A stretch of 64,000 nucleotides of DNA, taken from Gibbula magus (lineage: Eukaryota; Mollusca; Gastropoda; Trochida; Trochidae). A model generated the notes under the pieces. It was not told where the DNA came from. It was given only the letters and a program-made list of their open reading frames with translations, and did no database searches. The number at the start of each line of letters is the position of its first letter. Position 1 is the stretch's first letter. The stretch spans positions 15,047,061-15,111,060 of the forward strand of contig OW388304.1 of assembly GCA_936450465.1 (NCBI GenBank), in the 5' to 3' direction. This document shows, piece after piece, positions 1 to 64,000 of this stretch. The position numbers were made by a program, and so were the translations under genes.

Positions 1-3000
1 GTCCATGTGTGTCTCCTCGGGCTGTGACTCGGACTTGCCATCCTCACTGGATGTGACGTCCACACTGCCTTCAACCTGCTCCTCTGTCACTTCCTCCGCT
101 GCCGTGCTCTGTGTCTTTGCTGTAAGGGGGAAAAGTACTGACACTAGAATTGATTCCTATATTCTATGCTTTAGTTAATAGTTTACAGTTCAATATGACA
201 AATAAATTTCTAAACATTGTAAAGGGTCCATACCAGATGATACCACTTTCAGGGTTTCAATTTTCTGGACACACAAAATCGCTGTCAAGCCATCAACAAT
301 ATATTCCTATCAGTAGATATAACCAGCAAACTAAGGCCTTGAAGGAGATACAGCTTACACAATAACCACTGTTTCTAAATAACTAAAGTATTTATACAAT
401 TGGTAGTTAAACCTGAAGAGCAGATATTGAAGGAAAGTGTTTTTTTGTGAAATCAAGAAATACCTTCAGTTTCTAGTTTTTGAACGACCTCGAAGTATCC
501 ACAGCCGCTGATGAGATCAATGAGCTCCTTGAGTTCCTTGTAGGTTGTTCCGATCACTTCCTTGTTCTTGGCTTCCAGGAGCGACACGATGTGGTCCGCC
601 GCGGCATTCAACTTGGTGTGATAGTCTCCCTCCCCGTCGCGTGTTGGACTGATCAGCTGGTACAACTCGTCCAGATGGTTCAGGTTCTCCTCCGTTAACA
701 CCTGCACAGGTAACAATACAGGTAACGCTATAGGTAACAATACAGGTAACCATTTTGGTGACAATCAATAAGAGGGAGGTGAAAAATTTACACTTGAGTA
801 GTCTGTAACATATAAAAACAATACTGTGATAGTAAAACAAATACAAACAACCCATATAGCCAGTTAATAATAGATGATATATCTAAAATCCTGGTTATGA
901 TGTGAAATTTAAAGCTTGGCTAAAGCAGCAAGGTCCTTGGTTAATATGTGAACAGATACAGAAAAACACAGGTGAAAATTCTGAATATACCAAATAAGAA
1001 GCCATATGATATAAATGTTATGATTATAATAACACAAGATGATGATTCAGGCAGCAGATAAGGTAACAAAGTGACCAACATTATTCTAAACATATGATTC
1101 TCTAAAGATTACATTTTATAGTCATAATCAAGGTCACAATAATTATAGTTGCAATAAAAGAATATCCTAATCTTATAACAGTCTGGTGAAAATCGACCAG
1201 TTTCGAGGAACAAAAGTTGCAAAATAGTGCATCTTCCAGAATACGAACTTGTATCGTTCGGAGGTTTCCTCGCCAAACCATCTGATAACAGCCCGTAGGC
1301 TCGCATGATCTGATGCTATAAAGGTAGCCAATCACAGAATGTCCAACAAAAGCTTTTGTGTGAGAAGATAGGGGCAAGTAACTCCCAACAGTCTTACTTT
1401 TGTTGTTTTCCAAAACATGAGGAACGAGTTAATGAGTTAATCCGAATGCTTTCTAAACGGCGACCGTTAAAAACCATGATGTGATTGGTCCTCTTTGTCA
1501 CTGGGTTTCTTCTGCACTAAACTGGTACAGGACATGCAACTATAAAGGGTGTTTTCAGACCTTGTGGAGAGGAATCTACAGAACCTGTTTGTATACCGGT
1601 AGATGCATTAGTTTGCACAGGCTGATGTAATAAGAATTAACTTAAAGTACAAATGGCATAACCAAAACATCATCTCAACACTACTATTGAATACTGAGTT
1701 ACTCACCACAGCTCCGTGTTTGCCGGTCTGAAAGTCAGATCTGACATCGTCGGTGCCGAGACTATCAAGGAGGTTCTGCACTTTGAGCATCTCCTGGATG
1801 CGTTTGATCTCATGGTGTTGTCGCTCTAGCTTCTCCCTGCGAGCCTGTTTCTTCAGCAGCTTACCCGCCTGGAGAGATATATAGAATACTAAACGATGTC
1901 CCGTTTGATAACATGTTTATGAAATGAGTGAATGGCTTGGTATTTCAACGAGCGAAATTTTAAAACCAAATACTTCAATTAATATAAGAATGTGAACAAG
2001 TTATCGCTTAACCCCGCTTGGGCACTATTGCTGCCATTAACGGTGAAAATAATGTACTGAACACATACCAAAGAACAAGCTATCTAAGAGTTTGAAATTA
2101 AACACTTTGTTCTCAGTACAGACTTAAGAAGAGGGACTGATAAAAAAAAGTGTGGAATATGAAGCTCACAGGAAACAAGAGATTAGTGGGACCAAGTCAG
2201 GTCAAAGTAGTTCCTAATTCCCTGGCCAATTATCTTAGACACTTATTATGCTGGATAGATGTCATAATGCTGAAAGTTTGTAATGATCATGAGAAGATAA
2301 TGTAAGAAGTTACAAAATAACTCCAGACATTCAGACGCTGAATTTCTTGATAAACTTGCATTGCTGAGTACTACTATGCATTGGTACGAATTCCTGCTGA
2401 ATAAGGCTTATTATAATCTGTCAAATCTTTTCCCTCACCTCATTGCTGATGACTGCAAACTGCTTCTGAAGCTCCCGTGAATATTCAAGAGTTTGGATAA
2501 CCTCATCATATTTTTCAATAGCATTCTGGAAAGAAATTTTTTTTTATTTACAAACAATTCAGTCATGATTTGTCAATATAAAATGTATACCAGTCTCAAT
2601 CCTTTCTTCAAAGTCAAGGACGCAAATATTAATGATATCAAATATGTTTGCATCATTAACAGCAGGTTCTAAATTAGCATGTTGCAATAAACACATGTAT
2701 ATTTCTGAAAAATCAAAACTATCTGAAAGAATCATAATTAACTGCAAGTAGTTGAACAATAGACCCCATAATTATGAATAGAACCTATTAATGTAAATGG
2801 AAAAGCTGTAAACTTGTCATGGTAACAAATACAAATAAGTAACAAACATAAAAATACCAACTACTTTTACATTTTAACTGTAAAAGAACACAAAATAAAC
2901 AATACAAACCCTCTGGTCTGCTTCCAGCTTCCCTCCAGAGGCTGCTTTTTGCTTGATTACATCAAGCTTGTTCTAAAAAATGAGAAATTTAGGATTTATT

Positions 3001-4265
3001 TATTTTGAATAATTTCTCTTCAGAAAACAAAAAACTGAACACACATATTGGGTCATATCGCCAATAATCGGATAAAAGTGAAACGTTTCACAACTACAGT
3101 TACTGTAGTTGAACGGCTGTATTTTGCTTTCGGTTCGGTACACGGTACATCAACATGATTTTTCGGTATATACCGAAGATATAACTTATGTATTATTAAC
3201 TCGGATATAATTATATTTTCAGTTGTACAATTTTAAAACCAAATGATATCCACACCCAACAAACATATTTTTCAAGAAAGGGTTTTAGTTCATATATTGA
3301 AAGACATTCTTGGTTTTGTAAAGAACCGAAGCGAACCAAGCGTACCGTTTCACCCCTATTATCGGATAATCCCCTCCTGAAGTTTGAACGTGTTCTAGCT
3401 ACATTAACTAATTTTAAAACATATCTAGTCAAGAAAGGAAAGAGTATAGCAGAGGAACATTTTAGGAAAGACATTTCTTTACTTCAATGTTTTAACGTCT
3501 GAAATAAAGAAAGCCTAATTTCAATATTGATTAATTTGTAGTATTTCAGGCAGTGGCACATTTTGTGGTGGTGTTAAAAATATTGTTTATACTTTAAATT
3601 GCACGTTACAGAATAATGAATACAGTAGACATTACTTATCCATGTTTAATGCGGATCATTACATCATCAGCATGGCAGAAGACTGAGGAATCCAGTGTCT
3701 TTGTAGACCATTTGACAACTTTGCTTATTATCATTATTAGATCACTATTCAATCAAAAATATCATCTATATATATACAACAGAGTAACGTGATCATGAAT
3801 AAATATCAGTCATCTAGACTGACACTACGTTTCCTTGAAGTGTTTGATCTATTTGATTCCGCGTTCAACTATCCGCCATCTTGGTTGCGCCGTGACGCAT
3901 CCAACTAATTTCAACACAACAATATCAAATAAATCCCTAGTTTTGAGATTATGACATAATTCAGGTACATAAAACGTGCATTGTATCTTTAAATGGCGGC
4001 TATACGTGAAACAAATCGTCAAACATTTCTAAATAACAGAGAATACCACCGGCGACAAACAGAAAGTTCCTGATCATGCTTCCGTCTCAGAGTTTGACAG
4101 CGTTACATTTAGGACTGTATATTTCAAAGTTACACGCCTAAAACTTACCTTACGCTTCTCGAGATTGCGGACCTTCTTTTCCACAATCGCGATAGCTTGT
4201 TTTATTGGGGTTTGGGTCTCAACAGGACCCTTTTTCTCGGTAGATTCTGTAGAGGCGGTAGGCAT
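1..4265 (-). CDS. CAPRIN1: Caprin (caprin-1-like) gene, 5' part; runs off the left edge
   Basis: Six minus-strand exons join in frame: 4149-4265, 2910-2972, 2439-2525, 1707-1868, 464-701 and 1-119 (continues outside). All have AG acceptors and GT donors; the first four boundaries are phase 0, the fifth is phase 1. The protein starts MPTASTESTEKK at 4265, then KKVRNLEKRK, KYDEVIQTLEYSRELQK, LLDSLGTDDVRSDF and TTYKELKELIDLISGCGYFE. These match the conserved N-terminal coiled-coil and dimerisation region of vertebrate caprin-1 in order and spacing. The last visible exon is acidic (EEVTEEQ, SEDGKSESQPEE). In animals caprins are cytoplasmic RNA-binding regulators of translation that bind G3BP in stress granules; that role is family knowledge. 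The G3BP-binding and RGG parts would lie left of the window. The orthology call is by remembered similarity. Confidence 0.9.
707..754. repeat. 12-bp tandem repeat abutting a caprin splice acceptor
   Basis: Four units of 12 bp (CAGGTAACAATA and variants) lie directly upstream, on the minus strand, of the acceptor AG at 702-703 of caprin exon 5. On the coding strand the units read TATTGTTACCTG, so they form much of the region where a polypyrimidine tract would be expected. Confidence 0.75.
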
Positions 4266-5520
4266 CCTTCAACAGCAACAACCAGCATAAAGACAGACAA
4301 CTTCACGTGGTTCAATGCGCTGTTCAATTTACCTTGGTTTTGTGGTACCGCGCACTTGATCGGTGAGAAAATTGCTTTTTATTTTTAAAGTATAGATCTA
4401 AACATTGTTGTCATGCTTTACACTATTGTTTCACATTTAGCTTTAACAATTTAGTAGATGTATTTTTAAAAATAAGACCGTTTCAAGTTTAGTGTTGTTG
4501 CTAAGTCAGCAAAGAATGAGGTAAAACGATTTTATACCGGTCCATATAAAATGCTGCGCAAACGAAGAAGTTGTATAGACAAAACCTAGTTCACTGGCAT
4601 GCGTCCAGGATTGATTTACATAGCCTCCTTCTTGTGTTACGTCAGGATAGGCTAATAAATGATTGAATTATTCGATAAACACACAATGAAGCAAATGCAG
4701 ATTCAAAGCAAGGTGGTTATGGAATGATATAATTTATTTAACCTAATGGACTTTTAAAAACATTAATGGCTTGGAAAATAGAAAACAAATAGTCTCCATC
4801 TGGAAAAAAAAGTCCATAGGGTTAGATAAAATATTGATTCCATTACTGCATTGTTTTGAATCTACATTTACTTCATTGTTTGTAGATATTGGATACGACA
4901 TGACATTGATATATGCATTCATGAATTTCAAGTTGTTAAGTGAATTGCTTGAATCTGTCTGACATGTTAAGTAACTATTTGTCATTTTCAAATTTAAACC
5001 ATTTTTGAGATTGCATACTTAATGTTATTGTAACAATTTTGTTCTCAAATTTTATTTGAAATATCGGGGAATGAAACTATATTGTTTCACAAGATAGACT
5101 TTTTATGACAACATTGATTGTGTAGGCCTCCAGCTACAATTCAAAATTTACACAATTTACACCTACTAAATGGATTTGGAATTAAACAAACGACGCTAAA
5201 TATGCAGTATAGCTGTTATTTCACGAACGTGCTATCTTCCCTGCATCTAGGTGCACATGCATCATTTGTAACATAGATCACGGACCTAAATGTAGGCCTA
5301 AATAAATGTAATTTAAGTCAGTGCATAGATCCACATGATGAAGTAAGGTTTTACAATAAACTAAATGGAAAGTTAATTAATAATGTTCTCGAAATAATGA
5401 AAGTACCAATTAAAATGTTATGTAATACAAAGACGATCGTCATTGAATCCCCTGTCAGCTGTATGAAAATTACGGACGCTATCGGTTTTCAACGCTCGTG
5501 AAACGTTCGTAAAATAGCTA
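4266..5520. other. Region upstream of caprin; no gene seen
   Basis: AT-rich DNA upstream of the caprin start codon. It should contain the caprin promoter and 5' UTR. I see no convincing TATA box and no open frame with recognisable protein. A CACGTG E-box-like site is at about 4303. Confidence 0.4.
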
Positions 5521-6942
5521 TGCATTAAGCTGGAATTTCATGTGTTCGTATTCGTGCGTTATGCGTGTTGCGTAAGTCGTGATGCGTAGGCTTATATTGG
5601 CAGTTTCCATATGTGCGTGACTAACGTAATAGGGGAGACCGGGGTAAAGTGCGCCCCCGGGGCAAAGTGACCCAACGGTTTATTTTTAGAATGAACAGCC
5701 GATGACACTTAGGGATCTACCCATCAAAGATGACGTAAAGCAACGTACAAGTTGATGACGTCATGAGCAGTCAGCGGCAAATCGACAGGACGGCGAAACA
5801 TTTGATATTGAACGTTTTCATGTAAAAATCGCGAGAAAATATCATAACTGATAGACACATTTTCTATCACCGGAGCTAAATAATCACTTTCTAGGTGAAA
5901 ACAGATTATCTAAGCTTACAATTTTCATGTTTGTATACACTTGGTGTCCGGTCTAATTTCTTCTATTTCCATTTTAAAAAGGTATATATATGCTTTAGGG
6001 CAAAATGAATTTTATGAAAAACAATTGGCAAAGGAAGATAACTCTTCAGAGGAAAATATTTTTATTTTATTACATCATTCATCTATATAAGGTTACGTAG
6101 CAAATGTCATTATCACCATAAAACACAAACTATTCACACAGCAATAACACTATTAGGCCTACCTTTCTTTATTAAGATAGAAAGATGATTTGATTTTAAA
6201 TGTTTCTGGACATGGACAATTGTTAGGAACGTCTTTAAATAGTTATGCTAACGATAGGTCATTTTTTGTTTTATCAGACCTTCGAAGGGTATTTAAACGT
6301 TTGCACTTGGAAATGTGTTTCCTACAAATGTTAAATTTGTTACTTTTTTGTTTTGTTACGTTTTGACAAGTGTGGTTGCCGTTCACTAGAACATAAGACG
6401 TCCCCAAATATATTCACGTGCAAAAGAAACGGGCGATAAATACGACTGAAACAGCGTCTTTAGAACCCAGCAATACTTTATATGAATTTTCAAAAATTAT
6501 CTCTTCATATTTATGAGAAAGACACGTTTGAAGATTTTTGTTTTTGAATCTCCTTAATTAGACGAGATAGAAGAGTCAAAAGCATTTTTCGGCTGGTTTT
6601 GTGACGTCCTACAGTAATGATGCGTCAACAAATTGAAATCCAATATATTATTTTTGTTGAAGACACCTTTTAGTACTTAAATATCTACTTTTTAATTTTT
6701 TAAACTTAAAAGCAAATATTGTGGCCAAAAAACATCTTGAAAAAGCGATTTTAACAGCCCATGTGTATTTGAAGAGTCTGAATAAATAAAAGTATCATAC
6801 TCTGATGGTTGAAATTGTGAGTATTGCTTTTATTTAAAAAACATGTGTCTATCAAATGGATTCACAATATACTTTCTACGACATCAATATTTCATTTTCT
6901 GCTCTTTTTAAAATGTCTGGACGTTTCTTTTGCACGTCAGTA

Positions 6943-7878
6943 GTTTTTAGCCCATCAGGCCTGAAAGGCCCGATGGGCTTATGGCATGGCATGGCGTCCG
7001 GCGTCCGGCGTCCGGCGTCCGGCGTCCGTCCATCCGTCCGTAAACATTTCGCTTTTTCGACTTCTTCTCCAGAACCAATGACTCTACAGAGCTGAAATTT
7101 TATGTGCAGACTCCTTGGCCCATGGGGATTCTAAATTGTAGATTTCGTGACCCCCTGACCCCAAATGGGGTCACAGGGGTCACATCCTTAAAAACCTATT
7201 TTCATCGTCTTCTCCAGTTCCAAAAGGTCTAGAGAGCTGAAAAGTTGTGTGCAGACTCCTTGGTCTATGGGGATTCTAAATTGTAGATTTCGTGACCCCC
7301 TGACCCCAAATGGGGTCACAGGGGTCACATCCTTAAAAACCTATTTCAACTTCTTCTCCAGTTCCAAAAGGTCTAGAGAGCTGAACAGTTGTGTGCAGAC
7401 TCCTTGGCCTATGGGGATTCTAAATTGTAGATTTCGTGACCCCCTGACCCTAAATGGGGTCACAGGGGTCACATCCTTAAAAACCTATTTCATCTTCTTC
7501 TCCAGTTCCAAAAGGTCTAGAGAGCTGAAAATTTGTGTGCAGACTCCTTGGCCAATGGGGATTCTAAATTGTAGATTTTGTTACCCAATGACCCCAAATG
7601 GGGTCACAGGGGTCACATCGTTAAAAACCTATTTTCATCTTCTTCTCCAGTTCCAAAAGGTCTAGAGAGCTGAAAATTTGTGTGCAGACTCCTTGGCCAA
7701 TGGGAATTCTAAATTGTAGAATTGGTGACCCTGTGACTCCAAATACGGGACACAGGGGTCATGATCTAAAAACCTATTTTTTGCTTGTTAACAATGTATT
7801 ACTTGAGATAACTTAGATATTCAACCTTAGATAATAAATCAAATCCTGATGAGCTACAGAGCCCATGGCTCTATTTTT
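6943..7878 (+). mobile_element. Hairpin-ended, core-repeat element (pearl/Helentron-associated type), copy A
   Basis: The left end has the hairpin GCCCATC (6950-6956) / GATGGGC (6972-6978). It is followed by a GTCCG-rich run (~6987-7045), five core repeats, then a right end containing CCTGATGAGC and a 6-bp hairpin AGAGCC-cat-GGCTCT (7858-7872). The left GCCCATCAGG and right CCTGATGAGC are inverted but at different distances from the ends, an asymmetric inverted repeat. Hairpin ends, tandem cores and a tetranucleotide-type run resemble the bivalve pearl elements that have been linked to Helentrons; family assignment is inference. Confidence 0.65.
7060..7775 (+). repeat. Five tandem core repeats of 144-145 bp
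   Basis: The landmark GTGCAGACTCCTTGG recurs with its C at 7107, 7252, 7396, 7540 and 7685, giving a period of 144-145 bp. Each unit has TTCTCCAGTTCCAAAAGG, a GGGGATTCTAAATTGTAGAT block and the near-palindrome CCCCAAATGGGGTCACAGGG. A spurious open frame at 7249-7665 is just the repeat read through. Confidence 0.9.
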
Positions 7879-9204
7879 TATATAAACTATTCTTTTTTTC
7901 TGTTCTCTGCATATAGGCCTATAATCTGTTCATCCAAAAGTTGGTTCTGTTTCTGGGATAGAACTAAAAATCAATTGACTTAAAGTATACACGGTATTCT
8001 GTACAGTTTATTATGAACTGTGAAGACCGTGTTCGTGTTTACCGTTTCAAAAAACGTCAATGTCGGGGCAAAGTGGCCCATGTTAAAAAAAAACAGTTTC
8101 CCTTCTAAGCCGAAAACGATGGTGACCAGAAGTAAAAGAGTGTGTTAAATTCATACTCCAAAACTAAGTTCTCCCGAAGGTCTATAGATACGCAGCTGAA
8201 AATTGTATAGTTTTAAAAAAATGCCTTGCAAAGTTAAGGGGCGCGCTTTGCCCCGGTCTCCCCTACACATTGCAGCGTGATTATCCAATTTGACCTTTTT
8301 GTATATGGACACGAGATGGCTATGTCGAACAACAAGGGTCTTCAGAGAGAGCTTGAGATTGAAGAAGATATTTTGCTAATTATTGGATTTTTATATTGTT
8401 ATTTAAAGAAGAAAAAAAGTAGATGTTGCTAGTTTTAAGGGCATCTTAATGATCCTTCCTTGAGGCATCATAAAGAGACGGATTTTCAAGTTCTTAAGAA
8501 TTGAGTCGGGTATACAGTTGCAAGACATGTCGACACGTGCAGTTTGTTTGGAAAACCACGTGGTCTGTGATAGGAAAACCCCAGGGGAATCCCCACTTTT
8601 AGTATCCGTATATAGACGCGTATTGCGTATTTGGACACTCTTGTGAGTGTCCCGGGGAACACGTACTACGCTCTGCGCACCTACGCATTACGTGTTCATG
8701 GAATCAACTACTACTATATTAGTGCAAAGTGTTAAATACGCATTACGTACTTCGCAGTACGCAGTACGCACTCCGTACACATGGAAATCCGGCTTTACGC
8801 TGAATTCTGTGAGAAGGTGAAACATGATGCGTCATAGGCGTAGGAACAGGGCCCCCCCCCCCCCCCCCCACTTCTGAAACTGGGGGGGCACGGCCCCCCC
8901 CACTTTTCACCCACGAAAAAAAAATTCAATAGCGCTTTCTAGGAGCAAATAGTACGTGTCAATTTTGAAGAAAATTTCTTTTCTCATACTATTTTTTCAG
9001 AAACAGATAATATGACGAGTCCTCACCCTATTTTTAACACTAATATGGATGAAAATTTTGATCCTACAGCATCTTCTAGTAAAAATACGACATGGCAACC
9101 CCAATTTTCAGACGAAATTGAAAAGAATGTTGTTCCTATAGCTGTGTTTGGTGGGAGGGGGGTGCTTTGATACGTTTTTAATACGTTTCAAAATTCGGAA
9201 AGTG

Positions 9205-9900
9205 TGCCTTTTCATCTTCTCAAGAACGAAAAGGCCAAGAAAGCTGAAATCTTGTGCACATACTCCTTAGCAAAAGGGGATCTTAACTTGCAGAGTTTGT
9301 GGCCCTGCTAGTCCTCAGATGCCATGGCCCAAAAAACCTATTTTAGGAGTTTTCTCCAGAAGTAAGAGCTAGAAAGGTCAAATATCGACTGGGATTGAAA
9401 TTGTACATTTGGTGACCATGTGACCCCTAGTAAGGGCAACATTGGCCACTCCTGAAAACGGTTTTAGCTCATCAGACCTGACCTCAAAAACCTATTTCGT
9501 CTTTCTTCTCTAGAACCAGCTCTGTAGTGACTACAGACAGTTGGCATCTCGTGTACATACTCCTACTGTCACTCCTTAGATCATGGATATCTTGATTAAT
9601 AAGGGCCCAAGAAACCACAGCATTAAAACCTATTTTCGTCTTATTCTCCAGAACCACTGATTCCAGAGAACTGGAATCAATAGTACAGTTAACTTGGCAA
9701 GCGGAGATTCTGATTCATATATTTGGTGACCATTTGATCCCTAATAAGGTCCTCAGGGGCCACAAACTCAAGGACTATATTTGTCTTTTTCTCCAGAACC
9801 AGTAACTCTAGAGAGTTGAAGTTCTGTGTACAGGCACCTTGGCAAGTGGGGATTATAATTTATAGATTTGGTAACTTTTCGGTGTCATGGTTTTATGATC
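9205..9900 (+). repeat. Decayed copies of the 145-bp core repeat
   Basis: Several degenerate units are recognisable by the recurring order 'TTCTCCAGAA(C/G)', 'CTCCTTGGCAAG/CTCCTTAGCAAA', 'TTGTAGATTTGG' and 'TGGTGACC'. The fragment TTAGCTCATCAGACCTGACC near 9466 resembles an element end joined to a core. Divergence is far greater than at 7060-7775, so this is an older insertion. Confidence 0.5.
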
Positions 9901-10604
9901 TTCTACAGAATGAAAAGTCTTTGTATTGGTCTCTTGGATTATGAATTGTAATTTTTCAAACAATATGTCTAGTGTTTATTTAAAACCTGATTTTCGACAT
10001 CATTTTCGATGCTATTTCAGGATTAATTCTGATCGAACTGAGATATGAATGTTCTTTCTCAGGCTCTGGAACAAGTCAAACTTGTCTACTTTATTTCAAT
10101 CCTATTTTATTTCCATTTTATCGTGACTTCCGTTGTCTTGTCTGCAAATATTGAAGCTCATACAGGTCCTGAGTACCCTAACACACGCACTCAAAAATTC
10201 CAAATTGTTGCCATTATGGACTAATCGTGGCCTAGTGTAAACGCAGCATATGCAGATTAAATATATGTAATGATTATTATCCGAAATATTAAGAACAAGA
10301 GCACTAGGAATATGATACATGCTAACTTTGAACTTTCTCGCGAGTATAGGTCTCTGTCCCTTTCACAGCTAGGACATACTGTCCTTTCTCTCAAAATGAA
10401 TGATTTCTATTATAATTTTTTTAAATTTCCGCCTTTAAAAATATGTTAACGGTCCTTATTCTATTCAGGTGCATGTTTCAGTTCAAACACATTTTCAAAT
10501 GTTCATTTCTTATTTGATCTAGGTACAATTTGGTGTATTTTCTTGACATAAAATCGATTTTTTACAGCCACACCTGTGTCAAGTGACTTTTTTTGGCCTC
10601 AAAA

Positions 10605-10745
10605 GCAAGGTCACGTGACTTTTTTTTGCCCCAAAAGTAAGGTCACGTGACTTTTTTTGGCCCCAAAAGTAAGGTCACGTGACTTTTTTGGGTCCCAAAG
10701 TAAGGTCACGTGACTTTTTTTGTGCCCAAAGCAAGGTCACGTGAT
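10605..10745 (+). repeat. 31-32-bp minisatellite carrying GTCACGTGAC in each unit
   Basis: Perfect GTCACGTGAC occurs at 10610, 10642, 10674 and 10705, with a one-base variant (GTCACGTGAT) at 10736. Spacing is 32, 32, 31 and 31 bp. Between them lie T-runs and the palindrome-like GGCCCCAAAAG. The 10-mer equals the CLEAR/E-box consensus bound by TFEB/MITF-type bHLH factors in other animals; any function here is speculation. Confidence 0.85.
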
Positions 10746-11195
10746 TTTAAATGTAAATAATCAGTGAAACACACTGTAAACCCCATCCAAAATGACTAAG
10801 ATTTGCCTGTCCCCCCCCCCCCCCCCCCCCATCCTGAGAAGCTAATTGGGCCCCCCCCCCCACTCAACACAGACGGGGTATTCTGACCAAAGCTCGATCC
10901 ACCCCCCGCTCTCAAGAAAAAAAATTGGGCCCCCCCCACCCCAAAAACCGTTCCTACGCCTATGTGCGTATATATGAGTGTTGATTATCAACCTATATTT
11001 TGTGCTCCCTTCAAGTGTAATTTAACTTTAAAACAGTTTTAGAATAATTTTTCAACTTGTTTAATTTTCTTTTAGAAATACGCTCTGACATGGAGCATAA
11101 ATTAAAATTATCTGTACTAGACTAGATTACATGTACACCACTTGAGCTCCTCCCGGCTAACATAGAGGTAGGGTAGGCTACGTGTCGGCGATAAA

Positions 11196-11280
11196 ACATC
11201 CTCGATAATCCAGCGCTATTGTTCCGATAAATCTTGTGTGTAGATTTATCGGAACAATAGCGCTGGATTATCGAGGATGT
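11196..11280. repeat. Perfect 39-bp inverted repeat with a 7-nt loop
   Basis: The left arm 11196-11234 and right arm 11242-11280 are exact reverse complements, separated by TGTGTGT. The arms begin ACATCCTCGATAATCC. A transcript from either strand would form an 85-nt hairpin without a mismatch. No direct repeat flanks it. It could be a young foldback element, a hairpin small-RNA source or an assembly/polymerase artefact. Confidence 0.9.
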
Positions 11281-11650
11281 GGAAAACCCAGCTATTCGGT
11301 AATAGCTTTATTACAAATGTTAGGGGTTAAAACCTACCCGGGTTTGCATGTGGAAGTACATGGATCTTCCTCGAAGTAAGATCTTCATCGTATATCAAGA
11401 AACCAAAATGGTAATGAGAAAGTAAGCTCAGAATTGTGTAAGCAGAGTACCTCAGTTCATGAAAGCTGGACAAAATGATGATGACAAAAGCTATTAATTT
11501 GAAACACGTCTTTAGTGTTGGTGAACTCGGTCGGTCAGGTGTTTGGGATATGAAACTGGTGAGTGAAGTTTCCTTTGTGGGAAGAGAATGGTGTTACACA
11601 TTGGCTGTTGAAAATGTGTTTGGGAGTAATAGAATAAACACTATCTCCAG

Positions 11651-11735
11651 CATTCTCTTCCCACAGAGGTGACTCCCTTCAGTTTTCCGTTAGGGTCGGA
11701 CATCTGAAGGGAGTCCCTTCTGTGGGAAGAGAATG
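11651..11735. mobile_element. 85-bp foldback MITE with a 9-bp target duplication
   Basis: Arms 11651-11682 and 11704-11735 are inverted copies of 32 bp matching at 30 positions; the end is CATTCTCTTCCCACAG. TATCTCCAG occurs directly outside on both sides (11642-11650 and 11736-11744), a perfect 9-bp direct repeat. A 9-bp duplication is typical of Mutator-like elements and is also seen at the 46190-57234 transposon. An apparent short frame starting here is explained by the element. Confidence 0.8.
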
Positions 11736-13626
11736 TATCTCCAGTGACGTATCACCAGGACCTGAGGATGATCCGGCGTCTCCTGGAACTGTGAAAGCAG
11801 TTATTGGTATCTGTCATTTGGGGATAACACACATACAACGCTTTACATGTGTGAAGCAACTATCTTCCATGAGCCGCAATGTTGATGAAGTTTTTCTTAG
11901 AAATGTACAGGCGAGAGATTGTCAGTCTTCCAAAGTATGTTGCAGATGCGTGAGGGTAAACATAACTCGAAAAATATTATTCCCCCTTAATGACGTCCAT
12001 TCAACCCAAAAGCACAAAAGGAAAGGAAGTGAAATTATATGAAAACTCCTCGTAAAATATGCAGTACATTACACCATCGTATAAGGCGCATTACAAGAAT
12101 AGTTATACAAGCAACCCTGACAGCTGGACAAGAAACATCGACGAGCAGTTGAAGCAGGAACATGGGAAGTCAAGTTTATCTAACCTGTAGATTGCTCCCT
12201 ATAAAAGTTTATGCATTCCCTCTCCCGTCAAGTTAATATGTAAAACAAATCACACATCTGCCTAGTGAAAGGTTAGTTTGTAAACATTATATTTTGAAAG
12301 GTTGGTGAAGAATAGAATGATGAAACATTTTTCTACAAAGAAAAAAAATCGAATTAGAAAATCATGAATCATGCATACCTATTCATAATTAATTTAAATT
12401 AATTAGTTTATGACATGATGTTAATTTATGATTTTAAAAAAGGTAAAACAAACTGGGTGACTCGTGTATAAGAAAACTACTTTTCAATTGCGGTTTTGGT
12501 CATACTTGGAACAACCAAAATGTGTATTCAAAATCGACTTTTATATACTTTCATTAACCCAGAGATTTATATGAAGACATGGACAGAATCATTGACCCTG
12601 ACAAACAAGTGTTTTTATTACAAAATGATTAAATCTGAAATGATAAGGGAGGCTTACTTATCAAGGGTTACTTTAAGAAATTTCGAACGACTCTTTCACC
12701 TTTGAGATGTTCATCTCATGACCTTTGTATTGAGACAAGGTGCTATATAAACATTACTCTGAAGAAAGATTCTGTAAGCTTTGTCGCTTAGATTTAATAG
12801 AAGACGAATACCATTTTTACTTATATGCACTGTGTACACACATCTTAAGCCCTGTTTATACGGCGATCTTTGCACATATGCAATATTGCTTACGATAGTA
12901 ATTATACACACGTGATTAAAAGTAAATTTACTATGCGTTCATACATGTTTCATTTCTGCCGAAGCAAATGGGCTTCCATCTCTTTTAAATATACGATTAG
13001 AGGATTCCTAAAACATGCCAATTAATATATATTAGATGTAAACTAAATGAATAACATTAATTTATATCTGTCAACATTTTTTTTTATTTAGATAGATTTC
13101 GAAGGCCATCGCGTGCAAGAAGGATATTATCCCATATAGAATTTGAAAAAAAATATTAAGAGTTTCTAAAGTTCTCTAATATATTTCTCAACCTGTGTGA
13201 AGTCACTATGTCTGTATATATACGACGAACTGTCACTAGAATATATGGAATAGTGAAAATACCATATTTACTCACGGTAGTAAACATTTGCATCTGGCAC
13301 TGACTAGGTGCAAAGTTGCTTACGGTAGTGAACCATTTGCTTACGGTAGTAAAATATACATGTATATGTGCAAATGCGTCCATACGGCGAATTTTGCTCA
13401 TGTGAGCAAATTTGTATATGTACATGTAATGATTTACAGAGGAATGTCGGGACAGTCTACTGATCACCCAAGCTGGACCGCTGTTCTGTTGATTGGAGCA
13501 GCTTTCTGAATGTTGGAATTTGAATCATTCACGACTGGGCCAGCATGCAGGTATGACGATTGTTTATGTTTTCAATGAAACCTACGATTTATTAATTTTA
13601 GTTAAATCTTAATGTAATTAGTTGTT

Positions 13627-15060
13627 TATATATGTTACAGTCAATATATCAAATCAGTCATTTGGCCAAATGCCTAAATGTTTCAGGCATTTTGTCAAAT
13701 GACTGTGACGGTCAGTCATTTGACAAAATGACTAATTTTCCTAGATATTTAGCTAAATGACTGAAAAATAACACCAGACATTTTACTAAATGCCTAAATG
13801 GGGAAAAAAGATATTTTTAATGAAATGTGTTATTTAATAACATATTAACACAATTGAAGCACAGTTCACAGTCAGGACATATTGTCAGAGTTATACACTG
13901 TTCATATGACTATGTATTACAACAGTTGACATCTACTATTGCACAGGATATTGTTTTATTCTACATTTGCAACGTTTTGTAGCAAACTTGTCCTGACCTC
14001 CACAGTTACATCTTATAAAAACCCTGTCACCCTGTGGTCGATTCCACTTTGACAGCCTCACGTAGTGACATACATTTAGATTTTTCAATTGCTTTCAAAT
14101 TTAAGAGATTTTCTGGACAAATTCGATTTATTTCATGAGAACCTTTTCAATACCACCACATTCAAATACTTTATGTTTGTTCAAAATATAATATTCACTG
14201 TTTGTATTCTTGTCAGGAAAACCGGCATAGAAGCATACATTACTTCGAAATATTTTCAAATTAATCACAATCTTTCCAAAATGAATGTTAAGTCTGATAT
14301 CCTCATATAATTAAACAAGACAATGTCCGGGTTAACCATGTGGAATCTCCAATAGTACATACATCCACTGATTTATCCAATTTTTTTTATATTGAATACC
14401 AATGACTGCTTTCCCAAAGAAAAAAACATGTCTAACAATAAAATTTACCGACGAAGCTGCTTTTGTTGGCCTGATTAGAGATACGAACTGACAGAACAGG
14501 TATTTGAACATTTGTAGAATGGTTCAAATCAAACTTTTTAAGTTGAATGTGCAAAATTACAAAGAAATGGTGATGAATTTTAGGAAATAATGATAATGAA
14601 ATGAATAATGATAATAAAGTGAGAGAGTAAATGCAACTATGTTGGTACTGTCTTGACATCAAACTTTCTTGGAATGAAAACACTGACAAACTTTATAGAA
14701 ACAGCAACGATTTTTCGTGGAAGTTGAAACATTTGGAAAAAGATGAAACTATCTTGGGGTTATTTCACCAAACTTGTATTCTTAATTTTTTGAGTAGAGA
14801 AAACAAGTTTCGTTAATCATTGTTATGGTTGCTCTCACGATAACTACTGGGAACATAACAACTAATTTACTACGTTTATGTGACATACCTTATAACCATT
14901 TTGACATAATGCCTAAACACTAGCAGTCAATTTGTCGAAAACATAGAGTACAATTTCAATCATTAAGCTATATGCCTAGGAGAATTAGTCATTTTGTGAA
15001 ATGACTGACCGTCACATTTGGCCAAATGACTGATTTGACATATTGACTGTAACATATATA
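13627..15060. mobile_element. 1.4-kb TIR element with CATTTGGCCAAATG palindromes
   Basis: The left end (TATATATGTTACAGTCAATA, from 13627) is the near-exact inverse of the right end at about 15014-15060. The match goes on through TCAAATCAGTCATTTGGCC and, after an extra ~38 bp on the left, through TGACGGTCAGTCATTT. Each arm has internal palindromes such as CATTTGGCCAAATG. The terminal TATA-rich bases suggest a TA target. The interior holds a frameshifted coding relic on the minus strand (13936-14110). Confidence 0.7.
13936..14110 (-). pseudogene. Relic of a Cys-rich integrase tail (KRBA2/Ginger-like)
   Basis: On the minus strand one frame reads KSKCMSLREAVKVES before a stop. The overlapping frame continues as QGDRVFIRCNC then TKRCKCRIKQ to a stop at 13936-13938. 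The order 'SLREA...QG..RC.C......RCKC' resembles the C-terminal cysteine-rich segment of KRAB-A domain-containing protein 2-like integrases, which are common in invertebrate genomes. The frame change and missing upstream domain mark it as broken. Identification is from a short motif only. Confidence 0.35.
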
Positions 15061-16380
15061 CCGTGTATACATTTGTACATTGAGTCAATGAGTACTTACA
15101 TTAATTGAAATCTTTTGCCGTTTATTTTTTTACCATTTCATTCAAATATGGATTTCCTACATAAATTACAGTACATGTTTTACCCAACAAGGTATTAAAC
15201 TTGAATTTCGTAATCAATGAGACTATATACATAATATTTGTCATAATTTGATGGTATTATCGCAATAGAATGTCATTTAACAGGTAAAATGTCAATGATT
15301 TGTATATGCATAGGACAGTTAGAAACGTGATGATATAGCAATCGTGACATTCAGTAATGTGTGACAAGGTTAACTTGAAGGAGAAAAGCGTAGGTTGCTA
15401 TGGTGACTTGTGAAATTGACAAGACCCCGTGCCTCGGAAACGCTAGTTGAGTAATACATTTAAAATTTAATTGGATTGCCGTGATATGAACATCATTTAT
15501 CATATGTCTAGTCCGACATTCCTACGCCGGGTGCGCAGGCATCGCACATAAACCGACGTTTAGATTATCTGAAATATCATAATATTGTCATGTTGTAGAA
15601 AAAGGATTTATCTAGCGATTGATATCAGAAGCATGTTTTCCAAAAACATGTTATAGTTGAAACACTAAAATACTCAATGGCTCTTTAATGGAAGTAATTT
15701 ACCTGTCTTCATGTATATTGATATCATTTGATAATTAAGCAATATGCTTTCTTCTTATTGGATTAGATTGACTGAAACACATTCTGTATAAATACGAGTA
15801 AATGAGGAATGAAGCAAAAATATTTTGTCAAGAATGTATCTTTGGAGGTTCACACATACAATTAATGACTTCCGTAACTGTCACACTTATTTCTACGTAC
15901 TGCATAAACTGCATGATTAAATTCCCTTCTTCTGAATTCAACCCATTGCAGGGACTCTCTAAATTGTCTCTACCCAAAGCGATACACTAACGTTGGGGAT
16001 AACCTTTCATTTATTCGTAGGTCGAGCGTTGACTCATAAGGCCTACTTGTTTCATGACTGTACGTCCATTAGTATTGAGTGACGGCGGTTCTCTATAACT
16101 TTTGAATTGTTTTTCTTTGAATTGTAGTTGCATTGGTGTGTTAGCAAAAACTACAATACAAGCCCATGTGTCCCAAACCCGCCATATATATGGCAGATAT
16201 GGACGTCCACCTGTCACGTCTCTTATCAGTACATTTGGAAACCGTGAATCTGTAGCATTTTGAGTATTAAAAATCAACATGTCAGGGTGTGGATAACTTA
16301 GGATTATTTTGGTTGACATTTTCTTTTTTATTATTTTGCGTTCGTCACGCATTTGTATAAGCTTATAACTAGTTGTGCGC
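15061..16380. other. No gene recognised
   Basis: AT-rich sequence without a convincing exon. The 145-codon frame on the minus strand at 16011-16448 resembles no family I know, and its start lies inside the 85-bp MITE copy, so I treat it as chance. Confidence 0.4.
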
Positions 16381-16465
16381 CATTCCCTTCCCACCGTTAC
16401 ACCATTCAGATTTCCAATCCTCACTTCGGAATCGGAAGGGAGCAACATCTGTGGGAAGAGAATTG
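16381..16465. mobile_element. Second, diverged copy of the 85-bp MITE
   Basis: The length is again exactly 85 bp. The left end is CATTCCCTTCCCAC and the right end, inverted, is CAATTCTCTTCCCACAG. Flanks GTTGTGCGC (16372-16380) and ACTGTGCGC (16466-16474) agree at 7 of 9 positions, as for an aged 9-bp target duplication. A related right end (TGTGGGAAGAGAATG, 11576-11590) marks a third, truncated copy. Confidence 0.65.
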
Positions 16466-17283
16466 ACTGTGCGCGGATACAAAGGCGATTATATTTTGTT
16501 CCAAGTAAATTAGTAAGTAAGTCTTTCTAAGTGTATTAATCTTCAACAGTCAGATAAGAGGGACAGTTTTAATTCCTCACGTCGGATGGTTCCAATGGTT
16601 TCCCCTAAGGACAGTAGCACAGAACGTCTTGCGAGACAGTTTGGCAGGTCGGTTTTCATGTAGGCTAGGCCTACCATTCATGTGCGCTCTTACTTAAAAT
16701 GGCGATAATGCTCTTATGTCTGCTATCTTGGGAAATAATCAGTTATTATATCAGTATTCCATTTCTTAATGAATATCTAAAAACAGCAATTCGGTTTCAC
16801 TGGATTCCAATGTGAATGTAATATAAGAGCGGATATGTTCCTCTTTGACTTTTCCGAAATAGGAATCTGTCGATCATCCTCGGTTTTAAAACAAATTTGT
16901 AAAATCCTTGATTAATTTATTCTCTATGGTGAGATTTGTTTTCTTAGTAGTTTAAAAATACTTTAGCACAGACTGCTGGGAATCATTGCCGTTATTTTAA
17001 TCAAATGAAAAAGTATGTTCTAAAATTAATTCATCCGTTTTAAATATGACATCTTTGCGTTTTCTGATTAAACTTCTCATAATAAAAATATAATGGCCAT
17101 AGTTTTGTTAAATATTCACTCACATTTCTCATTATAAACATTATTTAAACTTTTTAGTTATGTTGCTTGCTTGTTACTCCAAGTATGTCTCATCAGACAC
17201 CATAAAGTACGTTTTGGTCTGTTGACTGTTATGAGCGAAACTGACGACCTATTCAAAGGTATGAGCAGGTGAACTAACACTAA

Positions 17284-20200
17284 TGTTTAATAATAATAAT
17301 AATAATAACTAGGATTGACGCGTCAATACTTAGGTCTTCAAGACTTTTGCTTGACCTTGAACTCCATGCTGGACTCTCGGTTATTCGCCAGTTATTATGC
17401 TTTAAAATGAGCTATCAAACATGTCTCTATCTTCAGTAGTTATTTTACAAAAATTATCCAAAGACAATGAACCTCTGAAAATGGAACAATCGCTTATTAA
17501 TGGACCCCTACATGACCTTTCTCACAATTAAGACAAAATGGTTAATATTTTCATACTAAGTTGCAACATAGAAAGTATTGTGCTTTAATTTCCACTTAAG
17601 TAGATGTAACCAACTCTCCCTTTGAACATACAGTAGAAGAACACACTTTTAAAAAATGACCATGTTAAAGGACATATTTTTAAAATTTTAGGAAGAAATT
17701 CAAAATCCGGTCGAAACAGTCCTCTCAGGAGTTAATTTTCTTCAAAATGAGCTATCACACATAGCTGTATGTATTGCCGTGAATTAGGAGAAGACTTTTA
17801 AAGACACGCACCCTCAAAAACGCGAAAGTTAAAAAAAAATCAGTTTTATCGAAATAGCAAAAAATCTATTATTACGGCCGAAAATCGCTATAGGCTAAAT
17901 CGATGAGGAATGTTGTTGCCCACATAGTGGTGAAAGTTTTGTGCAAATATATTGACTTGTTCTCGAGATATTAAGGTACAAAGTTTAGACTTCAAGGGGA
18001 GATAACTCGCGAAAGAAGTCGAAAATCAAAAATCGGCCACAACAGTCCTCTCAGGAATTCATTTATCTTTCAAATAAGCTATCACACATAGCTGTATGTA
18101 TTGCTGTGAATTAGGAGAAGATTTTCAAAGACACGTACCCTCAAAACCGCGAAAGTTCACAAAAAATTCAGTTTTTTCGAAATAGCAAGAAATCTATATA
18201 TACGGCCGAAAAAATGACATTAACTTTTTTTGTGGGGAATGTTGTTGCGCACATTTTGGTGAAAGTTTTAAGAAAATATATTGATTAGTATTCGAGTTAT
18301 GAAGGTTTAAAGTTTTAACTTCAAGGGGAGATAACTCGCGAAAGAAGTCGAAAATCAAAAAAGTGGCTCGTTAAAATCTAAGTTGGGTCACAAGCTATCA
18401 TCTCTGAAAGTTTGAAGAAAATCGGTCAAGCCGTTACTGCTGGAGCGATGACACAAAAAATCTGGAAAGAATAATAATAATAACTAGGATTGACGCGTCA
18501 ATACTTAGGTCTTCAAGACTTCTACTTGACCTAGAACTCCATGTTGGACTTAGGGTTATTCGTCTGTTTCTCCGCTTTAAAATGAGCTATCAAACATGTC
18601 TCTATCTTAAGTAGTTTTTTTTACAAAAATTCTCCAAAGAAGGTACCCCTCTGAAAACGGAAAAATCACATATTAATGGACCCCTACATTACATTTCTCA
18701 CGATGAAGACAAAATGGTTAATATTTCCATACTAAGGTGTAACATAGAAAATGTTGCGCTTTAATTTCCACTGAAGAAGATGCAATCATCATTTAGATTG
18801 CATACATAATAAATGCATTATGCTGTTCTGAATATTCAAGAAAATAGTCAAAAATGCTTAAATTTGGACCCCTAGACATCGCTTGCGATGTTCGAGGCTT
18901 AAGTATCAACTTTTTGATGAAAGCGGTCAACATAAAAGTTGTTCTTCTTGAAATTGTGCATACGTAGGTGTATGTCAAATTTCAATAGCATGAGAAGTTA
19001 AGCAGTTATGAACCTTTCAACTTTGTTGAAAATGGCGATTTTTTTAAAATGACAAACTTCTATGACTTGTCACAAAAAAACTAAGATAGATTTGAGCTTG
19101 AAAAATATTATCCTTAATAAATGACGTTTCTACATCACCATGATCTATTTAAAGTCTTCCTATCTTCAGTGGTTCATTATCAATAATTCCCCAAAGGATA
19201 AACACCTCAAAAAGTCTCAAAATCCAAATATTTCACTGTTTTGGGAATATGCTCAAATTATGCCCAAACTAATAACTTTTATATGATAATGATGTGTTAT
19301 GGAATTGTTATACAAGTTATTATCAAGAGATTGAAATAAGTAACTATGACATAAATTAATTTGTTACAGAGTTATGCAACTTTGAACATGCAGCCCAAAA
19401 ACGCACTTTTTCAAAAGGTCAAAATTCAAGGGCACATAACTCGACTTCTATGACAAAATTCAAAATTCCGGTTCGTCAGAATGTCACACGTTCCTTCAGC
19501 TTTCCAATGAGCTATCACACATAGCTGTATGTGTTGCCGGGATTTAGAAGAAGATTTTCAAAGACGCGTACCCTAAAAACCGCGAAAATGCACAAATTTT
19601 TCAGTTTTTGCGAAATAGCAAAAACTCTATTATTACGGCCGAAAACCGCTATAGGCCTAATCGATGGGGAATGTTGTTGCCCACATTTTGGTGAAAGTTT
19701 TGTGCAAATATCTTAATTAGTACTCGAGATATTAAGGTATAAAGTTTTAACTTCAAGGGGAGATAACTCGCGAAAGAAGTCGAAAATCAAAAAAGTGGCT
19801 CGTTAAAATCTAAGTTGGGTCACAGGCTATCATCCCTGAAAGTTTGAAGAAAATCGGTCAAGCCGTTACTGCTGGAGCGACGACACAAAAAATCTGCAAA
19901 CAATAATAATAATAACTAGGATTGCCACAGGCAATACTTAGGTCGTCAAGACTTTTGCTTGACCTAGAACTATATGATGGTCTCTCGGTTATTCATCAGT
20001 TTCTCTGCTTTAAAATGAGCTATCAAACATATCTCTATCTTCAGTAGTTTTTTTACAAAAATTCTCCGAAGAAGGTACCCCTCTGAAAATCTAAAAATCA
20101 CGTATTAATGAACCCCTACATGACCTTTCTAACGATTAAACAAAATGGCAAATATTTTCATAATAAGGTGTGACATAGGATATGTTAGACTTTGATTTCC

Positions 20201-21435
20201 ACGTAAGAAGAAGAGATCATCATAAAGATTGCACACACAATTAATACGCTATGTTCTTCTGAATATTCAGGAAAATACCCAAAAATGCTCATTTTCGTAC
20301 CCCTAGACATCGTTCGCGATGTTCGAGGCTTAACTATCAACCTTTTGATGAAAGCGGTCAACATAAAAGTTGTTCTTCTTGAAATTGTGCATACGTAGGT
20401 GTATGTAAAAAGGTCAATAGCATAAGAAGTTAAGCAGTTATGAACCTTTCAACTTTGTTGAAAATGACGATTTTCGAAAAATGACAATCTTCTATGACTT
20501 GTCACACGTAAAGTATGACAGACACATGCTTGAAAGTTATTGTACTGAATAAACTTATATCTCTCCTTCAAAATGAGCTATTAAACATGTTTGTATCTTC
20601 AGTGGTTTGCGATCGAAAATTCTTCTAAAAATATGCCCCTCAAAAGTTCTCAAAATCACGAAATTTCATATCTTTGAGCAAATGATATATTTGTGATTAA
20701 ACTATTAACTTTTACATGATAAAGATCTACAACAGAAATGTTAGGTAATGTATCTGCATCCGATTGCAATAAGTAACTTTGACGTATCTTTATTAATAAC
20801 AGAGTAACGTCCCTTTGAACATAATGCCAAAATTCGAACTTATAAAAAAAGGACCATGTTCAAGTGCAGATAACCGAAATTCCAGGACGAAATTCAAAAT
20901 TCGGCCACAAGAGACCCCTTAACAATTCATTTATCTTCATAATAAGCTATCATGCATAGCTGTAACCATAAAACTGAGGGAGGAGTACATTTTCAAAGAC
21001 GCATACCCTGAAAACCGCGAAAATTCACCAAATTTTCAGTTTTTTCGAAATAGCAAAAAATCTATTATTACGGCCGAAAACCACTATATGACCATTCGAT
21101 GGAGGACGTTGTAGCGCACACTTTGGTGAAAGTTTTGTGAAATTATCACGAATAGTTTTCGAGTTATTAAGGTTTGAAGTTTTAACTTCAAGGGGAGATA
21201 ACTCAAGAAAGAAGTCGAAAGTCCAAAATTGGACTGAAGTCTGCACAAATTTAGGTCACAGGCTATCATCCCTGAAATTTTCAAAAAGATCGGTCCAACC
21301 GTCTTGTCAGCATTTTCCGTACAAAAAAAGGTACAAATAATAATAATAATAATAATAAGAAAAACCAGGATAATAACAATAGGTCTTCTGACTTTCGTCT
21401 TGAAGACCTAAATATAGTCACAAGTGACGATAAAA
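17284..21435 (+). repeat. Tandem array A of ~1.2-1.4-kb hairpin-junction units
   Basis: Units start at about 17309, 18482 and 19913 with AACTAGGATTG and end near 21345. Spacing is ~1173, ~1431 and ~1430 bp. Each begins with (AAT)n, then AACTAG, a palindrome, and AGGTC(T/G)TCAAGACTT; each ends with AAATCGGTCAAGCCGTTACT and CACAAAAAATCTG. Within units, sub-repeats share TTTTTTCGAAATAGCAA, TTATTACGGCCGAAAA and GGGGAGATAACTCGCGAAAG. The array closes with ACCTAAATATAGTCACAAGTGACGA. No protein is encoded. Read on the minus strand, each unit ends palindrome-(C)CTAG-T, like a Helitron 3' end. Confidence 0.8.
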
Positions 21436-24400
21436 GGATTCAGCGAAATATGTGATCATTTCCAAAGAAGACAAAGAGTTTGCAGCAATACCTAAAATGT
21501 TAATGCTAATACAAAAAGATGTTCAGCTGTGATATGTGTAAGTAAAGTATTGCAAATGTAAATGATAAAGCAAATGAATTTGGTTTTAATGGATAGTTTT
21601 ATTTTTTCAAATAAAAATATTAACATGAAAGAAAGAGCTGTTTAACATACACTCAGTGTATGAGATCGATAATTTAACAGTACACTTATCATCATAAAAT
21701 TTGTAGGTGTTTTTAAAAAAGGAAAATGTACAAAAAAACACTGAGCAACACTTTACAAATTTCCTATACCCTCGAGATGAAATATTACAATACATATTTG
21801 TATTTGTCAACGTTATGAAGATTATTGATTATATTGAATTGTCAGCTTCAGGAGATTCGACAACTGCATGTAAAAAGCAAGTTATATGCCTCATATGGCT
21901 TTTGGTGAGTTCAGATAGTCAATCAAGTTACTCCACTTCAGCTGCCAGTTTCAAGAAATAAATTACACAACGAAATACCAATAGATGTTCACATTGACAT
22001 TCTTTTGATTTGCATTTTCCCATGATAGTTAATTTTCAAATTTTGAATACGCTGATCACACATGATCCGTGAACATATAACTATATAACGATGAAGTTGA
22101 ATATCCAAATTGACTTCTCAATATAGTTATTATTAACAAACCGAATGTGTTGGAAATGATGGATAAACATTGATATTGTTTAAAATGCCTTAAAGTTTGA
22201 TAGGTGAGGTGAGGTGATGCGTTTTTTTAACACAGCTTTCAACAGTATTGCACTTATGTCTTGTGTATCACGAGTATTTTGGCAGGGAGAAAGCCCTTCA
22301 GCACCATTATGGAAACGCATTTCAGTGAAATGAGTTAGCATCGGCTGTTATTATCTAACTATTAATGGAACGGCGCTGACAATCAAAACAGCAGCAAAAA
22401 CTGTCGAGCAGTACTCAACAGCAAATATTGTTACTGTGTCCCTGTCAAGATTCGAAGCTCTATTACGCCTATAAAGCTTTAAATAACTTGGGATAATTAA
22501 AGAACATCATTTTAAAGACACAACTCTACTACGTGTATATTGTAAAAAAAAATACATAACAGTTTTCTTCAACTTCAAGACCTTATGTCTGAACGATATT
22601 ATAGTTCGGTAAAATCTAAAGTCAGGAATACTGCTAATAACCACTAATGATTATTAATTGAACATTATCAATCTCCAATGTCAGACATAAGAAATCGAAA
22701 AAAAAATATGTAAAGAAAATTGTAGATTTCATATATACACCTATTCAAAAGTACCCACAAGACAAGACAAATTATGAAATTACATTGTATGAATATGTTT
22801 AAAGGGAACATTTTGTATCAGTTAATAAATGCAAAATAAAACTTGGACCCCAGGCAATGTTAAACGTATTAAAATTAAATTAAGTCGTTATTTTCTCAAA
22901 CACAAATTACATGTAGTTTGAGGCTAACATGCAGAAAATAATGATCTAGTTCTGAAATGACCAATGTGTATTGTTCACAAACTATTGATATGAAAATGAT
23001 GTGCTATATATTGAAGACTGAACGTTTTTAGAGTGGAAAAGTTGTAGGATGAACCATTGTCGTTTGACAATATTTCGAACCTGCTTCAACTTGAAGTCTT
23101 TGAGATTCTGCTTTAGTTTGTCCAGATGATGTGTCATTGGATTGAGAGTAAATCCAAATTCCCAGTAGTTTCTGACTGTCAAGAGTCGTTGTAGTCGGAT
23201 CACAAGTGCTTACTTATAGCATCAGCTTAAGTAATGTTCGACATTGCAGTTGCACGTTGCAGAAAATCCAAAGACTACATAATTTCCGTTTGTATAGAAG
23301 AGTCTCCTTATGGTTCCTCAGCAAACAAGTCAGTATCTTCTCACTGATGTGGACAGGCACGTCCAATAAGGCAGTCTGCCTTCAGGATAACATTACACTA
23401 ACAGCAGTGTTAGTGTAAAAGTACACGTTTTGTAACTTCAAAGATCTCCTATGTGCATCTTCATTGTGTTCTTTAACATTGCCAATCACTTTGGCTGCAG
23501 AAATAAGTAAATGCGTTTCTGTACATTGTCACACGGGGTCAACAGTTACTTATTTGAACTATGTTTATAGTGTCTCTCCCCTCAAAGTGAAACACAAACA
23601 CATGTCATAAGGCATACAATGTTTTGCCTCAGCAATGCACATATATACTTCTGCCTCACATCCAGAAAATTATACATCATCAATGAAAATCCTAAAGGCA
23701 GAGTGGCATCATGGTTAAAAAGATTTTCCTCAAGCTGATGTTCATGACACTCTAATTCTGCATTGTCTCATCCAACCATCATCCATGGAACAAGAACATT
23801 CAGCACAAAGTTGATGACACAAAATGTCAATCCGCAAGTTACTGTTCAGCACCTTAATGTCAACATTTAACCAGAAAAACAATTGTCATTCAATGAAAAA
23901 GATACATCACTTAAACTTACTGCGGGGGTCAACTTCAATACTCGCTCATGCATACAGTACCATTTATGTTAAATACAGTAAAAATGCAAAACCTCAATTG
24001 TGAAAACATAAAATATTGATACAAGTAGTTCCATTGCCTTATGAACACATTGATTAGGTGTATATACAAACATGATAACTGGATTCCCAAGTGTAAACAC
24101 GGATATATTAGACATTACGAGGGTAAGTGAGAGAAAGCCAAAAATGGTACCAACAGGCAACAAAGTGATTACTCCTCAGATTTAAAGTAAACAAATCCTG
24201 ATAATATAAAATATATTTCAATCACTTGCCAAAATATGTGTCTACTTAATTAATGAACTGACTGCATATTCTGCTTGAAACAACAAAATATTTAACTTAT
24301 TCTAACTGTTAACTATATATCCAATTCTTAATAGAGTTTCACTTACCCTCGTAATATCAAATGAACTAAACTTAACTAATTAACTAATACTAAGTAACTA

Positions 24401-24440
24401 ATAATGATTAACTAATACTTATGAACTATGTAAATGAAGG
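21436..24440. other. No gene recognised; one partial SINE-like tail
   Basis: AT-rich DNA between the array and the Helentron gene. GGTGAGGTGAGGTGATG at about 22204 followed by AACACAGCTTTCAACAGTATT resembles the tail of the tRNA-derived repeat at 39118-39482. The rest may include the 3' flank of the Helentron, but I could not place its edge. Confidence 0.4.
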
Positions 24441-24444
24441 GGAG

Positions 24445-24512
24445 CCACCCGGTATTTTAAATCCCCCCTGCACACCTTCACAGATATGGTGTGCAAATAT
24501 ATAAGTGGGTGG
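24445..24512 (-). repeat. Nested hairpin downstream of the Helentron gene
   Basis: The inner stem TGCACACC (24469-24476) pairs with GGTGTGCA (24488-24495) around an 11-nt loop. The outer stem CCACCC (24445-24450) pairs with GGGTGG (24507-24512). It lies ~60 bp beyond the stop codon of the minus-strand Helentron gene, where a 3'-terminal hairpin of a rolling-circle element could be. It could instead be a transcription-end structure. Confidence 0.5.
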
Positions 24513-24570
24513 AGGTGCCTGCTCAGGATTACTGATTTGTCAATATTTTGTCAACCACGTTATGATCTTT

Positions 24571-27500
24571 TTAGAAGAATATTTCTAGGGCATCATGGAA
24601 ACTGAAATACGTTGGCAACACGTCAACACTGGCATTGTTGATACCTGTCACATATACATGATCTGGTAATGTACCCGCTTCTGTGGTGGCGTTGGTTGCA
24701 ATTTGTGTGAAATTGCGGGCTTGCATGAATCTTTGCATAGATGAAGTTCCCAGAGCATTCTCATTGAAGTCACCCACAATTATTTTCTTGTCACTATATT
24801 CACTGAGTTCATTCAGCAAAACTTGCAGTTGTTTCTTGAAAATGGCCAGTTTGTATGTCTGTGGTCTATACACAACAGTAACTGTGGTGGTTTTCTCCGG
24901 AATGAAAACTGTCAAGTATTCAAGATTTCTACATTGCAGTGGCGGAAACTCACAATGGTTTTTCCAAAACACTCCAACACCACCATGGGATTGACTTTTG
25001 AGAGTTGCAAACAATGGATTTGATTCATCATATGACTGTGATCTCTGCTTGTGTCTGAACATGAATCCATCAAGAGCTGGATGCTGAATACTAGAGAGCC
25101 AAGTTTCTGTGACAAATATAAAGTCTGCAGAATGAAAGCGTTTATCACTTCTCAAATTGTCAATGTGGCAAGGCAAACCCTCAATGTTGTGAAGCACAAG
25201 ATGACACATGTGGTCGAGATTCTGATTTGGAACTGACTGACAGTATTGAGGCATGTTGGAAATGGCTTCTGACACATCACTACTGCAAAATATTGTCTTC
25301 GGATCAAAGTCTTTGATAATGAGTCCTTCTAGTGATGTGACACGAGAAAGTGCTACATATGCCTGTCCAGGAGCAAATATGTTTTTTAAGGAAACAACAG
25401 CTTGCTTGACCGTCAAACCCTGGACTTTGTGAATTGTACATGCCCATGCCAATTTCAATGGAAATCGCCGTTTCATTCTCTTTGAATAGGTACTCTTTTC
25501 ATCATGACGACAAATAGGTGTGCTGTTCATTGGAATGCCAGCAGGGATTGTTTTCTTTGTTCGAAGTTTTCTGCCAACGTCAATGTTATCAAAGACAACA
25601 TACACAGTGGTAACCTTTCCATGCTCAGTGGCAACGTGTGACACTTTGCCAAATGCACCATTCACTAAGCCATCTGATGTGTCAACGTTCTGTGTGAGGA
25701 GAACTCGAGCATCAATTCCAATTCTATGAGATGTGGTAGAAAGCACTTCATAATCTCCAGTTCTTTGATTTTTCCCGAATTCTTCAATCTCAATGTCAAA
25801 GATGTCAGTGCAAACTTTATCAAGCATATCCATGTTGTATTTGTCAACTTCGGCATTTGTGGACAGTACGTGCAGACAGTCTGGGTTCTCTCCTGTGACA
25901 CGACTACTGAGCAATGCAACATCTTCAGTTTCAATGTTGGCTTCGACATCATTTCTATCCACTTTTTGTGCTTTTCTGAGTCTGTTCAACAAAGCTGCAA
26001 ATTCTGGATCTTTTTGTCTCATAATTTCTGTAAGCTCAACCACAGAGAAACAGTCATTCCACAAATCATACCCAAGAACTGATTTGTAAAGTGGTACACC
26101 TTTCACGGGTGGAAGCTGATAGAAATCCCCCACAGCAAGAATAGAAACATTTCCAAAAGGCAGATCTTTCTGTTTCATTTGTTTCAGTCTACCATGTACA
26201 TAAGCAAGCAGCTTTTGATCGACCATTGAAATTTCATCAATAATCAGAATTGAAACGCCTCCACATTTTGACCTTAGTGTATTCAATGCATCTTCACAGA
26301 GGTATTGGTACTGGTTTGAAACTGCTATTCCAATTTTTAAACCTGAGTGGATTGTGGAGCCTTTGATGTTGAAAGCAGCATTTGCAGTTGGTGCCATCAG
26401 CAGAACAGAAGTGTCATCAGGGCGATCCAAAGTTGGTGCAAGTAAGCGTGTGGCTTCATAGTAAAATGCTTTTACCAAATGAGATTTTCCAGTGCCTGCT
26501 CCACCAGTCAAGAATACATTGAAAGGTTCTGGATCTTTTCCATTTCGTTTATCCAAACACCACTGCCTGAGCTTGTAGAACACATCTTTTTGCTTTGCAT
26601 TCAAAGACTTTAGAATTGTCTGTGCTTCTTCCTTTGACACTTTTGTTTGCATTGTTTCGGTTCGTGAAACACGTTCCTCGTGTGGGAGCAGATCAGGAAT
26701 ATTTTGATCATCATCTGTGTCATTATCATCATCAACTTGAGCGTTTTGTCTGATATCTTGGCATTCAAGTCTATCAACCTCAGCTTGTGGACAGATCTGA
26801 GACCAAGCATCCTCAAGGCTACCAGAAGCTTCAAGTATTTCCTGCGCTTGTTGCATGTCTGAAGCATTTGTCTCAAACTCTTGTCTGTTTCTTTCTACAA
26901 TTGATTTGACAGTTTCAACTTCACCTGAAGCTGTAGCAATTGCTCCATCATTGAAGAAATGTTCATATGTTTCAAACTGTGGTGGTAACATTTGATTTTC
27001 ACTTGTGTGGGGAAGAAACAATTCAATGCTAGCTTGATAGAATTTTTCTGGATCAGTATCCTTTGAAAATCTGGCATATCGGACAACTGCTGGATCAGTG
27101 TTTGTTCTTTTCTTGACATGACCAAGATTGTTTAGCAAAGCAATGACAGGAGTGCGTCTTTTTTCATCTGACACATTGGAGACCTCAGATTTTGAAAGGA
27201 ATCTGTACTGAGATATGAATATAGCTTGGCACATATCATGAAATTCAGCTGTTTCAGGTCTAGCTCTGTATTTGTCAACAGCGCTAGGTAACCAGATATC
27301 ATCTTGGTCAATGTCTCCTTTTGCTACTTTTTCTTTAAGCTGCTTCAGTGGCATACTCATTCTGATTCGATTCACAGTGGGGATGAATTCAACCTTTCTC
27401 GAACATCCTTTGAGATCAAGTGTGCACACACGGAAAATTGCTTCTTGTGCACTTACTTCACGACTGTTCAAGTACTTTGTGCCAATTTTTCTCATTGCAT

Positions 27501-30500
27501 TTTTTGCATCGACATTTCCTTCTTTTCTGATTTCAGACTGTGCATGGTCTAACAGCAATCCCATTTCTTTCTCAGCTTTGGAAATGTATGACACAATGTA
27601 AACAACACACGAATATGCATCGACTACAAATTGTATGTCCATGTTGGCACCCCAACAGCGCAATAAGTCAGGATTATACTGATTGACCCAAACATCTGAC
27701 GAGTTTCTCTGGAGAACCACACTGGTCTTTTTTGTAAGAGTTTGTGATGCAGTTTCATACATCTCTTGGGAAATGCCTATTTGTTTGAACAAGTCTTCAA
27801 CAGAGTCAAAACTGAGATCTTCATCCTGTAAGGCTTGCCAGATCTTGCCAAGAATTTCTCTAGCTTGTTCCCTTTTCATGATTTGACTGTTCTGTTCAAT
27901 GGCCTCTTTCACTTTGAGCTCAACGGCTCTGCGTTCATCTTCATTCATATTATCACAGTCAACAACTGGAACTTCAACAGTCTTAGTTTCTGAACGACAG
28001 ACAAATGTTTTCTGAGACGGTGGACGTGGAAAATTGAAGCGACATTCTTTTCCATTTTTCCTGCATGTCTTTGAATGTCTTTTGCTGTGTCTCTGTACAC
28101 TGGTAACAATTTCATGCAGTTCGTGATCATCGTCCTCATTAGGCATGTCACACGAAACATAGTTGTTTACAAAGTCAACCACTTCATCATCAGGGTTTTC
28201 ATCAATCTTTGGTGCATTATCAACCCAGAAAAGGCAATGTACATGAGGTGAACCACGCTGCTGAAATTCCACTCGGAAGAAATAGTCCTTGATTTTCCCA
28301 ATGGGTTGTGCAGGAGACATGATCACATCTCTCAAAAATGTGTGAAACCTCTGATCAAACATTCTAGCAGTTGTGACAGGATTCTTTCTCAAAATTGCAC
28401 ATTTTTCGTTCCAGTCAAGTTCTTCTGCTTTACGGAAATCTCCATCTTCTCTTAAAATGCTCTCAATCATTTCAGGCCATCTTGTTTCAGCAGAGGAGAA
28501 AGAGCAAAACCACGTGGGAATGCCTAGTTGGCGAATCATAGCAAAAAGATCTTTTTGCGTTGTTGCCCAGTAAGGAGGTGTTCCTCTGATGGGTGTCAAG
28601 AATTTGTATCCGTCATCATTTTTCAAGAAATTTTGCAATGACTCATTATTACGCAATGTATCAGCATTGATATTTGGTCGAGAACGATCACCTGTGCCTT
28701 TGCGTAGAGCAATTGATGCTTTTGAGATTACTTGCTCAAGTTCAGATCTGTACTGGGCATGAAATATGTATGGAATGCTTTGTGCACATCGTGTATCAGC
28801 GTTCATTAATCTACAGTGAAGGTAACGGGACAGAGTCAATTTCTCCTCACGATTGTCATGATAGATTGGACCACCTTTTGGAAAAAGACACGGAAATGCT
28901 TTTGCTTCATCATCATTGTCTTGCAGCATTCGAATAGGGTTATTTCCTTCAGCTGGTGCAATGCTAGTAATTTCATCAAAATGTTGATCAAGGATTTCCT
29001 GGCCAATGTCCACAGGCTGCAAGCATGTGTCTAACAGCATACCATGATTGTCGGATTCTTCACGGGTCAAATCAACATTGTCTGTGTCAGTTTCAATGTC
29101 TACTTCACACTGTTCATCACTTTGGAGTACTGTGTCATCTTCCTCATCAATAGCTGGAAGTGGATTGACCCAGTTTTCATTCAATTCAACGTGTGCATAG
29201 TATTTGTTGTTTGAATGTAGATAATCAAGAGCTTTCAAAACCTTAGTTTTATTCACATATTGATTCTTATAGTGTCCTTTGTAAGTCAATTTTCGTTTCA
29301 GTTTCACTTGCACAAGCTGGTCTTCAGAATCTGATCTTGGTAAAGCATTCACACTTTGGACAACATTTGATGGAACGCTGACAACTGGCCCATGAACAGA
29401 GTTTTGTGCACCTTTTGGAAGAGCAACAAGTTTCATAAATGGTAAATGCAAGGATACAAGATGTTGCTCAAGTTCATTCAGATTTTCAATTTCAGCAGGA
29501 ATTGGTTCAAACTGAAGGTTATTGACCACCGATTCGCCTGGAATTTTCCCTTGAGAGACTTTCTGATGACACGAGTGACAAATCCATAACTTTGAAGAAG
29601 AACCTGTTGCTATGATACAATCTTCCTGACAATCTCCAGAACAGGTATGCAAATAAGTCTCTGTGATGCACCTATCAGCAGCTAATGAAGCATGTTCACC
29701 TTTTGTCTCATAGACATCTCTCTTACATTGAATCACCTGTTTACGAAACAGTTTTCTGTGGCAAACAGCACACACATAATCAGGACCCTCGCTTACTGAC
29801 AATCTAAATGCTTCAGTTACATGCTGAATACTGTGTTGTTGCTGTTTCTTTGAAAGTCGTTGATTCTTAACTGAAGTTTTCACAGATGCCCTGTGATCAG
29901 GATTCATTGCATACTTATCAATACTGGCAGATTTTACGCTTTCACGATGGATTTCATCTGAAGCATACTTGTCAATACTGGCCGATTGAACACTTTCACG
30001 ATGCGTTTCATTTGAAGCATACTTGTCAATACTGGCAGATTTTAGTGCTTCACGATATTGTGCATTGTTGGCATATTTGTCAATACCTGCAGCTATCACA
30101 GCTTCATGGTGTTCTGCATTTGAAGCATATTTATTGATACTGGCAGATTTTAGAGCTTCGCGATACTGTGTGTTTGTAGCATACTTGTCAATACCTGCAG
30201 CAATCACAGCGTCATGGTGTTCTGCATTTGAAGCATATTTATTGATACTGGCAGCTTTTACAGACTCACGGTGACTAATGTCTGTAGCATATTTCAGTGT
30301 GCTTGCTTGTTTCAGTTGGTCTCTATATTCAGCATCTATAGAATATCTGCTAAATTTGGTTCCGGATTTTGTTCTGTCTTTTTCCATTGTGTCCAATGGT
30401 CTTTTATCAGCTCTGGATTTCCTCATAGATTTCTTCTTTAGGTTTTGCTGATTTCTAAACGAAACCTTCCTTTTTGGTTTTTGCACTCGTTTGTAATGCT

Positions 30501-32706
30501 GTACTTCATTTCCATTCAAAGTTTCATCTTCATTCTCAAGCGCATTCAAGTGAATACTTGTATCTGTGGAAGTGTCAGGTGAGGGTTCATTTGGTGTGAC
30601 AATTCTTTCAAGGGAAGGAATAGCTGTAACAGTGACAGGAGTTACCTCAAACTGAGAATTCACAGATGAGTTCATAGACTTGGCAAGGCGCATACAATGA
30701 GAATGTACCTGCTGCAAAGTGTTGTACTGTGCTACTATACAAGTACCATTGATTGAAAGTTCACCAGTTTGGTTCCTTGAATGTGAATCAAACACATGAA
30801 ATGTGTCATTTATGGAGAGAACAGCAAAGGTTGCTTCACAAAATGTTACAAATGCATTACTGTGACTGTCAAATGATCGCCTCAAAGCAGCTTTTAAGGA
30901 CATGCTTGCATTGACATCATCATCATTTTGCGTGCTCATTAGACCAAAAAGAGTAGGGCTTAACCTCAGATGAAATATGGTTCCATTTATTTCAACATTT
31001 TCTGGAAGCTCTTCCACATTCAAATAAGCATCATTAATGGTAGAAAACTGTTGCAAAGATGCATACAATTCATTCCCATGAAACATGATTGTATTCAGGT
31101 CATTTGTGGTCCAGTTAATTGCATTTGTCAAGTGTGAATGTATCATTGATGACAAGCTCATGGCCAAACACTGCCTGCCAGCAAAGTCGCCAAATATTTG
31201 ATCTCCTTGGTGATACGAGGCATTGATCACAAAGCAATTTGATTCAGAGCTAGGAATACTGTCAGTGATAGATCTAGAAGTACTGGGTTGGCATTGGTCA
31301 TCACTGTTGGCTTCAATTTGTTGCAACGGATTATTTTGTTCAAGCCTTTCTTCGTAATTGCCGAGGGCAGATACTTCAGATTCATTGATGATATTGAGAT
31401 CAACCATATCATTTTGCATTTGATTAAGTTCAAGGCTTTTCTTATATTGTTTGAGGTCATTCACCTCGGGTAATTGCAAGGTAGTGTCAAGTTCAATTTC
31501 ATTGGCAAATGTTTGTTCAATTTCATTGGCATGTGTTTGTTCAAATTGATTGGCAAATGTTTGTTCAATTTCATTTGCAAGTGTTTGTTCAAACTGATTG
31601 GCAAACGTATGTTCAACTTCATTCGAGTGATTTCGGTCAATTTCATTTGAAAATGTTTGCTCAATTTCATTGGCATTCATTGGTTCAGATTGGTTCTGAT
31701 CTTTGCATTCAATTGCATTATCATACAAGGCTTCAGTGAGTATATCATTTACCATCTGCAACACTTGCAAGTGCAATTCTGACATAGTCAACGTAATAGG
31801 CAAATCTGGGAGGTCAGGACAAGTCTCATGAGTTTGTTTTGCAAATGTTTGTTCAATTTGATTGGCACTCATTGGTTGAGATTGCATTTGTGGCAACTGA
31901 TCACGAAGATCAGGGCTGTTTTTAGATAGGTTGAGGTCAGCCACCTCAGGTTCAAGTGATAAGCCAACTCTGGGATGCATTTGTTGCAACTGATCAAGAT
32001 CAGGGCTGTTTTTTTTTAGGTTGAGGGCAGCCACCTCAGGTTTAATTGATTTGCCAACTCTGGGATGCATATGTTGCAACTGATCACGAAGATCAGGGCT
32101 GTTTTTTTTAAGGTTGAGGGCAGCCACCTCAGGTTCAATCGTGAAGCCAACTCTGGGATGCATATGTTGCAACTGATCACGAAGATCAGGGCTGTTTTTT
32201 TTAAGGTTGAGGGCAGCCACCTCAGGTTCAATCGTGAAGCCAACTCTGGGATGCATATGTTGCAACTGATCACGAAGATCAGGGCTGTTTTTTTTAAGGT
32301 TGAGGGCAGCCACCTCAGGTTCAATCGTGAAGCCAACTCTGGGATGCATATGTTGCAACTGATCACGAAGATCAGGGCTGTTTTTTTTAAGGTTGAGGGC
32401 AGCCACCTCAGGTATCTTGCTCATATCATTAGAGAGCAACCTACGAGCAGTAATAGGTTGTCCCGAATCAGTGCTTAAGCTCCTGGTTTTAGCAATGAAC
32501 CCGTCAGGAGCACCAGGTTCATGCGGATCAGTGTTTACGCTGCTGGTTTTAGCAATGAACCCGTCAGCAGCACCAGGTTCATGCGGATCAGTGTCATTTG
32601 TGCTCCTGTTTTTAACGAGGACAGGTTCCTCAGTCCTGGTCTTCTTCTGGGCTGCACTCCTCCGCCAGTTCTTCTTCCTCGGCATCTGGAAATAAACGGT
32701 CAACAT
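24571..32706 (-). CDS. Helentron-type Rep/helicase/endonuclease polyprotein, intact
   Basis: A single 2711-codon frame without stops. Domains in order: basic start MPRKKNWRR; 31-residue tandem repeats (~99-230); NEIEQTFA-type octads (~345-410); a C76-like cysteine protease-type domain with GRQC (Cys ~513) and FDSHS (Asp ~640, His ~642); ~20-residue repeats with (D/N)KYA (~780-940); Cys-rich fingers CAVC...C, CSGDCQEDC, CHSC (~973-1055); HUH Rep motif PHVHCLFW (~1487) and Tyr motif YIVSYISK (~1705); PIF1 helicase with GGAGTGKS (~2068), IDEISMV (~2156), VGDFYQLPP, HKVQGLT and YVALSRV; endonuclease with VTETW and GDFNENA (~2646). The family nicks and copies one DNA strand by rolling-circle transposition. 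The closing endonuclease motif is SFHD, not the usual SDH. Translation may begin at the second Met (32685), just after TTTATTTCCAG, which looks like a splice acceptor. Confidence 0.92.
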   Translation of the reverse strand: MLTVYFQMPRKKNWRRSAAQKKTRTEEPVLVKNRSTNDTDPHEPGAADGFIAKTSSVNTDPHEPGAPDGFIAKTRSLSTDSGQPITARRLLSNDMSKIPEVAALNLKKNSPDLRDQLQHMHPRVGFTIEPEVAALNLKKNSPDLRDQLQHMHPRVGFTIEPEVAALNLKKNSPDLRDQLQHMHPRVGFTIEPEVAALNLKKNSPDLRDQLQHMHPRVGKSIKPEVAALNLKKNSPDLDQLQQMHPRVGLSLEPEVADLNLSKNSPDLRDQLPQMQSQPMSANQIEQTFAKQTHETCPDLPDLPITLTMSELHLQVLQMVNDILTEALYDNAIECKDQNQSEPMNANEIEQTFSNEIDRNHSNEVEHTFANQFEQTLANEIEQTFANQFEQTHANEIEQTFANEIELDTTLQLPEVNDLKQYKKSLELNQMQNDMVDLNIINESEVSALGNYEERLEQNNPLQQIEANSDDQCQPSTSRSITDSIPSSESNCFVINASYHQGDQIFGDFAGRQCLAMSLSSMIHSHLTNAINWTTNDLNTIMFHGNELYASLQQFSTINDAYLNVEELPENVEINGTIFHLRLSPTLFGLMSTQNDDDVNASMSLKAALRRSFDSHSNAFVTFCEATFAVLSINDTFHVFDSHSRNQTGELSINGTCIVAQYNTLQQVHSHCMRLAKSMNSSVNSQFEVTPVTVTAIPSLERIVTPNEPSPDTSTDTSIHLNALENEDETLNGNEVQHYKRVQKPKRKVSFRNQQNLKKKSMRKSRADKRPLDTMEKDRTKSGTKFSRYSIDAEYRDQLKQASTLKYATDISHRESVKAASINKYASNAEHHDAVIAAGIDKYATNTQYREALKSASINKYASNAEHHEAVIAAGIDKYANNAQYREALKSASIDKYASNETHRESVQSASIDKYASDEIHRESVKSASIDKYAMNPDHRASVKTSVKNQRLSKKQQQHSIQHVTEAFRLSVSEGPDYVCAVCHRKLFRKQVIQCKRDVYETKGEHASLAADRCITETYLHTCSGDCQEDCIIATGSSSKLWICHSCHQKVSQGKIPGESVVNNLQFEPIPAEIENLNELEQHLVSLHLPFMKLVALPKGAQNSVHGPVVSVPSNVVQSVNALPRSDSEDQLVQVKLKRKLTYKGHYKNQYVNKTKVLKALDYLHSNNKYYAHVELNENWVNPLPAIDEEDDTVLQSDEQCEVDIETDTDNVDLTREESDNHGMLLDTCLQPVDIGQEILDQHFDEITSIAPAEGNNPIRMLQDNDDEAKAFPCLFPKGGPIYHDNREEKLTLSRYLHCRLMNADTRCAQSIPYIFHAQYRSELEQVISKASIALRKGTGDRSRPNINADTLRNNESLQNFLKNDDGYKFLTPIRGTPPYWATTQKDLFAMIRQLGIPTWFCSFSSAETRWPEMIESILREDGDFRKAEELDWNEKCAILRKNPVTTARMFDQRFHTFLRDVIMSPAQPIGKIKDYFFRVEFQQRGSPHVHCLFWVDNAPKIDENPDDEVVDFVNNYVSCDMPNEDDDHELHEIVTSVQRHSKRHSKTCRKNGKECRFNFPRPPSQKTFVCRSETKTVEVPVVDCDNMNEDERRAVELKVKEAIEQNSQIMKREQAREILGKIWQALQDEDLSFDSVEDLFKQIGISQEMYETASQTLTKKTSVVLQRNSSDVWVNQYNPDLLRCWGANMDIQFVVDAYSCVVYIVSYISKAEKEMGLLLDHAQSEIRKEGNVDAKNAMRKIGTKYLNSREVSAQEAIFRVCTLDLKGCSRKVEFIPTVNRIRMSMPLKQLKEKVAKGDIDQDDIWLPSAVDKYRARPETAEFHDMCQAIFISQYRFLSKSEVSNVSDEKRRTPVIALLNNLGHVKKRTNTDPAVVRYARFSKDTDPEKFYQASIELFLPHTSENQMLPPQFETYEHFFNDGAIATASGEVETVKSIVERNRQEFETNASDMQQAQEILEASGSLEDAWSQICPQAEVDRLECQDIRQNAQVDDDNDTDDDQNIPDLLPHEERVSRTETMQTKVSKEEAQTILKSLNAKQKDVFYKLRQWCLDKRNGKDPEPFNVFLTGGAGTGKSHLVKAFYYEATRLLAPTLDRPDDTSVLLMAPTANAAFNIKGSTIHSGLKIGIAVSNQYQYLCEDALNTLRSKCGGVSILIIDEISMVDQKLLAYVHGRLKQMKQKDLPFGNVSILAVGDFYQLPPVKGVPLYKSVLGYDLWNDCFSVVELTEIMRQKDPEFAALLNRLRKAQKVDRNDVEANIETEDVALLSSRVTGENPDCLHVLSTNAEVDKYNMDMLDKVCTDIFDIEIEEFGKNQRTGDYEVLSTTSHRIGIDARVLLTQNVDTSDGLVNGAFGKVSHVATEHGKVTTVYVVFDNIDVGRKLRTKKTIPAGIPMNSTPICRHDEKSTYSKRMKRRFPLKLAWACTIHKVQGLTVKQAVVSLKNIFAPGQAYVALSRVTSLEGLIIKDFDPKTIFCSSDVSEAISNMPQYCQSVPNQNLDHMCHLVLHNIEGLPCHIDNLRSDKRFHSADFIFVTETWLSSIQHPALDGFMFRHKQRSQSYDESNPLFATLKSQSHGGVGVFWKNHCEFPPLQCRNLEYLTVFIPEKTTTVTVVYRPQTYKLAIFKKQLQVLLNELSEYSDKKIIVGDFNENALGTSSMQRFMQARNFTQIATNATTEAGTLPDHVYVTGINNASVDVLPTYFSFHDALEIFF
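29880..30370 (-). repeat. ~20-residue KYA repeat block within the Helentron protein
   Basis: About eight units have the pattern (S/G)I(D/N)KYA(S/T)N..(H/Y)RE.(V/L)K. In DNA the units alternate between two subtypes, one ending EHHDAV/EHHEAVIAAG and one ending YREALKSAS, so pairs of units were duplicated together. Similar basic repeats precede the Rep domain in other Helitron proteins; function unknown. Confidence 0.85.
32016..32412 (-). repeat. 93-bp in-frame tandem repeat in the Helentron N-terminus
   Basis: Four near-identical 93-bp units encode PEVAALNLKKNSPDL then RDQLQHMHPRVGFTIE or similar; two diverged units extend left to about 31910. The repeat keeps the reading frame and units are almost identical in DNA, so the expansion is recent. 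The same DNA gives open frames on the other strand by chance. Confidence 0.9.
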
Positions 32707-32920
32707 AGATCAAAATCCCCCCTAAAGAAAATAAGTGTTTTAAGATATATGTCAACCTGTTATTTTTATGAAGGAGTCATTTCTTAAGTCATAATGAACC
32801 TATTTGAAGACAAACTAAAACAAATTTCAACAAGCAGACAGAAGGCATATCCAACTCCAACTCGGTAAAATCTCCAAAAAATAAAAACACAAATAAGTGA
32901 AAATACAAAAAACGAATACA

Positions 32921-35100
32921 TAACTAGATGAGCATTTGCGGGACTACGCAAAAGCAGAGCAACCCCGAAACTTAGGGTCTCGACCTTCCCTGTTCCGTCT
33001 TCTCGTCAGCATCAATAAAATGGGAAATTTTTAAAAAAGATGTTTTTTTCATTATTAGAGTTATTACTAACAAGTTGAATCATCGCTGGGGTCACTTTTC
33101 ACAAGTTTGTTCTTGAAACCTATTTCTGATTTCAAAATTGGATCAAAGGATTAACGTGGCCTTAACCAATATCTCATGACCTTGAGCTTTGACCTTCAAG
33201 GTCACACCATCAATGATCAATTTTCATTGTGCATAACAGTCATGCAATTGTTCATAGTTGAAATAAGGCATTTTCACATTATACCAAATAAGAGCCTAAT
33301 AGCACAACAAATGTTTGAAGTTACTGTGTTTACAAGGATTGTTGTAGTCATTTCAGAACTCATGACCTTGACCTTTGACCTTGAATGTGAACATGTCAAA
33401 ATCATTCACCAGGTTTATAAGAAATAAGCTATGTATATGAGGTGTTAATACCTTTGTGGAAAAAGGTTATTTATCGATTTCAGAACTGGTCACCATGACC
33501 ATATCTTGTGACCTTGACTTTCAAGGTCACACAGTCAATGATAAATTTTCACTGTGTATAACAATCATGTAATGATTCAAAGTGTTAATAGTTGAAATAA
33601 GACATTTTCGCAAAACATGCTTAAGTCGTGTCCTCGCTGTGACCTTGACCTTTGACGGATGTTAGCGAAAACCTTTTCAAATCTTGGCCTTTCTCGATAG
33701 TTGATATATACCAAGTAAGAGCCTGATAGCACAAATATTTATCAAAGTTATCGTGTTTACAAGGATTTTTTTTTAGTGATTTCAGAATTCATGACCTTGA
33801 CATTTGACCTTGAATGTGAATATGTCAAATAATTCACCAGGTTTATAAGAAAAAAGCTATGTATTTGAGGTGTTAATACCTTCTAGGAAGAAAGTTATTT
33901 AGTGATTTCAGAACTGCTGACCTTGACCATATTTCGTGACCTTGACTTTTAAAATCCAAAGTCACACAATCAGTGATCACTTTCCATTGTATATAACAAT
34001 CATGTAATGATTCAAAGTGTTATTAGCTGAAATAAGGCATGTTTGCAAATGCATGCCTAAGTTTTGACCTCGCTGTGACCTTGACCCATGACGGATGTTA
34101 GCGAAAACCTTTTCAAATCTTGGCCTTTCTCCATAGTTAATAACCACCAAAAAAGGGCCTGATAGCACAAATATTTTTCAAGTTTGACCTTGAATGTGAA
34201 CATGTCAAAACAAGAAAAAAGTCAGCATGGCTCACATACCCCCGCCATTCGCTATCTGTCCATTGAGAATTATAGATGTGAAGGTTACTATGTTTAAAAA
34301 ACAGCTTCAAGCATCATAATATTGTCCTAACTAATTTTAGGAACTGACTGTTATTACAAAATTTCATTCACCCAGATGTAATATTTTTCAGGGAACTTAA
34401 TTTTTCCCATTAGAGCATCATACCGGTAATTTGTACCAAGTTCAATTACAGATTCAAGGGCTTCATAACTCAGTAAAAAATAATATTTCGGAAGTGGACT
34501 GTGAACTTGATGAAGAGTATCATCTGGACTACCTACATGTAAAATTTCATTCACCTAGATGTAATAGTTGCCGAGAAAACTTGTCCCCATTGGAGCATCA
34601 CATCTCTTTTGGTACAAAGTTAAATTTCAGATTAAAGGGCCATAACTCCGTAAAAAATAATATTTCGGAACTGGTTTTCAAATTGATAAAGAGTATGGTC
34701 ATGAGTTACCAAAATTTCATTCACCTAGGTTGAACAGTATCCACAAAAACTTGTCCCCATTGAACACATTAAAACTAAGTCCAAAAAGTGACGTTTCCAT
34801 GGAAACGACATAAAATTTAAATCTCAGAAAATTTAAAATTGTCTGTGCGCAATTGGAAGAACATGGTTAACAACTGTACAAAGTTTGGTTTATGTAGCTT
34901 TGACGGTTTTTGAGAAAATTGACCGGACGGACGAACAGACGGAGGGGCGGACGGACGGAATGACCGCTATAAAAATTCCCCAGGGGTTTAAGTAAGAAGT
35001 TATGTATATGAATTCTCCAAACCTCCTAGGAAAAAAGTTATAGTCAATACAAAACCCGGCGGCGGCGACAAACTGCGCAAAAACTGATAGTCGGGACTGC
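32921..35100 (+). mobile_element. CTAG/hairpin repeat rich in TGACCTTGA motifs, interrupted copy
   Basis: It starts AACTAGATGAGC with the hairpin TTTGCG-ggacta-CGCAAA and matches the copy at 37541-38346. Relative to that copy it has an extra internal unit: the order 'CATGACCTTGAC...AATGTGAACATGTC', 'GATGTTAGCGAAAACC' repeats with a period of ~426 bp (33361, 33787). It carries many TGACCTTGA motifs, and at 33369-33381 a perfect TGACCT-T-TGACCT. It is split by the insertion at ~34211-34976 and resumes with CCCCAGGGGTTTAAGTAAGA. No coding content. Confidence 0.7.
34211..34976 (+). mobile_element. ~765-bp insertion defined by an empty paralogous site
   Basis: The host repeat reads ACATGTCAAACAAATTCCCC in the uninterrupted copy (~38113), but here ACATGTCAAAACAAG is followed by ~765 bp and then ATAAAAATTCCCC. 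The insert starts with the hairpin AGC-atg-GCT and ATACCCCCGCC, contains three diverged ~130-bp units (CATTCACCTAG, AACTTGTCCCCATTG), then a GGAC/GGACG tetranucleotide run and CGCTATAAAA. Relatives are at 50713-51555 and 36831-37055. Confidence 0.65.
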
Positions 35101-35469
35101 TAAATAGTGACCGTGTCACAATCAAGTTTTGTTAAGTTATGCCTTTTGATTCTTAAGTTCTGATCTGGAAATGAAATTCCAAGTTGCATTTGTATGGAAG
35201 GAGAGAAAAATAATAATGCGAAGAAATTCAAAATACCAAAATGCAAAAGGTACATCTTTAATGATTATTATTCCACATACAAAGTTCTGTTGAGCTGTGC
35301 AGTTCAGTTTTAGTTATCTCGAGGAAACAAAAGTTTAAATTTCATTGCCATTGAAATAGGGAAAACTAAAAACGCAAAGTTGGAAATACCAAAGGACAAA
35401 TCTTTACATGATGATTTTTCTACACACCAAGTTTCAACAAGTGTTTGCCACTAACATGGCAATGTAGGC

Positions 35470-35830
35470 TGACACCTAATTTAAAAACATTGGGTCCAAC
35501 CGGTCATAATAAATGGTGATAACAAGAGTTCGAAAAGTGGTCAAAGTGTAGTAGTGACCTTGAAAATAAGGTCAAGGTCACCAAAATGTACTGGTGAGTG
35601 TGTCACCCCCCAATGTAGGCTGACAACTAATTTGAAGACTTTGGATGCAATTTTTCATGAGATATTGCCTTAACAAGAGTTCAAAGAGTGGTCAAAGTGT
35701 CCTGGTGACCTTGAAAATAAAGCCAAGGTCACCAAAATAGACTGGTGTCTGCGTCTTCCCACAATGTAGGCAGACACCAAATTTCAAGACTTTGAATGCA
35801 ACGCTTCATGAGATATCGTGTAAACAAGAG
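35470..35830 (+). repeat. Two ~153-bp tandem units with TGACCTTGAAAATAA
   Basis: The block TGACCTTGAAAATAA(G/A)G followed by CAAGGTCACCAAAAT recurs at about 35553 and 35706, each followed by CTGGTG and CAATGTAGGC(T/A)GACA. The preceding 35101-35469 shows similar phrasing but no clear unit. No coding content. Confidence 0.6.
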
Positions 35831-35832
35831 TT

Positions 35833-36830
35833 AAAAAATAGAGCCATGGGCTCTGTGGCTCATCAGGGTTTCATTGATTTACTATCTAAAGTTGAATATT
35901 TAATAGTTATTTAAGTTATCGTTTACAAGCAAAAGATAGGTTCTTAGATCATGACCACTGTGACCCCATATGGGGTCACAGGGTCACACAATCTACAAGT
36001 TAGAATCCCCATTGACCAAGGAGTCTGCATTTAACTTTTCAGCTCTCTAGACCTTTTGGAACTGGAGAAGAAGATGAAAATAGGTTTTTAAGGATGTGAC
36101 CCCTGTGACCCCATTTGGGGTCAAGAAATCTACAATTTAGAATCCCCATTGGCCAAGGAGTCTGCACACAACTTTTCAGCTCTCAAGACCTTTTGGAACT
36201 GGAGAAGATGATGAAAATAGGTTTTTAAGGATGTGACCCCTGTGACCTCATGTGGGGTCACAGGGTCACGAACTCTACAATTTAGAATCCCCATTGGCAA
36301 ATGAGTCTGCACACAACTTTTCAGCTCTCTAGACCTTTTGGAACTGGAAAAGAAGATGAAAATGGGTTTTTAAGGATGTGACCCCTGTGACCCTATTTGG
36401 GGTCACGGGGTCACAAAATCTACAATTTAGAATCCCCATTGACCAAGGAGTCTGCACACAACTTTTCAGCTCCCTAGACCTTTTGGAACTGGAGTAGAAG
36501 ATGAAAATAGGTTTTTAAGGATGTGACCCCTGTGACCCCTGTGACCCCTTTTGGGGTCATGGGGTCACAAAATCTACAATTTAGAATCCCCATTGGCCAA
36601 GGAGTGTGCACATAAAATTTCAGCTCTGTGAAGTCATTGGTTCTGGAGATGAAGTCGAAAAAGCGAAAAGTTTACAGACGGACGGACGGACGGATGCTGG
36701 ACACCATGCCATGCCATAAGCCCATTGGGCCTTTCAGGCCTGATGAGCTAAAAAGCGAAAAGTTTACGGACGGATGGACAGACGCCATGCCATAAGCCGA
36801 TAGGGCCTTTCAGGCCTGATGAGCTAAAAA
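35833..36830 (-). mobile_element. Hairpin-ended core-repeat element, copy B (inverted)
   Basis: Copy B is inverted relative to the copy at 6943-7878. It starts with AGAGCC-atg-GGCTCT (~35840) and GGCTCATCAGGG, has ~130-145-bp core units (TTTTGGAACTGGAGAAGAAG, ATGTGACCCCTGTGACC), then (GGAC)n and TTTCAGGCCTGATGAGCTAA. That last end is present twice (36721-36752 and 36795-36828), a local duplication of ~75 bp including the GGACGGAT run. Confidence 0.75.
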
Positions 36831-37055
36831 TCGGACCGTTTTTGGTCAAAATTAAAAAATTTATTTGGACCTTGGAGTTGAGATCCCTAAAATACACAAG
36901 AGCACCATATGGGTTACTTCCATACCAAATTTGAAGTTTCAAAGTCGAAAAGTTTTTGGAGATATGCTCCGGAAACGGTTTCGGACGGATAGACGGACGG
37001 ACATGTGGAGCGCTACATACCCCCAACTACGTCGTAGCGGGGGTATAACAATATT
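36831..37055 (+). mobile_element. 3' fragment of the ATACCCCC-hairpin repeat family
   Basis: It ends with GGACGGATAGACGGACGGAC, then CATACCCCC-aactacgtcgtag-CGGGGGTATA, an 8-9-bp stem whose loop is itself self-complementary (CTACG/CGTAG). Only the right part of the element is present; it abuts the duplicated end of copy B. Confidence 0.55.
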
Positions 37056-37540
37056 AGACACATATAATATGTTTTATCTTGGCCATGTTCAAGAGAGGTT
37101 TAAAAGTAGTCGCTCTCTTGAACGCAATTGATCAATATAGCGCTACGACGCAAGGGAACAAGCCTCGAGGTATCGCTCTGTGTCGCTCAGGAGGGAATGT
37201 GCGCTCAATGGAGCGATTTAATCGCTCACCGTTATGGAACAGACGGCTGATAACATAAAGCAAAAGGGAAAAAATTAGGCCTGGGTTATTTACTTTAAAT
37301 AAAATAAAAACATATAGAATTGTCCTAACCTTCCCAACTGATACTTGTTATTCATTATAATCGGAGCAGGCCAGCAACACCATAATAATTCTGCTCAGAG
37401 AGGGTTAAATCTGTTTATTCATGTGGGTAATTAGCGTGGACAATGAACTATTTCAGAAAATAATTTATGCGTCTTTTTACTGTAATAAACTCAAATTTTC
37501 CACATACATATATATTATCTGAATGAAGGATTTTAATAAT

Positions 37541-38346
37541 AACTAGAAGAGCGTTTGCGGGACACCGCAAAAGCGGAGCAGCTCCGCAACTTTGGGTGTC
37601 GCCTTTCCCTGTTCCGCCTTCTCCTCAGCATAAATAAAATGGGAATTTTTTTGGACAAAAAATTGTTCATTATTCAAGTTATTCTAACAAGGTGAATCAT
37701 CACTGGCGTCACTTTTCACAACTTTGTTCTTAAAACCTATTTCTGATTTCAAAATTGGATCAAAAGATTAACATGGCCTTAACCAATATCTCATGACCTT
37801 GAACTTTGACCTTCAAGGTCACACCATTAATGATTACTTTTCATTGTGTATAACAATCATGCAATGACTCAAAGTGTTCATTGTTAACACAAGGCATATT
37901 CACAATAGCACGCTTAAGTTGTGACCTTGCTGTGACCTTGACCTTTGACGGATGTTAGCGAAAACCTTTTAAAATCTTGGCCTTTCTCCATAGTTGATGT
38001 ACACCAAATAAGAGCCTGATAGTACAAATATTTTTCAAGTTATCGTGTTTACAAGGATTTTTTTTTAGCGATTTCAGAACTCGTGACCTTGACCTTTGAC
38101 CTTGAATATGAACATGTCAAACAAATTCCCCAGGGGCATAAGTACGAAGTTATGTATATGAGATTCAAAACCTTCTAGGAAAAAAGTTATAGCAAATACA
38201 AAACGCGGCGGCGGTGGCGGAAACTGCGCAAAAACTGATAGCAGCTCCGACTAAGTTTCTGCTCCGGAAACAAAATGATTACGGACGGACGGACAGACGG
38301 ACGGGGCGATGACTATATCCCACGGTATTACATACCGGTGGGATAA
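37541..38346 (+). mobile_element. CTAG/hairpin repeat rich in TGACCTTGA motifs, uninterrupted copy
   Basis: It begins AATAACTAGAAGAGC with the stems TTTGCG-ggacac-CGCAAA and GCGGAGC-a-GCTCCGC. It ends with GGAC repeats and a hairpin around CCCACGGTAT / ATACCGGTGGG (38316-38345). The body matches 32921-35100 without the extra unit or the insertion. A perfect TGACCT-T-TGACCT lies at 38090-38102. Confidence 0.7.
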
Positions 38347-38960
38347 AAATAGGTTTTCAGATCATGACCCCTGTGACCCCCATTTGGAGTCACAGGGTCA
38401 CCAATCCTTCAATTAAGAATCACCTTGACCAAAGAGTCTCTACACAACATTTCACCTTTCTAGAGCTTTACATACTTTTAACCTTTTTTCATGACCCGTG
38501 ATCTAGATTGGGGTCAAGAAATCTACAATTTTGAATCCTCATTGGCCAAGAAGTCCTCACACAACTTTTCAGCACTATAGACCTTTTGGAAATGGAGAAG
38601 ATGAAAATAGGTTTTTAAGGATGTGACCCCTGTAACCCCATTTCGGATCATGGGGTTAAAAAATCTACAATTTAGAATCCCCATTGGCCAGGGAGTCTGC
38701 ACACAACGTTTCAGCTCTCTAGACCTTTTGGAATTGCAGAAGAAGATGAAAATAGGTTTTTAAGCATGTGACCCCTGTGACCCCTTTTGGGGTCATGGGG
38801 TCACAAAATCTACAATTTAGAATTCCCATTGGCCAAGAAGTGTTCAAAAAAAATTTCAGCTCTGTGAAGTCATTGGTTCTGGAGAAGAAGTCGAAAAAGC
38901 GGAAAATTCACGGACGGATGGACAGACGGAGGACGCCATGCAATAAGCCCATCATCGCAT
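38347..38960 (-). mobile_element. Core-repeat element copy C, truncated
   Basis: It contains diverged 145-bp cores (GTGACCCC, ATTTAGAATCCCCATTGGCC, TTTTGGAATTG), the terminal GGACGGATGGACAGACGG run and GCAATAAGCCCATCA. The AGAGCC hairpin end is missing; the copy joins the preceding element directly. Confidence 0.65.
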
Positions 38961-39117
38961 ATAATTAATAATACGCTTATAATTTCACTTGGGGTACATT
39001 ATTACATTGATTAAACTGTCCTTTCGGTGTCGCTACTGAGTGCTACGTGTATGATTGGCCTTGCGGAATGGCACAGCATGAGACCCGGGTCAAAAAGTTT
39101 TGTCTTCATCGGGATTT

Positions 39118-39482
39118 GAGGTGAGGTGAGGTGAGTTTGGGGTTAACGAAGCTTTCAAGAATATTTCATTTATATTGCAGCTGCTAATATTATGGCATTA
39201 TGTGGTTATGCACTGCGGTGAACCTGCGAGCATTGGCTGGAACTTGCAAACCATGGGTGGTACTACGCTGAAATTCAGCATAGCATTGCACCCAAACCTT
39301 ACTGCGTGTAGAACAGTTCTCTGCAGAACTGCAGACAAAGTTGCCTGTTCGAACCCCGAACCTCTTGATCCGAAGTCGAACCCACTAACCACTGCACTAT
39401 CCCGCCCATCCTCAGTAAGGCACGAACTACCAGCACAGACTGTACCAACACCTAAACCATTCAGCCACGACGACCTCACCAT
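39118..39482 (-). repeat. Probable tRNA-derived SINE with two tRNA-like heads
   Basis: On the minus strand, from ~39482, GTCGTGGCTGAATGGTTTAG resembles a tRNA A-box region. A second, GATAGTGCAGTGGTTAGTGG, is followed by GGGGTTCGAAC, a B-box-like sequence. The tail ends AACCCCAAACTCACCTCACC; a similar tail lies at 22204. The tRNA-like parts match no functional tRNA, so this is a retroposon remnant rather than a tRNA gene. Confidence 0.45.
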
Positions 39483-39589
39483 AAAACCTGTACTTAATTG
39501 ACACAGCTACCAAAACTGAAGTTACTCGGAATACATGCCATAATTTTGATAGTAGCAAATGTAACATTAGTATATATTCAGGATCGGTA

Positions 39590-40075
39590 TTTATGAAAAA
39601 TATAGCCATTGGCTCTGAAACTCATCGGGATTTGTTATTCATTGTCTCTAAGGAAAAGTTTAAGATAACAAATAATAAGGCATCGCCCAGTTCACTTATC
39701 TCAAGTAAAATATAAAAAAATTGTAATTCCTCTTCAATGTATTTCCTTGAGGCCTGTCACAATATTCAGTTGACAGGGTATTCAAATCTTTTCATTTCAC
39801 ATTGATTCAAAACAAACATGTCCATAATGTAGATATTAATCTTATGTTCATATCCATTTCATGTTCCTATTTTTTCCTAAGATTGACTGGCTGAAAGCAC
39901 ATAAAATCGCAGAGAAATTCTGAATATTCATTACAAAGGTTTTGTAGGCTTTGACCCCCATGACCCATATGAGGGGTCACAGGTTCAACAAATCTACAAT
40001 TGAGAATTCCCATTGGCCAAGGAGTTTGTACACAAAATCTCAGCCCCCTAGACCAAGACCTCCTAAATGTGTTAG
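39590..40075 (-). mobile_element. Core-repeat element copy D, one core only
   Basis: The left end TATAGCCATTGGCTCTGAAA and CTCATCGGGATTT matches copy B. Then comes unique sequence and a single diverged core (CATGACCCATATGAGGGGTC, GAATTCCCATTGGCCAAGG, CCTAGACC). No right-end hairpin is seen. Confidence 0.55.
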
Positions 40076-43000
40076 TACCCATAACATCTACAAATTGAAA
40101 TCACAGAAGCATAGTGGTTTACTTGAGCACTCTCGTTTAAGCTATACTAGGGGTGTTGTTTTGGTTAACGTAAAAAAAAAACTAGTTTTGTTCCGGTACT
40201 CTGTTATTCATTTGTAGATGACTGGAGTGAGAATGTGACTATATATAAATCAGTGCTGACTGGTATGATTCACTAATGTCATCTTTAAGCTGTGAATCCA
40301 ATAGGGAATGGGGATATCAACAGCTTAAGAAAAACAAACTTTTGTTGAACAGAATTATTTAAGGCCAAAATTATTAGGTAAATCTTTTTAGGTGTAGTAG
40401 ATAGGGTGCAGTAACAAAGGTGTAATTAAAATAAGACAACTTAAAAAAAAAACCCAGAAAACATTTCAAACTTGAGATTACAGATTATTTTTAACAAGCG
40501 GAATTACTCTCTTGAGCAGAATAATGGATTGTGATAGATCTGGCCAATTTCCAAATCTGTTTCACTGATATTGAAGTAATGGTAATATAATTTGAGAAAT
40601 ATGTAAACTGTAATGAAAGCTGTTAATGTAATTATTTAAAAGTTATTTATTGCTCATTTCTAATTTGAAAATGTAATAAATTGTGAATGAAAGCAAATAA
40701 CTTATAACCTCGAGTGATTGGTTTTCGGACGCTTAAGACACAAATCAATGTTGACAATAAAAATTAATAAATATGTATCATCTATTTTTCCATATGAGCT
40801 TCATCTAAAATAAATTGGAGACAATTCGTCTGGGAAAAAATTTTGATGTCCATCTTGTCTCATTTAGTGAGTACATCCGGAATTTTGACAGTCAGCGAGT
40901 GTATGCCGTTTTCGGACATCAGATTGGTCGATACCACAAAGGGATATCACAAGCTATTTATGTAACTTCCGTTGACCCAGAATATTACAAAAACGCAAGG
41001 ACAACGTAGAAATTTTGTTGGTAGTTCAAATTATCAAATTGTCGACTTTTTCATTACATGCAAAAAGTAGTTCAGGATAGAGATAGATTTTAAGCTTGAA
41101 GGATTTCAAAACCCCTTTCAGAAATAATTGTGATCAAATACATGATATCTTTATCACACAACACATCTTACGGCATTGTCCCGCTAAGAATTTTGTCACT
41201 TTCGTCAAACTTGCTACATCGCGATGTCCGAGTGAGCGCCGAAAAATCCCAAACTTTAATGAGTTATGCACTTGTGACGTAATAGTGGTCCGACGAAAAC
41301 GGAAGTGTGCAGTTGTTGACATGCGAGGGAAGGGAAAGTTAAGCGGTGTGAGTTTACAAAGACGTAGATTGACCTAGTTTACGATAATAAGAAACATTTA
41401 ACACTACATGCTCTCTACCTAACATGTTAGGAAGACATTCGCCCATATATAGGTTTTTATTTTAAAGAATTATAAATCTATCTAAACTTATTCACAGAAA
41501 GAGCAAGTGACACTCGAATTTATGCAATCATTCTTCACTCACTATAAAAAAGGTATTCAACGCAAGTCTTTCAGCTATTGAAACTTTGCACTTTCTTTTA
41601 GATACATGGTTTGCTCATATATATGAAGCACTTTTGCATTATAAATTTATGCACATATTGAACCGAAGTAATTGTTCATGGTCTATTTTTGAAAACTTTG
41701 AATCAATGAACCGTGTAGACAATTAGACATCCAGCACTTTATAAGAAAAAAATAAGTTTAAGTTTAAACTGGATCGTTTTACTTCCGGGTCTAGAAATAG
41801 ATCAGAAATTAGGAAAAATAGCATCGAGGGCAAAACATAATTTCCAATATTCAGCATTGTGATAAACAGTTATGATATATAATTTCATTTATTATATATC
41901 TTTTGAAACATTTGATCAGGTATCGTACACCGCACGGTAAAACACCGATTGCAGACAGGCTACTTTGAACGTCGGTCTGACGGATATTTGCTCTTGACTA
42001 GTGTCTAAAACAATACGTAGAAAAAATGGTTGAAGAACTCCAACATTAGTTCAATGTCATAGACATATGTTACTAAAAATATATGATACAGGGCGCCACG
42101 AGTTAACCAACCAAGTGAGTGTTTATGAACAGGTTCGACATAGGCCAACTGCAGTGACTCGCACTGAGGCGAGATTGAAGGACCACTATCACGTCACATT
42201 ACGGAAGGTGCCGAAAGCTGCCGATCTCTTTGCATACGGGAAGGCCGGGTTTACCGCGGACCGCACAAGTGTCAGCGCGGGTTTGCAAAAGTGACGTAAA
42301 AACATGACGGCTTGTGTTTACAATTTGAATACATCACCATAATGAAGTAAAATAACATAAAATGGGCTTTTGAAATCCCTTAAGAGTGAAGTTTGTATGA
42401 TATTACAAATCTTAGGAAGTTTCACACTAAACATGTTATTCTGAGCGCTAGCGGAGACCTTTCCTTTGTATTGATGATGTCTCATGGCTACAAATACCAT
42501 GAAAAACTATGCGAATGTGAGCCATCCGAAAACCATGTGCGTCCGAAAACCACGATATTGAATGTATTCTTTTTTACTGAGGAGTTCCATAAAATCTTCA
42601 TGTAAGGGCTATTAGTTTTTCTAATAAATATGCCAAAACTGCAAAAGTCTGTTATGAATGTGAAATATGAAAAATTTCTTGCAGAAATAACGTCATACTT
42701 TGAAGGGTAAACACAATGTGAACGAGTATCCAATGTTTACATAAACATATAGCCTACAAGATGAAATCATGATAAAACAATTTTAGTAACAACTAGATTT
42801 TCTTGTTTTGATATTGTTTTTCTTTTGGTTTAAATTAACCAAGAAACGTTTTACCTTCCAACAGAATCTGATTACTACTCTGATTTATAATATACAATTG
42901 ACTTTTGACCATATGACCCCAAAAGAAAACAGATTTGGTACTAGATCAGCATCTATTTTTGTTTACCTGAAAAAAACCTTTGGTGATAGCGAGTAGTGGT

Positions 43001-46000
43001 AAACTATGATACATTGATCTTTTTTTATTAAACCATTAATTCAAGTTCAAGCCTTGGCTTGGAAAGTTTAGCAGATCGTTTAGTACATCAATGATCAAGT
43101 ATTTGTCAAGCAATGTCATGTTTTCCTACAACAATGTGAAAACGTAGACACAAGGCAGCAACTATTATTGAGCCGCCATGTTGCCAAATGTGGGGCGCGG
43201 CTACGATAGTAATACACGATGTTACAAATTTCAGCCATCTTAGTTGTTACTAAAAATAGAACCGCGAACCGCAGATGCGTGCGCACATTTCGACAGGAAG
43301 TTTCTGTTGTCGTAGTTTCCTTCAGTAATATCGTATCATTTGCGCTCGATTTACAGCTGTTAACATCGTTTTTATCAAGTTATTATGTGAAATTTTATTG
43401 CAGGATGGCAGATTTAAATGATATGAAACTAGATAAGTTTAGATTTTTGAGTGCCACAGCATTGAAGACTTTCCTTTTGCTTCGTAAAAAAAACACTGAA
43501 AACCACTGAAAGGACTGATGGTGAACTCGTGGCCATGTATTATGGAACGTAGCGCAAACATTTCTAAATATTTTTTTCAAAATAGTTTTGTTATTTGTCA
43601 TAAGGAAGGTTATAACTAAAGGTAAAAAGTGTTCGTACCTATTTGCAATGCTTAGTTACTGAGTAATAACACTTACAATATCACTACTCCCAGGAATCAA
43701 ATCCTGAATTTAAAAAAAAAATTGGACCACTCTTCCTACATCATAAAATCAAAATTGTCATTATATTGTGTACTTTAAGTATGTTGCAGTATTGTGACTT
43801 GTCACAAAGTTTCACAAAAATAATATCTACCTTTTTTATTAATGTTTCCAACACTAAACGTGTCTGCCACGCCCACTTCATTGTTTACAAAACCATGCTG
43901 ATGTGGCAAGCTTCACAGACAGTGTGCATATTGCAACCCTCATTGGATATTCACAATACTGATTGGATAATAAAAGTAACACTAACACAAGGAAGCAATG
44001 AATGGTAAATGTGACTGTACTAGTCAACATAAGAAATATCATTTTTTTTAAACAAAAGAATTAGATTCACTCATATACCCATACTATCAACATTGGTAAA
44101 AGAAAATAGCTTCAAAAGAGTGAAATCAGTTTCAGAGATACGCTTCAAAAGGACAATATGACAATTCTACAAATATTCTATATTCTATAAATGGGATCTT
44201 GGGATCATGGTTGTCATCTTTGACAAGTTTGGTGAAACCAGCATGTCCTCACAGAGACACTTGCTTGTAACACGAAAAGATACGCTGGTCGCTGTAATAT
44301 GTATACCCCTGACAACTTTGTATTCGTATATTTGTACATGATACTCCAACTTCAACAGGTACAGTTTATTTGTATGTTTGGTGTTATGACGTACGATCCA
44401 GAAAGTTGAGTTTGAAATAGGACAATGTCATGTAGTAAATTCATCACTTAGAGTCGCCTTGGAAAATTTTTCTGATTATTCATTACAAGCCTTTTTAACG
44501 CATAGCACTCTCTTAATTATATAAAAACTGCAGATGAACACGTTCCATGTAGATGTCCATAGATGTTTGTTTTATTCTGACAAATTGAACAATTCTACAA
44601 AATACAGATGTCCACAATCCCACAATCCCTGCTTTTCCCAGTGTAAGCAAGTGCTGAGTCGAGGAATGTAATCCACCTGAAGAGGAAGAACTATTGTTCC
44701 ATCATTCAAATCAATTGATTAAGTGATGGATGTAACATGGTGTAATTTGCATGTCTGTTCTATTTGTGTGTAACATGTATGTTTGCAATAAAGAATATAC
44801 AATTCAGAAGTTGGGCTGTCACAAGAGAATTGATACAAAAGGAAAGTATGGGAGCTGCCTAAGCGTTGCAGTCTTTAAGTTGGGTTTTCTGGTGACGGTC
44901 GACCATTCACAAAGTGCAAGCAAGCTGAAGACAAATTTCTGATTTCATTAGAGACGTATGTTTATAAGGTGACCATATTTTCGTGCAAAATCATTTCTGT
45001 CCCCAGTGCTGTATGAATACATATCTTTGCAAAACACTTAAGAAATGAATAAACAAATTTTCAGCAGCATCTAAAAAAGTAAAACTTATAAATTATAAAA
45101 TTATATTTTCTTACTTAATTTAAGGTTTGAAGTCTGTTAAAATTACAACTATATAATTTACTCAATGAAAAAAAAGGTTATTATATTTCTAAGCTTCATC
45201 CTTCAAGCTTTGACATTTGTTTGTGAATAGTTAGATTACAGGATATCAATCAATCAGAAAATGTGTAAGAGATTAAAGTAAAAGGGGCATCTGTGGTTTT
45301 ATTGTGCTAACTGCAACTAACTCTCAAAGTAAGGAAGAAACCCGGAACATTGGGTGTCCATGCAGTAGAAAATTAAAAGGTATTGTCCAGATAATGGATA
45401 ATAATAATAGGATTCTAAAAAATTTCCATTGGAATTTACATGTAAAATGACAAGATCCACCTTCATAAATGTTCTAACAAACCCTGGAACTACATATGTG
45501 TTATTTAATAAATAAGGTGAAGCGAAAACATCAATTTTAAAATGTTTTAATATCCACACACTTTATTTTCACAAATTGGGGAAAACTTGTAATTATCATT
45601 ATGTAGATCTATATACACAGTAATTTATTAAAAATCTGTCTTTGAAAATGAAATAAAATAAAATAAAATAAATAAATAAAGGAGATGCACAGTTACACCT
45701 ATGTGACAGCCTTAGAAGCCTCTCTTATCTCTTATTCTTGTCTCCATTTCTTAACTTAATCAGAGTTTTTCCTACATGTCACTGAACAACAAGTCAGAAC
45801 CATAGTGCAAACATGTTCAAAGTATGCAAACATATTAATTACAGAATGTATACTGACAGCTTACCAGCTAAAAAGGGCTTAGAACCTTGGTATAAATTAC
45901 TACCCAAACCAACTCAATACGTGTGTAAAGGCGACTGCACCATTCTCTCTTTTATTCATCTTTTGGGAGCAGTTACGCTTTGTCATAACAAATCTGTGAA

Positions 46001-46180
46001 TGAAATGCATTCTTCATGGTTTAAAGAACACGTTGATACTATTAGCCACCTCTAAAGTCAATTAATGTCGTTTGTAGAGGCGTTGAAAGCTGACTTGTTT
46101 ACTACATGATTACAACTGTTTACACACAACCGGAAGTCGCCTTTGTCGAAATGCGAGAAATGCCAAGGGACGTAACTCAT
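40076..46180. other. 6 kb with no supported gene
   Basis: AT-rich DNA with short chance frames. Two patches are less AT-rich with CpG and TGACGTAA-like sites (42080-42300; 43150-43300) and GCCGCCATGTTG (about 43173), a YY1-like motif. These could be promoter or first-exon sequence of a gene I cannot trace. A short pentamer run (AAAAT)n is near 45655. Confidence 0.35.
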
Positions 46181-46189
46181 GTCCGAACT
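46181..46189 (+). repeat. 9-bp target-site duplication, left copy
   Basis: GTCCGAACT here is repeated exactly at 57235-57243, directly outside both inverted ends. Confidence 0.85.
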
Positions 46190-46255
46190 CATCCTCCACG
46201 CAGGCGGTCTGCGCACCTCGGACTTCCTCCTTCGTTGTGCTTACAGACCCCTGCC
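46190..46255 (+). repeat. Left terminal inverted repeat of the 11-kb transposon
   Basis: It starts CATCCTCCACGCAGGCGG. The conserved blocks TGCGCA (46210-46215) and GCTTACAGACCCCTGCC (46239-46255) match the right end; 23 bp lie between them here against 11 bp on the right. Confidence 0.8.
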
Positions 46256-46508
46256 ACTAGCCGAAATAACTGCACTGCTGGATTTGAGCAGTCAGTGCTT
46301 TTGTTGATCAAAACAAAATAAAATCGATGTTTGATCTTTCAAAAATCTAAACATGTGTAGCAAAGTCTTTATTTGTTATATTTGACCACTGTGTTTGATT
46401 TTGTAGTACTTTTGTTGTCGAACTCTTTGTTTCTTGCGTACGTTCTACGTTGGTAGGTAGTAAAGGGGTTTGCTTGTCAACAACTACACGTGAGCGTTCT
46501 ATTTTGAG

Positions 46509-48971
46509 ATGGACGCTAGACTTGCAAAGGCTGTTGAATCATACGATTCCGAGTTCGTTCTAAAACCAAAACAAGTAGAGGCACTACAGCACGTACTTTC
46601 ATATCCATCTCAAAGGCGTGATCTGATAGTTAATTTACCAGTTGGATACGGAAAGTCCATCGTTTACCAACTTTTGCCGGCTCTTTTACAAGGGAAGGAT
46701 GCTCCGTCTCCGGTAGTAATTGTTCTCTCACCACTGAACGTCATTCAGAAGGTATGAAAACAACAATAAACACAATAGTATAACTTTTTAAAGATAAATC
46801 TAAATTTAATCAGTCCAAATTATATTTTTTTTACTGTGTTTGGTAATTCAAGATGAAAATGGTTATCTGTGGATAGGCCTATATAAATATAATTGTAAGA
46901 TGATCATTTACTATTTTTTGTACCTATGTCAGAATATATCCATATCAGCTCATGTATGCTGTAGATTTTATTTTGCATTGAGGATTCAGCTATCAATTTG
47001 TTTTTATGTAATCTGGTAAAAAAAAAATATTTATAAAAATATGAAATGTTCAATGAACACATCTGAGAGATTTTGTTAATATAAAATATATGTAAATATC
47101 ATATGAGTTTACTGTTTAATTAAAAAGCTGATATTTTAAATTACAGGATCAACTCGCTACCCTGCAACAGCATGGAATCACTGCCTGCCGACTTGACATG
47201 CAAGGTAATCCTGAAGTTGGGGAGGAGGATTCAGCAGCAGCAGCATTCTTTCACATGGATGACAAAGTGTCACTTGAGGTGTGTTTTCACAATATACCAA
47301 TTTACATTTTCATATATATTTATACCAGGTTTTATGAAGCCAAGATGTGATTACAAAAAAAAGAAAAAACAAAGGAACAAATAATTCAAAACCCATAAAA
47401 AAACCCCTTAAATATGTCATTCACTCACTCATAATACTCTACAACATTCATTTATCCATCACAAGTTTTACATTTCTTTTCAAATTCACTAATCTTAGAT
47501 CCGTTCCAATATATTATCAATTGAATGATAATACTTTTAATTATTTTGGGAAATGTGGTAATGTAGGTCTTATCTTTATAAATTTGATATTTCAATAAAA
47601 GTAGTATTGAGTAAAAAGTATCATCTGTATGAAATTTGTTTACCTGATGGAGTATTTCATATATCTGAATTTTGGAAAAGATGAGGAAAGTAGAATAATT
47701 AGTCCTTTACCATATGTTTCAGGATGTAAGGGATGGACATTTCAGTGTCATCTTGTGTCATCCAGAGGCACTGTTGAATAGCAAGACTGGCAAGGATCTC
47801 ATGAAAGATCAAGATTTCCAGTCCAAGGTGGTTGCAGTTGTGATTGATGAGTGTCATATTGCAAGTGAATGGTAGGTTCACTTATTTGTTTCAAAAAACA
47901 TGTTTTGGGTAATAGCAATAATCTTTAAAATAACAAATAACTTAAATGAGTATAATATAACATCTGTATTATAATATCTCTATAATAAGATAATACAATA
48001 CTGGACATCTTTATTTATAGTATGCATATTATATACTGTGTTCATATGATGAAATGTGATTAAAATAATGTGAAGGAAAATATATACTTTATTTTGTTGA
48101 ATTATCTCATTATATTGTATTTTGCAGGGGCAAGGAATTCAGGAAGGCATACAGCAATCTGCACATTCTACCATGTATGTTTCCAACTGTTCCACACATA
48201 GCACTAAGTGGAAGTCTCACCGTTGAGGAACTTAAGAGTTTGCCATCTACCCTAGGATTTAAAAATCCAGTTATAATTGATGAATCCCCTGACAAATCCA
48301 ACATTTTTTTGTCTGTCAAGCATAAGATAGCTGGGAGAGACACTCAAACAATTTATGAGGACATTTTCATGAATGAATGTAATGAGTTACATTCCAATCC
48401 ATCTATATATCCTGTTACACTATTGTTCATTCCACTCTTTTACATGAGTAGAGCTTTGTCTTACCTTAAATATTTGTTTGGTTTTTGTGACATCACCTCA
48501 AGTGTTTATTCTGCTTTGTTTTCTAAGCAAAGCAAGTCAGTTTTTGACATTACAATTAATGAATTGAAAAAGGAAAATCCAAGAATCCGTCTAATTTTAT
48601 CAACATCAGCAATAGGTATGGGGTTTGATCCAGCTGCTGTTACCAGAATCATTCATGCTTCACCACCAAGAAATCTTTCAAAATATTTACAAGAAATTGG
48701 TCGTGCTGGTCGACGGGGTCAGAAAGCGTCTGCTTTACTATATTTTAATAAGTCAGATCTTCGAGCAAATCTCCCAGGAATAAATAATGATATCGTTGAT
48801 TATTGCAATGAAAATGGGTGCTTGAGAAATAACATGCTTCAAGTATTTGGTTTCGAAAAAAATTTTAACATGAAAGATTGTGAATGTTGTAGTAATTGTG
48901 TGAAAAATTGTGATTGTGATGTTTGTTTGGCAAGTTCCTTTGATGAAATAATGTTCAAAAATGAACAGTGA
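46509..48971 (+). CDS. RecQ-type SF2 DNA helicase, transposon-borne, 4 exons, 455 aa
   Basis: Exons 46509-46751, 47147-47278, 47723-47871 and 48128-48971 join in frame with GT/AG introns. Residues: Walker A LPVGYGKS (43-50); DECH box (167-170) followed by SEWGKEFRKAY, the RecQ-specific stretch after motif II; SGS (202-204) at motif III; TLLFIP; motif V STSAIGMGFD; motif VI QEIGRAGRRGQ (363-373); and a C-terminal Cys cluster CECCSNCVKNCDC (~426-437) like the RecQ zinc-binding module. Winged-helix and HRDC domains are absent, so it is a short core helicase. AATAAA lies at 48983-48988, 12 bp after the stop. It likely unwinds DNA during transposition of the surrounding element. A host RecQ is unlikely given the TIRs and partner gene. 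Confidence 0.88.
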
Positions 48972-49874
48972 ATGAAACTCTGAATAAAACCAGGTAATAT
49001 AGATTTCAAGTTCATATATATACATTTCATATGACATTGTTGAGAGAGATGACAGAGATACTAGTAGTCTTAAGGTATAAACATAAAGTAGACTGATCAA
49101 TGAGACTGTAGCATTTATGGATGCTTCAATCAATATCAAGTAGATAGATTGACACATAAATTTTACATCATCTCAAATTATAATATATATCCTTTGTTAA
49201 GAAGTATAACAATACCTTAGTATCTTTCTAAGCCAGTGTTTTATATAATATTTCTTATGTCAGATCAGATCTCCCTTCAATTAGTGAAGATGTTGTCTGT
49301 TATTGTAGTGGTATTGGATGTTTGACAGCTGTTGATAGCTAGAGAGATGAAAGCATTCTGTCATGTGTAAGAACTTAAAGGAAAACAACACAGTTGTTTA
49401 AGATATCATATTTCAGCATTTATTTTGTCAGATGATCAACAATGTCTAAATATAAGTTAATTTAAATGCAATTAAAATATCCTGTTTACAAATCATTATG
49501 TTTTTATTTCATCAGATCAGATGTTTACATTTACACTTTCATGATTATACATATGAATACAGTTGTCATTGTGTCAAACAATGTAATAAAACTTGGTGCA
49601 ATTTTACTATCAACATATTTATTGAAATAAATACTTTGAGTGTTAAGCTATGGGTAGGATTTCATTATCTGATATATAGAGAAACAGGCTTTTGAAGCTT
49701 TACAGCTTTTGACTAACACAACCTGGAGGAGAAAACTTACCTAAATATTTCTAGTAAGTAACTTTAATCATTTGTTTACCTTTGCAAAACCACTTTTCAA
49801 CATGGTTAAAATTTCCATCATTTCAGGAACACAATTATATTAGAATTGTCCATATTTAGACATCCAAGATGCAA

Positions 49875-49915
49875 AATACAGAGCCATGGGCTATGCAGCT
49901 GATTAGGATAATATT
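49875..49915 (+). repeat. Fragment of a core-repeat element end
   Basis: CAGAGCCATGGGCTATGCAG followed by CTGATTAGGATA resembles the AGAGCC-hairpin end of copies A, B and D. Nothing further of the element is recognisable. Confidence 0.4.
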
Positions 49916-50712
49916 AATAATTTGATGTTGCTGGTTCTTGAGAAGTACCTTAAAGATTTCATGTAAATATTCTTCTGTTTCAAAACAGGTTATTCATATG
50001 CCTGGATTTTCCAAAACAGCAGAAATGTCAATATTTTATATCAAAGTTCAAACAAAGCTGTCTTGGTTTAGATATACAAGTACAAAAGCATCATTATAGT
50101 AACATCATTGTATTTGAACATTTTCCTTATATTTACAGGAGTAAATTCTGATAGACAATAGTTCTTTCCATTACAGTATAACTAACCAATTATTGCATTT
50201 TCATTATATTGATCATCAAGTGTTGGTATTTTTGTTGTTAATGCTGAAATATTATTATAAACCATTTATGTCATGAAGAAGGAAATATTAATTACCATGA
50301 ATGTTGTCATGGAGGAATATTCACTGTCATAATCTGTGAACACTATCAAAGAGAACAATGAAGCCCATAATATACAGCTTCTAACCTGTATGCATATATG
50401 CAAAGCAGCATATCTGTAGTTTCTCATGAAACTGACAAACAAAATTTCTAATAAACACATGTTTTTGATAATCATTTGTTTTTGTGTTCATTCATCGATA
50501 TTTTTAGTGACATATTGATAACCGTTCAGAGTAAACTTTTCTCTATTTTACTGCTTAATAGATGACTGTAATAATATCATATTTCTTAATTGTCTGACAT
50601 GTGTACTACTTTTTCATACGACATTTAAAATGAATAAATGCACAAACTTATTTACAGTGTATCCAACAAAGACATGAAATGGTATCATCACATCAAATGT
50701 TTTCTTAACAAG

Positions 50713-51298
50713 CATAAAAGTGAGCGTGGCTCGCTAATACCCCCGACCCTTCATGTGTAGGTAATCTCTATGTATCATAAAATAAGTTTGACATGATTTC
50801 ATGTAGTTCCATCAGATTATATATTTGAATAATGTATAATGTAATTATCAGTGTTGAATCTAAAACATATCTGTCTCACCGTCATCTCAAAGGAAGGAGG
50901 ATTTAAGGAAAATTAGTAGGTGAGAATAGGAAATGATCACCTTAAAATTGCTTATATTTCTGTACTTCACCTCTCTAGTATATTACTATTATGGACTCTC
51001 AAGTGCATGATAAACATGCTTTCGATTTGTTTAGATATTCTAGTAGCAACAAATTAGTTCAATAACATAAGAAAATTACCTTTACAATGATTAATATTGA
51101 TTCACCAAGTATGATAAAAACATTTATCCAAAGATGAGGGAAGGTACGCACTATCAACAATTACAACTGATCGCAGGTCGCCATGACCACACATATCTTA
51201 TAATGTTAAACAATGCGTCCTCCACACTCAATCTCCAGAAAAAATAATAAAAATGAATACATTTTTAAGCATATGCTACTTCTTGCTATGTCCATAGG

Positions 51299-51329
<31 letters not shown>

Positions 51330-51555
51330 TGGGGTAACTTACATGTAATAAAGGTGTTAATCTGAAAATAATAATGCTTGTCACACACATTTTTTAGGGG
51401 GATCGAGACAAAATGTACAAACTTTGATCCCCTAGGTGCAAGGAACCTCCCTACAAACTTTTAATCATTTGGACAAAAAATGTTTATGGATGAATAGACA
51501 GATGGAATCCTTGGTATTAATATATACCCCTGGACCGTTGGTCTGGGGTATAAAA
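50713..51555 (+). mobile_element. ATACCCCC-hairpin repeat inserted between the two transposon genes
   Basis: It starts with GAGC-gtg-GCTC and TAATACCCCCGACCC. It ends with ATACCCC-tggaccgttggtct-GGGGTAT (51525-51551). The body has no coding sequence and contains a ~30-bp G run (51301-51330). It lies ~80 bp beyond the stop codon of the minus-strand transposase gene, so it may have displaced that gene's polyadenylation region; no AATAAA is visible there on the minus strand. Confidence 0.6.
51301..51330 (+). repeat. Poly-G tract
   Basis: Nearly uninterrupted run of about 30 G, apt to form G-quadruplexes and prone to sequencing length error. Confidence 0.8.
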
Positions 51556-51635
51556 AATGGCTTATAAAAAGATATATCTTTGACTCGCACATCATGATAA
51601 ATACTGTACCACAATTCAAACAATTTTTTAAACAG

Positions 51636-54600
51636 TTATATTGGAACGTATCCCACCAGAGCTTCATTTTCAACATCATCCTCGTGGACATGAACAGTTT
51701 GTCCCCATGTCAGTCTTTGCAAAATATGAGAGATTCTTGCTGATAGTCTTGTTTTAGTGAATTTAGCAAAGGGGGCCTGGGTAGACACATGAAAACCATC
51801 ACACTTTCTCCCAGAAGTGAATCTGAAAGGCCTGACTCTTCTCAATGTTGTTTTAATGATGTCTGAATCTGCTGTGGATATTCTGTTACAGTGTCTGTTT
51901 GATTTGGGTGAAATTCCCAGTGATGATGATACATGTTCAGTCACAGTACAAATTCCGTGTGCAGCAGATGTGGCACGCAAGATGGCCTTGTCCGTCTTAT
52001 TTGCACCAAGTTGTTTGATTAGCTTTTTCTGATTTCTGACAGAATGTTCTTGGGCCAAATCAGCTTCAACACTATTGCCACATCCACCTTTAAGGTTGAC
52101 AAATGCACAATCTAGCATTCTAGACCTCTGAAGAGGGGACAGGCATAAAGACTGTCGAACAAAGAGAATGTTTTCAACCATATATTTGCTGAGATGGGAA
52201 TGTGAAAAGAAGAATGGGATGTTGTATTTGGCATTGATAATACATCTCTCCCCATCAGCCTCCTTGGCAGTGTCATCCAACTGCATGAGATGCAAACCCC
52301 AATGGCAAACATTCATGAAGTAGTTGTATACTTCATCAACTTCTTCCTCTGGGTGGTCATCAGAAGGCTCCTGAACATAGCCATATGTCTTGATGATGTC
52401 ACTTAACACTTTCCTTGTTGTGGCTTCTTTGGCTTCTTTTGTTTTGTATGTCATTTCACTGATTTCGTTTTTTTCCAAATATTCCAGTGCTTGCTCCTTG
52501 ATCAGATGTTTAGTCAGTGAAATCAACAGATCATGATGAGCTTGAAAATTTGTCTTTACTTTACCAGTGACGGCACCAAGTTGAAGAATAACTTTCAAAT
52601 TGTAGAGAGTTCCTTGCTGTCTGAACGTTGAGCTTTTGTACAGTGACTTGTAAGCTTTCTGAAAATCAAATTTAGAAAGATATAGACAATAATATAATTA
52701 TATTAGTATCATGGACATATTTTTGGCACACTTCCTGTTATAAGTAAGACTCACTTATTACTACCCTAGTGTAAGGACCAACATGTTGCTTATTTTCATT
52801 TGTACTTCCTTAGGGTTTCCATATAAGCAGCCAAATACTCAGCTAATCCAAAACTATCTACCGAAGCAAAGAAATGCTATAATGTCAAGGTCCTTGAAAA
52901 GTGCAACATATGATTATTGAAAAAGAGAATAAATATTTTTACTAAATATTAATAATCGGTAAAATTGGTACACAAAATTCATAGAAATTTTCATTCTGGA
53001 GAATAGCATGCAAATATGTTTTATTTACCTCAAGAAAATCTTGCTTGTTGTGCCACCATTCACAAACAATTGGTTGAAGATGCTCCAACTTTGAGGTGGC
53101 GTCAGGAGACAGGCAACGGAGTTCCTTTGCTTCTTGTAATCTTACTCTCGTCAACTGATCACCACCTACAGCAACTTGCAATTCTTCCAGTGCCTGTATG
53201 TTTCCTTAAAAAAAAAAGCTCATCTGATTGTTGATTGTTTAAAATTTAAATTTGAGATTTTTACAAATTAGGATCTTTGTTGTTTTTTTAACCATTAAAG
53301 ATACCAATTTGGTTGATAGCACATTTTAATGCAGATATATCATTATTTTAAGGGCAATAATGTTCATGCATGCATATGTTATAGTTTATGTTTGACAGTT
53401 AGTTGAACATTTTAATTTTTCGAGAATAATCATTTCTTCCAAAATAAATAATAATACCAATTCATGTGTCAAATAAAAGAAATTTCCATTTTTTATTATC
53501 AATCACTGACCATGTGAAGTTCTGAAGATGTTCTGAAGTTGTTCCTCATATGTGTCCATGATATCCAGACAATCCTCATGTTTGGCCTCATTCTTGAACT
53601 GGAGTGGAAGTTGAAAGACTTGAGATTTTCGGGATGCATCACCGTAGGTACCATGACGAATGTGAGTTGGTATGAACTTCTTCATCCATTGAAATTCTGG
53701 GATTTCCTGAATTTATCAAATGTGTTAATTAGAATTAACTCATTTCAGTTTTAATTATGACAATTATTCACCATTGTTAAGGATAGTCTTGTTAAGTGTA
53801 AATATACATATTAAAATTAGAGCATTGGCTCTGTAGCTCATCTGGAATAAGGTTGAGGACTTGCTGGTGAGTTATTGTTTAAAACTGCTTAAATCAGATC
53901 AGAGATTTATTTTATTCAATTATGCAATTATAACTGCTGGATAAGGTAAGTCTACACAAGAACAATGGATCTAGACTAGTGACTTTCATTAAGGTCTGAT
54001 GAGCTAAAATTGCCTCTATATATGCTAAAGACAAATCATTTTACTGAGAGAATTCTGCCAATGAGAATGCTATATGCGTTTGTCAGCTTGGATCTATCAT
54101 CTTCTGATAGGAACATATCCTCTGTCTTGGGGATGTAACCATTCGGAGTATTGTCCATATCGGGTCGTGTTGACTTGCAGAAGATGATATTGCTGGCAAA
54201 TAGGTGGAGATCTCTGTGTTGCCTATCTGAAGCTTGATGTGCAGTCCGGACAAATACATCAAGATTATCTCCTGAAAGAAAAGAACATAAGATACATGGT
54301 CTTTAACATTCCAAAATAGAAATTTGTAGATAATGTTAATATTTGACAGCAGCTTTTCAATAAGTACTTAAGGTTACACATTTAAATATACACATGATTC
54401 CACTACCATAATGAGCTACACATTCAGATATCATTTTGTGACACACTCTTTAACTTCTAAAATAGTAATGTTAAGAAAGAAATACCTGTGATCTTGATAA
54501 GAGGGTTTTCCTTCAAAATGCCAATAATGCTGTCATTGCATTTGAGTCCAAAGTCATCCTGCATCGTCAGTTTAGTTGTGGGGCTCATCATAAGGCCAAG

Positions 54601-57108
54601 GCGGTTCAGAACAGTCAGTGCCTGAGGTAAGATGCAATTATTTAATATAAGGATACGAAAATTGTTTTGCATATGTATAAATATTACAACAATTATTATT
54701 ATAACAAACTGCTTTCAATATCATATAAAGTTCAGTACCAATTTTAATGTTTAAACATTAATGTAAATTTGTGAGATATATGTGCAAACATGCGTGAGAA
54801 AGAAGCATAGGTTAAAAGGAAATGATGTGATTATATGCCTCTGGTTGGAATTGAACCAACGTCTTAAGACTACCATTCAAAGACTTCTTTCACATCCAGG
54901 AGAAGTGAAGCTTGGGTTAGAACACAGCAATAGAGTGCCAGACTCTACCATGACATACAGATAATTTAGGTCATTTAAGTAAAAAATGTGCCAAAAAGTA
55001 AATTCATTGCAATACCAATTTCTCTTTCGATTTATCATTTTGAGTCATGGAACAGTAAAAGGAAATGTACTGTGTATGTTTTTAGAGTTTTATTCATATA
55101 ACATATAAAGTTTTATCCATAAAAACATCAATTCGTTATTGTATTTCACTATTCCTCAACGATTAATCAGTTAGCCCAAGGCTAGTGAAAAAAGGTTTTG
55201 GCAAGTAAAATGTATTATTGACCCCTGAATCAGATTTTGAATCTGCTTTTACATCAATGTAAACACAGTACATTTATGGAGTAACAGCAGCAGCAGTATA
55301 GAACAGAGAAGACAGGGTTAAGAAGAGTTTGACATGCAAGCTACATGCTATGTTAGAAATAAGAAATAAGATGAATATACAGATATTAATATATGATAGT
55401 ATGTAATTAGTCTTACACTCAGACTATGAAAAAAGTATTTATCCTCAAAATATCACCATTTTATTAAATATTGAAAAGGAGACTGTAAGAAATGGTATTT
55501 TGTATAAAAAAAGGCTCCTTTTCAATTTTTGTTTGTTTTTTGTACAGTCTAAGTGTTAGACTAGTATGTAATAAACAATTATTTTTCTTTTACATAAGAA
55601 TCAAATCTCTCACCTTGTTAAAGGAATAATACAAGCTAGTCATAAGTGTCATAATTACATTGTATTAGCTTTAATGTCATTACCACTTCCTTAACGTTTT
55701 ATCTGAAATAGAGAAATATCATCATCATCATCATCATCATCATTCAAAATTTAATGTCAACGTAAAGAATCTGAAATTCAACAGAAATGCATGGTTAAAT
55801 GTTCACATACTGAATCATCAATATTTCCCTCCAAAGCAATACATGTCGTCATCTTATGCCATGCAGACAGCATAGGGTTGCGGCTCTTCATTAGCATAGA
55901 ATAGGCTGATGCCATCACTGCAATATGATTCTTGTCCAGAGTCAATCTCGGACTAATAGCAATAGCTCGAAATATCTGTACAAGAAATGGAACTCTGAAA
56001 AAAATTAACAAAATTGTTTACAAAATTTAAATCCAATTACTACCAGAAGTTACAAATCCTCAAAAAACAACCAATACTCAGGTTCAGCAGCTTCTCTGTA
56101 AATACCTAATTTTATTGGAATGTCATTCACGGTGGCATTATCGCTGAATGAATGTATATAATTTACAAATATTATTATTTCAAGTATGCTGTACGAATAT
56201 TACTTATCATGAATACTATCGCCTTGTTCTCAATGGTATTATCTTAAATGTTTCAACAAAACATGGTTTCATTTTCTATCAACTTTCATCAAAATTATTT
56301 TTGTAATTCAATAGTGGTATGATATGCTGACATGTTGTATGCACCTTTCTTTCATTTCTTTATAAATTTCTCTGATGATGTCATCACATTCAGTGAGACG
56401 GTCCAAGTTGTTGCATTGCCACAGGACTGATGCAAACGGCGCTGTTTTTGACCCCAAAGAATTTACTTCATGGACAAAGGCATCCAACATTCTATATTTC
56501 ACCTCTTTTAACAGAATATTGTGTTTCAAAATAAGTATTGATGCCCCTTCATAATCCCCTCTGGACATACATGAAACCAGATTAGAATCAACCCGTGACT
56601 GATTATCTTGTGTGACTGTACTAGACACCTGAGATGCAGTCGTCTCGATAGCATGATGATATTCGCAGTCTTCTTTAACCATATAATCATGGTCAAGGGA
56701 ACGCCTCACTTTCTTACCTGGTCCTAAATGTACATTTTCATAACCATCTAAATCTAAATCTACATGAACACTTGATACACCTTCTGTTGCCAATGGACTT
56801 GAAGCCTCTCTTTTACTGCTTTCATTAACTTTCAATTCATTACCACAACTTGTTAATCCATTAATAATTGTATCCCTAAACTCCCAAGCCTTCTCAAGTT
56901 TATGATTGCAGTTCCGACACAGTCGCCCCGTCTCGATCAGAGTTGTCGGGATGTCCCCACCACAAATCCAAGAAAGTTTTTCACTTAATTTTCCCGTAGC
57001 TGCCTTCTTGCCATTTAACAAAAAATAAGTACCAGTTTTTGAGGAACTTTTACAAGCAAAACAAAAAATAGGGAAAAAAACTGCCGGCGTTAATGTAGGG
57101 GATGACAT
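51636..57108 (-). CDS. DUF6589-type putative transposase with N-terminal zinc motif, 7 exons, 901 aa
   Basis: Exons 56345-57108, 55811-55994, 54486-54621, 54045-54271, 53511-53706, 53029-53204 and 51636-52658 total 2706 nt and stay open. The first donor is a weak GTGCAT; the others are ordinary. The N-terminus has FCFAC (Cys 16, 19) and LCRNC (Cys 64, 67), a ZAD-like zinc motif that probably binds DNA. The middle has GDNLDVFVR (362-370) with HLHLFASNIIF, and GGDQLTRVR (516-524), followed by KSLYKSSTFRQQGTLYNLK; these are the signature blocks of DUF6589 proteins as I know them. Asp 363 and Asp 518 are the candidate catalytic acids of an RNase H-like transposase fold; a third acid was not assigned. 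The gene converges on the helicase gene inside one TIR pair. An intron (53707-54044) holds a repeat insertion. Confidence 0.82.
53815..54010 (-). mobile_element. 195-bp internally deleted core-repeat element in a transposase intron
   Basis: It begins AGAGC-att-GGCTCTGTAGCTCATC and ends AAGGTCTGATGAGCTAAAA, the two termini of copies A and B, with only ~140 bp of unrelated sequence between and no core. It lies wholly in the intron between exons 4 and 5 of the DUF6589 gene, 34 bp from the exon 4 donor. Confidence 0.6.
55718..55743 (+). repeat. (ATC)n microsatellite
   Basis: About eight ATC units in the first large intron region of the DUF6589 gene. Confidence 0.9.
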
Positions 57109-57181
57109 TGCGTCGCCATGTTGTTTACAATGTACCTCTGAGGTGAAGGTCGTCGGTCAAAGGTTAACGGCAGAAGTTCCC

Positions 57182-57234
57182 GGCAGGGGTGTGTAAGCTT
57201 GACTTGACATGCGCACGCCGCTGCTTGGAGGATG
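57182..57234 (-). repeat. Right terminal inverted repeat of the 11-kb transposon
   Basis: Reverse-complemented, it begins CATCCTCCAAGCAGCGGC, then TGCGCA and GCTTACACACCCCTGCC, matching the left end block by block. It lies ~75 bp upstream of the transposase start codon. Confidence 0.8.
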
Positions 57235-57243
57235 GTCCGAACT
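57235..57243 (+). repeat. 9-bp target-site duplication, right copy
   Basis: GTCCGAACT, identical to 46181-46189. Confidence 0.85.
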
Positions 57244-57919
57244 AGTGAATGTTACTATAAATAGCAAAATTGTAACATCGTGTATACGACTTGTTTAGCG
57301 ATATTCCCAGCTATAATAAGCGGGCAGACAAACATTCTTCCGACAGGAAAATCACCGTTTTGCTAAGGGAACGCGAAAGTAAGACTAAAACAAAGTTTTA
57401 AAATGTTATTAGCTGCGAATCATCCCATCAGTTATCAACATGTACTTGCCTCGAACGATTCACACAAGAGTGCTCTTCCCTTGAGCCGCGGCCAGCCTTA
57501 ATTGTTACAAGTATGAAGACAGTAGTGCACAAAACGGGAGATATCGTTAGCGGAAATGTGCAAGATGGGATGAAATAAAAACAAATACATGTATATAACT
57601 ATAGCGACGAAACCACATGACCTACAAATTCGTCGTGGTGTACTATTAGCTGCTATTTATATTGTGTTTCAAGTCTATATGTGTATTTTGAAATTTTGAA
57701 ATTGAAATTTAAAAAAAATTGGAACTCTTAATATTTCTCATTTTATATTCTTCCTGTGATAAGAACTGACTGTTCGCGATCGATATCATTATTATCTTTG
57801 ATTCGTATGTAATTAGCACCGCTCTATTATGTACATATCAACTACCCATTTCATCACTACAGAAAACATTTCTCAGTCAATGTATACGAAGTAATTGAGT
57901 AGCATTATAAATGTTGCAT

Positions 57920-58280
57920 CCAGTTGTTTGTTTCCTGATTGTCTGTGTTCATTGATACATACGGTATACATGGAATTTGAACAGAACCAGTAAAGCTTAT
58001 AGGTACTTTTATCTTTTATCTGTTGGAATGAATAAATAGTTCAAACACGAACCAAATTGATGAATAAATAAACATAACTAATAAATAGTGTCATGTTGTC
58101 CTAGCATGTTTCCTGGTTGTCTGTTTTCATTGATACATACATGGAATTTGAACAAAATCAGTAAAGCTTATATCTTTTATCTGTTGGAATGAATAAATAG
58201 TTCAAACAAAAACGAAATTGATGAACAGATTGACATAATGAATGTATAGTGTCATTGAATGCGGCCCTAGCATGTAAAGC
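57920..58280 (+). repeat. Two tandem units of ~180 bp
   Basis: The order TTTCCTG(A/G)TTGTCTGT, TCATTGATACATAC, ATGGAATTTGAACA, TATCTTTTATCTGTTGGAAT, GAATAAATAGTTCAAACA occurs at about 57929 and again at 58109. Differences are a few substitutions and small indels. No coding content. Confidence 0.75.
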
Positions 58281-58735
58281 GCATCAAGTAAAATATGATA
58301 TCTGAAATATGTTATCCAAGCACTGAATCAATCCACTGGTATGTTAAATTTGAACACAGATTGTCAGAGGGTGATCTAGGGGAGGCTACTCTCATTTATT
58401 TCAAAACGAAAGTGGAAATAGCTCACGTGTTGGCAGTTCAAAAAGAAATGAGAAATTATTCAACATTAAATGCACGTACCTAATTGACAGGGTATAATAT
58501 CGAAATAGTTATGCATTTCCTCATATCAGGTATCACGGGGTATCAAACAAAGTTATATGATTTTCATGGTTGAGTTTTGACATAAGAAAGACCAAATAGA
58601 TTATTGCCAATTTAGAACGGAGGAAGAAACTTACCAGCTTAAAAGACGTGTAATATCCCTAGGGTATTTTGTCCAGTATACATAGTTAGGGTGGTGAAAC
58701 CCACTGCAAAAATAGAAGAATAACAGAAATGGCAC

Positions 58736-61700
58736 TGTTTGCCCATGACTCTTAAGTGAACTTAAAAAATCACACACAAATGGACCCCTACATTATGTTT
58801 CTCATGATTAGGATAAAACGGTTAATATTTTCATATGAAGTTGTAAGGTAGAACATGTTATGCTGTCATTTCCACTTCAGTAGATGTTAACATCAATTAG
58901 ATTGCATACATGATAAATGCGTTATGTTATTATGAATATTCAAGAAAAAACTAAAACATGCTCATTTTCCGACCCCTATACGACGTTTTCGATGTTTGAA
59001 GCTTAACTATCAACTTTTTGATAAAAGCAATCAACACAAAAGTTGTTGCTCTTGAAATTTTACATACGCACGTGTAAATTATATTTCAATTGCTTATTTA
59101 GAGAATAAATTATGTATATTTGAACTTTGTTAAAAATGGCGATTTTTCAGTATTCGCAATATTCAATGGACTGTCAAGTGTAAACCGTTATAGATCTATG
59201 TTCGAAAAATATTACGTTTAATAAACTATCTTTTCGCTTTAAAATGATATATCAATCATGTCTGTATCTGTATTGATTAAAGAACAATAATTCTCCAAAG
59301 AAAATTCCCCTCGAAAAATTTCAATTTGTTTTTTAACTGGTTAAATTGTGCCCAAACTATCAACTTTTATATGATAAAATATGTAGTGGATTTGCAAAGA
59401 TAACATTGTTAAACACATTGCAAGAAGTAGATTACAAATAAAACTATTTTAAACAGAGTTATGTCCCTTTAGATTTAAAGGATGAAAATTCCCTTTTCAA
59501 AAAGTTTAATTTTTAAAATGCTGTAACACGTAAACCTTTCATTGAAGAGCGTTGGTGTATAGATTCATATAAACAGCAATAATTCAACTTCACAATGAGC
59601 TATACAATGTGTATGTATGTGTTGCCGTTATTTAGGAGAAGATTTTTGAAGAAGAGTACTCTCAAATTTGCGAAATTTCACCACATTTTCAGTTTTTTCG
59701 AAATAGCAAAAAATCTATTATTACGGCCGAAAACGGTTATATGCCTAATCGATAGGGAATAGTGTTGGCCACATTTTGGTGAAAGTTTTTTGAAATTATC
59801 TTGTTTAGTTTTCGAGCTATTCAGGTTTGAAATTTACACTTTTTTCAAAATTGTCAGATTTCAAGTACTCACTGAGAAAAAAGTATTGCGACTTGGTACC
59901 CGTGAGGGGATTCCCGATATATGTAATGCCTCAGCTACATTATGTGAAAATATCAGCTCTCTAGTGCTTATATCTTCAGAGGAGAAGATTGTCAAAGGTG
60001 CATGGGGTCCGAATATTTTAAAAAGTTTTTTAAATCAAGATGGCGGCGAAACCACATGACATACATATTCGTGATGATTGACTTTTTTGCTCGCATGGTT
60101 ATTGTGAATCATTTAAAAAAAGTTTCAAGTCTCTAGCTGCATTTTTAAGTTTTTTCCCATGTTAAAAATTGACATTCAGATTCGAACTGGACCCTAACTG
60201 GCTGAACCAATTGGACCCAAAAGATACGCTGCATTACTACATAGTAAGGGCTATCAGCCTGTAAAATTTGGTTGCTGTAGCTGCAATCCTTCTTGTAGAA
60301 GTCGATTCCACAAAAATCTTGAAATAATAAAAATAAAAATAAATATAGTCACAAGTGACGATAAAAGGATTCAGCGCATACATGAGACACTTATGTTGAA
60401 TGTCTTTGGCATTGTCCATCTTTCAAAACAAGTTGCAAGTCTGTAGAGTTATTTTAAAAGTTTTACCCATGTCTCTAAGTGAAAATCGAAAAGTCACACA
60501 CTAATTGACCCCTACATTATGTTTATCATGATTATGATAAAACAGTTAATATTTTTATACTAAGGTGGAACATAGGAAATGTTGTGCTTGTATTTCCACT
60601 TAAGTAGATATAATCATCATATAGATTGAATACATAATTAATGAGTAATATTGTTTTAAATATTCAAGAAAATACTAAAAAATGCTTATTTTCGGACCCC
60701 TATACGACATTTGCGATGCTTGAAGCTTAACTATCAACTTTTTGATGAAAGGATTCAATACAAAAGTTGTTGCTCTTGAAATTGTGCATACGCCCGTATA
60801 AATAATGTGCCACTTCTTCATAAAGTTAAGCACTTTTGCACGTTTGAAGTTTGTCGAAAATTAAGATTTTCGAAAAAAATCAATTTTTAAAATGCTGTAA
60901 CCCCTAAACTATTAAATGTAGAACTTCGGTTTATAGATTCATATAAACAGCAATGATTCAGCTTTAAGATGAGCTATAATATTTGTCTTTATGTGTTGCT
61001 GTTATTTAGGAGAAGATTTTTGAAGACGCGTACCCTCAAATTTGCGAAAGTTCATGAAAATTCCATTTTTTTTAAAACTGCTTAAATTATGCCTAAACTA
61101 TGAACTTTTATATGATAATGTTCTGTAGTGGAGTTGTAAAGGTAACTATGTCAAAGAGATTGCAAGAAATAGAATACTAATCAAAGAAGTTCTGACAGAG
61201 TTATGTCCCTTTAGAATCAAAGGTCGAAAATTACTTTTTTAAAAAGTTCAATATTTAAAATGCTGTATCTCATAAACTATTGAATATAGAGATTTGGTTT
61301 ATAGATTCATATAAACAACAGTAACTCAGCTTTAAGATGAGCTATACTATGTATCTGTATGTGTTGTGGTTATTTAGGAGAAGATTTTTGAAGACGAGTA
61401 CCCTGATATTTGCGCAACTTCACCTGTTTTTCAGTTTTTTCGAAATAGCAAAAAATCTATTATTACGGCTGAAAACCGCTATATGCCTAATCGACGGGGA
61501 ATAGTGTTGGCCACATTTTGGTGAAAGTTCTGTGAAATTATCTTGATAAGTTTTCAAGATATTGAGGTTTGAAATTTGCACTTTTTTCGAAATTGCCAGA
61601 TTTCAAATACTCACAGTAAAAAAAGTATTATGATTTACAACCTGTGAGGGGATTCACAACATATATAATGCCTGAAGTACATTAGGTGAAAATATCAGCT

Positions 61701-64000
61701 CTCTAGTGTTTATATCTTCAGAGGAGAAGATCGTCAAAGGTGCATGGGGTCCGAAATTTTTTTAAAGTTTTTAAAATCAAGATGGCGGCGAAACCAGGTG
61801 ACATACAGATTCGTCATGATTGACTTTTGTGTTCGTATGGATATTGTGCATCTTTTAGAAAAAGTTGCAAGTCTCTAGCTGCATTTTTCATTTTTTTCCC
61901 ATGTTAAAAAATGACTTTTAGATTCGAACTGGACCCTAAATGGCTGAACCAATTGGGCCCAAAAGATACGCTGCACAACTACATAGTAAGGGCTATCGAC
62001 CTGTAAAGTTTGGTTGCTGTAGCTGCAATCCTTCTTGTAGAAGTCGATTCCACAAGAATCTTGAAATAATAAAAATAAAAATAATAATAAACACGCCAAT
62101 AACAATAAGGATTCAGCCTTATGGCTGAATCCTTAATAATAAACACGCCAATAACAATAAGGATTCAGCCTAATGGCTGAATCCTTAACTAGGATTGACG
62201 CGTCAATACTTAGGTCTTCAAGACTTCTGCTTGACCTTGAACTCCATGCTGGACTCCCGGTTATTTGCCAGTTAGTATGCTTTAAAATGAGCTATCAAAC
62301 ATGTATCTATCTTCAGTAGTTATTTTACAAAAATTCTCCAAAGACAATGACCCTCTTTAAATGTAACAATTGATTATTAATGGACCCCTACATGATCTTT
62401 CTCACGATTAAGACAAAATGGTTAATATTTTCATACAAAGGTGTCACATAGACAAACTTGTGGTTTAATTTCCACTAAATTAGATGTAACCAACTCTCCC
62501 TTTGAACATACAGTAGAAATACACACTTTTAAAAAATGACCATGTTCAAGGACATATTTTCAAAAATTTAGGAAGAAATTCAAAATTCGGCGAAAACAGT
62601 CCTCTCAAGAATTCGTTTATCTTCAAAATGAGCTATCACACATAGCTGTATGTGTTGCCGTGAATTAGGAGAAGACTTTCAAAGACGCGTACCCTCAAAA
62701 CCGCGAAAGTTCACAAAATTTTCAGTTTTATCGAAATAGCAAAAAATCTATTATTACGGCCGAAAACAGCTATAGGCCTTATCGATGGAGAATGTTGTTG
62801 CCCACATAGTGGTGAAAGTTTTGTGCAAATATATTGATTAGTTTTCGAGATATTAAGGTATAAAGTTTTAACTTCAAGGGGAGATAACTCGCGAAAGAAG
62901 TCGAAAATGAAAAATCGGCCACAACAGTCCTCTCAGGAATTCATTTATCTTTAAAATGAGCTATCACACATAGCTGTAAGTATTGCCGTGAATTAGAAGA
63001 AGATTTTCAAAGACGCGTACCCTAAAAACCGCGAAAGTTCACCAAAAATTCAGTTTTTTCGAAATAGCAAGAAATCTATATATACGGCCGAAAAAATGAC
63101 ATTAACTTTTTTTGTGGGGAATGTTGTTGCGCACATTTTGGTGAAAGTTTTAAGAAAATATATTGATTAGTATTCGAGTTATGAAGGTTTAAAGTTTTAA
63201 CTTCAAGGGGAGATAACTCGCGAAAGAAGTCGAAAATCAAAAAAGTGGCTCGTTAAAATCTAAGTTGGGTCACAGGCTATCATCCCTGAAAGTTTGAAGA
63301 AAATCGGTCAAGCCGTTACTGCTGGAGCGATGACACAAAAAATCTGCAAACAATAATAATAATAACTAGGATTGACGCGTCAATACTTAGGTCTTCAAGA
63401 CTTCTGCTTGACCTTGAACTCCATGCTGGACTCTCGGTTATTCGCCAGTTATTATGCTTTAAAATGAGCTATCAAACATTTCTCTATCTTCAGTAGTTAT
63501 TTTACAAAAATTATCCAAAGACAATGACCCTCTGAAAATGGAACAATCGCTTATTAATGGACCCCTACATGACCTTTCTCACAATTAAGACAAAATGGTT
63601 AATATTTTCATACCAAATTGCAACATAGAAAGTATTGTGCTTTAATTTCCACTTAAGTAGATGTAACCAACTCTCCCTTTGAACATACAGTAGAAGAACA
63701 CTTTTAAAAAATGACCATGTTCAAGGACATATTTTTAAAATTTTAGGAAGAAATTCAAAATTCGGCCAAAACAGTCCTCTCAGGAGTTCATTTATCTTCA
63801 AAATGAGCTATCACACATAGCTGTATGTATTGCCGTGAATTAGGAGAAGACTTTTAAAGACGCGTACCCTCAAAAACGCGAAAGTTAAAACAAAAATCAG
63901 TTTTATCGAAATAGCAAAAAATCTATTATTACGGCCGAAAATCGCTATAGGCTAAATCGATGAGGAATGTTGTTGCCCACATAGTGGTGAAAGTTTTGTG
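58736..64000 (+). repeat. Tandem array B of the hairpin-junction unit family; continues past the edge
   Basis: Two older, diverged units (about 58736-60375 and 60440-62090) are followed by two units close to those of array A, starting at 62189 and 63366 (period ~1177 bp), the last cut by the window edge. The older units end with GGACCCTAA(C/A)TGGCTGAACC, AAGATACGCTGCA and CTTGAAATAATAAAAATAAA. Junction palindromes are TAGTCAC-aa-GTGACGA (~60350) and AAGGATTCAGCC-ttat-GGCTGAATCCTT, the latter repeated twice at 62110-62185. AAGATGGCGGCGAAACCA occurs in both older units. Confidence 0.8.

Follow-up and report, generated by a model that had tools for sequence, protein, structure and literature searches.

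The stretch of DNA analysed here (the window; 64,000 nucleotides) corresponds to positions 15,047,061-15,111,060 of chromosome 16 of Gibbula magus in the assembly xgGibMagu1.1, which is described as having 151 scaffolds and 1,470.4 Mb (PMC10394393). The genome that we searched comprised 1,470,318,725 bases in 140 contigs. The window contains a transposon of 11,045 bp (46190..57234), whose extent is defined by its terminal inverted repeats (TIRs), a target-site duplication (TSD) and the paired ends found in other copies; position 46190 is also the point at which similarity to many other copies starts when the left 120 bp are compared to the genome. The sequence GTCCGAACT is present immediately outside both ends (46181..46189 on the left and 57235..57243 on the right), forming a perfect 9-bp duplication around the element. 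The original prediction had recognized these inverted ends and the perfect repeat, and both stand; its span of 46181-57243 includes both copies of GTCCGAACT and has been narrowed to 46190-57234 for the element proper.

End-to-end alignment identified imperfect TIRs of 26 nt on the left (46190..46215, plus strand) and 25 nt on the right (57210..57234, minus strand), which have in common CATCCTCCA.GCAG followed by TGCGCA. Reading of the sequence inside the two ends revealed a subterminal motif, GCTTACA.ACCCCTGCC, present as GCTTACAGACCCCTGCC at 46239..46255 (plus strand, positions 50-66 from the left end) and as GCTTACACACCCCTGCC at 57182..57198 (minus strand, positions 37-53 from the right end). 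We consider these motifs to be candidate transposase sites.

Two convergent genes lie between the ends, a helicase gene on the plus strand and a DUF6589 gene on the minus strand, with a 2.7-kb spacer between them. The spacer contains a 38-bp G-rich homopolymer tract (51297-51334, 89% matches). As had been predicted, the two genes have eleven exons (four and seven, respectively) that join without a stop: with exon bounds read from the DNA alone for both genes, all nine introns are GT-AG and each frame is open, with a stop at its last codon only. The helicase is a protein of 455 aa whose exons 1 (46509..46751, with the Walker A motif GYGKS), 2 (47147..47278), 3 (47723..47871, with DECH) and 4 (48128..48971, with QEIGRAGR, a Cys-rich C-terminus and the stop codon at 48969-48971) are all on the plus strand. 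It has Pfam matches to DEAD (E 7.6e-13) and Helicase_C (E 3.1e-10), and its closest sequence matches in the PDB are WRN and other RecQ enzymes. The C-terminus resembles the RecQ zinc module, and the zinc domain was just under the cut-off in two relatives; a profile search of the window helicase itself gave no match to this domain.

The DUF6589 protein (901 aa) is encoded by seven exons on the minus strand. Exon 1 (56345..57108) encodes an N-terminal CxxC...CxxC region which a profile search found to be weakly zf-AD-like, and is followed by exons 2 (55811..55994), 3 (54486..54621), 4 (54045..54271), 5 (53511..53706), 6 (53029..53204) and 7 (51636..52658). The protein matches Pfam DUF6589 (PF20231) with an E value of 1.3e-40, bearing out the family assignment made earlier from the sequence. 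Three acidic residues are invariant in the DUF6589 alignment, all of them putative catalytic residues: D363 in GDNLD, which is completed by the start of exon 4, D518 in GGDQLTRVR (exon 6) and E765 in EADLAQEHS (exon 7). On inspection by eye, ExxH with a conserved His is present in most of the aligned sequences, as opposed to the C/DxxH motif which is described between the second D and the last E in the hAT/P/MuDR/Kolobok/Dada group (PMC9587614). Pfam contained no nuclease family above the cut-off for either protein of the element, NCBIfam contained no family for two DUF6589 relatives, and PF20231 had no matches in any of 14 control genomes.

Structural modelling of the DUF6589 region had been suggested as a check for an RNase H fold. 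Models of two DUF6589 relatives align best with DDE enzymes, the P-element transposase being top for both, and score higher with DDE transposases and integrases than with unrelated rows, at identities of 12% or less. Among the matches listed, RAG1, Transib and ISCth4 are absent from one comparison and retroviral integrases from another, absences which exclude nothing. The predicted core is RNase H-like with a helical insertion. Based on these predicted folds and the invariant acidic residues, we infer that DUF6589 is probably the DDE transposase of the element, the role that had been proposed for it. In the alternative, DUF6589 would be an accessory protein, and the helicase or a host enzyme would carry out strand transfer as in a helicase-driven replicative element; in its favor is the retention of a RecQ-like helicase in the unit, the roles of both proteins being predicted from sequence or fold. 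We judge this alternative very improbable: the likeness of the models to DDE transposases and integrases exceeds that to unrelated rows and the three acids are invariant, while above the cut-off the helicase has matches to SF2 helicases only (DEAD, Helicase_C and ResIII, the last a helicase-fold domain). TIRs together with TSDs of fixed length are, moreover, the mark of DDE strand transfer. The function of PF20231 is unnamed in Pfam, and the literature collection searched contained no description of DUF6589 as a transposase under "DUF6589" or "PF20231", the latter term occurring only in an unrelated paper; the fold evidence for a DDE transposase is the newest point of this analysis.

Searching the genome with the element ends, as the original prediction had advised, gave at least 40 matches for the left 120 bp (40 of 185 candidates scored) and at least 40 for the right 120 bp (40 of 140 scored), counts that are lower bounds since only part of the candidates was scored. 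Seven long copies with paired ends were identified: the window element (11,045 bp), two on chromosome 8 (10,911 and 10,258 bp) and one each on chromosomes 3 (8,131 bp), 2 (10,911 bp), 14 (11,745 bp) and 7 (8,359 bp), a count that leaves out C14:978844, C4:30934945 and C9:38099369, which have one good end or a distant second end. The genome also has many short deleted copies, ranging from 179 to 838 bp in the first set of paired copies. Both ends were present in 12 of the 13 copies of this first set, and the TSD was perfect over 9 bp in 11 of these 12 and matched at 8/9 in the other, leaving out a short chromosome 7 copy with altered ends (C7:1047477). The second set consisted of 22 right-end loci, three of them unpaired; among the 19 paired loci, four of which are also in the first set, the flanking 9-mers matched at 9/9 in 6, 8/9 in 8, 7/9 in 1, 6/9 in 2, 4/9 in one and 3/9 in one. 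Combining the sets gives 27 distinct paired copies, with 9/9 matches in 13 and 8/9 in 9 (22/27 at 8/9 or better) and the remaining five at 7/9 (1), 6/9 (2), 4/9 (one) and 3/9 (one). Two short copies, L028 (G000:C2:30184371) and L027 (30354546), share one target site, read as reverse complements of each other, and may represent a single event within an inverted duplication. Most short copies retain about 74 bp of the left end and about 54 bp of the right end, that is, to just beyond the subterminal motif, which points to these segments as containing the sites needed by the transposase.

Recent movement is indicated by the comparison of the chromosome 2 copy with one chromosome 8 copy, which have a single difference in 10,911 positions. 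The TSDs (tctacagaa and tgacattac) and the flanks of this pair differ, and segmental duplication as its origin is rejected on these grounds. Just beyond position 39155484, the right flank of the 10,911-bp chromosome 2 copy (L043) contains an exact copy of positions 16-40 of the element right end that lacks the terminal bases. The chromosome 14 copy sits in repeated sequence, and its flanks, joined with one TSD between them, are matched over 300/300 bases twice elsewhere on chromosome 14, and at 99% in two further places. Both of the empty places that were fetched have a single GGTGTGGGG, with 199/200 bases of the left flank and 197/197 of the right flank identical. These places are the pre-insertion state in paralogous units, as opposed to an allele. 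Within about 1.6 Mb (G000:C14 15.93-17.56 Mb) there are four units with 99-100% and one with 93% identity to the host sequence of the chromosome 14 copy, and the repeated unit may be a Tc1-type transposase remnant, which it resembles. As copies that differ by one base occur on two chromosomes and exact paralogous empty sites exist, we conclude that the unit moved, and recently; the prediction of a mobile, TIR-bounded unit is thus upheld, also by copies having different 9-bp duplications. That two ordinary host genes happen to lie between chance repeats is favored by nothing except the exon-intron structure and is rejected by the presence of copies at unrelated sites, each flanked by a different TSD, the empty sites and the copies with one difference; we consider its probability negligible.

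The state of the genes in the long copies does not agree with the expectation that few copies would be this complete: in Gibbula magus both genes are open in four of the seven (the window, chromosome 14, chromosome 2 and first chromosome 8 copies). The chromosome 3 copy has kept the helicase and lost part of DUF6589, and both genes are broken in the second chromosome 8 copy. The chromosome 7 copy has kept DUF6589, is missing helicase exons 3 and 4 and has a perfect TSD; it may have lost these exons after insertion, or may have moved in trans. Nei-Gojobori estimates of dN/dS were 0.16-0.46 for the helicase (window, chromosome 14, chromosome 2 and chromosome 3 copies) and 0.17-0.30 for DUF6589 (window, chromosome 14, chromosome 2 and chromosome 7 copies), with the number of changes of either kind ranging from 3 to 22 per pair. 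The exons are less divergent than the other parts of the element, clearly so relative to the chromosome 2 copy (1.3 vs. 4.4%) and slightly relative to the chromosome 14 copy (0.84 vs. 1.04%). Based on the dN/dS values and the lower exon divergence, both genes look to be under selection for function. Relative to either of these two copies, the outermost 100 bp on both sides are free of substitutions.

Helicase and DUF6589 relatives also occur together in some other molluscs, as judged from locus tags alone: the tags are neighbors in Patella caerulea (SNE40_014313, helicase; SNE40_014314, DUF6589), near neighbors in Mactra antiquata (ACF0H5_004551 and ACF0H5_004553) and apart in Pinctada imbricata (FSP39_024864 vs. 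FSP39_007984 and FSP39_006061). We constructed trees of 33 helicases (32 hand-picked from 120 listed, plus that of the window) and of 29 DUF6589 proteins (28 of 53, plus that of the window). Both trees join Mactra with Ruditapes and Patella with Argopecten, the latter group also including an oyster in the helicase tree, and they do not agree on the nearest neighbors of the window proteins.

In Gibbula magus there are 96 matches to PF20231, counted as pieces and with the family of the window included. Eight loci outside this family were fetched, a small hand-picked sample examined for neighboring genes. In seven of the eight, a RecQ-like helicase lies no more than about 6 kb away and is convergent with DUF6589 every time; the eighth has, by eye, a reverse-transcriptase-like frame instead. 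Some of the loci (e.g., L061 and L066) are close to each other, and so the sample does not represent eight independent lineages. The same helicase queries had no match in 113 kb of other Gibbula magus sequence, the sole control for linkage. Six of the seven partner helicases match best the Mytilus RecQ-like proteins P0098 and P0099, which are outside the clade of the window helicase, and the partner may therefore have diverged anciently or been exchanged. The seven further convergent pairs (L059-L063, L065, and L066) point to more such transposon families in this genome.

We are confident that the window contains a DNA transposon of the AcademH type that is complete, recently mobile and probably autonomous; a cut-and-paste mode is suggested by its class of enzyme. 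In the mechanism that we propose, DUF6589 would recognize the ends through the terminal repeat and the GCTTACA.ACCCCTGCC motif, perhaps via its zinc-finger-like N-terminal part. The RNase H-like core (D363, D518, and E765), predicted to contain a helical insertion like those of the P element, hAT, Transib and RAG1, would then excise the element, and DUF6589 would join it to target DNA cleaved 9 bp apart on the two strands. Filling of the resulting gaps would create the duplication. The RecQ-type helicase would be a dedicated partner, probably unwinding intermediates of transposition (excision or strand transfer) or of repair. The short deleted copies are probably mobilized in trans by the same proteins.

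Other features of the window include an uninterrupted frame of 2,711 aa on the minus strand (24571-32706) with Helitron_like_N, PIF1, DUF6570 and Exo_endo_phos domains and a Herpes_teg_N match, apparently an intact Helentron/Helitron-type polyprotein. Long direct repeats that belong to several families, reach 300 nt and are irregularly spaced lie directly to the right of the element (58738-63997), and tandem arrays with a 144-145-bp unit are present at 7054-7780, 35952-36627 and 38509-38863, the first and the later arrays being, by eye, reverse complements of related units. Neither a search of a phage collection nor one of Rfam at the gathering threshold gave a match.

Helitrons lack TIRs and TSDs and have Rep/PIF1 domains; an assignment of the element to this group was rejected because it has both TIRs and a TSD and neither of its proteins has a Rep/PIF1 domain. 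Kolobok elements target TTAA, which is found in 0 of the 12 TSDs of the first set, and KolobokH was rejected on TSD length, the TSDs of the window family being 9 bp and of unrelated sequence. The likeness to KolobokH lies in the combination of a DDD/E transposase with a RecQ helicase, which also occurs, with the helicase on the complementary strand, in a red-alga Kolobok; KolobokH is reported from fungi only (PMC9587614). That the element belongs to another helicase-bearing superfamily, KolobokH or a new one, with the same mechanism and another pedigree, gains some room from the fact that DUF6589 has been set beside Academ by description and not by reference proteins; we regard it as improbable, given that the pairing of a 9-10 bp TSD with a helicase is the description of AcademH (PMC10045372).

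More broadly, we think it likely that PF20231 provides the DDE transposase for an extensive lineage of animal transposons, with the P element and hAT as its nearest known folds, that this machinery regularly includes a convergent RecQ-type helicase, and that one snail genome harbors several diverged lineages of the two-gene unit, of which one or more moved recently. The family also provides the helicase-carrying class with intact near-identical copies whose ends are defined, along with short deletion derivatives and an empty site. With these, it becomes possible to test what the helicase does, and why helicases are associated with staggers of 9-10 bp and nucleases with staggers of 3-4 bp.

The transposases of the P element, Hermes (hAT) and Transib/RAG1 are similar to DUF6589 in the predicted RNase H-like core with its helical insertion, and differ in having 12% identity or less, no accompanying RecQ helicase and other TSD lengths. 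Kojima (2020) reportedly described AcademH, in a paper whose title is said to name animals and fungi. Academ is listed among the DDD/E superfamilies (PMC9587614), and within it AcademH is described as making TSDs of 9 or 10 bp and AcademX of 3 or 4 bp, a difference related to the encoded helicase and nuclease (PMC10045372). AcademX is thus of the same superfamily in print; it was rejected for the window element, whose TSD is 9 bp and whose proteins have no match to a nuclease family above the cut-off. The element shares with AcademH the helicase gene, the 9-bp TSD, the imperfect TIRs and, as judged from the predicted fold of two relatives and the invariant acidic residues alone, a transposase of the DDD/E class. 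The AcademH label, as originally proposed, fits these features, the transposase having been likened to AcademH by Pfam family, predicted fold and published description rather than by Repbase sequences. What sets the element apart from AcademH as described is its host, a trochid gastropod, and its recent activity; in a mollusc survey, Academ was all but limited to bivalves (PMC10294476). It is a new, recently active family of the known AcademH-type class, in a gastropod.
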